From contig JAPQWV010000005.1 of NCBI GenBank assembly GCA_027422505.1, positions 7,693,501 through 7,757,500 of the forward strand: DNA of 64,000 bases, written 5' to 3'. Source of the DNA: Craterostigma plantagineum. Its lineage: Eukaryota > Streptophyta > Magnoliopsida > Lamiales > Linderniaceae. Position numbers and translations under genes: made by a program. Position 1 is the first letter of the stretch. The number at the start of each line of letters is the position of its first letter. Of the stretch, positions 1 to 64,000 are shown one piece after another. The notes under the pieces were generated by a model. The model was not told where the DNA came from. It ran no database searches and worked only from the letters and a program-made list of their open reading frames with translations.

Positions 1-609
1 TTCGATTTCATGTTAATCTATTAGCATTAAGAACGGCAACAACAAAAACAATAATAATATAATAATAATATACTTGCATTGCATGTGACGTGACATCTTG
101 TATACTAATCACTTACCACGCAAATGAATGATATGTTTGACTAGCATGATTAACTCGAAAGGGACGATATTGTTTACCATGAGCAAGAACACTCGTTGTC
201 CAAGTAACTATGAGATTGTTTGATTTTTATTTTTTTTTGTTGATTTAATTGATTGATTTATACAATAGTAAAAGCATGTTTTTAAGAATAAATTATTGGT
301 TTATTTAATCATATGGGAATGTAGGTTAGATTACATGTTAGTTAATTTTCTTTTTATTTATTTCTTAATTAATATATTTATATTAAAATGGTAGGGTGAA
401 AATATAATTATGAACAACTTTTATGTTGGTTTAGGATAATAATAGTGAAAATTTGTATTTTTATGTATTTTTGTGGTGGAAATGAAAATAATGAGAGTTA
501 AAATTCGAAAAGTTCATTAGTTTTGTAATAGTCTTGAAAACTCAACTAGTTTTGTAATTTGATTATCAAAATAACACTATTTACGTAATTCTCTCGACAC
601 ACTGATGCG
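1..609. other. AT-rich intergenic DNA, no gene seen
   Basis: I see no coding sequence or RNA gene here. The stretch is AT-rich with short ATA/ATT runs near 50-75 and ends at the target-site duplication of the first hAT MITE. Confidence 0.5.
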
Positions 610-617
610 CATATAGG

Positions 618-1171
618 TAGAGTTGTCAAACGGGCCGGCCCGCCCCGACCCGCCCCGCCCCGCCTCAACCCGCCATTAAACGGGGCGGGGCGGGCCAACC
701 CGCCAACATAACGGGCTACTAAACTAGTAGCCCGCCCCGACCCGCCGCGGGTTGGCGGGCCAGCCCGCTATAATTTTTTTTAATTTTTTTTAATTTTTTT
801 TTTTAAATTTTTGTGTTTTTTTTGTAAATAATACTTAAATTAATAATATTTTTTGGAATAATTAACGAATAAATTATTTATAAATTAAATTCTTAACTAA
901 ATTATTTATAATTAATCACTAATAAATATTATTTATTAATATTTAGCATTAAAAATGTTTATAATATATATACATAAAAAATTAAAAAAATAATAATTAT
1001 TGGCGGGCCAGCCCGCCCCGACCCGCCCCGACCCGCCTCAACCCACAACCCAAACGGGCTGGCTCGTTTCGGCCCGCCTTTAAACGGGCCGGGAATTGGT
1101 TGGCCCAACCCACCTATTTTTCATGGCGGGGCGGGCCAACCCGACGGGCTCGGCCCGTTTTGACACCTCTA
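618..1171. mobile_element. hAT-type MITE, 554 bp, with 8-bp target duplication
   Basis: The terminal inverted repeats read TAGAGTTGTCAAACGGGCC on the left and GGCCCGTTTTGACACCTCTA on the right. The element is flanked by a perfect 8-bp direct repeat, catatagg, at 610-617 and 1172-1179. Both ends are long GC-rich arrays of cccgccccgac-type repeats, and the core is AT-rich and non-coding. An 8-bp duplication with TAGAG-type ends is diagnostic of hAT superfamily non-autonomous elements. There is no transposase, so it would need one supplied in trans. Confidence 0.9.
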
Positions 1172-1179
1172 CATATAGG

Positions 1180-1613
1180 TAAGGATGAGGTGGCGTTGCG
1201 TAAGCGCTGACTGGGCAGCTGAGGTGGCATGACCCGTCGGGTCAATGGGGCGCACCTGACCGTTAGACTGAATCGGCCCGACCCGAGGATATGAACCGAT
1301 GGGTCGAGAAGCTTCCATTTGACGAAGCAGTCCAAAGGTTTGACACCTATGAGATTCTGACCTCTGGACTGAAAATTCAAAACGTTCTAACCTCTGGACT
1401 GAAAAGATATCGAGTCCCTGAATTCGCTGTATCTTAGGGACGATCGTTGTTAATCGGAAACACTGAATATCGGGGCGATTTCGTCCTACGAACAGTGTAT
1501 CCAATACACGCATCGACTTACCGTTCCAGCTAATGTTCTGCTGCCGACCAGATTCCAATCCAACATCTGGACCGACACCCAGAATCCAACAATAACCGAC
1601 CCTTGGCCCCAAG
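1180..1613. other. Intergenic DNA between two MITEs, nothing identified
   Basis: This stretch is less AT-rich than its surroundings. Minus-strand reading frames of 88 and 147 codons cross it, but they show no recognisable domain and run into MITE sequence. I treat them as chance frames. Confidence 0.4.
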
Positions 1614-1960
1614 TAGGGTTGTCAATGGGGCGGAGATTACCTGTCCCCGCGGGGATCCGCCCCGAATAGGAGGGGGAATCCCCGCTATTCTACCATCGCG
1701 GGGCGGGGACGGGGGAATATTTTTCGTCCGAGATATCCCGGCCCCGTCCCAATAATTAAAATATTATTTATTATATCAAATATTATTATAAGATAAATAA
1801 TAATAATAAAATATACTTTGGTTAATATCAAAATAATTTAAATAAGATTAAAATATAGTTTAATAATATTAAAATAATACAAATAGAATTTTTTAAAATA
1901 GTGACGGGGCGGGGAATCCCCGCGGGACGGGAATCCCCACGGGAACGGGGACGAAACGAG
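1614..1960. mobile_element. hAT-like MITE, right end degraded
   Basis: The left end reads TAGGGTTGTCAATGGGGCGG and is followed by GC-rich ccccgcggggat repeats. The centre is AT-rich, and the right side returns to ggggcggggaatccccgcgg repeats. This is the build of plant hAT MITEs. The expected right terminus (GACACCC-TA) is missing and no target duplication is visible, so the copy is decayed or truncated and its right limit is approximate. Confidence 0.55.
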
Positions 1961-2437
1961 TCCTATATGTAATAGGATTGTATGAGCATAGCGGCTATCT
2001 CCCTCTCTCCCTTTAGAGCAATGGCAATAGATCGCCAGCCTAATGATCTTATCCACTTTCGATCGCGTCTAGTTCTCTGTTCTCCTGGGACGTTCATTTT
2101 CTTTTATAGTTTCTTTCGTTAAATTGAGGGTTCGTCGTAAAATCAATTACTGATAGGAAGATATGTTTATTTAATTTATATATGGAGTCGGGTGATGTTA
2201 GTTTTGCGATGTGGAACAATATTTTTACGTCTCTGAGTATCGTTACCAACACCATCAAAGAAACCTCAATTTTCAATGGAAGAGGAAAGTTTTATATAAT
2301 ATAATAATATGGTCCTCAACCATGACTATAAGTATATTTTATTTCGTTATATGCTTGTGTTGGGTTTAACTATCAATTACACTAATATCTATCTCAATGA
2401 ATTATATTACTCTTTAGGCAAAAGCCGTACGTAGCTT

Positions 2438-2508
2438 GGTTCCATGGTCTAGCGGTTAGGACATTGGACTCTGAATCCAGTAACCGAGTTCAAATCTCGG
2501 TGGAACCT
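2438..2508 (+). tRNA. trnQ: tRNA-Gln (anticodon CTG)
   Basis: A cloverleaf can be drawn by eye. The acceptor stem pairs GGTTCCA (2438-2444) with TGGAACC (2501-2507), followed by discriminator T. The D-arm contains the A-box TGGTCTAGCGGTTAGGA. The anticodon stem TTGGA/TCCAG encloses the loop CTCTGAA, giving anticodon CTG (glutamine, codon CAG). The T-arm is CCGAG TTCAAAT CTCGG and holds the B-box. A run of seven T at 2511-2517 is a Pol III terminator. No CCA is encoded, as usual for nuclear genes. The variable region between anticodon and T stems looks short (taa), so one base may be missing compared with common plant copies. Confidence 0.93.
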
Positions 2509-2510
2509 AA

Positions 2511-2517
2511 TTTTTTT
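2511..2517 (+). terminator. Pol III T-run terminator of tRNA-Gln
   Basis: Seven consecutive T residues start 2 bases after the discriminator base, which is enough for RNA polymerase III termination. Confidence 0.8.
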
Positions 2518-2807
2518 ATAGTTTTTATTGTCTTTTTGTTTTTTCCATTTTTGTTGTTTGTTTATATTGTATTTTTAACTTTTTGGTGTAATATCACGAG
2601 CTGGTGCAGGTGGTATCTATGGAAAAATACACTATCTCGATATATAATTATCTCATAAATGAGGGATATCATAATCTTTTTATTTTGGAAAATTTGGTAT
2701 TAATAATCCATCTTATTGGGGCCTAATGAGTTTAAATTGACTAAAAATTCGAAAACTACGAATTAACGAGTTACGAGACACGCATGGTAAAAAACCCTCC
2801 GTGTGAA

Positions 2808-2960
2808 TGGTATAGAAAGTATGATACCGTTACCATACCGAAATTTCGGTATGATACCGTATCAAAATTTAAGGTATATCAAATTTTGGTATGATATTGG
2901 TATGATTTTTTCGATACCGAAATTTCGGTACGGTGTACGGTATTACAGTTTAGTACGGTA
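2808..2960. mobile_element. Decayed MITE rich in taccgaaatttcggta palindromes
   Basis: The region has two copies of the palindrome taccgaaatttcggta and many ggtat/ataccg repeats in both orientations. This subterminal pattern occurs in plant hAT MITEs. I found no clean termini or target duplication, so class and limits are tentative. Confidence 0.4.
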
Positions 2961-3414
2961 ATGAGGTGTAATATCACCACGTATAAAGATAAAATAATAA
3001 TAAATCAAAATGAACCCGTCTCGGCCAATCATCATATATAAAGTGTAATTATCTTCTAACACATGCTTAAATGCGAGGCTGAAAAACAAAATATTCTCCC
3101 TTTATTTTGGAAAGGACAGGCTAATTTTGAAGACTTTTCGGCCTTACATATTCATTCTTTATTTTATTTATTTTACTCCGTACTTCTGTCGTTTCAAATA
3201 AATCTATAACAATTTCTATTACACTAACCAGTTCTGATTAGAATCTTGATTCATGAACTCCTAAGATTGATGATGAAACCATCGGAGACAAAAGTAATAG
3301 AAAAATGTATATGTTAGGAATTAGGATTTTAAAAAAAAATCATTTTGGCCTGAAAAAAGAAAGGAAATTTTAGGAGTTATTCAACAACAGCCCATTTGAT
3401 AGTGATGATAAGAC

Positions 3415-3600
3415 GTTTTTTTTTTCGGAAACGATAGCTTTCATTAATAAATAAAGATACAGGGGCTAAATAGCCCAATGGATCTCTCCGGTGACACAGT
3501 ATCCGGTAGAAAAACAAAGGCTCACAAGGAGCAACACGACAAATAACAAAAGCCGACAGAAAACGAAATAAACCCCGAACTTACATCACAAGTACTCATT
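3415..3600 (-). mobile_element. 5'-truncated LINE-like 3' end with poly(A)
   Basis: Read on the minus strand, the segment ends in ttaatgaaagctatcgtttccg followed directly by ten A (plus-strand T-run 3416-3425). This is typical of plant L1-type LINE 3' UTRs. A related sequence (ctctcc-gt-aca ... gtagaaaacaaag-ctcaca) recurs at 22610-22680, which supports a dispersed family. The 5' limit is uncertain and no reverse transcriptase coding is visible. Confidence 0.45.
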
Positions 3601-3789
3601 TTTTTAATTAGTTCAAGAATGCCCGGACAAAAGGGTGCCCATCTTTTCTTTTTTAACGAAAAAAATGGAAAAAGATCTGATTGATTCTTTAGATACAAGA
3701 TTAACAATGATATAAAAATAACTATTTCTATTAGTAAGTTAGTGGTGTTGCTTTTTGCATGTGTCATCCTTGTGTTCTCTTATTGTCAA

Positions 3790-4410
3790 ACAAATCTCTT
3801 GTCTTAATCACTATATATTAAACTTTCGCCGTGGCACCGACATTTCATTAAATAAGACGAGTTAAAAAATAAATAATTTAATATAATGATAATCAGTTGC
3901 GTTCATTGATGAGAAACTGTAGCGATATGGACACTATGTTTTATGGGCGATAAAGTCTTCCAAGACGATATGTATAATAAACTAATTAATTAATGAAGGT
4001 AGATACGAGTTTAGGTGGTGGTATGTATGGTCCTCATTGATTGTAATACGTACACCTCTTTAAATAAGTAATATATAAAGTTATAAATTATAAAGAAATG
4101 AGATATTTTATTATAGCAGTAAAAATTCAAATTTGGAAAAAAAAATGAACATAAATATCGTAATGATTTCACTATTTTTCAGAGACGGATAGGAAATATT
4201 TATTTGTTCTACAACGATGACGTCTATAAAGAATATATCTTTAATATATGAAGCTTTAATACAATATGACGATTGACGAAAACACATTATTACTAAGAGA
4301 TGTACTACGAAATTAACGATTCAATATGCATACGTTTTGAATACGTAATTCTGGGTACTGTTCTGTTATTATTATTTCTTGTGATTATAGGTTGATACAT
4401 AGGTGAGTTG
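3790..4410. other. AT-rich intergenic DNA, nothing identified
   Basis: I see no gene, RNA or element ends in this stretch. Confidence 0.4.
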
Positions 4411-4518
4411 ACTATCAACAACTAAACGTGACACAAGACATTTATGACAAATATTTGAGTTTTGACTATCAACAACTAAACGTGACACAAGACATTTATG
4501 ACAAATATTTGAGTTTTG
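4411..4518. repeat. 54-bp unit duplicated in tandem, two identical copies
   Basis: Positions 4411-4464 and 4465-4518 are identical over 54 bp (actatcaacaactaaacg...gagttttg). Perfect identity suggests a recent slippage or unequal-exchange duplication. Confidence 0.9.
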
Positions 4519-4850
4519 AATAGTTTCTAGATTTGTAGATGAAGTTTCTGGTTTTAACTTAGCATTGATTTTGAAAATATGAAGTAGAATAGCTGATCAG
4601 GAAATTACTAAGATCAGAAAAAGGAAAAAAGAACTGTACAAAGTCAAACTTTGCACGTAATAAATAGTTATGGCTCAAACAATGACAATTGGAATAAACA
4701 ATTCTTTTGCTTATGTACATGACAAATCACCTGACAACGCAGTACGTAATAATGCAATAAATAATCATTAAAGGAACAATCGAACTATTCAAACGATTAA
4801 AACAGAGTTGTATATATGCGCTAAGCTCTTAAATGATAATGGTAATTTAT

Positions 4851-4928
4851 CGAGTTATCTGTCTATCTTCTATTATAGTAAGAGTCGAGCGAGTTATCTG
4901 TCTATCTTCTATTACAGTAAGAGTCGAG
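4851..4928. repeat. 39-bp unit duplicated in tandem
   Basis: cgagttatctgtctatct... at 4851-4889 is repeated at 4890-4928 with one T-to-C change. It is the second short tandem duplication within 500 bp. Confidence 0.85.
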
Positions 4929-5504
4929 GCATTAAAGTAACTGGCTCATGTAATTGGTATGTCATTTGTGTCTTTAGTTGCAGTTAAATCATTTATATAA
5001 TTGCTATTTAATGTCTATAATTTTATTATGATGTCTTGAAATTATACAATCATTACTAACCAATTATAATTGAATTGCAGACATATAGGATGTGCTGAAA
5101 ATACTAATTCTATCAATCCACCGCGATCATTCAAATTCATTTCTATTATTCACATATCATCAAAAATCAAATTTAGACACCGTGTCGATAATCTAACAGA
5201 GCTACGTTGCATCAAAATATAAACCTGTCAAACATGGACATGTCCTAACTTATGTTACATGGTTGACACCGTTGACCAGTTTACTATTTAACATGATATC
5301 AGAGCTCACCAATAAGTCATGTGCACAAATCCTTATGAGATGTTGATCAATGCACATAAAATGTGTTAATTAAAACGATATAACATCAAATATCGATGTT
5401 GGCAGTTGACATGGTACGAATCGGTGCCAAATCAATAGGTGTCCACTGATGAGCACCATAAAATTCCTCATATATGTATTATATATTATATAAATATATA
5501 TGAG

Positions 5505-5512
5505 TATATAAA
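5505..5512 (+). promoter_or_regulatory. Probable TATA box of the CBL gene
   Basis: TATATAAA lies about 690 bp upstream of the CBL start codon. A transcript starting near 5540 would carry a leader whose cgt/gtaagtat at about 5645-5655 could be the donor of a 5'-UTR intron, with an acceptor tag immediately before the ATG (6198-6200). The TATA match is direct; the leader intron is inference. Confidence 0.45.
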
Positions 5513-6200
5513 TGCCACGCACACGCTTTGAATGCACGAAAACCATTGAACAAGTTTATACAAGCAGCAGCAGCCTCACAAAGTCACAGCTTCTTATCGT
5601 TTATCTCCCAACTGCTTTTCTCAACCATTTTCTGGCGTTTATACGTGTAAGTATATTTATATGTTAACTATATTATCTGATCTCTCCTTCTTATTTTATT
5701 TTTCTTATTCGCATCTCTAACGTTTATTTGCTTTTATCTGCGTGTCGGCGTGTGTTTATGATTCCTTTTTCTTCTTACGAAACTGACATCCTCTTGCGCA
5801 TACGCCTTTCATAAAATCCACAATATAATATTAGATTTTGGGGGTTCTTTTTCGCTGCTAAAGAAGAATACTGTATAATATACTTCGCCAATAGGGTATT
5901 TTTGTTCTATTGAAACCCTTATATGATGCGTCTCTTGGTTGAGTCTATCTCTGATTTTAGCTCCTTGGCTGATGGTAAAACTTCACTGCCATTTGCACTT
6001 TTCGTCATCAAACATATACTGTTGCTTTTGGACATATCTAACAACGAATTGGAACCCCAATAATAAGCCTAAATGTCTGACTCATTACAACTGTCTCTTT
6101 GATTATAATAATCCTCTACACTATTTTTTTTTTGTACATTCAATGTCCCCACTATTATGTATATAAGTTAGGAATATTCATTATATTACGTCCTCCATAG

Positions 6201-8400
6201 ATGGGCTGCTTTTACTCCAAATCCTCGAGGAAAGTTCCTGGTTATGAGGATCCTACTCTTCTTGCTTCAGAGACCCCTTGTGAGCATATTAGTCGTCCTT
6301 AAGTTATATTTAATCTTATTACATTCTGTCCTAACTATAAATACTTATTTTCTGATATGTTGGTGATTGTTTGCAGTCACGGTGGGTGAGGTAGAGGCTT
6401 TATACCAATTGTTTATGAAAATAAGCACCTCAATTATTGATGATGGACTCATTCACAAGGTACTTATATAATATACATTTTGTATACTACGTTTATGTGT
6501 GTGTAATTTGTATGATTTATTTATTTGATTCTTGGACTTATGAATTCGAATTTTAACTTGTCCGCAAAAATCATCCAGGAAGAGTTTCAACTAGCACTGT
6601 TTCGCAATCAAAACAAGAGGAATCTATTTGCCGACAGGGTTAGTTTTAGTACACACATATAGTTCTTTCTTTCTTTCCACCCAAGTAAAACAAAGATGCT
6701 ATGGCAAAATAAATAAAAATGGAAATTATAATACATTGGCACCGCAGATATTTGACTTGTTCGATTACAAACGCAATGGAGTGATTGAGTTTGGCGAGTT
6801 TGTCCGATCATTGGTAGTGTTTCATCCCAATGCCCCAGTTCCCGACAAAATTGCATGTACGAAAAAACTCGATTATATAATATCTTGTTAATATATATTT
6901 GTTTTGTCCTTTATATCATTTTTTCACTAAGAGGATATAAAACATATATTGTTCTTTTTCTTCGGCAGTTGCATTTAGACTGTACGATCTCAGGGGCACG
7001 GGTTTTATAGAATGGGAAGAGGTAACGAAACGTATTATGAATATTGATTCTTCTAACTATTATTTTCAGTAATGTTTTATGAGGTGTATCTACAGAAAAA
7101 CACCTATTTAATTACATAAATTTTTGCAAGTCAGACCCGCTGTCAGAAAAATGTTCATATAAGTATCCGTTCGATTGTGTGTACCATTTTTCCAGCCTTG
7201 ACGTACCTTTCTGTATGTTTATTAAGTACCATGTAACGCGTATATATGGTACCCACATATGGTACCTATATACTGTTTATATGGTACCTTAATGTGTGTT
7301 TTATGATGTACCATTTTCTCACTGTATTACGTATATGTTTTCATATGGTACCTAGATGTGTTCTATGACGTACAGGGGCGGACCCAGCCTGATATGACTG
7401 GGGGGTCAAGCCCAGCCAGAGTCCCAGCCCACAGCCCATCTAAATATATAAAAATGAAACAAAAAAGCTCCAGCAGATTCGAACTCAGGCCATTTAGACG
7501 TGATGACTTCACAGCAACTGCAGTAACCACTGGACTAGAGGCGATTTTCAAAAATTTTAATGCATATAATATACTTAAGTGGACAATGGCCGGGGGGTCA
7601 ACGGCACCCCCGAGCCCCTACGTGGGTCCGCCCCTGATGACGTACTTGCGGCGGAACGTGTACCAATCTGCAAAAAATTTATTCTGACAGATACCTGCAT
7701 ATAAAAAGAATCTGACAGGGTCTGATTTGCGAATTTTTTTTTATATAAATGGGTATTTATGTGTAAAGACCTCATGTTTTATTTATTTTTTTATTTTCCA
7801 TCTTGTAACGAATTTAATCATCTCGCACAGCTTAAGGAGATGGTCGTGGCACTGCTTCGTGAATCCAACCTCGTACTCTCCGATGAAGTAGTAGAAATGA
7901 TCGTCAACAAGGTAATAAATATACATACTTATTTCATTGAAAAAAAAGGGAGTCTATAAATAGTACATACATTTTACATATAAACGTGACCTCCAAGTTT
8001 GCATAAAATTAATATACAGACATTTCGCGACGCGGATACGAAAGGCGACGGCAGAATCGACCAAGAAGAATGGAAAGAATTCGTATCGAAAAATCCATCC
8101 CTCATTAAAAACATGACTCTTCCGTACTTAAAGTAAGTTCTGACAAACCATTAATCAATTCATAATATGTCGCATTATTCCATTGATCTCGGAATAGTTA
8201 GAATAGAAACGTATATGACTTATGCATTGTTCATGTGGGTAATAATAATGTTTTCTTCCCCAACAATACATAGTATCAAGGTTGTTAAAACACTACGTGT
8301 ACTCAATGCAATAAACGGCACATATAATATATATAGGGATATAACGCTGGCTTTTCCGAGCTTTGTGGCGCGAACAGAAATCGAAGACTCAGATATTTGA
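6201..8400 (+). CDS. CBL4: Calcineurin B-like Ca2+ sensor, CBL4/SOS3-like, 8 exons, 213 aa
   Basis: Exons: 6201-6279, 6377-6459, 6579-6638, 6748-6856, 6969-7021, 7831-7911, 8020-8132 and 8337-8400. All introns are GT-AG and the reading frame stays open to the TGA at 8398-8400. CBL proteins bind Ca2+ and recruit CIPK kinases to membranes; the CBL4/SOS3 branch acts with SOS2/CIPK24 in Na+ tolerance. The N-terminus MGCFYSK gives the N-myristoylation glycine (G2) and palmitoylation cysteine (C3). Four EF-hands follow: the CBL-type first hand with [14 protein letters not shown]2 at residues 80-91, EF3 at 117-128 and canonical EF4 at 161-172. The C-terminal FPSF motif holds the serine phosphorylated by CIPKs. 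[10 protein letters not shown] near the N-terminus and [18 protein letters not shown] resemble CBL4 and its close relatives (CBL5, CBL8) more than CBL1/9. A hAT MITE sits in intron 5. No coding lesion is seen. Confidence 0.93.
7100..7765. mobile_element. Degenerate inverted-repeat element in CBL intron 5
   Basis: The left arm (7100-7157: ...gcaagtcagacccgctgtcaga) and the reverse complement of the right arm (7703-7765: ...gcaaatcagaccctgtcaga) align over about 50 bp with mismatches. Together they enclose atatggtacc repeats and the younger hAT MITE. The cagaccctgtcaga-type arm is also seen in the Mutator-type elements at 16803 and 30250, so this may be an older relative. I did not find a clean target duplication. 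Confidence 0.4.
7373..7636. mobile_element. hAT MITE, 264 bp, inside CBL intron 5
   Basis: The termini are CAGGGGCGGACCCA and TGGGTCCGCCCCTG, perfect inverted repeats of the Tip100-like hAT type. The 8-bp target duplication atgacgta is perfect at 7365-7372 and 7637-7644. Chance reading frames cross it, but no transposase is encoded. It lies well inside the intron, away from both splice sites. Confidence 0.93.
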
Positions 8401-9015
8401 GGCGGAACCGCGGAAGTGCAAACGAATGCAAGGGCCCGAGCCCGAGTCCGAATGAACGAAAGCCCGATTTTGGTTTGGTATTTTGTAAATATTAAAATAA
8501 ATGGGTTTTAAGATTATGGGTGAAAAGGGCACTCGAATTATCCCGAGGCGCTGAATGCCCTTTTCTTGGAAAATATGGGGCCCGAGCCTTCTGCACTGTG
8601 TTACCCTCTCTATTAGTAAGGCTTATACTAATTTTTGTATGTCAAAATTTTGGGAAGAATAATATAAAGATGCAGATTATTGTTAAAGAGTAGGCCGATT
8701 ATTGTCAGGCTCATTCCTATATCGGAGACCGATATTTATATGCATGGGATTTTGGATTTGGGTTGGAACAGATCTTTATGTGTACATAAAAATATCAACC
8801 AAACCTAAGAAGCTAAAAATGCATAGAATGTACAATATCGGTAATAAAAGAGACAAAAGCCGTCACGACCACCTAGCCTTAAATGGAAACACGCCAATTA
8901 TTCGATTTTCAATGACATGAATAATGATAATGATGCAGAAACAATGTCTCAAGCAAGAAAAAGAAAGTCGATTGCCACGCAAATATGCAATTCAATGCAC
9001 TTGGACTGATGATCC
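8401..9015. other. 3' flank of CBL, no gene seen
   Basis: This holds the probable CBL 3' UTR (AT-rich, aaataaat near 8494) followed by unassigned DNA. The last five bases (gatcc, 9011-9015) are the target duplication of the Copia element. Confidence 0.4.
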
Positions 9016-9613
9016 TGTTGGGGTTGAGCGGTAATATTTAATTTCGGGGCGGCGGTAGTGTATTTCGACCCCGCGACAATTTATCGGGATATTAATTAAA
9101 GCCGAAATGACACGAGAAAAACACCGAGATTTTTACGTGGTTCGGCCAATACTGCCTACATCCACGGAGAGACAATAGTTTTACTATATTTGAAAATATT
9201 ACACCGTACAAAATAACGCTCGTGTTTAAACACAAAACCCGAGAGCCCTTACCCACCTGGGTAATGTTTTGTACCCACCCTCAATTACCACAGTAAAACT
9301 GCACCCGCTCTCACCTTATCCACCCGAAGGTGGATTATCTTTTATCTCTCACTCTCAAATCTCTCTCGCTCTAGACTCTCATTTGGGGTGATTATAACTG
9401 AAGAATTCAGCCTATTTATAGCTATCTTCAGCTCTTCCGGACCGCTCGAAACCGGTGACCAGAAATCCGTCGCGTCGCCAGTTGATATGGGCCGCTCATT
9501 TCTTATCTTAAGTTTTTCTTTTTATCTTTATTTAAATAAAATAATATTATAATATTATATAATATTATTTTATTATTATCTTTACAGCTGCCCTCGTGGG
9601 CAGCTGACCTAAA
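9016..9613 (-). repeat. 3' LTR of the minus-strand Copia element
   Basis: It aligns with 11166-12280 once the nested insertion there is removed. The plus-strand right edge reads ctaaaa where the other LTR reads ctaaca, so the terminal CA is mutated. It contains the Copia-typical stretch gatttttacgtggttcggcc and an AT-rich segment near 9530-9580. Confidence 0.85.
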
Positions 9614-9985
9614 AATTCTCCCCCGCCATCCGCATTTGACACCTATCCGAGCATCGCCTTCAGCACCGTCAAGCACTCATCCCAACGAGTCTATCTGTAA
9701 CCCATTCGTAACGATATCCGAATGAAGAATTCAGGTCCTACCCACTCGATTCACCCGCGGCCAATCCTATGTGCAGCTGTCGAACCGACTCTACCCGTCG
9801 ATTCTGAAGAGAGACTTCGATGTAACCCCTTCTCCAGCATGACTTCCCTTCTCACCATCGTCTGCCTTACCACCACGTGCGCATGATTTTTGTAAACCCA
9901 TCGAAGTCTGAGTATTATATACCATACTCACGTCCAGACGATACAAACCTTTGCACTCTTCTCCTCTAGTAGGACCTTTTCCGCC

Positions 9986-10430
9986 ATGTATGATTTTTCA
10001 AACTCCCCCTGCTATGAAAACCCCATAGCCCTGGAATCTGACTGGCTCAAGAATATTAAGTTCTATGCAATTTTGAGACAACGTCACACCACCCAAAATG
10101 TGTACCGCTCCATCAACCATTTTGATCTTCCCCGTTCCAATACATCGAACAACACAATGATATACATCGGCCCATGGAGTTCGAAAAAACCGTTCGCATT
10201 TTTCCGAACGCATCAAAATATTCTCTTGGAGCAAACCCAGAATTTAATATCCTTCTTCATGAGAACGAGCGCCATCATTAGAGACTGTGAGAACGTCTCT
10301 AAGATAAACCGTGTGCTACCTCCATTGTGGAATTTTCCTAGCCGCTTGTCCTTCTTCCTCCAAGTCGGACAATTTCTCCTGATGTGTCCCGGCTCACCAC
10401 ACATATAGCATCACTTGCCCTTCCCGCCAC
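9986..10430 (-). pseudogene. Gag zinc knuckle and protease relics of the Copia element
   Basis: On the minus strand, a CX2CX4HX4C zinc knuckle (CYMCGEPGHIRRNC, about 10410-10370) is immediately preceded by an in-frame TGA. Downstream, about 10080-9998, a frame containing GTGKIKMVDGAVHIL resembles the region after the Copia protease active site. The expected DSG catalytic motif was not found intact. Frames are broken several times, so no functional polyprotein is possible. Confidence 0.6.
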
Positions 10431-11150
10431 CTGGATTTGGACCTGCTGCTGTCTCCAAATCCCCTGGCGCGTCACCTTCCTCTACGACTCTCTCCGTGTG
10501 TAGCCAACGCCCGACTATCATCATAATTTGGCCGCCTCCTCTCCAAAAGAGTTGACTCCACCATCCACTGCCTTCACTGGCTCGTACCAGATTGTTCTGA
10601 CCAAATTATCATTCGAATCAGGAAGAGAGGTAAGAAGTAAATGGGCCTTACTTCTTCCTCTATTGACACATCTTGATCCCAAAATTTTCGTCATTTACTC
10701 CGACTTTTCCTCGTCTCTCATCAAAGTTTATCACCCCAGCCTTGACAAATGAGCACACCCTTCACTCTTTTCTGTGACAGAGTGAAACCTCCCGCACTAG
10801 CATATTGTCGGAAATTGCTGTCATCCGTCGCTATTATCCTTGCAGAGGTTCAACAATCCGGTCCAAATAGTACTGATCAGATAATTCCCAGGAAAGGCTA
10901 GCGACTTGCCTCACAGCACTATTACCATAGCTCGCCAAAACTCATCGTCGCACAAGCTCCGCCCACACCGAGCATACCATCAACAATAACCATCTTGTAC
11001 CATCATTTTTTCAGCACAAGGCATCACCTCGTTGATCCTCGCGCTGACACTGGCTCCCCCCGATCGAAGTTCCCTTCTGATATCTTTTCTGATGTGGAAG
11101 ATCAGACACAGCTGCAACTACAGAGCATACTCAGAATACCAGCAGGGTTT

Positions 11151-11163
11151 GGCTCTGATACCA
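11151..11163 (-). other. Primer-binding site (initiator tRNA-Met type)
   Basis: The minus strand reads TGGTATCAGAGCC two bases inside the 5' LTR. This is the usual Copia primer-binding site, complementary to tRNA-iMet, and it fixes the element's orientation. Confidence 0.85.
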
Positions 11164-11555
11164 CTTGTTGGGTTTGAGCGGTAATATTTAATTTCGGGCC
11201 GACGGTAGTGTATTTGGATCCCGCGACAATTTATCGGGATATTATTTAAAGCCGAAATGACACGAGAAAAACACCGAGATTTTTACGTGATTCGACCAAT
11301 ACTGCCTACACCCACGGAGAGACAATAGTTTTACTATATTTGAAAATATTACACCGTACAAAATAACGCTCGTGTTTAAACCCGAGACCCCTTACCCACC
11401 TGGGTAATGTTTTTGTACCCATCCTCAATTACCACAGTAAAACTGCACCCGCTCTCACCCTTATCCACCGGAAGGTGGGGTATCTTTTATCTCTCACTCT
11501 CAGATCTCTCTCGCTCTAGACTATCATTTGGGGTGATTATAACTGAAGAATTATC

Positions 11556-12019
11556 TGTGACGCCCGGGGCCGAAGAGGGTGGGGAGTGATCGCCGGTGCC
11601 AGGGTGCACGGACAATGAGCGGCTCCTGGCAGGCTTCTAGGCGAAGGGGTACATGAACGAACCGACCAGACACGCGAATGAGAGGAGATCCTGAGACTGG
11701 CATTGTATGGGCGTGTCAGGCTAAGAATCGTATAAGATAATTGATAGTACTACTCATATCACCAAGGTCGACCTACCTTTTCGGGAGTCCATCAATAAGA
11801 ACTTCAAAGTTAAGCGTGCTTGACTTGTGGTAATCTTGGGATGGGTGACCCCCTGGGAAGTTTGCCCAGGGTGCGTGTGAGCGAGGACGAAGCACGCTGA
11901 AAGGTTAAATGGTGGTACAGCGGGGCCAGACTATCAGTCGGAGTGTGGTGGGCCCAACCCCACTGGTCCCGCTAGGGACCGATACTACAGTGACACCCGG
12001 TATGGGACGAGATGTTACA
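11556..12019. mobile_element. Cassandra-like TRIM solo LTR with 5S rRNA-derived core
   Basis: The 464-bp insertion starts TGTGACGCCCGG and ends GATGTTACA. A perfect 5-bp duplication, ttatc, is at 11551-11555 and 12020-12024. It carries a 5S-like segment at about 11790-11880. Cassandra elements are known plant terminal-repeat retrotransposons in miniature whose LTRs hold a 5S rRNA-derived Pol III promoter. A single LTR with target duplication points to LTR-LTR recombination after insertion. Confidence 0.85.
11790..11880 (+). promoter_or_regulatory. 5S rRNA-derived Pol III promoter block in the Cassandra LTR
   Basis: catca...gaacttcaaagttaagcgtgcttg matches the plant 5S rRNA A-box region, and gggatgggtgaccccctggg matches the C-box region (one change from acctcctggg). 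Spacing between the two blocks is close to that in 5S rRNA. The 5' third of 5S rRNA is not recognisable, so this is an LTR module and not a 5S gene. Confidence 0.75.
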
Positions 12020-12539
12020 TTATCAGCCTATTTTTAGATATCTTCAGCTCTTCTGGACCGCTCGAAACCGGTGGTCAGGAATCCGCCACATCGCTCAATT
12101 CTGGACCGCTTGAAACCGGTGGCCAGAAATCCGCCGCGTCGCCAGTTGATATGGGCCGCTCATTTCTTATCTTAAGTTTTTTCTTTTTTTTTTCTTTATA
12201 TAAATAAAATAATATTATATATATATAATATTATTTTATTATTATCTTTACAGCTGCCCTCATGGGCGGCTGGCCTAACAGATCCAATCCACACCTTATT
12301 AGAAACGCAGATTTGCCTCACATTTAGTGCAATTTATAGGTATTCCCCCATTGTCTGAATGTACTAAATAAAATTTATACAAACTACAATAATCATGGAA
12401 TTGAAGTGAGATTCATACGAAGATATTCTTCGGGACAACCTTTTCTTATATAATCATATGAAAATTCATTCGTTTCTTTTTTAAATTATCATTCACCAAA
12501 ACAAAAGCAAAGGGTATATGTCGTAAATTTCGTAGTTGG

Positions 12540-12823
12540 GACATACACGCGCGTGTCCAGGGACGCGCCACGTAGACATCGTCCTATATTACACGTGGGA
12601 CCCACATCGTCCAATAAAGCCGAATCACCATTTTCAAGCCTTAATGCCACGTGTCTTAGTCCATTAATAAAACAAAGCAACATGTGTACAAACAAACACT
12701 TAGACCGCCATCCCACGCGTTAAACTCTTTTGGCCGCGTAAGAGGTATAAGTGTCGAAATACGAATTAATCACCTTGATTTTCTTCATGAAAGAATTTAT
12801 TATTTATTCATAGGCTATAAATA
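12540..12823 (+). promoter_or_regulatory. Promoter-like block: G-boxes, CCAAT and TATA, no clear gene
   Basis: CACGTG cores occur at 12592-12597 (acacgtggga) and 12648-12653 (gccacgtgtc), both ABRE/G-box contexts. ACGT-type cores lie near 12545-12575, ccaat is at 12611-12615, and TATAAATA is at 12816-12823. This order and spacing suits an ABA- or light-responsive plant promoter. The first ATG that I see (12988) opens only a 22-codon frame, and the DNA beyond 13100 is repeat-like, so the downstream gene is lost or unrecognised. Confidence 0.4.
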
Positions 12824-13410
12824 AAACCATCTGATGTATATCTTTCGCTTGTATGGGTTAGTTAACATCAAAGAGATTCAAGATTCTATTTTCCATGCTC
12901 ATGAGTCATCTCTCATCATCCTCGTTATTACCATCGCAGACGTGCGTTTTCGTGTAGACTCTCTTTGATTGAGTGGTAAGCGTAGTAAATGAAGATAGAC
13001 GACGATCTCAGTCAGCCATCTCCGACGGCGAAGGAAGGAAGATGCCGGCTGCAAAATTGATAAGTTATGATTTTATATATTTTATATGCCCCGTAAGAGT
13101 ATACTTTTGATCAATATATACAATAATATACTCGGAATTATTATGCTGCATGCATATTTCGTGTTTGGCAGATATTGAACCGAAATGAACAATAAAAGGA
13201 GCAATAAAAGGAAAAGGAAGCCAACGTACTAAACCTTGATAAAAAGTCAAGCAAGAGCAATTAAAGACTATATGTGATATGGGGCTATCCCAATCAACGA
13301 AATTTATAAGTGGTTCGGGAAATTTATATAGCGGTAGATTTCGAATTACAAAGTTTTGGGGTGTGCGTAAGGTGCTTATTGGTGAGAGACTGAAAGGGAT
13401 GTGTTTGGAG

Positions 13411-13508
13411 ACGTGTCGGGACGTGTCGGGGACGTGTTGGGGATGTGCTGGGACGTATTGAGACGTGTTGGGGACGTGCCGGGACATATTGGCACGTGTT
13501 GGGAACGT
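13411..13508. repeat. Minisatellite of about 11-bp units (gggacgtgttg)
   Basis: Around nine degenerate copies of gggacgtgttg/gggacgtgtcg run head to tail, with unit length varying from 10 to 12 bp. Reading frames across it give threonine/proline- or valine-rich nonsense and are not genes. Confidence 0.75.
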
Positions 13509-13589
13509 AACAGAAAGTGGGAGGTATGGATATTTTGAGGTCCGCGAGCGGTGCGGACCTAGTTGTGCACGTGATATGACGTTTACGGG

Positions 13590-13800
13590 GCATAATAAAG
13601 ACGTAAAAAAGAGAGACAGGAGATTAGGTGGTTCGAATTCTTTAGAATCCTACGTCCACGTCATTCAACGTTTTCTTTATCACTTTTGGAAGTTACACAC
13701 TCAAATCGCTCCTTTCGCTCACAAATATTGAAAACCTAAAAGAAACTGTTTGGTATGCTAACAGAGAGAAAATATGGAGTCTTTTTCGTATGTGGAATGA
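13590..13800 (-). mobile_element. Copia LTR remnant (minus orientation)
   Basis: aggagattaggtggttcgaattc...cctacgtccacg resembles the conserved R-U5 stretch of Copia LTRs seen at 9120-9170 in the same orientation. The ends cannot be placed. Confidence 0.35.
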
Positions 13801-14403
13801 TGATCCTGAAGAAAATGGCTAAGTCCCCCCTTTTATAGAAGCTCCTGGATATTGCCTGAAGGTACATCCCGAGATCCCTGGTGATATGACCCTCTGGGAC
13901 AATGTGCTGCGCAGCTTTTGCAGTCCTGTCAGAAGCAGCTTTTTCTCACCTCTTACCTGTCTTTTCACCTGGAAGCGTACTAAGGAAGCTTTCTTCTTCT
14001 TGGGGGTCGCCAACTACCTATCGGAGGTCCCTGAAGGTCCCTATCTCTATTATTTATCATTATTTACTAAGTATTAACTATTTTCCAACGGGCCTAACGG
14101 GCCTTTTCTGATTTTTCAGGCCCATCTAGTTTTAGTCCATATCAATATGATTGAAAGTGAAGGGACCATCAAGAAGAAGTGAACGGCTTGAACAATTAAA
14201 TAAGTTTGGCATCATTATCATATTAGACAAAGGAGTTGAAGAATCAAACAAATACAAGTCATGCTTGGGAAGTTTGAAAAAGTGTAGCTAATGTCAGAGT
14301 TATCGGCTTAGAAAAGAATTCCAAAATGAATTCTTCAATACCTTCACATGGGAGCCGTAATCAAAAAGGTGTAGCTTGATATTATTCATTTGTTCACATT
14401 AAT

Positions 14404-14427
14404 AAATGAGGTAAGCTTACCTCATTT
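14404..14427. repeat. Perfect 24-bp palindrome
   Basis: The sequence from 14404 to 14427 equals its own reverse complement. The left half is aaatgaggtaag and the centre is AAGCTT. It lies 17 bp upstream of a TATAAATA box. Confidence 0.9.
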
Positions 14428-14780
14428 GCTCAAGATATAATGCCTATAAATAGGCCATGAGCACCAAACGATGAAGGCATCCCACAGATAGAATAAAAAG
14501 ACAGAGAGATCAGCATGAGAAAAATAGAGGGAAAATAATAGAGAGTTTGTCGGGTATTTTCTCCGACTATAAAGAGAGATATTGAGGGTTTTTTCCTTTG
14601 TAGTACGAGAGGTTGTAACTCCTATATTTCTCCTATAGTGGATTCTTCTTCCTTGCCCGTGGTTTTTATCCCGATTTGTTTGGGGGTTTTCCACGTTAAA
14701 TCTCGGTGTCCACAATTTATCTTTAATTACCCAAATATTAGCCGCAATATTATTCGACCGGGTCCGCTGCCACGCCAACA
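14404..14780 (+). mobile_element. Copia solo-LTR-like remnant with TATA box
   Basis: A TATAAATA box at 14445-14452 is followed by a leader. The block ttttccacgttaaatctcggtgtc (about 14690-14712) is a common motif near the 3' end of plant Copia LTRs, and the segment may end at ccaaca (about 14780). A perfect 24-bp palindrome lies just upstream of the TATA box. No second LTR or target duplication was found. Confidence 0.4.
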
Positions 14781-14789
14781 GCTCATGCA

Positions 14790-16030
14790 CGCGTGGTTTG
14801 GCTAAGACAAAACGCAATTTGGGCTGCTCAACATGGAAAAAAAAGGGCTACTCATTAATATTTTTGTCTGCATGCATGTATTATTTATCTGAGAGAGCAA
14901 CGCATACAAGGTAGAGAAGGACGTGCACATAGAAAGTGGGAGCTAAGGCCATTACAAAGAAAAAGCAGGCATCTCTTAGTGAGTTAATCCCACGCACACT
15001 TCACCCACGAAGCAGCCACCTCTCGCAACACCCACGGCTGAGATCGGAAGAGAGAGCCGAAGACCATCGTAGACGAATTTTTGCAGCCAGCCAAAAGGAC
15101 GATAGGAAGGCGTTGCTCGCTCACACGGCGTGAGACACCGGGCGACGAGTAACGACTCGTGTATCGTAAGGGACGAATTTTGTACTTTCATCTAGACGTT
15201 CGCAACGATGGTTTCCTTTAAATCGTCGTTGTTTTCGTATTTTAATAAGCTAGCGTAAAATATTATGTGATTTAGGCCATGCGACGCCGGATTATGAGTT
15301 CGTCTTAATGTTATTCGTATCGTAATTAATCGTATGAGTCGAGTTATGTGTTTTATGTTTGAGTTTAATGCTTGCGTGTTCTGATCAACATATGCACGAT
15401 ACTTGATTGGTTTATGAGACGGGCAAAGTGATTAGACCGGCTAGAACGATAAAATATAGAGCACCACGACGTTAAACCGACAAGAAATGGAATTCGATTT
15501 CGTAAGTGTGGTTTCTGAGATATTAGGCGCCAGAAGCGTTTAAACTCGAGAAATTTCATAAATATTGAATGCGTGCGTAGAAACTACATTCATACAGACA
15601 TGTAGGGATTGGTTTTCTATCTCATAGGATCGTTATTGCGGGACAAACGAGTAGCGATTATTTTAGGAAATTCTACCTTGACTGAGATTCGTTTTGGTTA
15701 TTTATGATTGATTGCGTGAAACATAGGAATAATTCGTACCGAGCATGCGGCTTATGATCGATCACATTTTCGTCAATCGTCTATTTGCTTTTGTTGTGCG
15801 CTTTTATCTAGTTCGATTATTTTTAAATATAAAAAATCATAAAAACACCTTATATAAAATTCGCTTTAGTTTAAATTAAATTTTAGAATAATTCTTAACA
15901 TTAATCGAGCTGTCCTCATGGATCGATACTTGGACTTATTCATTTTATACTACTTGCATGACCTAGTACACTTGCTAGTATTCGAGCGTGTCAAAAAAAT
16001 CTAAACAGTGGTATAGGACTCGAAAAAGAA
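14790..16030. other. Unassigned DNA, no gene identified
   Basis: The composition is moderate. I see short frames only and no domain, RNA or clean element end. It may hold old LTR sequence, but I cannot show it. Confidence 0.35.
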
Positions 16031-16036
16031 AGCGAG

Positions 16037-17658
16037 TTGAACAATAAAGGGAAGGACTTCCGCCGGAGGAGAAGGGAGATTCGGCGGACAAAATTGCTCT
16101 CAGCCGGCCAAATCCAGCGGCCCACGTCATCCTCACCGGAGAAAGTGGATGACGACGACGTTTCGTGTTTGAAGAAAAATATGAAATTCGAGGTGGGAGC
16201 AGCTCGATTTTTTGACTCAATAGCTATTAAGGAGGTGAGGGAAAAGAACGAAACGAATATAAAAGAAAAAGGAGATGAAGTTCCGTGCATCACTCATGGT
16301 TAGGCATCAGTGATCGGCCGGCGAAGAGAGATGGAGGATTACGTAACCGTAAAACAAGGGTTTTTGAATGACATCACAACTAATGGGGGAAAGAAGATGT
16401 ACGATTTTTTTGGAGTGTACGACGGCCACGGTGGGTGGCGCGTGGCGTGCGCGTGTGGGAAAAGGCTTCACGAATTGGTGGCTACGGCGGCAGGGGAGTT
16501 ATACGGTGGTTGTGTTGCTTCAACGGTGGACAGGGAAAAGGTTATGGTGGAAGGGTTTCTGAGGATGGATGATGAGGTGAATAGTGACTTGGGAAAGTCG
16601 GTGGAGATGACCGGTCCCACGGCGGTGGTCGCTGTGGTTGGGCCGAAGGAGGTGGTGGTGGCCAACTGTGGTGATTCTAGGGCGGTGATGGGTCGCCGGG
16701 GGGGGGGGGGGGTGGGGGTGGGGTTTTGCAGTTGTCCGATGATCATAAGTTGGTCGGAACTCAGAAGAGAGTTATTTATTATTTTCATCTGCATTCTTTT
16801 TAGGGGCAATTTTCGTTCAGGCCTGTCAGGGCCTTAATTTAGAATTCAGGTCCTGTCAGGAAAAAATTTAGCTTTACGGATCCGATTTCTGCAGTACCAC
16901 TTCATTGTTCTGCAGGACACTTCATTGTTCTGAAATAACACAAAGCGATCATCCGACCAGTTCATATACACTTTATAACACTTGTGTAAATTTAGATACT
17001 TATCTCTAAATTTTACGAAAATTGGGTCCTTTAAACTAATGTTTTTCTGACAGTGCCTGAATCCTATTTTAAAACGTTTTTGGGGTCTGAAACGTAATAT
17101 ACCCTTTCTTTTTATTATCTATACTTTTTCTTTTTCACATATATATATAATATGTAATAAATACAGCCTGAAAGACCTGACGAGTTGGAGAGAATCGAAG
17201 CTTTGGGCGGCAACGTGATCGATTGGAATGGACATAGAGTGTCAGGCGTGCTCGCCATTTCAAGATCAATAGGTAATTAATTAACTAAATAATAACTGAA
17301 ACATATTTTAATAATGTAATAAACCCAATCCCATTATGATTATTGCAGGCGATCGATATCTAAAGCCATTCGTAACGACAGAACCTGAAGTTAAAGTAGT
17401 GAAGAGAAACAAAGACGATGAGTTCTTAATCTTGGCCAGCGATGGCTTATGGGACGTCGTTTCCAACGAATTTGCTTGCCACGCTGTAAGGCGTTGTTTG
17501 GACAAGGCAATACATCACATCCCTTTTGCTATAATAATAATAATAATATTATTATTAATAATAATATAATAGGGTTTGGTTGTTGCAGCGAAGCAGCGGC
17601 GGTGTTGGCCGTGGCTAGAGGAAGTCGAGACAACATAAGTGTCATTTCGTGGATCTGA
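16037..17658 (+). pseudogene. Clade A protein phosphatase 2C (HAI/AHG3-like), broken
   Basis: Clade A PP2Cs dephosphorylate SnRK2 kinases and are inhibited by ABA-bound receptors. The N-terminus has an arginine-rich RRRRREIRR motif typical of the clade. The catalytic motifs are visible in order: [99 protein letters not shown] and ARGSRDNISVI, which together keep the metal-binding aspartates. The lesions are a TAG at 16301-16303 inside the conserved THG-ASVIGRRREMED stretch and a frameshift in the G-run at about 16697-16712. The expected donor after SDDHK also reads AAG/TTGG instead of AAG/GT. Recognisable later exons are 17167-17272 and from 17349, the last ending at TGA 17656-17658, with an ATA/ATT microsatellite at 17529-17570. 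The G-run error could be a sequencing artefact; the TAG and lost donor argue for a true pseudogene. Confidence 0.82.
16803..17105. mobile_element. Mutator-type MITE, 303 bp, in the PP2C intron
   Basis: The ends are GGGGCAATTTTCG and CGTAATATACCCT (reverse complement AGGGTATATTACG), with further inverted similarity inward (ttcagg...ctgtcag on both sides). A perfect 9-bp target duplication, ttcttttta, is at 16794-16802 and 17106-17114. A 9-bp duplication is the mark of Mutator superfamily insertion. It lies between the SDDHK exon and the PERPDEL exon. Confidence 0.85.
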
Positions 17659-17937
17659 GGAATATCTGTTAATTCAAAAATATATATACCTATGTACAGT
17701 TTTTAATTTAGCTTTTAATTTGTTGTTGTTTACTCACACTTTTTATCATTAATATCGGTTACCTTTTGTTGTTCGCGTGCGCATTATTACATGCGTTATT
17801 AATTGGTATTAAAGTCTCCTGTCCACTTAACTCCTTGGTTTTACATCATCAGCTAGTTTCAGAATATTCATAAAGAACAAATAATACCAAAGATTATTGC
17901 AATATATGTGCCGTGAGAGTTGAAAACAAAGTATTGA

Positions 17938-18997
17938 TTAAGACTGCAATTGATCACGGACAAGAACATCTTTGTACGGCGTCTCAAGTGGGGCACTCTT
18001 TGGACGACGATCTTCTCTAATAACATCATCGTTTCGTGTCTGACTTTGAAGTACAGATCCACTGCTTTGACCTTCCTCAGCGTCGACCAACGGCCTTCTC
18101 TGCTCTCCGCCGCCGACGATCAACGGCGTTAAACCTTCCCTCGCCTGAACCAACCTTTCTTGGGCCCCACCTCTCAGTTTCTCAAGCCTCAACCCATTTC
18201 CTTGCTGCATCTTAAAAACCCTTACAACGTTCGCCAAACCCCCGAGAAATAGTATCAAACTCCCCACCATACTTACCCATACCCAAGTGTTTCCCTGCAA
18301 TAACATTCACACATCATTTCTACGAAAAATTAGCTGAAGGTTTAACTAGCTAGCAGCTTTTTTTTACCAGAGGTTCGAAGCCATGGTGGTGGGCTTCGCC
18401 GGCGGCGGCGGCTTGTTCTCGGCCGTTGATGATCGAGCCGACGAGGAACAACGAACTCGATATCAAGAATGGGATCAAAACTGTTTCTTGTAAGATTTGG
18501 ACATGCGCATCTGCTCTTTCGTACACTTGGCAAACGTTGTGAATCGAACCCAAAAGCCAAAGAAACGAGCCAGCTACGAACATGCTCAAAGCCGACCGTT
18601 CTCGCCTATTAGGGTTTCTGCCGGCGCCGCCGTTCTCCGCCTGAATGAAAAGGAAAAGCGTGGCCACGAAGAAGAAGACTGTCCCAAGGCCGTAAACCAA
18701 AGGAACGGCGAACTCAACGAGCCCTAACTGAAGATCGTAGCCCACCAAAGACAGCCTATAATCGATCGCAGACAAGTGGGCTATGAGGTCGTGGACGTTC
18801 ACCGCCGCGATGATGAGATATCCCATCAGAAGAACCACGAGGCCCGATTTCGGCTCGCCGGAGAACTGAGCGGCGAATCCACACGTCAGCAAGACGGTGG
18901 CGAAGACGTAGAGGCCGGCGTTGATGTACTCGAGCCTATTGCGGGACAGCCTTGGGCCATAGGCCCTTGTCTCCCTAGCCGATGCGAGCTTTACCAT
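17938..18997 (-). CDS. Conserved plant membrane protein, six predicted helices, 328 aa
   Basis: There are two exons on the minus strand: 18997-18368 (210 codons) and 18294-17938 (118 codons plus stop), joined by a 73-bp GT-AG intron in phase 0. The start MVKLASARETRAYGPRLSRNR is followed by six hydrophobic segments near residues 25-44, 53-75, 92-118, 136-158, 172-192 and 212-234. The hydrophilic C-terminal tail begins with FKMQQGNGLRLEKLRGGAQ and ends in an acidic/basic mix. I recognise it as a plant-wide membrane protein family of unknown function but cannot assign a role. Both exons are free of lesions. No signal peptide is evident; the first helix may act as an anchor. Its upstream region (about 19000-19200) is AT-rich. 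It converges with the PP2C pseudogene, 279 bp away. Confidence 0.85.
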
Positions 18998-19012
18998 TTT
19001 CGTTGCCGTTGA

Positions 19013-19647
19013 TGTAATAATGGATTATAAATTAGGTTTTTGGAGCGTGTTCGAATTTTTATGTATGGGGAACTGGAGTAGTTGGTTGTGATTTGTGGTG
19101 ATAACATTGAAGAGGTATGGGTTAGGGCTTTGACGTGTCCTTTGCTGCATGAAAATGAGGAATTTAATGCGAGCATTAAGCGCCACGTGTTTGGTTTTAG
19201 TTTGAGCGACTGACTACTAGCCTACTAGGCAAGGTTCCTGTAAATGGGCCTACTATGGGCCGGCACAAACATTTAAATGGGCCAAATGTGGGCTGGCCAA
19301 CTCGTAAAGCACGTTTATTATGGTCTTTAATGGGCTCACTAACAACGGCCCATTAAAAGAAAAATGCAACAATTTGGGCCGATATATTTATTCTTGTGAG
19401 CTCAAAACGAGCTTTGGGCCAAAATGTCGTGAAGCGGATTGAATCCTCTGGCTCATTGCGTGTATCATATTGCATACGAAAAAATAATTCTTATCAGTAC
19501 GTAAAAAATATGAGATATGATATCGATTTGATCATTGGAGCTTGTTACAAACAGATATATACTAATATAGTTTGCCTCGTTTCAATTTCTTTATTCTTTG
19601 TTTCGCGACTGGGCTTATAATTGGGAGAATTGAAATCAGTAAAGTTT
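19013..19647. other. Promoter side of the membrane protein gene and intergenic DNA
   Basis: The minus-strand upstream region of the gene ending at 18997 lies here. From 19240 to 19400 there are many gggcc/ggccc words (for example gggccggcac, gggccaaatgtgggctggcc), which resemble TCP site II motifs or old MITE ends. No gene is seen. Confidence 0.4.
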
Positions 19648-19652
19648 ACATA

Positions 19653-22534
19653 TGTAATACCCGAGTCCCGTAAGTAAGTCGGCCAATAAATACGCATACT
19701 TATTATATGACTTACGTGACTGCATGAGACGTATTTTACGATTTTATGTGTCAATATGATTTCAAATTGGATGCTATTAAGGTTACTAACCAAGTAGAGG
19801 AATTAATTGAAATTAGGTTAGTTATTGATTTTAGGGTTTCTAGTATGTGGCATGCTAACCTAAAAACAAGTTAATTTAATATATAGTGTTGATATCACGT
19901 TTTGGAAAATATGACTTAGTAGGAATAGAATTCGAAGGAGGCAAGATTAAATTTGCAAACTTGAAAATTTAAATAGGTGGGTACGATTTATTAATAATAT
20001 TATGAGGTTTATTAATTTAAAGAATAAGGACTTAGGAAATTAAAAAAATGGTTCGACTACTTAGCTATACGGAAATATGCATAATAATATATTGAGCATT
20101 TCATGTAGGGATGAGGACGTCATATTTACACATGACTCGACAATTTAGCAAAAGGAGAGAACAAGTAAAATTAATATTGTAAGGTCTATTACTTGGGAAA
20201 GAGATGAGTATGAATGAAGTAAGTAAGTAAGTAACATCATTTAACTACTATAGCACGCAAGGAAAATTAGGATAAGGACTAAGTGAAAACTATCAATGTC
20301 ATTTATATTACTCCACACGTAATTAACAAACAAGTAAGAAGAGAAATCATAAACCAAGTTACATATTATTAAGGAAGAACTACTGAAAGTACAAATAGGA
20401 AGGAAGGAAGAAGTTGAATCAAAATTTGAGCAGAATTCGTCAAAGAGAAAGGTAGATTATTGCATTGATTTTACATATTTGCCTTATATATTAACACGTA
20501 TGAAAAGAAAGAAAGTTGTTAAGTATTAATATGGAAGGAACTAGGGTTTTTAACGACTGATTTTGGGGTTTTCAAAGTTTGTATGACATTTAAATTGTTC
20601 TTGAAAACCCATCTTTTGATTGAAGTTTAGGTGTTTAAGTGCTTTAGGATTCTTTTCAGTGTTAAGATAAATCTCGGATGTTCAAACTAGCAAAATTATT
20701 AGTTCTGATGTACTTGAGGATGAATCTCGAGAAACTGTGTGCTTGTTAGAAATCTCGAAACCATGTAAATCGGTGGGAATAATGTCGAGAGCTATCTCTA
20801 ATATTAATATCAAAACCCTTATAAAACATCTCGACATTTAAGTTATAAAGCTTGGAATGAAACTCGACATCTTATATGGTATATCAAGATGTATGTACCG
20901 AGATCTTTATTTACAATTGTCGAGATTCATGTTATTATTGATGTCCCAAAGTGTATATATATAGATATATATATATGTACAATCTCGAAAGGTATATGGA
21001 ATATCGAGATTTATGCTAAACTGATGTCGAGATTTATATTGACAAGCATGTCGAAATCATTAGGCATTATTTAATATCGAACCTGTGTTAAATCATGTCG
21101 AGATCTGTATTGAAAATTAATATCGACATTCAGTTATAAGAGCTCGACATCTTATTTAATATTGATACATCTCTCGACATTTAGCTTATAATATTATATA
21201 AAACTCGAGATCTATTCTAATGAAGACATCGAGATCCTATATGCTATATTGAGGAGTATTTTTCGAGATCTAATGTGTACAAGTGATAACAATATCGAGA
21301 TCTATATCTAAGATAGTAATCTTCAGTTTAGGTTAAAGTTCTAAATTTAGGGTTTCGAAATTTATAAGTCAAAACTAGGGTTTTCAAATTAAGCCAATTT
21401 CGTGAAATTAAAATTAGATTAACAAACCCTAATTTTTATATGTTCCTATATCTAGGGTTTGAAGATTAGCGACTTACTGATAAGCTAATATCTAAGGATA
21501 CTAGGTAAGTGGGAATTTCAACTACAACACATAATTTATTTGTATGTGCTTGAATTACGTGACTATGTGCTTGAGTGTTTATATTATTACGTGAATTATT
21601 TGACATGCTTTTGCATGATAAATGTTTACGATATTAATTCACGTTGCATATTCATATGCATGCACGAGACACTTGGGGTTTTATCGCCTGAGGGCGAATG
21701 ATATTTGCCGATATAGGCATTTGATGTCGACTCGCAGTTGAGTCAGGGCTACTTCTATGGCACCATGACGGCGTGGTGCGTCGTCGATAATATTATATGT
21801 TTATTTGGGCTTCTACCCTGTTTATTTTATTTAGGCTGATGCCCTGATAGCGGAGGGATGCGACCTGGAGGGTGCGACCTGGGAAGGAGCGACCTAGGGG
21901 GGGGGGGGAACCCTAACGTAGGCTAACCAGCGTAGGCTACCAGCGTGGGCTACCGCAGGGCAGAGGGGACGACCTGGGAGGGTGCGACCTAGGGAAACCT
22001 AGCGTAGGCTACCCAGCGTAGGTCGCTGCCACGTTTATCCATGTTGGATTAGAGCTCTTTATGGTGCATAGCAAGTTAGCCGAGGGCCCTGAGAGATATG
22101 AGATTGAGTTGGATTTACGAGGTGTGAGATGCATTGGCACGGATGCCTTTGTGGGGTTTTCACGTTCACGACATTGCATATTCCTACTTACTGAGCTTTA
22201 TAGCTCATCCCTTACTTTATGTGTTGTAGGTGCACGCGACCACGGTACGTGATCGCTTTTGATGGCAAGGCTTACCTTTTGAAGCTTCCAGCGACTTTTG
22301 GGGGTGGTGTGTACATGGATGCGACCTGTGTGGCCGGGCGTTAGGGTTTCTTTTGCTTCGCACTTATACACTTCCCTTGTATATAGGGTTGGAGCGATAT
22401 TATGAGTATGTATATAATGAATTCCTTTATATAAAGGAAAAATTTAATACGCATTTTCGCGTATTGTTTACCTTATATTATATTTAGTCACGTAAGATAA
22501 CGTTAGAAAGGTTAGTAAATGGCGGGGCGCCACA
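19653..22534. mobile_element. Ty3/gypsy-type solo LTR, 2882 bp
   Basis: It begins TGTAATACCCGAGTCCCG and ends GGGGCGCCACA, flanked by a perfect 5-bp duplication acata at 19648-19652 and 22535-22539. The TGTAAnACCC start and long LTR are usual in plant gypsy elements such as the Tekay/Del group (inference). No internal coding region or second LTR is present, so it is a recombination-derived solo LTR. Inside are a dispersed tcgagat/tcgacat array (about 20660-21310) and a GC-rich part with gcgacctggga and gcgtaggctac repeats (about 21850-22030). Confidence 0.85.
20660..21310. repeat. Dispersed TCGAGAT/TCGACAT motif array inside the solo LTR
   Basis: About eighteen copies of tcgagat, tcgacat or close variants, in both orientations, are spread every 20-50 bp. 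The intervals are AT-rich and not otherwise repeated. Function is unknown. Confidence 0.65.
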
Positions 22535-22539
22535 ACATA

Positions 22540-22681
22540 AAACTGATTAATGAGTATAAAATATATTGCGTGTTTGGTCTATGTCTACAATAACACACCT
22601 GATGAGGTGTGTCTGGTCTCTCCAGTAACATCGTAATCGGGTAGAGAACAAAGCTCACATATGAGCAAATGACAACCAAAC
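22540..22681 (-). mobile_element. LINE-like fragment interrupted by the Copia element
   Basis: The stretch gtctggtctctccagtaacatc...gtagagaacaaagctcacatatgagcaaatgacaacc is related to the LINE-like 3' end at 3490-3545. The Copia element inserted at its caaac, and the sequence resumes after 27957 as A-rich DNA (27958-28070). The class is tentative. Confidence 0.35.
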
Positions 22682-23012
22682 TATTGGATTCACTACCTTG
22701 AGCTACAAAGACCATAGCTGCTTCAGTGAACTGTCTTCGGCTAACTGTTTCATTAGAGCGCTCTTTTATCTAGAGCAGCGTTTTATACTTTGGCGCTGTT
22801 TTCTTAAATCAAAAGGGTTGACTTAGTTAGTAACGACTCTATAAGTGATTTAGCGAGTTTACAGTTTTAGCGGGGTTTATTGTTTAGCGCGTTTATCAAC
22901 GGCTCTTTCCCTTGTATAAATAATTCACTATTGTATCATTTTTAAGTATTGAATAAGAAAACACTTTATTTACGATTTCTCTCTACACACAAACAAAACT
23001 CCTTTCTTGATA
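22682..23012 (+). repeat. 5' LTR of the Copia element, 331 bp
   Basis: It begins TATTGGATTCACTACC and ends CTCCTTTCTTGATA. It has a 14-bp insertion (cttcggctaactgt, about 22731-22748) absent from the 3' LTR. A TATA-like tgtataaataattc is at about 22913-22926. Confidence 0.92.
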
Positions 23013-23025
23013 TGGTATCAGAGCC
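23013..23025 (+). other. Copia primer-binding site
   Basis: TGGTATCAGAGCC directly follows the 5' LTR; it is complementary to the initiator tRNA-Met 3' part. Confidence 0.9.
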
Positions 23026-23089
23026 AACTTTCCAAGCTGCAATTATCAAGATCCAAGAAAACTAACATCCATAGCGAAGATACTCTACA

Positions 23090-24340
23090 ATGGCAGATTC
23101 AGATTCATCTGCTCCACCAAATTCAGATCTATCGACTGCACCTAATTCCATGGCCATGGCACTGACAAACGATCCCTATTACCTGAACAGTAGCGACACT
23201 TCAGGCCAGCCTCTCGTCCACGAACAGCTCACCGGCGAAAACTACGCCACATGGAGCAGAGCCATGATGATAGCCCTCATCGGTAGGAACAAAGAAGGCT
23301 TTGTGAACGGAGAGATTCAGCCACCAGCGCCGGCCGATCAGAACAAGGTGACATCTTGGAAAAGGAACAACAATATAGTGATTTCTTGGATCCTCAATTC
23401 GGTCTCGAAGGAGATTTAGTGTGCTGTACAACTCCTCGGCAAAGGAAGTATGGGATGATCTACAAGAACGGTTTGGCCAATCCAATAAGCCGAGGATCTT
23501 CCAACTAAAGAAGGACTTGATCAATCTAGCTCAAGGAACAAATACCATCAGTGTTTACTTCACTAGGTTGAAGACCCTATGGGATGAATTAACAAATTAT
23601 CAGCCATCATGTCCTTGTACTTGGGTGGAATCAAGGCAATGAAGGATTACCTCAGAGGAGTATGTCCTCACTTTCTTGATGGGATTGGATGACTCCTTTG
23701 CACAAGTAAGAGGACAGATCCTTCTCATGGATCCTTTACCTGCTATTAACAAGGTTTTCAGTCTTTTACTCCAAGAAGAGAGACAGAGGTCTATGGGGAC
23801 AGGACTCTTCAAACCAGCAGATCATCAGTTGAATAACATGGCCATGATGTCGGCCAATGTCAGCCAGGAAGCACCCAAGAGGCCCTTCACATATTAGAAG
23901 AACAAGGTTTTCAGTCTTTTACTCCAAGAAGAGAGACAAAGGTCTATGGGCACAGGACTCTTCAAACCAGCAGATCATCAGTTGAATAACATGGCCATGA
24001 TGTCGGCCAATGTCAGCCAGGAAGCACCCAAGAGGCCCTTCACATATCAGAAGAAAGACTCTATGAAACCTTTCTACACTTATTGTGGTAAAAGGGGCCA
24101 TACTGTTGAAGTCTGTTACCAACTTCATGGCTTTCCTCCTGGTCACAGACAGAATCCCAAGAATAAAGGTGCGAGGGTCAATCAGATTGGAGTAGGCAGA
24201 TCCTCACATGAAGATTCCCAGATGGCATTGAAGTCCAGTGGAGTGGAGCAGAGGACCCCTTGCTCAACTTCAGCTCAATTCTTCCCAGATCAAGAGTTTG
24301 CAAGCCCTGATAGATCAACATATGACCAGTTCTCCACTTG
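23090..24340 (+). pseudogene. Copia gag, frameshifted, with a 153-bp internal duplication
   Basis: It starts MADSDSSAPPNSDLS and contains the Copia-type N-terminal domain (LTGENYATWSRAMMIAL) and UBN2-like capsid motifs (EVWDDLQERFGQSN, YFTRLKTLWDEL). A TAG stands at 23417-23419, with frame changes near 23420 and 23610-23660. The segment 23748-23900 is repeated in tandem at 23901-24053 (period 153 bp, in frame) with a TAG at the junction copy. The zinc knuckle YTYCGKRGHTVEVC has tyrosine where the first zinc cysteine should be. Gag would form the particle; this copy cannot make it whole. Confidence 0.85.
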
Positions 24341-24369
24341 ACAACATGGGTTCTGGCTGCCAACCTGAG

Positions 24370-27300
24370 AAGAACTCAGGTATGTGTCTCTCCTTTAGCC
24401 TCCCAAATCTTGCAGGCAAGAACATATGGTTGGTAGACTCGGGAGCAACAAAACATGTCTGCGGCAACCATCTTCTCTTGCATAATCTGCATGATATAGA
24501 GGAGTGTAATGTAATACTGCCTGATAATACACTCATCAAAGTCAATAAGGTAGGCTCTTTCCGGCTCAATACATCAATCACCTTGACTAAAGTTCTTTAT
24601 ATACCACAGTTTCATTTCAACTTACTGTCAGTAAGTCTGCTAACCAATGAGATTAACTGTAAGTTCTGTTTTGAGTCTGATGGATTTGTGATACAGGATG
24701 CTACATCTCGAGTGATTGGCAAGGGTAGCTTAGCTGCAGGCTTGTACTTCATAGAAGCTGAAGCAGTCACCAATTCTCCTAAGTTTAGATCTGTTTTCTT
24801 AAAGAGTTTGTGTGGAGAGCTGTGGCACCAAAGATTGGGTCACCCCTCAAATAAAGTCTTGAATATGTTAAAGTCTTCTTTAAAACATTCAGATATCTTT
24901 ACTGATTCCTATTGTAAAATCTGCCCTGTGGCAAAACAGAAAAGGATCTCTTTTCCAAACAATAACACAACTGTGTGCTCTAGTTTTGATCTAATCCATT
25001 GTGATACTTAGGGCCCTTTCCACGTGCGTTCTCACCTAGGATATAGTTATTTTCTTACCATTGTTGATGACTACTCACGTTTTACTTGGTTGTTCATGCT
25101 TAGACACAAATCAGAGGTGAAGTCCATCATGACCCTGAATATGGTAGAAACACATTTCAGCTGCAAAGTCAAGATGGTGAGATCTGACAATGCTAAAGAA
25201 TTCAACTTAGATGCTTTATTCAAAGAAAGAGGGATCATACACCACCTGTCATGCGTGCAAACACCACAACAGAATTCAATAGTCGAAAAAAAGCATCAGC
25301 ACCTTCTTAATGTGCAAGATCCTTGTATTTCAGTCTGCAATTCCCATTGAGTTTTAGTCCGAATGCATGCTTACAGCTACTTATTTAATAAATAGAACCC
25401 CCTCAGAAATTCTGGGAAACAAAAGCCCTTTTGAGTTGCTGTTTCAAAGACCTGTTAACTATAACACCCTTCGAGTTTTTGGCTCCCTATGTTACAGTTC
25501 CACCTTACAGGTAGGCCGGAGAAAATTCGATCCAAGAGCAAAAGAATGCGTGTTCATTGGCTATCCTAGTGGAACAAAGGGATACAAAGTGATGGAGTTG
25601 AGCACAAGGGACGTCTTTGTCTCCAGAGATGTCAGATTTCAAGAAGGTGCCTTTCAGACAGCAGAAGTCCTTATAAGCACCACAGGACCCTTTCCCAAAT
25701 TCTGTTCTACCCAGACCTTGTAATGACAACAACTTGCCTGAGGAATTGGCAGAACCTCATGCTAATTCAGAGAACCCGGCAGATTTTCACACAGGGGCTG
25801 CTCCTGAATTTCCTTCCCCAACACAAGAGGACTCTTTACCAGTCTTTACAGACACAGGTCAGCCAGCAGGCATGTCTTCACCAATGCCCAGTCATGAGAT
25901 GCACAACAGACCATTCAGACAGACCAAGAAGCCTTCCTATCTTAAAGATTACCACTGCAGTAGTTTCACACATGGAAAAGTACATGGAAAAGTCCTGTAC
26001 CCACTGTCTCAGGTCCTTTCCTATCAGAAACTGTCCAGTGATTATCAGTCCCTCATTTGTGCTGTGTCCATGGCTAAGGAACCCAGGAGTTTTCATGAAG
26101 CCTCAGGCTCAGAAGACTGGAACAAAGCCATGACAGCAGAATTCTCAGCACTAGAGGCCAACAAGACCTGGACAATAGTTCCTCTGCCAGAAGGAAAGTA
26201 TTCCATAGGGTGTCGATGGGTATACAAGCTAAAAGTCAACTCAAAGGGTCAGATTGAGAAACAAAAGGCCCGCTTAGTAGCAAAAGGATATGATCAAATG
26301 GAGGGAGTAGACTATATTGACATTTTTGCCCCGGTGGCTAAGCCTAACACAATTAAGATCATCTTAACATTGGCTGCCAAACTTCAGTGGAACCTCGTCC
26401 AATTGGATGTGGACAATGCCTTCTTGAATGGTGAGTTAGACGAAGAGGTGTACATGGACCTCCCACCAGGATTTTATCCAGATTACCACAGACAAGGGGA
26501 CAAAAAAATGGTATGCAAGCTGCAAAAGTCCATCTATGGACTGAAACAATCCTCCAGGCAGTGGAACAAGACCTTCACCGAGGCTTTAGGGCAGTTTGGA
26601 TTCGTCCAGACTAATTCAGATCATACTCTATTCACGAAAGGCGAAGGAAATTCTCTTCTCATCCTCCTTGTTTATGTAGATGATATCATCATTGCAGGAC
26701 CTTCTCTTGCAGACATACAACAGGCCAAGATCTTCCTAAGCAGTTGCTTCAAAATTAAAGATCTGGGAGACTTGAAATTTTTCCTCGGCATTGAAGTTGC
26801 CCGCAGTTCAGAGGGCATCTATATCTCCCAGAGGCAGTATACCATTCAATTACTCGAAGACACTGGCTATTTAGCATCCAAGCCACTTTCTACACCGATG
26901 AATGCCAACAGCAAACTCAGCACTAATGATGGTGAATTACTGACAGAACCTTACAAGTATCGAAGACTGATAGGGCGCCTCCTATATCTAACATTCACAC
27001 GGCCTGACATAGCTTTTGCAGTCCATAAACTCAGCCAATACATCTCCTCACCTCGGACAACTCACCTCATGGCAGCCCACTATCTCCTCAGGACTTAAAA
27101 GGCTCACCAGGTCAAGGTGTATTCATTAGTTCTGTTTCTGGTTTGCAGGTAAAAGACTTTGCGGATGCGGACTGGGCAGCTTGTCAAGACACTAGGAAAT
27201 CAGTCAGTGGTTACTGCACCTTCATTGGAGATTCCTTGGTCACTTGGAAGTCAAAAAAGCAGCCCACAGTTTCACGTTCCTCCACAGAAGCTGAATATCG

Positions 27301-27655
27301 AGCAGTTGGAGCAGTCATGGCAGAGGTCCTATGGATCACTCAGCTCTTGCGAGAACTTAAACTGGTTATTCCTCAAGTCCCGGTCATTTACTGTGACAAC
27401 CAATCTGCTCTTCATTTGGCAGTCAATCCCAAGTTCCATGAGCGCAGTAAACATTTTGAGATTGATTGCCATTTTGTTCCCCATCACGTCTTGAATGGTT
27501 CAGCTCGCTTGTTGCCAATCGCTTCAGCAGATCAACTTGCAGATGCACTCACCAAACCCCTCACTGGTCCTTTACTACAACGCGCCTTACTCAAGATGGG
27601 CGTCCAAAATTTGTATCGTCCATCTTGCGAGGGGCTATTGGATTCACTACCTTGA
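24370..27655 (+). pseudogene. Copia pol: protease, integrase, reverse transcriptase, RNase H
   Basis: The protease has WLVDSGATKHVC (Asp-Ser-Gly at 24436-24444). Integrase follows with an HHCC zinc region (LWHQRLGHPS...CKICPVAKQKR) and catalytic DDE residues in TIVDDYSRF, VRSDNAKEF and QQNSIVEKKHQHL. Reverse transcriptase runs over about 26120-26990 with LVYVDDIII (YVDD, 26673-26684). RNase H has FADADWA, STEAEYRA and YCDNQSA. The lesions are a TAG at 25009-25011 replacing the usual Trp of DTWGPF, frameshifts near 25310, 25725 and 27095, and a TAA at 27097. The longest intact piece is the 454-codon frame 25734-27098. The domain order PR-IN-RT-RH is the Copia order. Confidence 0.9.
27626..27635 (+). 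other. Polypurine tract of the Copia element
   Basis: tgcgaggggc lies immediately before the 3' LTR, where the plus-strand primer for reverse transcription is expected. Confidence 0.55.
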
Positions 27656-27952
27656 GCTACAAAGACCATAGCTGCTTCAGTGAACTGTTTCATTAGAGCG
27701 CTCTTTTATCTAGAGCAGCGTTTTATACTTTGGCGCTGTTTTCTTAAATCAAAAGGGTCGACTTAGTTAGTAACGACTCTATAAGTGATTTAGCGAGTTT
27801 ACAGTTTTAGCGGGGTTTATTGTTTAGCGCGTTTATCAACGGCTCTTTCCCTTGTATAAATAATTCACTGTTGTATCATTTTTAAGTATTGAATAAGAAA
27901 ACACTTTATTTACGATTTCTCTCTACACACAAACAAAACTCCTTTCTTGATA
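27636..27952 (+). repeat. 3' LTR of the Copia element, 317 bp
   Basis: It is identical to the 5' LTR except for two substitutions (gggtcgactt, cactgttgt) and the missing 14-bp block. Confidence 0.92.
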
Positions 27953-28502
27953 CAAACAAAAGGAAACAATTGAAAACCAAAAGAAAACAAGAAACACTAG
28001 CATCAACCAAAACAACTAAAGAACCTACCACACAAGTGGCTATTAAGCCATATCTATAATACTCTTACTTTTTTTAGGCATCGACTTCGAGTTTATCGTG
28101 GTCTTCGGAAATAAACTCCAATAAATGGAAAGGAAAACTCCTACAAGAGGAGAAAATAACTCCCGTATTGGGAGACTCAGGGCATGTGGCGGAAGAGACT
28201 ATGACTTGTAGTGTTTCTGATACGTAGATGAGAATGAGGTTAGGAGGTGGCATAATGTTGGGGTTGTAGCAACGGGAAAATGGACAAAAGTAACACTGAA
28301 AAGGGACAAAGAGCAAAAAATAAAAAGAAAACCATTAGAAAAAGAATAATAAGTAAAACGTTACTTTTTTTCATCTTAATGGACATCCTTAAACGACGTT
28401 AAGACAAACAAGTGTTCGTGCACACCTAGAAGAACTTAAAGCAATCCGATCCTTGTTTTCAATCTACGCTTCTCCATTACTTTTTTCCTCTCTGTGAACC
28501 GT

Positions 28503-28509
28503 TATAAAC
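28503..28509 (+). promoter_or_regulatory. Possible TATA box of the AG-peptide gene
   Basis: tataaac lies about 210 bp upstream of the start codon, in a sequence that fits a transcript starting near 28535. Confidence 0.35.
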
Positions 28510-28611
28510 TCTACCTCCACAATTATAGATTTCCCACTTCAAATTATTCTTCACTTAATTAATTATTTTCTAAAGAAATTCATCATCGGCAAAGAATAAA
28601 TTCTCTTAGTT

Positions 28612-28648
28612 TCTCTCTGCGGTGAGAACCACAATCTCCGCAGAGAGA
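28612..28648 (+). promoter_or_regulatory. 11-bp perfect hairpin in the 5' leader of the AG-peptide gene
   Basis: tctctctgcgg (28612-28622) pairs perfectly with ccgcagagaga (28638-28648) around a 15-base loop, about 70 bases before the ATG. As RNA it would be a stable stem and could affect translation. The pairing is seen directly; function is inference. Confidence 0.6.
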
Positions 28649-28719
28649 GCTTACAATTAGTCTTTTTTCCTTCGGTTATATTAGGCATATAACGTAAAGA
28701 ATTTATAGAAATTGTAATA

Positions 28720-28980
28720 ATGGATTTGATTTTCCGTCGAGCTTTGGTGGCTATTATTATCATGGCAATGGTCTCATATGTCTCCGCCGATGCACCCTCG
28801 CCGTCTCCGTCCAGCGATGGTACGTAATAAAAATATATTATAAAATATTTTATTTGCATAATATAATTGATATTATTGCTTATTGATGATTGGTTAATTA
28901 TTGTAGGGACTGCAATCGACCAAGGAATAGCATATATCCTAATGCTGCTGGCTCTGGTGCTGACATACATTATTCATTAA
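28720..28980 (+). CDS. Arabinogalactan peptide, AGP16/20/22/41-like, 57 aa
   Basis: There are two exons, 28720-28819 and 28907-28980, with a GT-AG phase-1 intron of 87 bp. The encoded precursor has an N-terminal signal peptide (about residues 1-23, ending VSYVSA), then a very short core with Ala-Pro/Ser-Pro repeats (DAPSPSPSS). Next come the GPI-attachment region SDGTAIDQG and a hydrophobic tail (IAYILMLLALVLTYIIH). DGT-IDQGIAY-LM--ALVLTY-IH is the hallmark of the AG-peptide family (the former DUF1070). After removal of the signal and GPI tail, the mature peptide is only about 10 residues, carries arabinogalactan on hydroxyprolines and sits on the outer plasma membrane. It is intact, and too short for standard frame searches because of the intron. 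Minus-strand frames over it are shadows. Confidence 0.93.
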
Positions 28981-29304
28981 GAGTATGTTAAACAAAAATA
29001 TAGAGCTTATTATAATACGATGAATAAATTAAAAGTTTTAGAAGTTATGGAGAAGGAAGGGTCTTGATTTGTTAGATGCAGTGGAACTAATTGTCGTTTT
29101 TATTTTCTATTTTTTGTCTTAATGTTGTTTGTCTTTGTCTCTTGGGTTGTCGTTAGTTGTTGATCTATTTTTTTATTACTGTTCTTTTTTTTTTCTGTAT
29201 TATTTTCTTTTCATTATTAACAGTTACCACGTGCTTAGTGCGTCTGGTTGAAGATTTACTTTTGCAGTGAAAGAAAGCTTCACATCCCACGCGTGCACTG
29301 CGCC
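28981..29304. other. 3' flank of the AG-peptide gene
   Basis: Probable 3' UTR (T-rich, aataaattaaaag near 29025), then unassigned DNA. No gene is seen. Confidence 0.4.
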
Positions 29305-30230
29305 AGTCTAGGGATGTTCATTCGGTAAAAATCGAACCGAAATTTCGGTTAACCGAAATTTTCGGTTCGGAAATTTTAAAACCGAATACCGAACCGAACT
29401 TAACCGGTTCGGTTTCGGTAAAAACCGAATATAATCGGTTTTTTTTCGGTTAATTACCGAAAAACCGAACTTCAAATAATTAAAAAAAAAAATCTCTTAA
29501 GACCAACATTCCACCGATTCTAAGCAACACAACCAACCCAAGTGAAATGAAAAAAGATCAAGCAAGCAACAATATATGTCTAGAACCAACAGTTTCTCTC
29601 AATCATTAAAACAGTCAAAACTAAAATATCTCAATTGATTCTTCACTTCTTGAAAATCCTCATAAGCCAATGATGTTGGATTCGGTGCCAATGCTCGAAC
29701 ATAGCTCTTCATAAACACAAAAAACAATATCATTAGATAAATAGAGAAATAACTACAAATACGAAAAGAATATTACCTTGTTCGATTCTTTGAATTGAGT
29801 CATAGTCCTCTTCCGCCGGCTTTATTGGAGTCCTACGAAGCCAATCTTGACAACAGATAAGCGATTGAGTCATCTTGGGTGTTAGAGAAGCTCGAAAGTC
29901 GTCAATAACTCGACCCCCAGTGCTAAAGGTGGACTCAGAAGCAACTGTAGATACAGGCATGGCAAACACATCACTAATATTTTCAACATACCCATTAACG
30001 TTAAATGGTAAACCTTGAAAAACTAGGAGAATCAAATGAGACAAAAAGCACAAAAAAACCCATTAATTACCTAATGACGCCCGAGTTCAAATCACCCGCT
30101 GACTTCTCAGTCTCACTATGCGGATGCGTTGATGGATGCTGCGTTTTCCCTCTCCTCTGCTATTTGGAGTTATTCAGCTGCCCTAGTTGCGAAAGGTTTC
30201 GAACAGAGACGATAGGTTTGATTTGGGAAT
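29305..30230 (-). mobile_element. hAT transposon remnant
   Basis: The left end (about 29311-29475) is a dense set of cggttcgg/aaccgaaa palindromes following tagggatgttcattcggt, a common hAT subterminal pattern. A minus-strand piece of hAT transposase follows at 29733-30053. The far end was probably lost or is hidden by the adjoining Mutator-type element at 30250. No target duplication was found. Confidence 0.6.
29733..30053 (-). pseudogene. hAT transposase C-terminal (dimerisation) fragment
   Basis: The minus-strand frame contains PVSTVASESTFSTGGRVI, DDFRASLTPKMTQSLICCQD and WLRRTP. These are the conserved hAT-family dimerisation motifs (A-ES-FS--G-v---R--L-p--v--l---k-WL) of BED-type RICESLEEPER/DAYSLEEPER-like transposases. 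The catalytic part and BED finger are absent. It is a remnant and not a domesticated gene as far as can be seen. Confidence 0.8.
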
Positions 30231-30249
30231 GAGTAAGCGATAAAAGAAA

Positions 30250-31376
30250 GGGTAAATTCCTTATCAGACCCTGTCAGAAACTAAACTTCCTTATCAGTAC
30301 CCCTGACAAAATTTATTCCTTATCAGTACCCATCTGCAAAAAGTTGTGTGTTTAATACCCCCAAACAGTAAACGGACGAAAAGACCCTTTCTGAAATTAA
30401 ACTAGACATCATACCAACTGTTTTGATTATTATACCAACTGTTATTCTAATTATACCAACTGTTATCATTATTATACCAATTGATATAGTGTACAATTCT
30501 GTTGGTATAATTACGACAACAGTTGGTATAATTTCTACAATTTCTGGTACAATAGTAAAATCAGTTGGTATAACACCAATGTCACTGTATAAAATTAAAA
30601 TAACTGGTATAATAACGAAAATAGATGGTATAATTTCTACAATTTGTGGTATAATTTCAAAATCAGTTGGTATAACGTCCAATTTCACTGTATAAAATTA
30701 AATAACTGGTATAATAATGAAAAGAGATGGTATAATTTCAACAATTTCTGGTATAATTTCAAAATCAGTTGGTATGACGTCCAATTTCACTGTAAAATTA
30801 AAATAAATGGTATAATAACACAGACAGATGGTATAATTTCTACAAATTTTGGTATAATTTCAAAATCAGTTGTATAACGTCCAATTTCACTGTATAAAAT
30901 TAAAATAACTGGTATAATAACGCAAACAGATGGTATAATTCTACAATTTCTGGTATAATTTCAAAATCAGTTGGTATAAATGTCCAATTCGCTGTATAAA
31001 ATTATAAAACGTTAATTACTTGTACGATAACCAAAACAGATGGTATAATTTGTACAATTTCTGGTATAATTTCAAAATCAGTTGGTATAAATGTCCAATT
31101 TTCGCTGTATAAAATTATAATAACGTTATTTACTGGTACGATAACCAAAACAGATGGTATAATTTTTATAATTTCTGGTATAATTTCGAAATAAGTTGGT
31201 ATAAATGTCAAATTTAAAGTGTGAGACGGGTATTTTCGACTTTTTAACCCTGAAAAGACCTTTTTAGGTACTGAACAGGAAGAAATTTTCAAATGGGTAC
31301 TTATAAGGAAGAAATAATTCGAGGGGTATTTAAGAGGAATTTGAAAACTCAAAAGGTACTGATAAGGAATTAACCC
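30250..31376. mobile_element. Mutator-type element, 1127 bp, with internal tandem repeats
   Basis: The ends are GGGTAAATTCCTTATCAGACC and (reverse complement of the right end) GGGTTAATTCCTTATCAGTACC. A perfect 9-bp duplication, taaaagaaa, is at 30241-30249 and 31377-31385. More cttatcagtacc and ggtactgataagg words lie just inside the ends. The middle is a tandem array of about 108-bp units. No transposase is encoded; isoleucine/threonine-rich frames crossing it come from the array. Confidence 0.88.
30410..31205. repeat. Tandem array of about 108-bp units (ggtataatttc...cagttggtata)
   Basis: About six diverged copies each contain caatttctggtataatttc, aaaatcagttggtataa, gtccaatttcactgtataa and a ggtataataac block. 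Spacing of the cagttggtata word is roughly 100-112 bp. Each unit is itself built on a ggtata word. Confidence 0.8.
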
Positions 31377-31385
31377 TAAAAGAAA

Positions 31386-32665
31386 TGTTTAAAATCGTTG
31401 TTTATTACAAGCCCTTCTCACCATTTTTTATATGTAGTTATCTATTAGGATTAAATTATTTACATAGGTATCTGCTTGGCTGAAGGTACGTTATTTAAGA
31501 AATTTAGGTATCATAGAAAAACTTAGTATGATACATAAGACAGTGAAAAAAGATGCGTATGAATTCGATATCACACAAATATGTGATATGATACGTAATA
31601 TACATATAAAAAGATACGTAAACGATGGGTAAAATGCTACTCTCAACCAAAAGGGTACCTATGTATAACAACGATATCTTTCTATAAAATTTATCTGACA
31701 TACTGATATTATTTGGGGATTTAAGTGTATATACACGCTATAATAATTATGTAAGAGACCGCATCTTTATTTTTCTCGATTAGTAGGTAATCACCGTACC
31801 ATAAATCGTTACAAAGTACCATAAAACAAACTAGTGATTTTGCACGTTCAATGCATGTGCTACTATCTAAAAAATATTATATAAAATTTTATCTAAATAA
31901 TATATTTTGATTTTTTTTAGTATTTAATGACAATTGTAATTAAAGTGATTTTGTGGTGCCATGTTTAATACAGTAGTGTTTAAATTAATATATATTTTAA
32001 TTTTATTCATTAATGGCAAATTGTTATTAACATGAAATTGACACACCAAAAAAGGAGTACTATGTGATGCTCTTCCTTATTAAAATAGAAAGATAAATAA
32101 ATATGGCGGTGAATGTTATGGCACGGGCCACGTCATCAATTTCATACGGTTTTTAACTCACCATTGGGTGATTTCATTAATAGGTTAATGATATTTTGAA
32201 GTATTTTCTCCCCGGTTACCTCGCTTTTTGCATGTGTCCAGGGAGTGATCGACACGTGACGCTAACTGCAGTACGATTCACATATTATAGCTACATCTTC
32301 ATCACTAACTATAACTTTTAACTTAGTGGCATTGATTCTAAGAATCAGTGTCGGAGAAAATCACGTGTACGATTCCTAAAAAAAAAGAACACATACTCAC
32401 TAATAATGGAAGTGCAAAAGATGTTTTTATTTTAGATTTTTAGAATGAGTTCGGGGAAGATGTCTATTCTCCGTTTTGTTCGAAAATGTACGAATCGGTC
32501 AAAGAAGTGTTAGGAATAAAATCCCTCTTAAAGCTCAATCTCATAAGCCCAAATTCATAAGCTCATGGATTTCCACTGTAAAACCAATTGACTATAATGG
32601 GGGTAGCCAACAATCCTCCCTCAAACACAGGACCACTAAGCAGACCCTTCATTGAACGATAATTT
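31386..32665. other. AT-rich DNA, no gene identified
   Basis: The stretch holds atac/gtat-rich DNA, then unassigned sequence up to the gypsy duplication atctt (32666-32670). A CACGTG at about 32254 and another near 32361 are the only regulatory-like words noticed. Confidence 0.4.
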
Positions 32666-32670
32666 ATCTT

Positions 32671-33509
32671 TGATGTGGACCGCGTAAAACGACCTTTTGA
32701 AACGGCGGTTGGCGTAGTTGTTCTTCCCTCGTAAATTCTCCGGCGCGAGTTCTTCGGTCCCAGTCGACCTCCTCCGTCGAGCCTAGCACTCAAACTCAAA
32801 CAAACACGTCAGAAGGGGGCCAGGTTGGTTCCGGCGTAGCCCCTCCAATGCTTAAGTCAGAAAATGGGTGAAAGTAGGTATTTTAGGCTCGTAGATCAGT
32901 TTTAGTTATTTGGAAAGCGTACCTGGGAAATGAAAAAACCGTTGTTATTTATACTAACCTCAAATCATCTTTGCCTGGACCTATTCTTCACCTTGGTCCG
33001 TCTTTCTCGCGAACCTCATGCTGTGAACGTGGTCTTCCCCACGATCCCACGCTCTCATTTCCTCTTCCTCCTTTCAGTTTCTTTCATGACTTCGTCCCCT
33101 CAACGTGAGACTGCACCGCTCGGGCACTTTCTCTTTGCTCGGCCTTATCCTCTTGATCGGGCTCTTGCCTTCCTGTTCCTCCCGTTCTCAGCCGACCTCT
33201 TCTGACATCCCCTTCGCCTCTGGGCAGCTCGATTCATATGCCCTCCTTCCCTTCTCGGGTGCCTTTGCTCGGGTATTTTACCTTCCCCTTTGCTCGGGTA
33301 TTAAACCTATAAGCCCACCCGACCGAATTACTCTTCTTTGAACTCCTTTCTCCGCAGGGGGGCCTCCTCCCCTCGCGCCATTATATGTCCCTCGGGCTAC
33401 CCCCAGGGGATACCTTACTCATTCGCCTTCTTCCTTTCGCGCCCGTTATTCGCGGGCTTTCCGGTAGTTATCATTATTTTACCGTTAGCTTGAAATCCCG
33501 AGGGTAACA
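32671..33509 (-). repeat. 3' LTR of the Tat element, 839 bp
   Basis: It contains a 160-bp segment (32728/32734-32893) bounded by two copies of ctcgta. The other LTR has only one ctcgta and lacks the segment. The remainder aligns closely with 54571-55256. Confidence 0.9.
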
Positions 33510-33525
33510 ATTGTCCCCCCCCCCC
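33510..33525 (-). other. Polypurine tract of the Tat element
   Basis: Eleven C on the plus strand (33515-33525) give a G-run on the minus strand immediately before the 3' LTR. Confidence 0.65.
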
Positions 33526-34161
33526 TAAATAGTCTAAAAAGAGTGTAACGAGTATTTGGACGTTAGCTATCAGTAAAATAGCTGATCATGAGGTTATCTA
33601 GCTTCTCCCGATGATCTTCTCGGGCATTCCGATACCCTTTCCTCTCTGCTCTCGGGCGACTCATGCACTTTCTCCTCTTCTAGCAATCTCTCGTTGAGCC
33701 ACGTCATTATTCCCTCTGGGCGGGAAAATCACCGCCCCATCAAATCAGATTGGGAGGATGTCGACACGTGTCGATCATCGTAGGTCGCAACGCCTCGCCT
33801 CCCCTCTCTCTTCTTTTCTTCTCTTCCTTTTAGGGTTTCCGGCCTTTATTTTCCTCATTTTCACGTCCTCTCTCTCTCTCAAATTTTCCCCTATGTGCTA
33901 TCTTCTTCACTCAGTGATTCCCTGCGACTTTCGGTGTCTCATCCGCCAGATTCCGCCGCACGCACCTTTGTCTTCGCCGGTAAGTTCTCCCTCTCCTCTT
34001 TGTTCATGTTTAGTTGCCTGTAAGTTTGAGATTTGTGTGTTTATCTGCGTTGGGCGACGCCCTAACCTCTTCGTTTTCGCCCTTTTTCCTTCTCTGTTTC
34101 TTTTTGGTGTTCGTCTGCATTTATTACGTTAGTTCTTCTAGGATTTTGTACCTCCTCCGCC

Positions 34162-36377
34162 ATGAGCGATGCCACGACTTCGCCTTCCCCACATCGACCG
34201 AATTTTTCCTCAACCTTAGACCACCCAGAATCTCCCTCTTCTTTTCTTCTTCTTCTTCTTCTTCTTCTTCTTCTTCTTCATCTTCTTCTTCTTCTTCTTC
34301 TTCTTCTTCTTCATTTTTCACTTCATTTCTCAACGCGATATTAAACCTGAATAACTTCCCTGACTTAGACATTTTTCGCCCCTAAACTTGTAGGGTGTCC
34401 GAGCGAGAAAGAATATCTTCGAGCTTTAGCCGATTGGACTTCGCAGATGGAAGACTTTCGCGAAGAGATCAAACTCCCCTGGCACGAGACGAACGTGTCC
34501 ACCCTTCGAGAATCTAACATCCCCCTGATTATTGATCGGGCCGGACTTACCACTGAGCACGAAGTGCTAATTCCTGGCCCTCGGGAGGTAGCTAGTTGAC
34601 CTCCCGAGGGTTTCCATACCTTCTTTCTCGACCAACTAGACATGGGACTTCGCCTTCCCCTCCCTCAGTTTTTAGTCGACCTTTGTAATTACTATCCAAT
34701 TTCTCCAAGTCAATTAACCCCGAACACTTACAGCCTTCTCCTCTCTATGGCCATTCTTATTGAATATTTCCACCTTCTGTTTTCTCTCTCCCTTCTTCTT
34801 TCTTTTCTGAAAATAAATCAGAAAGAACCTGGCAAATTCTTCTTCTCATCCACCGCGCCCGAGGAATTTCTTCTCGGGAACCCATCCTCCCATAAAGGAT
34901 GGATGAGAAAATTCTTCTATGTCCGATCTCCCGAGCGATTCCCCGAAAATGATACCATCAACAATTGGCCCAAAGCCATATCCATATCTACCCCTCTCCC
35001 CTACTCCCGATTCAGAAGTTGAGAGGTTCCTAGAGACTCACAGACACAGGCGATTCAGCGCCCCTAAGCTCGTCAAGGATGACTTGCTATGCCATTTCGG
35101 CTTTTGCTCGAGGGGATAGTAATAGATGGCCTAGGTATATTTTTATCAGTCTTATTCTCTTCTTCCTTGGCTTTGTCTCTAACCCAGTCTCTAATCTTTT
35201 CATATCAGATCTACGCATGGACTTAGCCGATCTACTAAAAATTCAAGAACAGATGAAGAAGGGCGATTCTTCTCAAGCCCCTCCCCTGCCTCAGTGACTC
35301 GGGCCCTCAACAAGGGAAAGGGTAAAGCTCCATCTACTTCCTCGGGCTCCCCGAAGGCGATCCCGAAGAGGACGGCATCAGCCGCCCCGAGCGGCTTCTC
35401 GTCAAAGAAGGCTAAACCTAGCGCCCGGGCGAGCGCTAGCACTGCTGAAGGTTCTCCTCCTAAGGACCAGCCGGTGGAGCAGCCGGATTATTTTCACCGC
35501 CCTCGCGAAGCTCAATGCATGGAGTTTCTCCGAGGGTTCTGAAGCGAGGCCAACCAGTCTCATCTTTTGGGCCTAAGTCCTCGAGAATTTTTCTCCCTTT
35601 TCGCCCAACACATGGGTCAGGTATCAACTTCCTTCTTTCGCCTTTTCATTTCTCCCCACACGTCTTGCTTCTTCAGTCTTCCTTGCCCTTACTTGTCTGT
35701 CAGGGTTTCGCCTGCGGTACTGAGGCCCTGGAGAGGATGCTTTTCATGCACGAAGATTGCATTGAACTTACCCAGTCTGAGGGAAAATTGAAATAAGAAG
35801 TAGCTCGGGTCAAAGAGGAAGCCAAGCTGAGAGAAGACGAGTTGAAGAAGCAGGTGAAAGATTCTCGCGCAGAATTGGGAAGGGTGAAGAGGGCTCTGGC
35901 CGAGGAGCAGGATGCTTGGGAGGCAGAGGCAAAGGCACAACAAGAACTAGAGGAGAGCCTCGAGCGGGATTACCTGCACCGAGAGGCTTTTGGGAGGTAG
36001 GTCGTCACATACTTCAAGTACGGCTTCTGGGGATGCCTTCATCAACTCCGGCAAGTCTGGGCGCGTCCTAAGTGGAAGTTCGACTTCCAAGATGCCAACC
36101 GGGCACTTGCCGAATGTCCTCCCGATGGGGGGTATAAACCCGAGTCGATAGCTCAGGGGGGTTCCTAGGACACCGTCCCAGAGGAGATCGTGGCAACCCC
36201 CTCAAGTGAGGAAACTGAGGAAATCCTCCGCTCTCCCGATCAAGCTCCCGAGCTGCCTGCTGAGGCCTTCGTGCCCTTTGCTAAAACAGAAAAAGTTGGT
36301 CGGGTGCTCGAAGAAGTTTCAGAGATTCTTGCTCAGGAAGAAGAAGAGGTTCCCCACCCCGAGAAGGAAGGAGCACC
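34162..36377 (+). pseudogene. Antisense accessory frame of the Tat element, Transposase_28-like
   Basis: It runs on the plus strand, opposite to gag-pol. A start is possible at 34162 (MSDATTSPSPHRPNF), followed by a CTT microsatellite at 34245-34312. The stretch GLRLPLPQFLVDLCNYYPIS...LTPNTYSLLLSMAIL and, further on, PGKFFFSSTAPEEFLL...SHKGWMRKFFYVR match the layout of the 'putative gypsy type transposon' family (Transposase_28). Downstream come a KGKGKAPSTSSGSPKAIPK low-complexity part and a coiled coil (about 35795-35990: EVARVKEEAKLREDELKKQ...). Several stops (for example TGA near 35540, TAA near 35794, TAG 35998-36000) break it; some could lie in introns. It is cut at 36377 by the Athila LTR. 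Function is unknown. Confidence 0.65.
34245..34312 (+). repeat. (CTT)n microsatellite
   Basis: About 22 CTT units with one CAT interruption at about 34279. In different frames it reads as poly-Leu, poly-Ser or (minus strand) poly-Glu, which explains the odd frames here. Confidence 0.92.
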
Positions 36378-38058
36378 TGATCGCGTGTGTGTACTTTAAT
36401 ATATTAAACAGATGTTCATGCAAATACGTCAAGTAATAATTAAAACGAATATGTTATAACTAGTACCACGCGCGTTAGACAGTGTACCTATCGTTTGTAG
36501 AATAGCTATAGCGAGTATCCGAGTATCGAACACGATGAATAACTTGACTACTAGTAATAACCTATCACTCGATATTTAGCCTATGTAAATAACGGGATTG
36601 ATTTATGTTATGACTATTTTAATGGATTAATCTAATCAAATAAAAATAACTAAGAGAGCACAACTAGGAAATGTATGAGTAAGTGAAAATAATAAATATG
36701 TGTTCGGGGTTCGAATCTCGCTAGGTGTTGTCGGCTAAGGCTACAGAATATCTCTCTTACGTGTTATTGGCTAAATCGCAGTAATTTCCTACCCACTTAC
36801 GAGTTTGCTGTCGCCCTAAACGTTCGTGGAAATCCAAGATTAATAATTACTAAACAGCGAGGATCGAGTATTTGCTGTCGCCCTATACTCGGATCCTAAT
36901 GTCTACGAACGGTCTAAATCGTTATTTAGCTGTCGCCCTAAACGATGTACCACACATTCATATCAACACATAGACATATTGATACAAAGAAACATGTTCA
37001 TAGAACAATAAATAGCCAGATTACACGTGTTCACGATTATCCAACGACTTAACTACGACATAACCCAACGTTCATCTAAACCCAAACACATAAAAGGTTT
37101 AGCCACTCATATTGGACGTCACAACAACGATTCAAAGGAAACGAGGATAGAGAACTCATAAAATCTTCCCTAATAAGTGAGTATGGCGGTTCTGAGGTGG
37201 AGCTCTCGTTCCTCGATCGAATGAGCGTGACTGCGTTGTTGGATCGTCCCTTACGTGTCTCCGAATAAAAGAGCAGCTTCTATTGTTCTTCCTCCTCTCC
37301 TTTTCTCTAAGTTTTCGTCTCTATGATGTTGTGGTTGAGTTCTGAGAAGAACTCCCATTTTATGCATCGAATTTGGGCCAAAACCCTGAAATTTGGCACA
37401 TTCACGGCCACTTAACGGGGCTTCACGGCCGTGATAGATGAAATTAGGCTGACTTTTCGTCTTTCTTAAACCATTCACGGCCTCGTTCATGAGAAGTCAC
37501 GGCCGTGACGGCGGCTTAAACCCTAAAACTTGACTTTTCTGGAGCTAGTCACGGCCTCTTGCATCCTAAGTCACGGCCGTGACAACGGGCAGTGTTGCTT
37601 TGCTTTGTTTCGGTCGAGAGTCACGGCCAATTGCATGTTGAGTCACGGCCGTGACACATAAGCTCTTCCCATCTTAAGCTTTCTGTCCTCGTTCACGGCT
37701 TCGTACATGAGGGTTCACGGCCGTGACGAAGGACATCCCATCATTTTGCCGCCTTTCACGGCCACATGCATAGCACTCACGGCCGTGAACATTGAGATTT
37801 ATGTCTTTTAAGGCTTACTGCCCACGTTCACGGTCTCTTACATGTGGTTCACGGCCGTGACTATGGCCTGACAGCTTCTTACTTGGCCATTTTGCGTCGT
37901 TTTTCGCCTCGTTTTCGTTCCTTTTCGCTCGATAACCATTCGAAGGTCCTACAATATTTAAATGAGTGTAAATAAGCCAAGAGATGCATGGAATGACCAA
38001 AAATATTCTATTATAATCCAAATAAATACAATAATAAACGTATTAAATACGTTTATCA
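36378..38058 (-). repeat. 3' LTR of the Athila element, 1681 bp
   Basis: It is closely similar to 48848-50520, with scattered substitutions and small indels. It holds the seven-unit palindrome array at 37402-37860. A TATA-like gcataaaatggg lies on the minus strand near 37355-37366, between the array and the transcribed part. Confidence 0.93.
37402..37860. repeat. Seven-unit half-site plus palindrome array (TCACGGCCGTGA), 3' LTR
   Basis: The perfect 12-bp palindrome TCACGGCCGTGA starts at 37423, 37497, 37571, 37643, 37715, 37777 and 37849 (spacing 74, 74, 72, 72, 62, 72). Each is preceded by a half-site tcacgg(c/t)(c/t) starting at 37402, 37475, 37549, 37621, 37693, 37756 and 37828, that is 21 or 22 bp earlier in every unit. 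Spacers between half-site and palindrome vary but often contain tgcat or tacatga. In element orientation the array lies in U3, upstream of the TATA-like site. Confidence 0.93.
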
Positions 38059-38060
38059 AA

Positions 38061-38076
38061 CCTCCCCACACTTAAG
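38061..38076 (-). other. Polypurine tract of the Athila element
   Basis: The minus strand reads CTTAAGTGTGGGGAGG just before the 3' LTR, a typical Athila polypurine tract. Confidence 0.8.
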
Positions 38077-39359
38077 CTTTTGTTGTTTCCTCAAGCAAAT
38101 TAAAAGCAAGAAAAGGTAACAAGATAGTGGCATGACCATTCACAATTCACCAACGCAGATAGGAAACACAAAATGAAATCAAGCAAGCAATTATGGACAC
38201 TGCAACAATAATCAGCACTTATCGACACGAATTCCTTAGCACTACTAATCGAGATCCACACCTCACAGGGATTCACTCAAATCACTCAGTGTATATGCTA
38301 ATAAATCGGTGAATCGCTCAATTCATGCAATAATCTAGTCTATACCATATTCTTGCAAGTCAATCGCACGTCTACTACTTAAAGCAGCTAGCATGAATCA
38401 GAAGGTCTTTTTCGGGTTAAACGGGATCAGATAGTAATGAGTTGGTAGTGGAATCATATATGAGTAGCAGTCGTGTCGGTCTTATGTCATTGTCTAAAGC
38501 GCGCCAAGAATTAGCCTTTCTGGTTATGCCGTCTTCATATTCCTCTTATTTCTGCTGCGTTCCACTAAGCCTTTCTTCTCCCACGTCTCAAAATGAGAGA
38601 TGATGTGGAAATCACGAGAATGGAAGATTATCGAAGGAAAGGTTCTTTCTTTCTTTTCGCAACAGTTTATCCTCTTCTTGCTTCAGTTTTCCTCCTTCCA
38701 ACGCCTTTTTTTTCTCTTTTTCTTTTTTTTCTTTTTATTGTTTTTTTTTCGAATCACTCTTCGCTTTCGGCGTTGTCTTGGGGCGTCATCTGACTGCGCT
38801 TTTCGACTTTGACATTCGACCTTCACTTCTACTTAACTCGGGTTCAAATGATCTCTGGAGGCTTATTTAGGTAAGCGGCTTATGAAAATATAAATATAAG
38901 GTTTAAGAAATAAAAAGGCTTAGGCACAAAGTGGCTAACAACGGTGATCAGTCGTGGTCGGGAACTTTGGCCGTGGACTTATTCCCTAATGCCTTCGTCA
39001 TAATCATGCAAGACATACTACAAGCAGTTTCAATGCGCATCAAACGAGCAAGTTCTAGAGAGACGTAAATTATGCACTACTCACACAACCAAGAAAAATG
39101 AGCAAAAGCTCGTCAGCTCAAAACTCTCACAACGGAACATGGGTTATGTGTGTGAATCTCTCAAAGTAACACCATGTCTATTCATGTGAAAAGATTAAAT
39201 CACGGATGCATGTCTTTATCGCTCACTAGACTCCCTAGTATGCAATCCACTTTGAGATGAACGCAAACAATCATGCCAGACTTCTATAGATTTAATACCC
39301 ACAGCTCGTCATAAAAATTTTCACGTAAATTTTCAACAAAATTCCCCAACAAAATTCCT

Positions 39360-39375
39360 CCTCCCCACACTTAAG
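39360..39375 (-). other. Second, identical 16-bp polypurine-tract copy inside the Athila element
   Basis: cctccccacacttaag recurs exactly, 1.3 kb from the terminal tract and just beyond the env-position frame. It could act as an internal plus-strand primer site (inference). Confidence 0.55.
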
Positions 39376-39632
39376 ATGCACGTTGTCCTCAACGTGTAAA
39401 ATAAAGGGAAGGTAAAAGAAGTTGAAAAGAACGTGACTCCCCTGAAAAAAATGGCGTTGCCTCGAGCATTTGATTTAGTTGAACATGGTTGTTTCAAATG
39501 ATTTTGAAATAGTTGAGTCGTAGTCTAAAATCGTGTCACGCTTCCTGAAAACACTAAAAAGAAAATTAACCGCACGGAGAAAATAATAAAAGATAACAAA
39601 ATGAGTCATAGTCATCACAAGTAACATGATTA

Positions 39633-40949
39633 CTAGACCAACACAAAAGGAGTACTAATAGAACACATAACAAAGTAAAAGACACTAAGATGGTGGTGGG
39701 GGCGAGGTGGCCGCGGCCGAAGGTGATCCATCGATTCTTGAGCAAGCCGAACGGACTCCTGTGTATGCTTCATCGCGTTCTCCATGGCTTGAAGGGCCAG
39801 CTCATATCTGTGTTGCTCTTCGCGATAGCGGCGGTGGGCTTCTTCGTTTCGACGCTCATACTCATGTTGGCGGTGCCGTGTCTCCTCATCGCGTCGTAGG
39901 GCCTCTTCATTGTAGCGTAGCATTTCCTGGCGTGTGAAGCTCTGCGGCTGACGCGTAAGGAGCGACACCTGATGACTCCCCCTCGTGGTAGCCGGAGGAA
40001 TAGGAAGGTCCGGCAGTGTCTGGGTCAACCGGGAATGGCCCACGCCCTCGATAGCTAGTGGCTCGGGACCAATTAGGCGCTTTGATCAGCATCTTCATCT
40101 TCAGCATCATCTCCTCGTTCACCAGATTTCGCCCACCCACTATCGCCATCTCTGAGGGATTTGCTGGCCACAAGTTTAGCCCCTTGATAACCTTCGTAAC
40201 AAATGGCCCAACTGCGAGCTTCCCGTGACTACGAACATCTGCTTGGGCCGCAAAGGCGTGTTTCAGGGCCATCCCTAAATGCACTTGTTGACCGCGCTGC
40301 ATCCTGGCTAAGTAGAACAGGTCGCGAAGGCCAATCGCGCCGTGCGAGTCGCCCCTTGGTGTGAGCGAGGTCGTCAGCAGACGGTGGATATAGCGCTGGC
40401 CTGGGCTCCTAAGCGACGAGGCCTTCGATGTCTTGACACTGAAGGGTGGCTCGCCAGGTCGTGTAATCTCAGCCCAGCAGGCCTGTCGAACATCTGGGTT
40501 GCCAAGGTAGTCTTTGTAGTACAAATCGGTCAAAGATTGTTGGTTGCCGAAATATGGCACCGGTACTCCAATTGCCCGGCAGATGTCGCCTATGTCCACC
40601 GTGTGTTCCTTGTTAAATGCCCGAAATGTGATCTTGTTACGCCGAATTCTTCGTGGGCAAAGGTGGACAGGAACTCCAGGGTCAGCTCCTTGTACGCCGG
40701 CTCGTCGATGTGAAAGAATTCGAGCCATCCGCTGAGGGACACGTACCCGGCCACTTGCTGGTCGATGTGATACTTCGCCAGCGTGTCATGATCAATCTGA
40801 TCAGTTGGAATGAACTGCGTATCCTTTAGCCGATTATATCGGGCCTGGTGCGTCTCATCGTCAAACTGCCGCATAGAATCTAACAGTGACGTCGCGCCTG
40901 GGTGTCGCCGTGGACGATTCGGTGATGCGGCTGAGCGGCTTCGACCCAT
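39633..40949 (-). pseudogene. ATHILA ORF-1-like protein in env position, two frameshifts
   Basis: It starts at 40949 (MGRSRSAASPNRPRRHPG). The first frame runs to about 40640 and includes QVAGYVSLSGWLEFFHID and LTLEFLSTFAHEE. The next frame (about 40640-40000) gives ITFRAFNKEHTVDIGDICRA and GVPVPYFGNQQ. The third frame (about 40000-39650) gives a Glu/Arg-rich coiled coil (RYNEEALRRDEETRHRQHEYE...). This matches the ATHILA ORF-1 family found after pol in Athila elements, a position once compared with retroviral env. I see no signal peptide or membrane segment, so an envelope role is not supported. Confidence 0.75.
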
Positions 40950-41601
40950 AGTACCTAGAAGTCCAACTGCTAGTTGGCGAGAAAAAGATAATCAACACAG
41001 CTCGACTCGACCAACCAAAGACAAAATTGACAATTCTAAAACAAGAACATATACAAATTCAAGGCGGCATTTCGTCGAACACATAATAGACGAGCTGAAA
41101 TACTTCTTCTAATTGCAAAAATCGGTCAACCAAGCACACTCTTCGACTTCAAACGAGTAATCAACGCAAAATAAACCAGTAAAAGCAACCAATTCCGTCA
41201 AAATTTCCCCAAATCCCTAAATTTCGACATTAGGGTTCATCATGCCAAAATCGAAATTAACGGACTAAATCAACAAATACCTCAATCCCAACGTGTTTAA
41301 AGCATAAATTTATCCATGAGAGAGCAATGTAAACACTAAAATTCGGACCCAAATCTGAAAATTGCAAATTCGTAAGATATGGTGGCGAGAAGTGATACCT
41401 GTTGATTTTACCGAATTTAAAGTGTGGGTATGTGTTTGGTCGTTGGTGTCACCGGAATGTGTTCGACGGTGCAGAGGTGCGGCGGTCGGAGAGGTGGTTT
41501 TGGGGTGATTAGACAAGAGAAATTTTCGATTGTCGTTGTTTTTGTGTGAAAGAGACGAAGAAAGTAGTGAAATGAGTTTAAAATGGGTTAAATCGCATCC
41601 T

Positions 41602-42146
41602 TCACGGCCGTGAACATCAATTCACAGGCCGTGACTCTTGGATCATGAGCCGTGACTGAGGACAGTGAGTTAAGTCCGTCAACGCACACGGCCGTGACTA
41701 CTGAGCCACGGGCCGTGACCGACTAATTTATTTATTATTTTTTTTTATTTTTTATTTTTTTATTTTTTTATTTTTTTATTAATATTTTATTTTTTTATTA
41801 TTATTTTTATTTTATTTTATTATATATTATTTTTTTATTTTTTTCTTCTATTTTTTTATTATTTTATTTTTTTTTATTATGTTATTTTTTTTAAGTATAT
41901 AGTTTAATAATAATTTCTTCAGCCACGGCCGTGAATTCATATTCGCCAACCGTGACCCAGGGCAGTGGGCTAGGTCTAGGTCTAGTACGTTCACGGCCGT
42001 GAGCGTAGAGGTTACAAGCCGTGAATTGTAGCAGAGAGTTTGTAGTGGAAACCACGGCCGTGGCCGTGGTTACAAAAGCCGTGAGACGGGGCAGTGTACG
42101 TAGCATGTACAAGTCACGGCCGTGAGTTGGGTTCATGAGGCCGTGA
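41602..42146. repeat. Internal inverted array: six palindrome plus half-site units
   Basis: Palindrome cores (n)CACGGCCGTG(n) start at about 41602, 41686, 41923, 41991, 42052 and 42114. Each is followed by a half-site (ccgtga) ending 21 or 22 bp after the palindrome end (41634, 41718, 41955, 42024, 42084, 42146). Order and spacing mirror the LTR arrays, in the opposite orientation. gggcagtg-type words are shared with the LTR spacers. A T-rich run of about 160 bp (41725-41895) separates units 2 and 3. Confidence 0.9.
41725..41895. repeat. T-rich low-complexity tract
   Basis: Almost pure T with A every 3-8 bases; it is probably expanded by slippage within the internal array. Confidence 0.85.
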
Positions 42147-42413
42147 CTGGTTTTTTTTTTCCTTCTATTTTTATTATTATTATTATTATTATTTTTAGTA
42201 TTTTGATTATGATTATTTTATATATATATTTTTACTATGATTATCACATAATCGACGAATTTTTCGAGAGCGATTTGCACGAGGAAAAATCTGATAATCG
42301 ACAAGGGAAATATCACTTTCTCACGCGGCGTCAAATCTCCAAGTCAAAAATTCGTTTGTATCATTTATTTGATTTGCTGGGTTTGATAATGATGTTTTTG
42401 TGCCCTTCATGCC

Positions 42414-42421
42414 TATAAATA
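42414..42421 (+). promoter_or_regulatory. TATA box on the plus strand inside the Athila element
   Basis: TATAAATA in the context atgcctataaatagac lies 268 bp after the internal palindrome array and 93 bp before the ATG of the antisense small frame. It is a strong plant TATA match pointing away from gag-pol. Confidence 0.55.
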
Positions 42422-42513
42422 GACATTGGTAGAACAACACAATAGCATCATCTACCATAAATCCCACGTCTTCAACAATCTTATTTTCGAAATTTCTGGG
42501 TTAGCTAGCCACT

Positions 42514-42678
42514 ATGAATTGGGGACAACAGCAAGGCCGTGAGAATGAGAGTGAAGAATATGTGAGGATTCGTCATAATTTAGATATGCTATCACTCTAC
42601 CTTGCTCTTCTTTTGGGTTTGTTCGGAGTTTTACTAGCTTTCATGTGTTGGGTTCTCACAAGGTCCACTTTTGTGTAA
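42514..42678 (+). CDS. Antisense small frame in the Athila element: 54-aa one-helix membrane protein
   Basis: The frame is ATG 42514 to TAA 42676-42678. The product has a polar, charged N-terminus (MNWGQQQGRENESEEYVRIR), then one strongly hydrophobic segment (about residues 26-48, YLALLLGLFGVLLAFMCWVL), and a short TRSTFV tail. It lies on the strand opposite to gag-pol, between integrase and the ORF-1-like frame. A TATA box and a leader without earlier ATG (42445-42513) precede it; aaaataaa at about 42691 could serve polyadenylation. I do not recognise the family. Size and single helix fit a membrane microprotein. Chance is possible for a 54-codon frame; the clean TATA-leader-ATG order and hydrophobic pattern favour a real one. 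Confidence 0.5.
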   Translation: MNWGQQQGRENESEEYVRIRHNLDMLSLYLALLLGLFGVLLAFMCWVLTRSTFV

Positions 42679-42854
42679 CCGCCCTTATGAAGCAAAATAA
42701 ACTATTGTCCTGTCTTCTGTGTTATTCGCAGTTTTAATTGCTTTTGTGTTGGACCTTCACACGTTGTAATGGTATTGTAACCATCTTTTATAAAGTAAAA
42801 CTATGTTTCCTATCTCGTCCCTAGATTCTGCGTTGTGACCATCCTTAATATTCG

Positions 42855-43000
42855 CAATAATTTTATTATTAATTAAATATTGTATTGTTATTATTATTAT
42901 TATTATATATATATATTTTAATTTAATATATATAATTTTATTTTATAATTATTATTATATTATTATTATTATTTTTTTTACATATACTGTAATGCCTACA
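42855..43000. repeat. ATT/TA-rich microsatellite tract
   Basis: ttattattattattat and tatatatata runs lie between the antisense small frame and the end of pol. Confidence 0.8.
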
Positions 43001-43077
43001 ACATAAACGAAAATACCTGGGTTGCCTCCCAAGAAGCGCTTCTTTAACGTCGTGAGCCGGACGTACCTTTTTCGTTC

Positions 43078-45081
43078 TACGGTAGCTTGAAATCGAGGTA
43101 CATGACCTCCTTTGTGCCTGTGTCTTCTCCTCCACCGTAATAATGCTTCAGGTGATGGCCATTAACCTTGAAATTTCCCTGCTCAACATTTGAAATTTCG
43201 ACAGTACCATAGGGAAAAACGCGAGTAACCGTAAAAGGTCCAGACCAACGAGATCTTAGCTTTCCGGGAAAAAGTCTAAGACGAGAATTGAAAAGGAGGA
43301 CTTGATCCCCCTCTTGAAATTCTCTATGTTGCTTGATCTTCTTATCATGATACGCTTTTGAGCGTTCCTTCTACATTTTTGCATTGTCGTATGCCGACAA
43401 ATGCCATTCATCAACCTCATTGATCTGGAGCTTACGTTTTTTACCGGCTTGCACCAAATCGAGGTTTAAAGACTTTATCGCCCAGTAGGCTTTATGTTCT
43501 AGTTCAATAGGAAGGTGACATGCCTTTCCAAACTAGTCGATATGGGGTAGTGCCTATTGGTGTCTTATATGCAGTCCTATAGGCCCAAAGTGCGTCGTTA
43601 AGCTTATTCGCCCATTTCCGTCGATTCCCATCTATGGTTTTCTCTAGAATGCGCTTCAACTCACGGTTCACTACTTCTACTTGACCACTTGCTTGTGGAT
43701 GATAAGGAGTAGAAGTGCTATGCTTAACACCATATCTTTCTAACGTACGTGCGAATTGGGTGTTGCAAAAATGAGTACCCCTATCACTAATAATGCATTT
43801 AGGTGACCCAAACCGTGAAAACAATGCTCGTAGAAATCTAACAACAACCCTAGCATCGTTCGTGGGTAAAGCTTGCGCTTCCGCCCACTTGGACACGTAG
43901 TCAACTGCCACAATTATATATTTGTTGTTGTATGAACTAGGAAATGGACTCATAAAGTCTATGCCCCAAACATCGAACACTTCACAAACTAAAATAAAGT
44001 TCTGAGGCATTTCATCGCGTTTAGAGATGTTACATGCTCGTTGACATTGGTCACATGTGTTGACGTACATATTAGCATCCTTAAAAATCGTCGGCCAATA
44101 GAAGCCGCATTCAAGTACCTTTTGGGCGGTTCGATTAGCTGCATAATGCCCTCCGGTTGGTCCGCCGTGGTAATGCTCAATAATTTTCATTGTTTCGGGG
44201 AATGCAACGCACCTTCGGATTACTTGGTCTGCACATCTCCTGAAAAGATAAGGATATTTCCAAAAGTAGTACTTCAAGTCAGAAAAGAATTTTTTCTTTT
44301 GCTGACTCGTATACCCTTTTGGAAGAACCCTCGCAACAAGATAATTAGCAAAATCTGCAAACCAAGGAGTATCATCACCTATCACTTGTATTGAGTACAA
44401 GTGCTCGTCTGGGAATGTGTCGTGAATCGCTTTGTTGTCCTTGTTATGGATTTCGGACTCCTCTAGTCGAGAGAGGTGATCCGCCGCCAGATTCTCTGCA
44501 CCCTTCTTGTCTCGGATCTCTATATCGAACTCTTGAAGGAGTAAGATCCATCTAATTAGCCGAGGCTTGGCGTCCGGCTTCGCTAGTAAATACTTAAGGG
44601 CAGAGTGGTCAGTGAAAACAATAACTTTCGATAAAATAAGGTATGACCTGAATTTATCGAAGGCGAACACGACAGCTAAAAGCTCCTTTTCGGTGGTGGT
44701 ATAATTTGCTTGGGCTGCGTCAAGCGTCTTACTCGCGTAGTAAATCGGCCTGAAATGGTTGTCTTTGCGCTGCCCTAGCACAGCTCCCACTGCGTAATCA
44801 CTCGCATCGCACATTAGTTCAAATGGTAACCCCCAGTCGGGGGCAACCATAATAGGTGCTGCAATCAGTCGCTCCTTAAGCAAGTTAAAAGCATGCAAGC
44901 ATTCATCGTTAAACTCAAACGGATCATCTTTCTCAAGTAATCTAGATATGGGTCGAGCAATCTTAGAAAAATCCTTAATGAACCTACGATAAAACCCAGC
45001 ATGTCCTAGAAAACTTCTAATTGACCTTACGTTCGAGGGAACGGGTAGTTTTTCTATCGTCTCTAACTTAGCTCGGTCCAC
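43078..45081 (-). pseudogene. Athila RNase H and integrase, C-terminal part frameshifted
   Basis: From 45081: [20 protein letters not shown] starts the connection domain. RNase H ([39 protein letters not shown]) follows. Integrase has an HHCC zinc region ([16 protein letters not shown]...TCDQCQR) and catalytic residues in [19 protein letters not shown] and [18 protein letters not shown] one-base loss near 43533 ends the 525-codon frame at 43504. The integrase C-terminus continues in another frame ([18 protein letters not shown]..., LRSRWSGPFTVTRVFPYG) to 43078, with a TAG near 43372. Domain order RT-RH-IN is the Ty3/gypsy order. Confidence 0.9.
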
Positions 45082-45091
45082 TTCGATTCCT

Positions 45092-46129
45092 TTAGAGGAA
45101 ATCTATACCCTCTCGAACCATAAAGTGGCACTTTTCCCAATTAAGTGCTAAGTTCGTATCCTCGCAACGTGCGAGTACGAGCTTCAGATTAGCAAGATAA
45201 ACATCGAATGACGACCCAAACACACAAAAATCATCCATAAACACCTCCATTACCTCGCCTACCAATTCGTCGAATATAGCCATCATACATCGTTGAAATG
45301 TGGCTGGGGCATTGCAAAGACCAAATGGCATCCTCCGGTATGCAAATGTGCCGAAGGGGCAGGTGAATGTGGTCTTCTCCTGGTCCTCAGGTGCTATAGG
45401 GATCTGCAGGTATCCTGATAAACCATCAAGAAAATAGTAAAATGAGTGACCAGATAGTTTTTCTAACATTTGGTCGATAAATGGTAGGGGAAAATGGTCC
45501 TTTCTCGTGGCGTCGTTCAATTTCCTGTAGTCGATGCACACACGCCACCCAGTAACGGTCCTTGTTGGAATCAACTCATTCTTGTCGTTCGTGACGACCG
45601 TCATACCTCCCTTCTTAGGAACCACTTGGACCGGACTTACCCACGCACTATCTGAAATGGGGTAACTCATCCCTGCGTCTAGCAATTTAATCACCTCCTT
45701 CTTAACGACGTCCTTCATATTGGGATTGAGTCGCCTTTGACGTTGAGGGACTGGCTTGAAATCATCCTCCATGAGGATCTTATGCGTGCAGTAGCTCGGG
45801 CTGATACCCCTTATGTCGGATATCTTCCACGCCAAGGCCTTCTTGTGCGCTTTCAACACATCCAAGAGCTGCCCCTTTTGTCCGTCGTCTAGGCTCGATG
45901 AGATGATGACTGGTAGCCCTCCGTTGCTGCCAAGGAACGCATACTCGAGGTGTTCGGGCAGCGGCTTCAACTCGAGGACCTGTGGCTCCTCGACCGATCT
46001 CTTTTTCTTGTCCTCTTCGCTGCTCACGTCGATAGCTATGATGGGCTCGCCGACTTCCTCCCCACACTCGTCGATTGCCAACATTTTCTGTGTATCTTGC
46101 TCGTAGGGAAACTGTGATAGACCTTGCAC
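45092..46129 (-). pseudogene. Athila reverse transcriptase
   Basis: The 345-codon frame has SAWVSPVQVVPKKGG, WRVCIDYRKLNDATRKDHFP and LDGLSGYLQIPIAPEDQEKT. It also has FGTFAYRRMPFGLCNAPATF and the active site VFMDDFCVF (FMDD, 45230-45241). It stops at 45092 after REGIDFL, where the next block of pol follows in a different frame and a short conserved stretch (usually VLGHKV-like) is missing, so a small deletion has split pol. Confidence 0.9.
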
Positions 46130-46197
46130 AGAAAAAAGAAAATCATGCTCAAAAGCGTCTAAGTAGTAGCACTTATCGTCATGCTCATTACTCTTCT

Positions 46198-46542
46198 TCA
46201 GCGATTCAGCATATTGAACGTAACCTTCTCGCCATCTACCGTCAAAGTTAACGTCCCATTTCTGACATCTATCATAGTCTCACCGGTAGCTAAGAATGGT
46301 CTACCTAATATCAATGGGACATTATCATCCTCTTCCATGTCTAAGATAACAAAATCGGCGGGAATCACGAATTTACCTACCTTAACTAGGACATCGTCAA
46401 TAACTCCTCTAGGGTATTTTAAAGATCGATCAGCTAATTGAAGGCTCATCCTAGTGGGTCGTGGTTCACCTAGTCCTAAGCGCTTAAACATGGAATACGG
46501 CATTAAATTTATGCTAGCTCCTAGATCAGCTAAAGTCAACAA
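46198..46542 (-). pseudogene. Athila protease region
   Basis: ADLGASINLMPYSMFKRLGL carries the Asp-Leu-Gly-Ala-Ser form of the retropepsin active site common in Athila. It is followed by VGKFVIPADFVILDMEED, VPLILGRPFLATGETMIDV. It is out of frame with both gag and reverse transcriptase here. Confidence 0.85.
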
Positions 46543-48387
46543 CTAAATCTCCTATAAGGCAGGGAATCGTAAAACTCCCTGGGTCTTTGAGCTTCTTCGG
46601 CATCTTGTTCTGAAGTATCGCCGAGCATTCCCCTCGTAGACATACCATGGAAACATGTTCGAGCTTCCTCCTGTTTGTTAATAGGTCCTTCAAGAACTTG
46701 GCGAAGCTGGGCATCTGCGTAATAGCTTCAACAAACGGTAAGTTAATATGTAATTCTTTACACATGTTCATAAATTTACCGAACTGTGTCTTTCTTCAGC
46801 CGAGCTGGGTAGGGGATCTTTGGCTGGTATGGCTTCACCGATGGTTGCTCGATCTCCTTTGCCTTTCCTTTCTCAGGCTCGACCTTTTCCTTCTCAGCCT
46901 CGTTCTTCTCGACATCGTTGCCCTTGCTTTCCTCCACTTTTGGCTTGTCATTGCCCTCAAAACTGGCCTTCTCAGTCGACTTCTTTTTGGGACGTACCTC
47001 TTGCAACTCTCTTCCGTTCCTCAGGTCACTGCTTTGCAATATTCCTTAGGGTTTGGCTCGGTGTAACTTGGAAGTGATCCCTGAGTTCGCTCAGCCAACT
47101 GCTTCGCCATCTGGCCCACTTGTTGCTCCAATTTCTTGATAGAGGCGTCGGTGTTCTGGGCACGTACTTCCATGTACTCCTCCATTTTAGTCATTCGACT
47201 CTCGTGGGCTTGAGTGGTGTTGCTGAAATTTGTGAGGAGCGTCTTCATCATATCCTTCATCTCCCACATATCATCGGATCCCGACCCCTAGATGCGTTCT
47301 GATACTAGCGTGATGTTCCTCCTTGGAAACCAGATGGTCTAGGTTGGAATCCTGGTGGCCCTTGCCATGGTTGTTTTGGTTCCCATACGCCAGATTTGGA
47401 TGCGCTCGAGGTTGAAAACTCCGTTGGCCTTGGTAATTCCCCATATAGTCCACGTGCTCTAGTGATTGCCCTAATTGGCACTCTGAGGTCTCATGAGGTG
47501 CGCCACAAATCTCGCACTGTGTTGTGTATGGCTTCTGAGGTGATGTGGTGGTCATGACGGTATGCACGAGCTGTGTTTGCCCGGCCTTTGGAAGTAGCGT
47601 GTTGATCACCATCTGGAGCTGGGATTAGTAGTTGCAATCTGTTGTTGCAACGCCTCGAACTTGGCATTTGTAGCGGTCTCCTCGCTCACCCCAAACACTC
47701 CTGGAGCCTTTATCCTCATATTGCCTCTCATAAAGCTGTTCCTTGAGTAGTCTTCGATTAGATTCCAGGCATCTGTGGCATTGAGCTTCACGAGCCCTCC
47801 TCCCGCGGCTCCGTCTAGCATATGAACAATTTGATCATTGAGGCCTTCGTGAAATCGGCCTTCGACATCCCGTGTTGTGGGCACTTCTTTAATATGGACT
47901 TGTACCTCTCCCACACCGCGTAAAGATTCTCTGAATCCTTCTGGTGAAAAAGAGAGATCTCCGTCTTCAACCTTAATACCTTTGACAATTGGAAGTAATG
48001 GCCGATGAATGCTGCTCGCAGCTCTTCCCAAGTAGTGATCGATCTGGGCGGTAACATCTCCAACCAGTCCTCCGCCCTGTACTTGAGTGAGAATGGAAAC
48101 AACATCAGCTTGATAGCATCGCTCGGGACCCCATTAATCTTGATGGTGTCTGTTACTGTCAGAAAGGCCTTCAGGTGGGAGTATGGATCATCATCAGGAT
48201 TCCCCTCAAACTGGGCCGTCTGAAAGATCATTTGAAGCCAAGCATGCTTCAGCTCGAAATTGTTGTTCTCGATCGGTGGAATAATGATCGCCGATTCGGT
48301 ACCGCCTAGAGTGGCGCTCTTGAGTAGATCTTGTAGAGATTGTTCTTCTTCTTGGTCATGGTGGACGGGTACTCTGTGGTCTGCCAT
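46540..48387 (-). pseudogene. Athila gag, multiply frameshifted
   Basis: It starts at 48387 (MADHRVPVHHDQEEEQSLQD). Capsid motifs FELKHAWLQMIFQTAQFEGN, KLMLFPFSLKYRAEDWLEML and LYAVWERYKSILKKCPQHGM are clear. A CX2CX3HX4C-type zinc motif (CEICGAPHETSEC) lies near 47510. A coiled coil (TNASIKKLEQQVGQMAKQL-like, about 47250-47060) and a Glu/Lys-rich segment follow. The chain is spread over at least five frames, with breaks near 47820, 47610, 47270, 47030 and 46776. No full Gag can be made. Confidence 0.85.
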
Positions 48388-48823
48388 CTCGACTTCTGTC
48401 TCTCGATTGTCTAAGGACGTCTCTGTTCGAAAATTTTCTACTGACTCCTGAGAGTTGTCCTCTGAGTAGCTAACCAGCGCTTCCTGATAGTTCCTAGCCG
48501 TGCCTTCAGAATTGTATCTGAGTTGCCTTCATAACTTTCCCTCGAAATCCGGATCTCCTTCAACAATGGGACCTGATGGGTGGCTTCGGGTCATCCACTG
48601 TCAAACAGTACCATCAATGAGTGGAAGCAAAATTAGTGAAGGAATGATGGACAACTTGAAGGAATAAAACAAATAATAATTATTTGGAAACGCAAACGAG
48701 TGAACAAAGAAAGGATAACTAACTTAATCCACTTGAATACTTAAAATGCAAATAATTGAAACGAAAATTTAACAAATAATAGTGGCTAAATACCGAACTA
48801 GGGTGTTTCTAATGTCAATCTAT

Positions 48824-48841
48824 TCCCCGACAACGGCGCCA
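48824..48841 (-). other. Athila primer-binding site
   Basis: The minus strand reads TGGCGCCGTTGTCGGGGA, 6 bases from the 5' LTR; this is the common Athila/gypsy primer-binding site. Confidence 0.88.
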
Positions 48842-48847
48842 AAAACT

Positions 48848-50520
48848 TGATCGCGTGCGTGTACTTTAATATATTAAACAGATGTTCATGCAAATACGTC
48901 AAGTAATAATTAAAATGAATATGTTATAACTAGTACCACGCGCGTTAGGCAGTGGACCTATCGTTAGTAGAATAGCTATAGCGAGTATCCGAGTATCGAA
49001 CACGAGGAATAACTTGACTACTAGTAATAACCTATCACTCGATATTTAGCCTATGTAAATAACGGGATTGATTTATGCTATGACTATTTTAATGGATTAA
49101 TCTAATCAAATAAAAATAACTAAGATAGCACAACTAGGAAATGTATGAGTAAGTGAAGATAATAAATATGTGTTCGGGGTTCGAATCTCGCTAGGTGTTG
49201 TCGGCTAAGGCTACAGAATATCGCTCTCGTGTTATTGGCTAAATCGCAGTAATTTCCTACCCACTCACGAGTTTGTTGTCGCCCTAAACGTTCGTGGAAA
49301 TCCAAGATTAATAATTACTAAACAGCGAGGATCGAGTATTTGCTGTCGCCCTATACTCGGATCCTAATGTCTACGAACGGATCGTTATTTAGCTGTCGCC
49401 CTAAACGATGTACCACACATTCATATCAACACATAGACATATTGATACAAAGAAACATGTTCATAGAACAATAAATAGCCAGATTACACGTGTTCACGAT
49501 TATCCAACGACTTAACTACGACATAACCCAACATTCATCTAAACCCAAACACATAAAAGGTTTAGCCACTCATATTGGACGTCACAACAACGAGATTCAA
49601 AGGAAACGAGGATAGAGAACTCATAAAATCTTCCCTAATAAGTGAGTATGGCGGTTCTGAGGTGGAGCTCTCGTTCCTCGATCGAATGAGCGTGACTGCG
49701 TTGTTGGATCGTCCCTTACGTGTCTCCGAATGAAAGAGCAGCTTCTATTGTTCTTCCTCCTCTCCTTTTCTCTAAGTTTTCGTCTCTATGAGGTTGTGGT
49801 TGAGTTCTGAGAAGAACTCCCCTTTTATGCATCGAATTTGGGCCAAAACCCTGAAATTTGGCACGTTCACGGCCACTTAACGGGCCTTCACGGCCGTGAC
49901 AGATGAAATTAGGCTGACTTTTCGTCTTTCTTAAACCCTTCAGGGCCTCGTTCATGAGAAGTCACGGCCGTGACGGCGGCTTAAACCCTAAAACTTGACT
50001 TTTCTGGAACTAATCACGGCCTCTTGCATCCTAAGTCACGGCCGTGACAACGGGCAGTGTTGCGTTGCTTAGTTTCTGTCGAGAGTCATGGCCAATTGCA
50101 TGTTGAGTCACGGCCGTGACACATAAGCTCTTCCCATCTTAAGCTCTCTGTCCTCGTTCACGGCTTCGTACATGAGGTTCACGGCCGTGACGAAGGACAT
50201 CCCATCATTCTGCCGCTTTCACGGCCACATGCATAGCACTCACGGCCGTGAACGTTGAGATTTATGTCTTTTAAGGCTTACTTCCCACGTTCACGGTCTC
50301 TTACATGAGGTTCACGGCCGTGACTATGGCCTGACAGCTTCTTACTTGGCCATTTTGCGTCGTTTTTCGCCTCGTTTTCGTTCCCTTTTGCTCGATAATC
50401 ATTCGAAGGTCCTATAATATTTAAATGAGTGTAAATAGAGCCAAGATGCATGGAATGACCAAAAATATTCTATTATAACCCAATAAATACAATAATAAAC
50501 GTATTAAAATACGTTTATCA
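48848..50520 (-). repeat. 5' LTR of the Athila element, 1673 bp
   Basis: It is the partner of 36378-38058. On the minus strand the palindrome array (50323 down to 49867) lies in U3. A TATA-like gcataaaaggg (about 49820-49830) follows, then the transcribed leader. Small indels and substitutions distinguish it from the 3' LTR. Confidence 0.93.
49867..50323. repeat. Seven-unit half-site plus palindrome array, 5' LTR
   Basis: TCACGGCCGTGA starts at 49888, 49962, 50036, 50108, 50179, 50240 and 50312. All seven palindromes are perfect, whereas some half-sites have changed (cagggcc near 49941, tcatggcc near 50086). So the palindromes have been kept better than the half-sites since insertion. Confidence 0.93.
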
Positions 50521-52984
50521 GGGCACTTGCCCATTTGGCGAAGGAAATACAGGGCTTGCCAATTTGGCGATCCGATCTGTTTTCTCATTTTCCTTCTGTT
50601 AATAAGCTCCAGTTTAAACTCCTCAAATTTTTCCTTCATATTCTCGAACGCCTTCGCATACTCCATTAGCTTGTCTTCTTTGGTGGTGAAGGTTCCCTCT
50701 GTTTGTTGGACCACCTATTGCAAAATGGAGTAAAAGGTTACTCGAGTCAACCCCATCCTGATGGTTGTCCTCATCCCGAGTAGTAGGGCTTCGTACTCGG
50801 CCTCGTTGTTGGATGCTCGATAATCCAGCTTTATCCCCAAGCTGGTTTCTTCTCCCCATGGTGAAATGATCACAAGCCCGACGCCGTTCCCAAATCGGCA
50901 AGAAGACCCATCCACATAGATCTTCCACATTTCAACAGGTCCTTATTCTGCCATCTGAACAATGAAATCAGCTAAGGACTGTGCCTTGATGGCCACTCAA
51001 GGTCGGAATTGGATATCATACTCCCCTAACTCAGTAACCCATCGATCTCCCAGAAATATCCGGTCGAGTCACGATTACTCCTAACGGACTGTTGGTCAGC
51101 ACCACAATCGGATGTGACAGGAAGTATGGCCTTAATCTCCTGGCCCTAATAACTAGGGCTAACAGTAATTTTTTCTTGAGAGGTGTACCGAACTTTTGCG
51201 CCTTTCAGGAGATGGTTGACGAAGTAAACTGGCTTCTGTGCCTTTTCCTCCCCTCGGACTATAACCGAGCTGGCCGGTCGAGGAGAGGTTGGTAGATAAA
51301 CAATGAGTTCCTCCTCTGGCATTTGTTTGTTCAGGATCGTCAGCTCCTTCAGGTATTCCTTCAATTCTTGGAAAGCTTTCTCGCATTCCGGCGTCCATTC
51401 AAAATCCTTCACTTTCCTCGGTACCTTGAAAAAAGGCATACTTCGTTCGGCAGATCGCGAAATGAACCTGGACAGGGCCGTGATTCTCCCTATTAGCCTC
51501 TGGACTTCGTTAAGATTTTTAGGGGAGGTCATATTAGAGATAGCCTTCACTTTGTCGGGATTAGCTTCGATGCCCGATCGGGTAACCATATACCCCAAGA
51601 ACTTTCCCGATCGCACTCCGAACGTGCATTTAGCCGGGTTTAGTTTTAGGCCGTATCTTCTCGGAGATCCCCCGAGAAGCTATTCTCTGTCTTGGATTTG
51701 ATCAGTATATCATCCACGTAGACTTCCATATTCCTCCCAATTTGAGCCTCGAAGACCCGTTCCATCAGTCTTTGATACGTAGCCCCCGCGTTCTTCAGCC
51801 CGAAGGGCATGACTATGTAGCAGAAAGTTCCTTCCGACGTGATGAAGCTAACCTTAGGTTGATCCTCCTCGGCTAGCCCGATTTGATGATAGCCTTGAAG
51901 GCATTCAGGAAACACAAGAGTCCGTGCCCGGCTGTGGAGTCTACCAGCTGATCTATGCGCGGCAAAGGGTAACAATCATTCGGGCATGCCTTGTTCAGAT
52001 CCCTGAAGTCGACGCACATTCGCCACTTTCGCGCAGATTTAGGAACTAGTACGACATTTGAGAGCCAGGTCGGGAACTGGATTTCACGAATATATCCTGC
52101 CTTTAGGAGTTCCCAAACCTGTTCCTTGACTATCGCATTCTTCTGTGCCCCCTAGGTGTCTTTTCTTTCGGAAAACCGACCGGACAGTGGAAGATATGTT
52201 CAAGTGATGTTTCATTATATCCCAAGGTATCACTGTCAGCTCGCTTGCCGACCAAGCAAACACGTCTTCGTTCTTTTTTAATTGCTTGATGAGATATGCC
52301 TTCAATTTGGGGGATAGGTCTCGAGCTACCTTAACTGTTCCCCAAGGGGGCCTGATTACGACTTCCTCTATTTCTCCCTCTGCCCCAGCCTCTTGGATGG
52401 TATGTATCGCATAAACAGCTCCTCGATTCCTGGGGATGCCATCCCGTCGGCTCTTCAAGGATTTTAGCTCGATCCCACCTCCTCCACGTAACACTTGCGT
52501 GCCACTTTCCGATCTCCGAGTACCTCTCCTACTTGGTTCCCCACTTGGAACTTCATCTTTTGATGCAGGGCCGAGGCAATGGCCACGAACGAACTCAGTG
52601 CCGGGCGTCCTAATATGACATTGTAGGACAACTCCATGTCACCACCAAGAAGGGGGTGATTCGGGTCTTTTTCAGCTCGCCCGATCCCAGTGTCAGACGT
52701 AGTTGAATCAAACCTACGGCCTCGATGGCATGTCCTGTGAACCCGAATAGTGCCGTTTCCACGGGATCCATCTGATACTTTCCCAACTCCATTTGGTCCA
52801 TGGTCTCTTTGAAAATGATGTTCACCGAGCTCCCGTTGTCAGCAAAAACTCTCCCTACATCATGATTGGCTATTTCAGCTCTGACCACCAGTGCGTCTTC
52901 ATGTGAATCGTCTCCTCCATGAAAGTCTTCGGGTCCAAATGAAATGGTGGGTCCCGAACGCTTGTATACCGAGTTACTCCCCAA
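50521..52984 (-). pseudogene. Tat element pol: protease, reverse transcriptase, RNase H, second RNase H
   Basis: On the minus strand: a protease block (VFADNGSSVNIIF, D-N-G-S variant of the active site, about 52840), and an RT N-terminal block (NEDVFAWSASEL...IMKHHLNI, about 52270). The RT palm follows with GYHQIGLAEEDQPKVSFITS, YIVMPFGLKNAGATYQRLME and VYVDDILIKS (about 51710), then RNase H (QKPVYFVNHLLKGAKVRYTS, about 51215). The second RNase H-like domain is IYVDGSSCRFGNG...SNNEAEYEALLLGM (50930-50760). This dual RNase H is known in Tat elements. Frames change at least four times. The chain ends at the Athila insertion (50520) before any integrase. Confidence 0.82.
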
Positions 52985-53264
52985 TTTTCCAACTTCCTCA
53001 CCTCTGTCTTTCTGGCTCTGTTTGAATCCCCGATTGCGGGTCCTCCAGATATCATATTAATTCTGCGCGGGGGCACGTACGCTTCTGCGGGGGCCCGAAC
53101 ACGTCCGGGGGTTCGCCGATCGTTTCCTCGTCTTCGCCTCCGCTCGGGGGATTTGTGCCATCTGCCCCGTGGTCTATTGTTTGCATAAGTTTGATTCCTC
53201 CCCGATCTTTGCTCGAACTCTCTCCTGAAGTATTTTCGGGGGGCGTTTCCCTCCTCTCCAATCA

Positions 53265-54534
53265 CTAGCTCTGCTCGGGCTCTCCAATCAAGTGAAAACA
53301 GGCTTCAGTCGTATGGCCATATTCCCGATGAAACTCACAGTATGATTTTGACACAGGATTCCTCGGCCCATTCCTGCTTTTAGCTGGCCTTTTAATGGAG
53401 TATCGTTCTTCACATATTTCCAGTGCCCGAGCTTTGTTTACCTTCCACTGGGTGTCGATGGACCTAGATCCTCTTTGGGTTTCCTTTCGAGGATTTTCCT
53501 CCTTCGGGTCCATTGGGCGAGTCGACTCCCGAGCGACATCTACTGCCCCGATGGCTCTCTTTTTATCACCCTTTCTTGAAGTTGTGTGCTTCTTCCACTC
53601 TTACGTACTTCTCCACCCTGATTATCAATTTTTCCGCGGTGGTCAGGTATTTCTTCACTAACGATCGGTATAAGTCCCCTTCCTTCAGCCCATTATAGAA
53701 CGCCCCGATCAATAAGTCTGGGGTAGCGGTCGGGACTTCCATCATGGTCTTATTAAATCGTTTCAGATAATCTCATAGACATTCCTGACCTCCTTGCTTC
53801 ATGTTCAGCAGATTCACTACCGAGAAGGCGGCTGCTAGAAAATTGCCTCAAGAAAGCGCAGGTGAAGTCCGCAAAGTTATGAATCTCGCCCGCGGGTATC
53901 ATAGTGAACCATTGTTGGGCTTCTTTCGCGAGGGTGGTAGCAAACACCCGGCATTTGATCGCGTCTCCTAGTTGATAAAGTGCGGCATTCCCTCGAAGCT
54001 GGCTAAATGGTCCTCGGGAGGTCCCGAGCCCTCATACCGATTCATCTTCGGGAATCTAAAGTTGTTCGGCAGAGGGGCCCGAAGGACTTCTTCTGAAAAG
54101 GAAGAGCCCCGTTGCACTGGGAGAGCTATTTGCGGATTGGCCAACTCTTATAGCCTTTGGATTTCCTCCTTCATTCGCTCCCACTCCGCGCCTTGTCCCT
54201 CCACCGGGACTCTTCCCCTTTTTCCGGTTCGCAGAGTGTTGACATCCACCCTGGGCGTTCTAACCTCAGCCTCCTTGTCTTGTTCCTCCTCGCGTGGAAT
54301 TTCCGCTTCCTTTCTTAACCTCTCTGCTTCTTTTTCCTCGGTCTCAGGCTGTTCCGGCGACTCGACGCGAGTTTTTCGCGCCCGCTCCGCCCTCAACATT
54401 TCCACTTCCGCCCTCAGACTTCCCATCTCGGCGAATTCTGCGCTGAATGTTTCCCTCAGCCTTCTTTCCATCTCTTCCGACGTGAGCACTTCTTCTATCA
54501 GCGGCGATCGATCATCGTTTGCGGCATCCACCAT
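53265..54534 (-). pseudogene. Tat element gag
   Basis: The likely start is ATG 54534-54532 (MVDAANDDRSPLIEEVLTSE), followed by a Glu/Arg-rich coiled coil. Capsid motifs (FATTLAKEAQQWFTMIPAG, FADFTCAFLRQFSSSR, about 53950-53840) come next. The zinc-like CEFHREYGHTTEAC (about 53330) resembles the CDFH-GH--C motif of Tat gag proteins. The frame continues past 53265 into an Arg-rich region and INMISGGPAIGDSNRARK (about 53050), the usual gag-protease junction in Tat. Stops and frameshifts are frequent. Confidence 0.8.
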
Positions 54535-54553
54535 GTTGTTACTAATATATCGT

Positions 54554-54570
54554 CCCACAGACGGCGCCAA
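54554..54570 (-). other. Tat element primer-binding site
   Basis: The minus strand reads TTGGCGCCGTCTGTGGG directly after the 5' LTR. Confidence 0.8.
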
Positions 54571-55256
54571 TGATGTGGACCGCGTAAAACGACATTTTGA
54601 AACGGCGGTTGGCGTAGCTGTTCTTCCCTCGTAGATCAGTTTTAGTTATTTGGAAAGCATACCTGGGAAATGAAAAAACCGTTGTTATTTATACTAACCT
54701 CAAATCATCTTTGCCTGGACCTATTCTTCACCCTGGTTTGTCTTTCTCACGAACCTCATGCTGGGAACGTGGTCTTCCCCACGATCCCACGTTCTCATTT
54801 CATATTCCTCCTTTCAGTTTCTTTCATGACTTCGTCCCCTCAACGTGAGACTGCCCCGCTCGGGCACTTTCTCTTTGCTCGGCCTTATCCTCTCGATCGG
54901 GCTCTTGCCTTCCTGTTCCTCCCGTTCTCAGCCGACCTCTTCTGACATCCCCTTCGCCCCTGGGCCGCTTGATTCAATAGATATGCCCTCCTTCCCTTCT
55001 CGGGTGACTTTGCTCGGGTGTTTTACTTTCCCCTTTGCTCGGGTATTAAACCTATGAGCCCACTCGATCGAATTACTCTTCTTTGAACTCCTTTCTCCGC
55101 AGGGGGGCCTCCTTCCCTCGCGCCTTTATATATGTCCCTCGGGCTACCCCCCGGGGATATCTTACTCATTCGCCTTCCTCATTTCGCGCCCATTACTCGC
55201 AGGCTTTTCGGTAGTTATCGTTATTTTACCGTTAGCTGGAAATCCCGAGGGTAACA
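54571..55256 (-). repeat. 5' LTR of the Tat element, 686 bp
   Basis: It aligns with 32671-33509 but lacks the 160-bp segment between the two ctcgta words. TG...CA ends and the duplication atctt are intact. Confidence 0.9.
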
Positions 55257-55261
55257 ATCTT

Positions 55262-56264
55262 ATACTGCCATTTTTCACCCAAATGGGATCACTCCACAAT
55301 CAATGTCATGAAGGCTTTCGACGCTACCAACCTGGATTGACCTGCTCCAAGCCAAGCAAGCAACACGCTACACTGAGCACAAATCGTTGCAAAGTGCGGG
55401 AGCAAATCATGCACATCGTATTTGGGCTAGAACCATAGCTAACCACGTGTTCGGTTCCAATCGTTGAAGCCCAAATTCATAACGCATATGAGGTTCCTAT
55501 ATAAAACAAATTGAAAACAGAGAGAATAGCCCACAACCTTGGTACGATTTATCTAATTATCCGTCGTGAGACTTGAGTTTGTTACCCAAGAAGAAGTGTG
55601 TGTCATTTAATAAATTGGTATAAATTTTTTTCGCAGATATATAATACTGGGCCAAGAATCGTGGGCCTCGCTAGATCGATTAATCAAAAATAAAAAAATA
55701 AATAAATAGAAAAATAAAAACACACCATGAACAAACTATTCATTGGACCAAGTTTGAAGTGTTATCTATTAAAAACAGATGACTCAGTGTACTAGTTGGC
55801 CACGCTCTATCCCATCTCTTCAACATATCCTCTACTAAGGTCTAACTTTTCCTAATTTTTATAGTCGAGAATTTGAGTTTTGATTTGAAAATCTTAGAGA
55901 GTTGGATTGGTGTGGCAGGATAGCATTGATCCCACTATATACATTAAATCTAAAATGTTAAAATTATTAATATTACCGCCGTAGATTTTTTCGTTTATTT
56001 TCATGAATCTTCTCAAGCGTGCCACGGTCCCGGACCCGGGCCATTTCCATTCATTCTTGGGGTTTTTTCTTTTTTTTTTTCCTGATGGTGAAATACTACT
56101 TAAGGATTTATTAATCATTGCATGTAATAATATCAAAATAAGGCCGACATGACGTAGCATTCATTCAACGATCCTATAAACTAGCTAGTCTTTAGCCTCC
56201 CCTCTCAAAACGCTCATAGTACACACATAACTTCAACGATCAGTTTCAACAGTTACTCAAGCAC
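55262..56264. other. Unassigned DNA, no gene seen
   Basis: I see no domain, RNA or element end. The phrase gcccaaattcata occurs both here (about 55468) and before the Tat element (about 32547), so an older repeat may extend on both sides of the nest. Confidence 0.4.
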
Positions 56265-56274
56265 ATAGACAATT

Positions 56275-56991
56275 TAGGGGTGAGCAAAACCGGATATCCG
56301 GTTTTTCGGATATTCGAAATTCGGATATCCGGATTTTCGGATATCGAAAAATGGTATCCGTATCCACTCTGGTTTTAATCGGATATCCGGAAATCGGATA
56401 TCCGGTTTATTCGGATATTTACACCGGATATCCGCATCCGGTTTTTAAATTTATTTTTCTTATATTGTTTATTATTTTCTTTTGAAAATCATATTTTTTA
56501 TTTCTTATCACAATAAAAAATATATTTTTTAATATAAGAATTTCTACACATATTAATTCAGACAATATGTAAATTTATGATTCAAAATTACATAATAAAT
56601 AATAAACACAACCACAAATTCACATTAATTTTTTAACTCGCGTCTCGATGTTTTTATGTTTTTTTTTATCTCAATTCTCTAACAAAGTTTTTTGCAATAA
56701 TAAAAATAATATAAATTTGAATATTCTACTTGATGATTTTTTTCCTTTTTGGACCTTCATTTTTCTTTTTGGACTATTTTTTATTTATTTTTTATTTTTT
56801 TAAAATATAAAACCGGATACCGGATATCCGGATTTTAGACAAACCACTATCCGTATCCGATCCGGTTTAGTTTAAAATAAATCGGATCGGATATCCGATC
56901 CGGTTTTTAAAACCGGATATCCGTTATTTCGGATTTTGAAAACCGGATACCGGATCGGAATCCGGTTTCCGGATATTTTTGCTCACCCCTA
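56275..56991. mobile_element. hAT-type MITE, 717 bp
   Basis: The ends TAGGGGTGAGCAAAACCGG and CCGGATATTTTTGCTCACCCCTA are inverted repeats, followed inward by dense ggatatccgg palindromes. The flanks share atagaca (56265-56271 and 56992-56998), an imperfect target duplication offset by a few bases. It lies about 265 bp upstream of the CRF start codon, so it may sit in that gene's promoter. Confidence 0.85.
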
Positions 56992-57256
56992 ATAGACATA
57001 TATATAAAATTATATATTTCATTACATAGATTCCACCTTAAAACTTCCTAATAAAATCTCACATTACGCAGCTTTTAAGGCTCTATGAGTTTATGCTTGT
57101 GATCTTTTCCTTTTCCCTTAGTCAGATTTGTTCCATCTTTTGCGAGCGTGTGTGGTTTTGCTTTATAGATTTGTCTTTTCGACTTCTTACGTACCAAAGT
57201 CTCCCTATTCGCATGTTTTGTTTAAAGGATTAATAATTCTATTACAAAGATAAGAT

Positions 57257-58051
57257 ATGGAACATTGTCATCGCCTTCGAGTGTCCCCATGGCCGGCGAA
57301 GATGATAACAGAGCACGCCATGACCGCCGAGAAAATCATCAAACATCGCCGGAGAAACCCTAAAGCAGCTAAGAAGACCAACCATCAGCATAAAACCCTT
57401 CGAATCTCAGTGGCCGATCCTCACGCTACCGACTCATCAAGCGACGACGGCGCCGACGAGCTTATCCTCCTCCGCCGTGAGAAACGAGTCAGAAGGTACG
57501 TCCATGAAATCAAACTCCTCGAAGCGCCGCCGCCTCCTTCATCAGACGACAATATCTGCAGAAACAGCGCACAGTCGTCGCCGAGCGGCAGAAAGACGAC
57601 GAAGAACGGCGGAGGAGGTCTGAAGTTCCGCGGCGTACGTCGGCGTCTGTGGGGCAAGTGGGCGGCTGAGATAAGGGACCCTTTTAAAAAGGTCAGGCTT
57701 TGGCTGGGCACCTCCGAAACGGCGGAGGAAGCTGCGAGGGTTTACGACAGCGCCGCCGTTAAGCTGTGCGGCCCAAACGCTAAGACCAACTTCGCTAATC
57801 CCCAGTCGTCCTTCTCGCCGTCGTTTCACGGCGGAGGTTATGAGTCCGACGACGGCGGCGACAGTCGATCTCAGAATCAATATTCTCCGACGTCGGTGCT
57901 CCCTGAGCGGTCGGTTTGCCGTGATGAACGGATTTTTGTGGAGGAGGAGGGCAGCGGTGAGGTTCCCGACTACTCCGGCGAGTTTATGCCGTCGGACGTC
58001 GGCGATTTCTTCAATTTCGACGGCGAGCACTACAAAAATAAGTTTATATAG
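57257..58051 (+). CDS. CRF-type AP2/ERF transcription factor, 3' coding end split by a CACTA element
   Basis: Cytokinin response factors (ERF group VI) are nuclear DNA-binding regulators. The CRF domain is at about residues 47-64 ([18 protein letters not shown]) and is followed by [13 protein letters not shown]. The single AP2 domain is at about 123-182 ([22 protein letters not shown]...[20 protein letters not shown]...GPNAKTNF) and has the ERF-type Ala/Asp of WAAEIRD. The usual RPWGKW motif reads RLWGKW here. The gene is intronless. Codon 257 (GAG, 58025-58027) is the CACTA target duplication. The last seven residues (HYKNKFI) and the stop come from the transposon. The lost acidic C-terminus reappears at 59442-59594. 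A truncated 264-aa protein with both domains could still be made. Confidence 0.88.
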
Positions 58052-59439
58052 TGACGGAAAGTGCTACTAAACTGCCGTAGCACCTTTAGGTACGGATATT
58101 TGTGACGGGAGAACGGTAGCTAAGATTTGCGACGGAAAATCCGTCGCAAATCCGTAGCTAAACTTAGCAACCAAATATCTGTCGCAAATTTGCGACGGAA
58201 AAACGGTCGCAAAATGTTGTGACGGAAAAGCCGTCACAAAAAATAGCGGCGGAAAATCCGTCGCAAATTTGCGACGTCACAACCGTCGGAAAGTGTTGCG
58301 ACGTATAGTCCGTCGCTAAACGAATTTAGCGGCAATTAAAATTTCAAAACAGATTTAAAAATTTAAAATTTAATAATTAAAAATTAGTTTTATTTTTTAT
58401 TAGTTTATAACCCCAATAAACGTTACAGTTCCCCATATACCACTATTCTACCTTACCTATTATCTCTCTTACTTTTCGCCAGTATTATTTTCATCTCTTC
58501 GTCTTCTGCAATTAGGAAAAAAAAAGCTTCGAATTGTGGCCGCGACGGCTTCGACGTGGCTGCTCGGAACAGGCTAAGGGAAGGTGACCGCAACGGCGAT
58601 TGAGGGGCGGCGCCGCTCAACTGCGAGACGCCGTGAGGGTCAGCTCTGCGGTGGTTATCGGTCTTGAGGTACATATCTGGTTTTCTCTTTCTTCTTCCTT
58701 TTCTCTTCATCTTCTTCCATTCTTTCTCTTCGTATATTTTTCTTCAGCTTTTTTTTTCTTCTATTTTCAGCTGCTCCGAGGTTGGCGAGCTGGCGGATCA
58801 TGCGGCGTTTTGGTCCAAGGGTGGCAGATCCGGCGGCAACAAACTCGAGCAGGTGGCGGATCTGACGGCGGCGACCTCGGGCGGTGGCTGATCTGGCGGC
58901 GGCGGATCTGGCTGCGGAGAGCTCGGGCGGTGGAGCATCTGGCGGCGGAATGCTTTGGCGGTGGCGGATCTGGTGGCGGAGAGCTAAGAGCGATACGGAT
59001 CTGGCGGCGGGAGCTCGTGCGGTGGCAGATTTGCGGCTATGAGGTCTGGTGTTGTAAGGTGGTCGCGGGTTTTTGATGTGGGTGCTGGATCATCCGGCGA
59101 GGTTAGCTCGCCGGTGGTCCGGCGAGTTTTTTTTTTATTTTTTACCCAGATTTTGCGACGGAGTATCCGTCGCAGATAGTCGGTCGCAAAAACTAGCGAT
59201 GACGAAAGGGGTCGCTAGCCGGTCGCTAAATTTGTGACGGCTTCTCCATCGCAAAAATAGCGACGGTTTTCCCGTCGCAAGTTTCCGACGCTACCTTAGC
59301 GACCGATTTTGCTACCACTTCAATTTTTCCGACAGCGATTCAGCTACGGAAGTATTCCGTAGCTATTCCGTCGCTAAACCTATTTTGTGACGGAAAAGCT
59401 ACGGCTTTGCTTGTGGCTAATTTGACGAATTTTGTAGTG
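58028..59439. mobile_element. CACTA-type non-autonomous element 1, 1412 bp, inside the CRF gene
   Basis: It starts CACTACAAAAATAAG and ends ATTTTGTAGTG, with a 3-bp duplication gag at 58025-58027 and 59440-59442. Both ends carry arrays of gcgacgga/tccgtcgc motifs, the subterminal repeats typical of plant CACTA elements. The middle (about 58460-59100) has GC-rich ggcggatctgg repeats and an intron-like stretch (gaggtacatatctgg...ttttcagctgctcc). Reading frames of 158 and 85 codons there have no recognised domain. It may include captured host sequence; this is unproven. Confidence 0.92.
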
Positions 59440-59441
59440 GA

Positions 59442-59594
59442 GTGGGAGAGCCAAAGTTGCCGTTTGACTTTAGTCAACCCGGTTTACTTGATGAACCGGT
59501 TTTAGATGATGGGTTCGGTTTTGGCGAAAATTTGGGCGAGTTAACGGCGAGTTTCGACGATTTCTTTTGCTTTAACGTTGTTTTCAATACATAG
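59442..59594 (+). pseudogene. Displaced C-terminal coding end of the CRF gene
   Basis: A 50-codon frame plus TAG reads PKLPFDFSQPGLLDEPVLDD and then FGFGENLGELTASFDDFFCF, an acidic and aromatic tail like the activation region at the end of CRF proteins. It follows the CACTA element directly. Removing the element and one gag copy would leave the two parts out of frame by one base, so either a small lesion accompanied or followed the insertion, or one base is wrong in the assembly. Confidence 0.75.
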
Positions 59595-59685
59595 TTGTTT
59601 GTTTTGTGTAAACTTTGTAACGAGAAGTTTTGCTTTCTATTTTTCGTTTAAGTCTTGAGTCTAGTAGTAAATACCTTTTAATTTA

Positions 59686-60664
59686 GGAAAATTTGACAAT
59701 AATAATCCCAACTATCATTGGTTCGCTCAAAATAATCCCAACTATGAGTTATTTCTTAATAATCCCAACTATATGATGAGTCTTCTGAAAATGCACCCGT
59801 GACTTGTTGCAATTTGTTGAACGGGTCACCTATGACACATGTCATCTAATTAATTGATTAACTTTTTCATTTTGATTTTTATCAATTTATTTCGGTTTTC
59901 CATTCCCTAAATAGGAAACCATCGGTTAATCAAATATTTAACCGCGGGTTAATCAAAAACTGGATCGTCGGATTTAATTTTTTGACAATATAAATGCCAA
60001 TGTCGGAATTAATTTTCGCTAATCGCGTTATTATATTTTTTTCTATTTTTAAATTTTATATAAATAACAGAATAAATAAAAAATTTCAAAAATATTTAAA
60101 CTGTTCGAAACTGGAACAAAAACTGATTGAACACATCTACCGCCTACCACTAGTAGGTTATGTATTCTTACTAAGATTTTTGTAAACCATAGTTAGGAAT
60201 GACAAACGGCAAGTTCTAGGCGTGGGTCTAATCTCTATCCTTGTCCCGGCAAGTAACGGGATAAAATTGTCCATCTTAGTCCTCGCCGGGATCCTTGACC
60301 CATGTGATTTTTCTAAAAAAAAAATTATTTTTTACATAGTATATAAGTTAAATTTAATATTAAATAGAATTTAAATATTATTTATATATTCTAATAATAT
60401 AAAATCCAAAGTGTAAGTTTACCTTAACCACGGTGCGTCTATATAGAATTCCCTTAAAAAACGATTTCCGAATTTATTATGTTTTTACATTTGTGTCTGT
60501 AATTATAATTAAAAAATATAATTTACCTACTAAACAAGTGTCAAGTCATTTGGGTGCATTTTGGGAAGACTATTCATATAGTTGGGATTATTCAAAAATA
60601 AATCATAGTTGGGATTATTTTAAGTGGATTACTCATAGTTGGGATTATTATTTTCAATTTTTCC
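59686..60664. mobile_element. Mutator-type MITE, 979 bp
   Basis: The ends are GGAAAATTTGACAATAATAA and (reverse complement of the right end) GGAAAAATTGAAAATAATAA. A perfect 9-bp duplication, tttaattta, is at 59677-59685 and 60665-60673. Three copies of aataatcccaactat lie inside each end in inverted orientation. Its core (about 60190-60320) has cccgg/ccggg words like an old hAT MITE end. It is non-coding. Confidence 0.9.
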
Positions 60665-60831
60665 TTTAATTTATTTGATACGTCAAACTACAGTTATAAT
60701 CTATCCATGATATTGTTAATATATTACGATTATATCCTGAAATCAATTATTTCCTATGTATAATAAAAGAATATAAAATTAAATTTATAACTAATTTAAA
60801 AATAACATAAACTATAAAATGAATGTGCTAA

Positions 60832-62240
60832 CACTACAAAAATTCGTCAAATTAGCCACAAGCAAAGCCGTAGCTTTTCCGTCACAAAATAGGTTTAGCG
60901 ACGGAATAGCTACGGAAGTAATCCGTAGCTGAATCGTTGTCGGAAAAATTGAAGTGGTAGCAAAATCGGTCGCTAAGGTAGCGTCGGAAACTTGCGACGG
61001 GAAAACCGTCGCTATTTTTGCGATGGAGAAGCCGTCACAAATTTAGCGACCGGCTAGCGACCCCTTTCGTCATCGCTAGTTTTTGCGACCGACTATCTGC
61101 GACGGATACTCCGTCGCAAAATCTGGGTAAAAAATAAAAAAAAAAACTCGCCGGACCACCGGCGAGCTAACCTCGCCGGATGATCCAGCACCCACATCAA
61201 AAACCCGCGACCACCTTACAACACCAGACCTCATAGCCGCAAATCTGCCACCGCACGAGCTCCCGCCGCCAGATCCGTATCGCTCTTAGCTCTCCGCCAC
61301 CAGATCCGCCACCGCCAAAGCATTCCGCCGCCAGATGCTCCACCGCCCGAGCTCTCCGCAGCCAGATCCGCCGCCGCCAGATCAGCCACTGCCCGAGGTC
61401 GCCGCCGTCAGATCCGCCACCTGCTCGAGTTTGTTGCCGCCGGATCTGCCACCCTTGGACCAAAACGCCGCATGATCCGCCAGCTCGCCAACCTCGGAGC
61501 AGCTGAAAATAGAAGAAAAAAAGCTGAAGAAAAATATAGAGAAAGAACGGAAGAAGATGAAGAGAAAAGGAAGAAGAAAGAGAAAACCGAATATGTACCT
61601 CAAGACCGATAACCACCGCAGAGCTGACCCTCACGGCGTCTCGCAGTTGAGCGGCGCCGCCCCTCAATCGCCGTTGCGGTCACCTTCCCTTAGCCTGTTC
61701 CGAGCAGCCACGTCGAAGCCGTCGCGGCCACAATTTCTTCGAAGCTTTTTTTCCTAATTGCAGAAGACGAAGAGATGAAAATAATACTGGCGAAAAGTAA
61801 GAGAGATAATAGGTAAGGTAGAATAGTGGTATATGGGGAACTGTAACGTTTATTGGGGTTATAAACTAATAAAAAATAAAACTAATTTTTAATTATTAAA
61901 TTTTAAATTTTTAAATCTGTTTTGAAATTTTAATTGCCGCTAAATTCGTTTAGCGACGGACTATACGTCGCAACACTTTCGACGGTTGTGACGTCGCAAA
62001 TTTGTGACGGATTTTCCGCCGCTATTTTTTGTGACGGCTTTTCCGTCACAACATTTTGCGACCGTTTTTCCGTCGCAAATTTGCGACAGATATTTGGTTG
62101 CTAAGTTTAGCTACGGATTTGCGACGGATTTTCCGTCGCAAATCTTAGCTACCGTTCTCCCGTCACAAATATCCGTACCTAAAGGTGCTACGGCAGTTTA
62201 GTAGCACTTTCCGTCACTATATAAACTTATTTTTGTAGTG
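60832..62240. mobile_element. CACTA-type non-autonomous element 2, 1409 bp, inverted relative to element 1
   Basis: It starts CACTACAAAAATTCG and ends TTTTTGTAGTG, with a 3-bp duplication taa at 60829-60831 and 62241-62243. Read as reverse complement it matches element 1 along its whole length with few differences, including the subterminal arrays and the GC-rich core. The two copies form an inverted repeat with a 1392-bp spacer. Confidence 0.92.
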
Positions 62241-62243
62241 TAA

Positions 62244-63190
62244 AATACTGGTTAATATAATACTTGTGTCTCAGACTCTTGGGTAAATTATATTAATCTT
62301 TCTTTTCACTAAAAAGTTCGAATTTTAAAATAAAATTCAAAAACTAATTCGTGTGTGGATCTTGTAATGCACAAGTGGCATTCTTTTTGTCTCGAAGGCC
62401 ATATGAGTTGCCGCAATAAACGGTTGTCGGTTTGACCAATTTTAATTACGTTGCATGGTTGTGAAAACAAACATATCTTTTTTAAAATTTTATGGCCATT
62501 ATTTGTATTTTATTGATTTTGCCCAAAACAAACATAATTCAACGTTTATCGACTCGCGTATTTAAGGTTTGAATATAATGATTGTGTGCACAATGACTTG
62601 CATTGATTTAAACATACATACATTTCCGTACGAAGATAATACGATATGCGGAATTGCGACTTGTATCTATAGATTTAATATTTTCTACTTAGAATAGAAT
62701 CATATTTGAAAATGACACAAAGTTTTCTTTTCCTAATGTATTCCTCCATCTATTACCAAATCATATTTAAGTCATTAAACGATAAAATATAATAACATGA
62801 CATTTTTTTTAATTAGCTACAAGTTACAACTAGAAAATGAGACGGAGTTGAAATTTGTAATGAAACGTGACTTATCTTTCAAATGGTCGGAAATCGATTG
62901 TTGTGGGCTCGTGTTATGTTGTGGTATGTATGTGTGTGTATATATATATGTTTGTTATGGTGCCTACCTACCGTGAGCACCTTAAGTAAATCTCTCAATT
63001 GTTTGCTTTTTTTCGATTCTCAACACTGCCAACACCTCCGAAGACCTTTTCATATCCATCGCTAACCTAAACCGTCATCTCCAACACGTTAATTTTTAAG
63101 AAAATCATCACATCGGTACGTCGTCCATAGTGAATAAGAAATAATGAATTTCTTAAAAATTATCGTGTTTGAAATAGCCCTCTCTATATA
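62244..63190. other. AT-rich intergenic DNA, no gene seen
   Basis: I see only short chance frames here. Confidence 0.4.
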
Positions 63191-63198
63191 TATATTAA

Positions 63199-63201
<3 letters not shown>

Positions 63202-63231
<30 letters not shown>
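63202..63231. repeat. (AT)n microsatellite
   Basis: About 15 AT repeats, preceded by a shorter tatatata run. Confidence 0.92.
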
Positions 63232-63234
<3 letters not shown>

Positions 63235-63389
63235 AGTGATATTTAAGTTGATTTTCACTTAGACAAAATAACATGCGTAGACAGTGTCTGAAGATGGTCA
63301 ATATCTCAAACTTATATTATAGTTTTTTAGACACATTGGTCAATATCTGCAATTTTGCTATGTTATATGTCACAAGTCATGCTCTTTGA

Positions 63390-63740
63390 TATCAGTGTTT
63401 AGGGATTACATGGGTATAAGTTATTTGTGTATAGCTACAAGGATTTTGTTGATGCTGTGTTTTAACATGTTTGATATATGTGTATTAATTATTTGTGTAA
63501 TGATATAAATTGTGTTTGATAGATGTGTTTGTGATGTGTATAGGTGTGTATGGATTAGTGAACACACCCCATAACCACCTTAGAGGTGGGTATGGATATA
63601 CAAGGCCTATAACTAAAAACCTTGTAATAGACGTGTATAACCATACAAGGCATGTATAGCTATGCACAGATATCAAACACGACACAACTTATTCATACAC
63701 ATCCTATACACACCCATACACACGTATCAAACGAGCCCTG
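63390..63740. mobile_element. Possible MITE remnant
   Basis: gtgtatggattag... and ...cacccatacacacgtatcaaacgagccctgg show inverted gtgtataggtgtgtatgg-type repeats. The right edge (atcaaacgagccct) resembles MITE termini seen in many plants. The left terminus and target duplication were not found. Confidence 0.35.
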
Positions 63741-63857
63741 GGAGTTTGTAAAGGATGTCTGAGTTTGGAAAATATTCCACAACTTTTCAGTAATTAAAAA
63801 GGTGGTAGTTACGTTGTAAACTCTAGAGCAGTAAAGCTTGTATCTCCCTTTGCACAA

Positions 63858-63894
<37 letters not shown>
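63858..63894. repeat. (AAT)n microsatellite
   Basis: About 12 AAT/ATA units. Confidence 0.92.
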
Positions 63895-63897
<3 letters not shown>

Positions 63898-64000
63898 TAT
63901 AACTAGAGCAGTATGATTGAAACAGCTGGTCGCTCTTGAAATTTCTTGTCTTAAATTATAGAACTTTTTCACATGGTCCCTTTTTTGTCGTCTTGATTTA

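Follow-up and report, generated by a model that had tools for sequence, protein, structure and literature searches.

A Ty3/gypsy element of the Athila lineage with a broken env-like gene

The window analysed here, a stretch of 64,000 nucleotides from Craterostigma plantagineum, contains an Athila-type element on the minus strand at about 36,378-50,520. Its LTRs are 96.9% identical, with 37 mismatches over 1685 aligned positions, and its main parts are as follows.

36378..38058, minus strand: 3' LTR (TGAT...ATCA), by alignment to the 5' LTR
48848..50520, minus strand: 5' LTR, by alignment of the LTR pair
48824..48841, minus strand: primer binding site TGGCGCCGTTGTCGGGGA, a few bases past the 5' LTR
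47815..48528, minus strand: gag frame (Retrotrans_gag, PF03732, E 2.3e-13)
43504..46542, minus strand: pol in several frames, with protease, reverse transcriptase, RNase H and integrase (PF13650, PF00078, PF17917, PF00665)
39907..40991, minus strand: env-like gene, broken into two overlapping frame pieces, first ATG at 40949

Gag and the protease, reverse transcriptase, RNase H and integrase domains follow one another in this order between the two LTRs, as in the Athila lineage of Ty3/gypsy. Pfam matches on the minus strand place the integrase after reverse transcriptase and RNase H, which is the gypsy order and therefore excludes membership of the Ty1/copia Sireviruses. The primer site of the element reads TGGCGCCG, and the letters TGGCGCCGTTGTCGGGGA represent what we take to be a primer binding site of the tRNA-Asp type. 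Calypso and Diaspora are described as using a tRNA-Asp primer (PMC1142308). Both env-like pieces matched PF03078 (ATHILA ORF-1) colinearly and weakly, with E values of 0.043 and 0.1 that fall short of the cut-off, and a search of the protein database with an env-like piece returned nothing at E 0.001. The gene probably belongs to the ATHILA ORF-1 family, judging from these colinear matches.

The Athila element is flanked by the LTR pair of an older element (32888-33511 and 54628-55258, 94%). Two further repeats lie elsewhere in the window: a large inverted repeat at 58028-62240, with arms of about 1.4 kb that are 98% complementary and internal GGCGGATCTGGCGG-like repeats, and a tandem array at 30503-31204, with 6.7 copies of a 102-bp unit built from subunits of ~21 bp containing TGGTATAAT.

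The palindrome array of the LTRs recurs inverted inside the element

A palindrome array is present in each LTR and again between pol and the 3' LTR.

37402..37860, minus strand: 3' LTR array, 7 palindromes, each followed 21-22 bp on by a half-site when read in gag-pol orientation
49867..50323, minus strand: 5' LTR array, 7 palindromes
41602..41718, plus strand: internal array block 1, 2 palindrome/half-site units
41923..42146, plus strand: internal array block 2, 4 units
37357..37364, minus strand: TATA-like CATAAAAT of the LTR, read from the letters

In addition to the seven palindromes of each LTR, six lie internally, where CACGGCCGTG starts at 41603, 41687, 41924, 41992, 42053 and 42115. 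With up to one mismatch, the palindrome was found at 23 places in the window (0.63 expected), and the half-site GGCCGTGA occurred 49 times (0.91 expected). Each unit comprises a TCACGGCCGTGA-like palindrome and, ~21 bp on, a GCCGTGA-like half-site; internally, units 1, 2 and 6 have GGCCGTGA as their half-site, units 4 and 5 have AGCCGTGA, and unit 3 has AACCGTGA. LTR units read in gag-pol orientation and internal units read on the plus strand have the identical order, TCACGGCCGTGA and then the half-site. Half-sites outside the palindromes occupy opposite strands, minus in the LTRs and plus in the internal array; the inversion of the array is therefore real. An earlier note on this DNA had described a single internal array and, for the LTR, the same order of palindrome, half-site, TATA and gene. 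The order stood, whereas the internal array proved to be two blocks separated by a 200 bp AT-rich spacer, and the LTR word, about 40 bp from the end of the array, is the weaker CATAAAAT.

Genome-wide searches, which covered 1.71 Gb of the host genome, revealed the exact palindrome plus half-site at 1,755 places, and the reversed control at 0. Among the matches listed (100 places), the motifs were inverted in all 12 LTR pairs with interior motifs, and all 15 interior matches were on the opposite strand. For 12 of these matches, the distance to the inferred 3' LTR was 4.27-4.90 kb. The inverted internal array is thus a fixed, family-wide feature.

Array motifs are conserved beside rapidly changing spacers

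We compared seven sister LTRs with the window. Palindromes were 97.3% and half-sites 95.6% identical, compared with 63.5% for the array spacers and 84% for the remaining LTR, although the aligner anchors on the motif and so somewhat flatters the contrast between motif and spacer. CpG retention in these LTRs was 96-99% in the motif, 69% in the spacers and 84% elsewhere. By counting alone, all nine LTRs contained seven or eight palindromes each. Of the unique units, 40 of 57 from LTRs and 117 of 155 from internal arrays had exact GCCGTGA at 21 or 22 bp. The units had been chosen by allowing up to one mismatch in the inner 10 bases of the palindrome, so that conservation there is partly selected; this criterion did not involve the half-site or the outermost T and A. 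A weak GGCAG box follows the half-site, mainly in LTR units. Distances between palindromes fall mostly at 62-63 and 71-74 bp, and those to the half-site at 21-22 bp, near multiples of 10.5; helical phasing (R 0.65 and 0.74) is only suggestive, as the repeats were copied from one another and are not independent.

These data bear on the reading that the array is merely a fast-turning tandem repeat, serving as a silencing target or CpG island to which no factor binds, with its inversion and its link to the env-like gene (see below) hitch-hiking in a recombining 3' module. Such turnover would fit the differing repeat number among copies, the rapid change of the spacers and the frequent recombination reported among Athila families (PMC2410132). 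Near-invariant palindromes, half-sites and CpGs next to spacers of 63.5% identity are hard to reconcile with it, as is the exact half-site at a fixed distance in most units, and we consider this explanation unlikely.

An antisense frame of 54 codons is maintained by purifying selection

Beyond the internal array, the plus strand carries a small gene antisense to the element, with the following parts.

42414..42421, plus strand: TATAAATA, TATA of the antisense gene, in 46/49 unique copies
42514..42678, plus strand: antisense frame of 54 codons with one hydrophobic helix (about residues 26-48), intact in 42/49 unique copies
42696..42701, plus strand: AATAAA, possible poly(A) signal shortly past the stop, in 39/49 unique copies

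The six units, the TATA and the 54-codon one-helix frame are all found where the earlier note had placed them, with the motif far above chance. The best 19-residue hydropathy of the frame is 2.67. Since 6 of the 127 ATG frames of 45-80 amino acids in the window reach 2.5 or more, the helix alone is not very rare.

Conservation was assessed in copies collected in different ways. DNA searches yielded 39 sister copies, which are top-scoring and hence biased to good copies; the frame was intact in 32 of them and TATAAATA was present in 37. In these copies plus the window, pooled pairwise dN/dS was 0.257 in the frame, whereas the two other plus-strand frames gave 1.09 and 1.23. The minus-strand frames of the same region gave 1.14, 1.06 and, for the frame sharing third positions, 0.39; in the 3' flank, the values were 0.48, 1.11 and 0.67, with one frame lowered. 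Further copies found by protein search extended the set to 49 unique copies. Variants common to at least two copies comprised 23 synonymous and 24 nonsynonymous changes (ratio about 0.28), and singletons 16 and 29 (ratio 0.49); the ratios were 0.93-2.31 in the other two frames and 0.38-1.71 in the flanks. Site counts predict ~21% synonymous changes, giving p 2e-5 for the shared variants with transition bias uncorrected; all variants compared with the +1 frame gave p 0.0015.

A search that ignores the frame gave a consistent result. The promoter 34-mer, with up to three mismatches, matched 928 places in the host genome (control, 0); the frame plays no part in this selection. Ten exact matches, none of them among the copies above, were examined, and eight had a full frame, six of 54 amino acids and two of 56 with an in-frame 6-bp insertion; of the remaining two, one had an early stop and the other a deletion. 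In the genome-wide protein search, whose list is selected by the protein itself, 147 of the best 150 of 2,884 candidates were without an internal stop. All 50 leaders lack an upstream ATG, which is a weak point because only 10 of 222 single changes would create one. Among the outcomes that would have counted against its claim, the earlier note had named first a frame not conserved in sister copies; with 42/49 frames intact and dN/dS of ~0.26, the opposite was found. The substitution pattern indicates that the antisense frame is a gene under purifying selection, and its sequence supports a TATA promoter of its own. Lying between pol and the 3' LTR and conserved in copies, it resembles the antisense aORF-3R class.

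No homologue of the 54-amino-acid frame outside the host genome was found in the protein database, a result of little weight as the plant share of that database is uncertain, nor in viral or prokaryotic contigs, sets which say little here; Pfam contains no family for the microprotein. Just past the frame, the stretch 42713-42815 resembles the 3' part of the frame in copies (74-75% over about 105 bp) and looks like a duplicated, since decayed version of the helix-coding end.

The antisense transcript could instead work as RNA, either double-stranded or interfering with the sense RNA, with the frame being incidental. Antisense regulatory RNAs have been discussed for retroelements (PMC7264820), and parts of the 3' flank are fairly conserved too. 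This reading would, however, leave unexplained why dN/dS is low in one plus-strand frame only and why insertions in promoter-selected copies are in frame; we regard it as very unlikely.

The internal array accompanies the env-like gene rather than the microgene

The earlier note had proposed two promoters of one design pointing in opposite directions, with the LTR array serving gag-pol and the internal array the antisense microgene. The common unit design, the fixed inversion and, as judged by sequence, the antisense TATA gene held up, and the half-sites point toward the antisense TATA and microgene, away from the env-like gene; the TATA and frame are themselves conserved. What found no support was the role of the array as the antisense module. 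Although 30 of the 39 DNA-selected copies have the array upstream of the frame, nine have TATA and frame without it (L022, L029, L031, L032, L034, L037, L041, L045 and L047). In the 50 unique rows including the window, 31 have the array, whereas the other 19 are free of palindromes over about 1.4 kb of upstream sequence; the frame is kept in all 19 and the exact TATA in 18. On a tree built from the TATA-frame block, presence or absence of the array has to change at least three times. These 19 rows speak against the internal array as the microgene's own promoter module. The array is, moreover, about 270 bp from the antisense TATA, as opposed to ~40 bp from a patch on the env-like side (see below), and it tracks the env-like gene. 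Taken as a whole, the notion of matching opposed promoters appears improbable.

Two further arrangements were seen in copies. In the near-identical copies L038, L039, L040, L042 and L043, a ~0.9-kb insertion with GGTATACCGAA-like repeats lies between array and TATA (reverse-complemented, about 300-1250), and the frame stays intact. In L082, a second related element lies in opposite orientation beside copy L013, with pol, array, TATA and antisense-frame sequence.

The association with the env-like gene was evident from protein matches: an env-like match was present in 20 of 21 copies with the array (the window, L014, L024 and 17 of 18 further sampled) and in 0 of 11 array-less copies (Fisher p 9e-8, ignoring kinship). 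The exception, L017, has the array without an env-like match, and none of its sampled pieces matched any part of the element. Comparison of copies defined the segment that differs.

39396..42150, no strand assigned: segment with the env-like gene and the internal array, unmatched in array-less relatives

In 18 of the 19 array-less rows, a distance of 0.4-0.7 kb separates the flanks that correspond to 39.2-39.4 and 42.15-42.2 kb of the window; the remaining row, L072, has only low-complexity matches on the left. Apart from the missing env-like gene and array, the array-less elements are colinear with the window.

The internal array is also linked to the LTR array. All eight internal-array copies in which an LTR was reached have an LTR array (the window, L014, L012, L018, L021, L023, L033 and L036); the LTR was not reached in array copies L013, L016, L017 and L024, nor in array-less L022. 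The palindrome is absent from 8/8 L029-type LTRs of array-less copies (L029, L031, L034, L037, L041, L045, L047 and L069), the LTR of L047 being covered short of its end. Since the LTRs of array-less L032 and L061 carry an array of the variant motif ACACGGCC(A/G)TGT, an LTR array does not always come with an internal one, and the link for the main motif is strong but not absolute. A related LTR type (L080:5170-6501, reverse-complemented, and L093) has variant palindromes ACACGGCC(A/G)TGT with GGCC(A/G)TGT half-sites; neither of the two copies seen with this LTR type has an internal array or an env-like match.

Together, distance and co-occurrence favour the array going with the env-like gene rather than with the microgene. 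A shared divergent promoter fits distance, co-occurrence and half-site orientation, though copies lacking the array still retain the antisense block.

The env-like gene has a conserved splice donor and a probable leader intron

On the env-like side, the array adjoins a pyrimidine patch and a leader.

41546..41563, minus strand: pyrimidine patch TTTCTTCGTCTCTTTCAC, a modest local conservation peak
40955..41398, minus strand: probable intron in the env-like leader, with donor GT at 41398-41397 and acceptor AG at 40956-40955

The patch lies ~40 bp from the nearest palindrome (41603), and the leader follows. A 20-bp stretch at the patch is 69% identical in copies, compared with 55-57% alongside. 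No conserved TATA was found on this side in 18 copies; a TATA-like word is present in five of them, at differing places. The donor reads AG|GTAT at 41398 and the acceptor TTCTAG|GTACTATGG at 40955, and 16 of 17 aligned copies preserve the donor GT, as many as preserve the acceptor AG. Dinucleotides near the donor are kept on average in 5.5 of 17 copies, and 4 of 91 reach 16 or more. Only the donor is telling, because other AGs around the acceptor are kept nearly as often (15-16 of 17). From these sites, a leader intron of 444 nt, ending just before the env-like ATG at 40949, is probable.

Comparison with known retrotransposon modules

The closest parallel for the array is in the Sireviruses. 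According to Bousios et al. 2010 (PMC2829016), Sirevirus LTRs carry numerous palindromic RM boxes upstream of the TATA box, with a CGG-CCG core in 12 of 13 elements; linker copies lie nearly all upstream of ENV in nine ENV elements, with none in four ENV-less ones. The Athila palindrome likewise contains CGGCCG and is repeated in the LTR upstream of the promoter, and internal copies lie by the env-like gene only where that gene is present (20/21 compared with 0/11). Unlike the Sireviruses, which are Ty1/copia, the host of the array here is a Ty3/gypsy Athila element; its units also differ in having a half-site 21-22 bp on, which gives a readable orientation, and in the inversion of the internal array. 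RM boxes were called Sirevirus-specific within a Ty1/copia comparison, and in the sections consulted that account mentions no antisense gene (PMC2829016). Here, such a layout is seen in a Ty3/gypsy element. No plant transposon paper was found for the motif CACGGCCGTG among the titles of the matches listed.

The extra genes have relatives by description. Sunflower Athila 14 has a plus-strand extra ORF(+) of 487 aa related to PF03078 and a small one-helix ORF(-) of 70 aa predicted in the ER (PMC11728184); the likeness is one of description, and the available sections concern one element, with no analysis of ORF(-) conservation, promoter or array. Antisense aORFs are also described for Grande (gene23), RIRE2 and Retand (TRP28) (PMC7264820, PMC11963269). 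They too lie between pol and the 3' LTR, that of Grande with its own promoter; unlike the 54-aa membrane protein, the Grande product is nuclear and TRP28 is predicted to bind DNA, and these elements belong to other lineages. The earlier note knew of no description of such a module in Athila elements. The module is less new than this suggests, in that an Athila one-helix ORF(-) has been reported (PMC11728184), and palindrome clusters in LTRs and before ENV are known from the Ty1/copia Sireviruses (PMC2829016), as are antisense extra ORFs with their own promoter (PMC7264820).

VANDAL anti-silencing arrays similarly consist of short one-orientation motifs in non-coding regions of plant transposons, made by tandem repetition, but VANDALs are DNA transposons and their binder, VANC, is known (PMC5735166). 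Diaspora of soybean, in the Athila lineage, is inferred to have lost its env-like region; its account, as far as available, has no palindrome array or antisense gene (PMC1142308). Env-less Athila relatives and recombination among Athila families (PMC1142308, PMC2410132) are in line with the exchange observed here. In one sunflower Athila clade, a drop of methylation in the LTRs has been described (PMC12844716).

Proposed model

Building on the observed motif conservation, the co-occurrence of the array with the env-like gene (mostly with an LTR array as well) and the conserved donor, we propose with reasonable confidence that the region from pol to the 3' LTR holds two adjacent modules: an antisense microgene, and an inverted LTR-type array that serves the env-like gene. 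The microgene would consist of the TATAAATA promoter, a short leader without upstream ATG, 54 codons and an AATAAA just past the stop. If transcribed and inserted into a membrane, its product would be a small single-helix membrane protein. The inverted copy of the LTR array would act as a candidate protein-binding regulatory array, whose main client would be the env-like (ATHILA ORF-1) gene on its other side. That gene may be read from a TATA-less promoter with the pyrimidine patch and through a spliced leader. The microgene may share the array as a divergent promoter but would not need it.

Most likely, one DNA-binding factor reads both arrays, either a host factor or an element protein. A single factor acting in trans on both would couple LTR and env-like transcription. 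The env-like protein is a candidate for this factor because gene and array co-occur and the sunflower ORF(+) is predicted to be nuclear (PMC11728184); it would then play the part that VANC has in VANDAL transposons (PMC5735166). The L032-type LTR, in which a variant array occurs without an env-like gene, points to a host factor or to an effect in trans. A further-reaching version, which we hold to be doubtful, is that ATHILA ORF-1 is not an envelope protein but a nuclear DNA-binding activator or anti-silencer of its own arrays, that the Sirevirus layout arose by convergence and that the microprotein is a separate ER-membrane factor of several subfamilies. If this were true, ORF-1 would bind the LTR units and those upstream of its own gene, so that array and gene would be kept or lost together.

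With a probable intron, a probable promoter of its own and a conserved array common to the LTR, the env-like gene offers a way to test binding directly. The microgene, which selection has preserved while LTR and 3' module changed, would represent a second function common to several subfamilies, and the array would give a testable handle on how such elements activate their extra genes.
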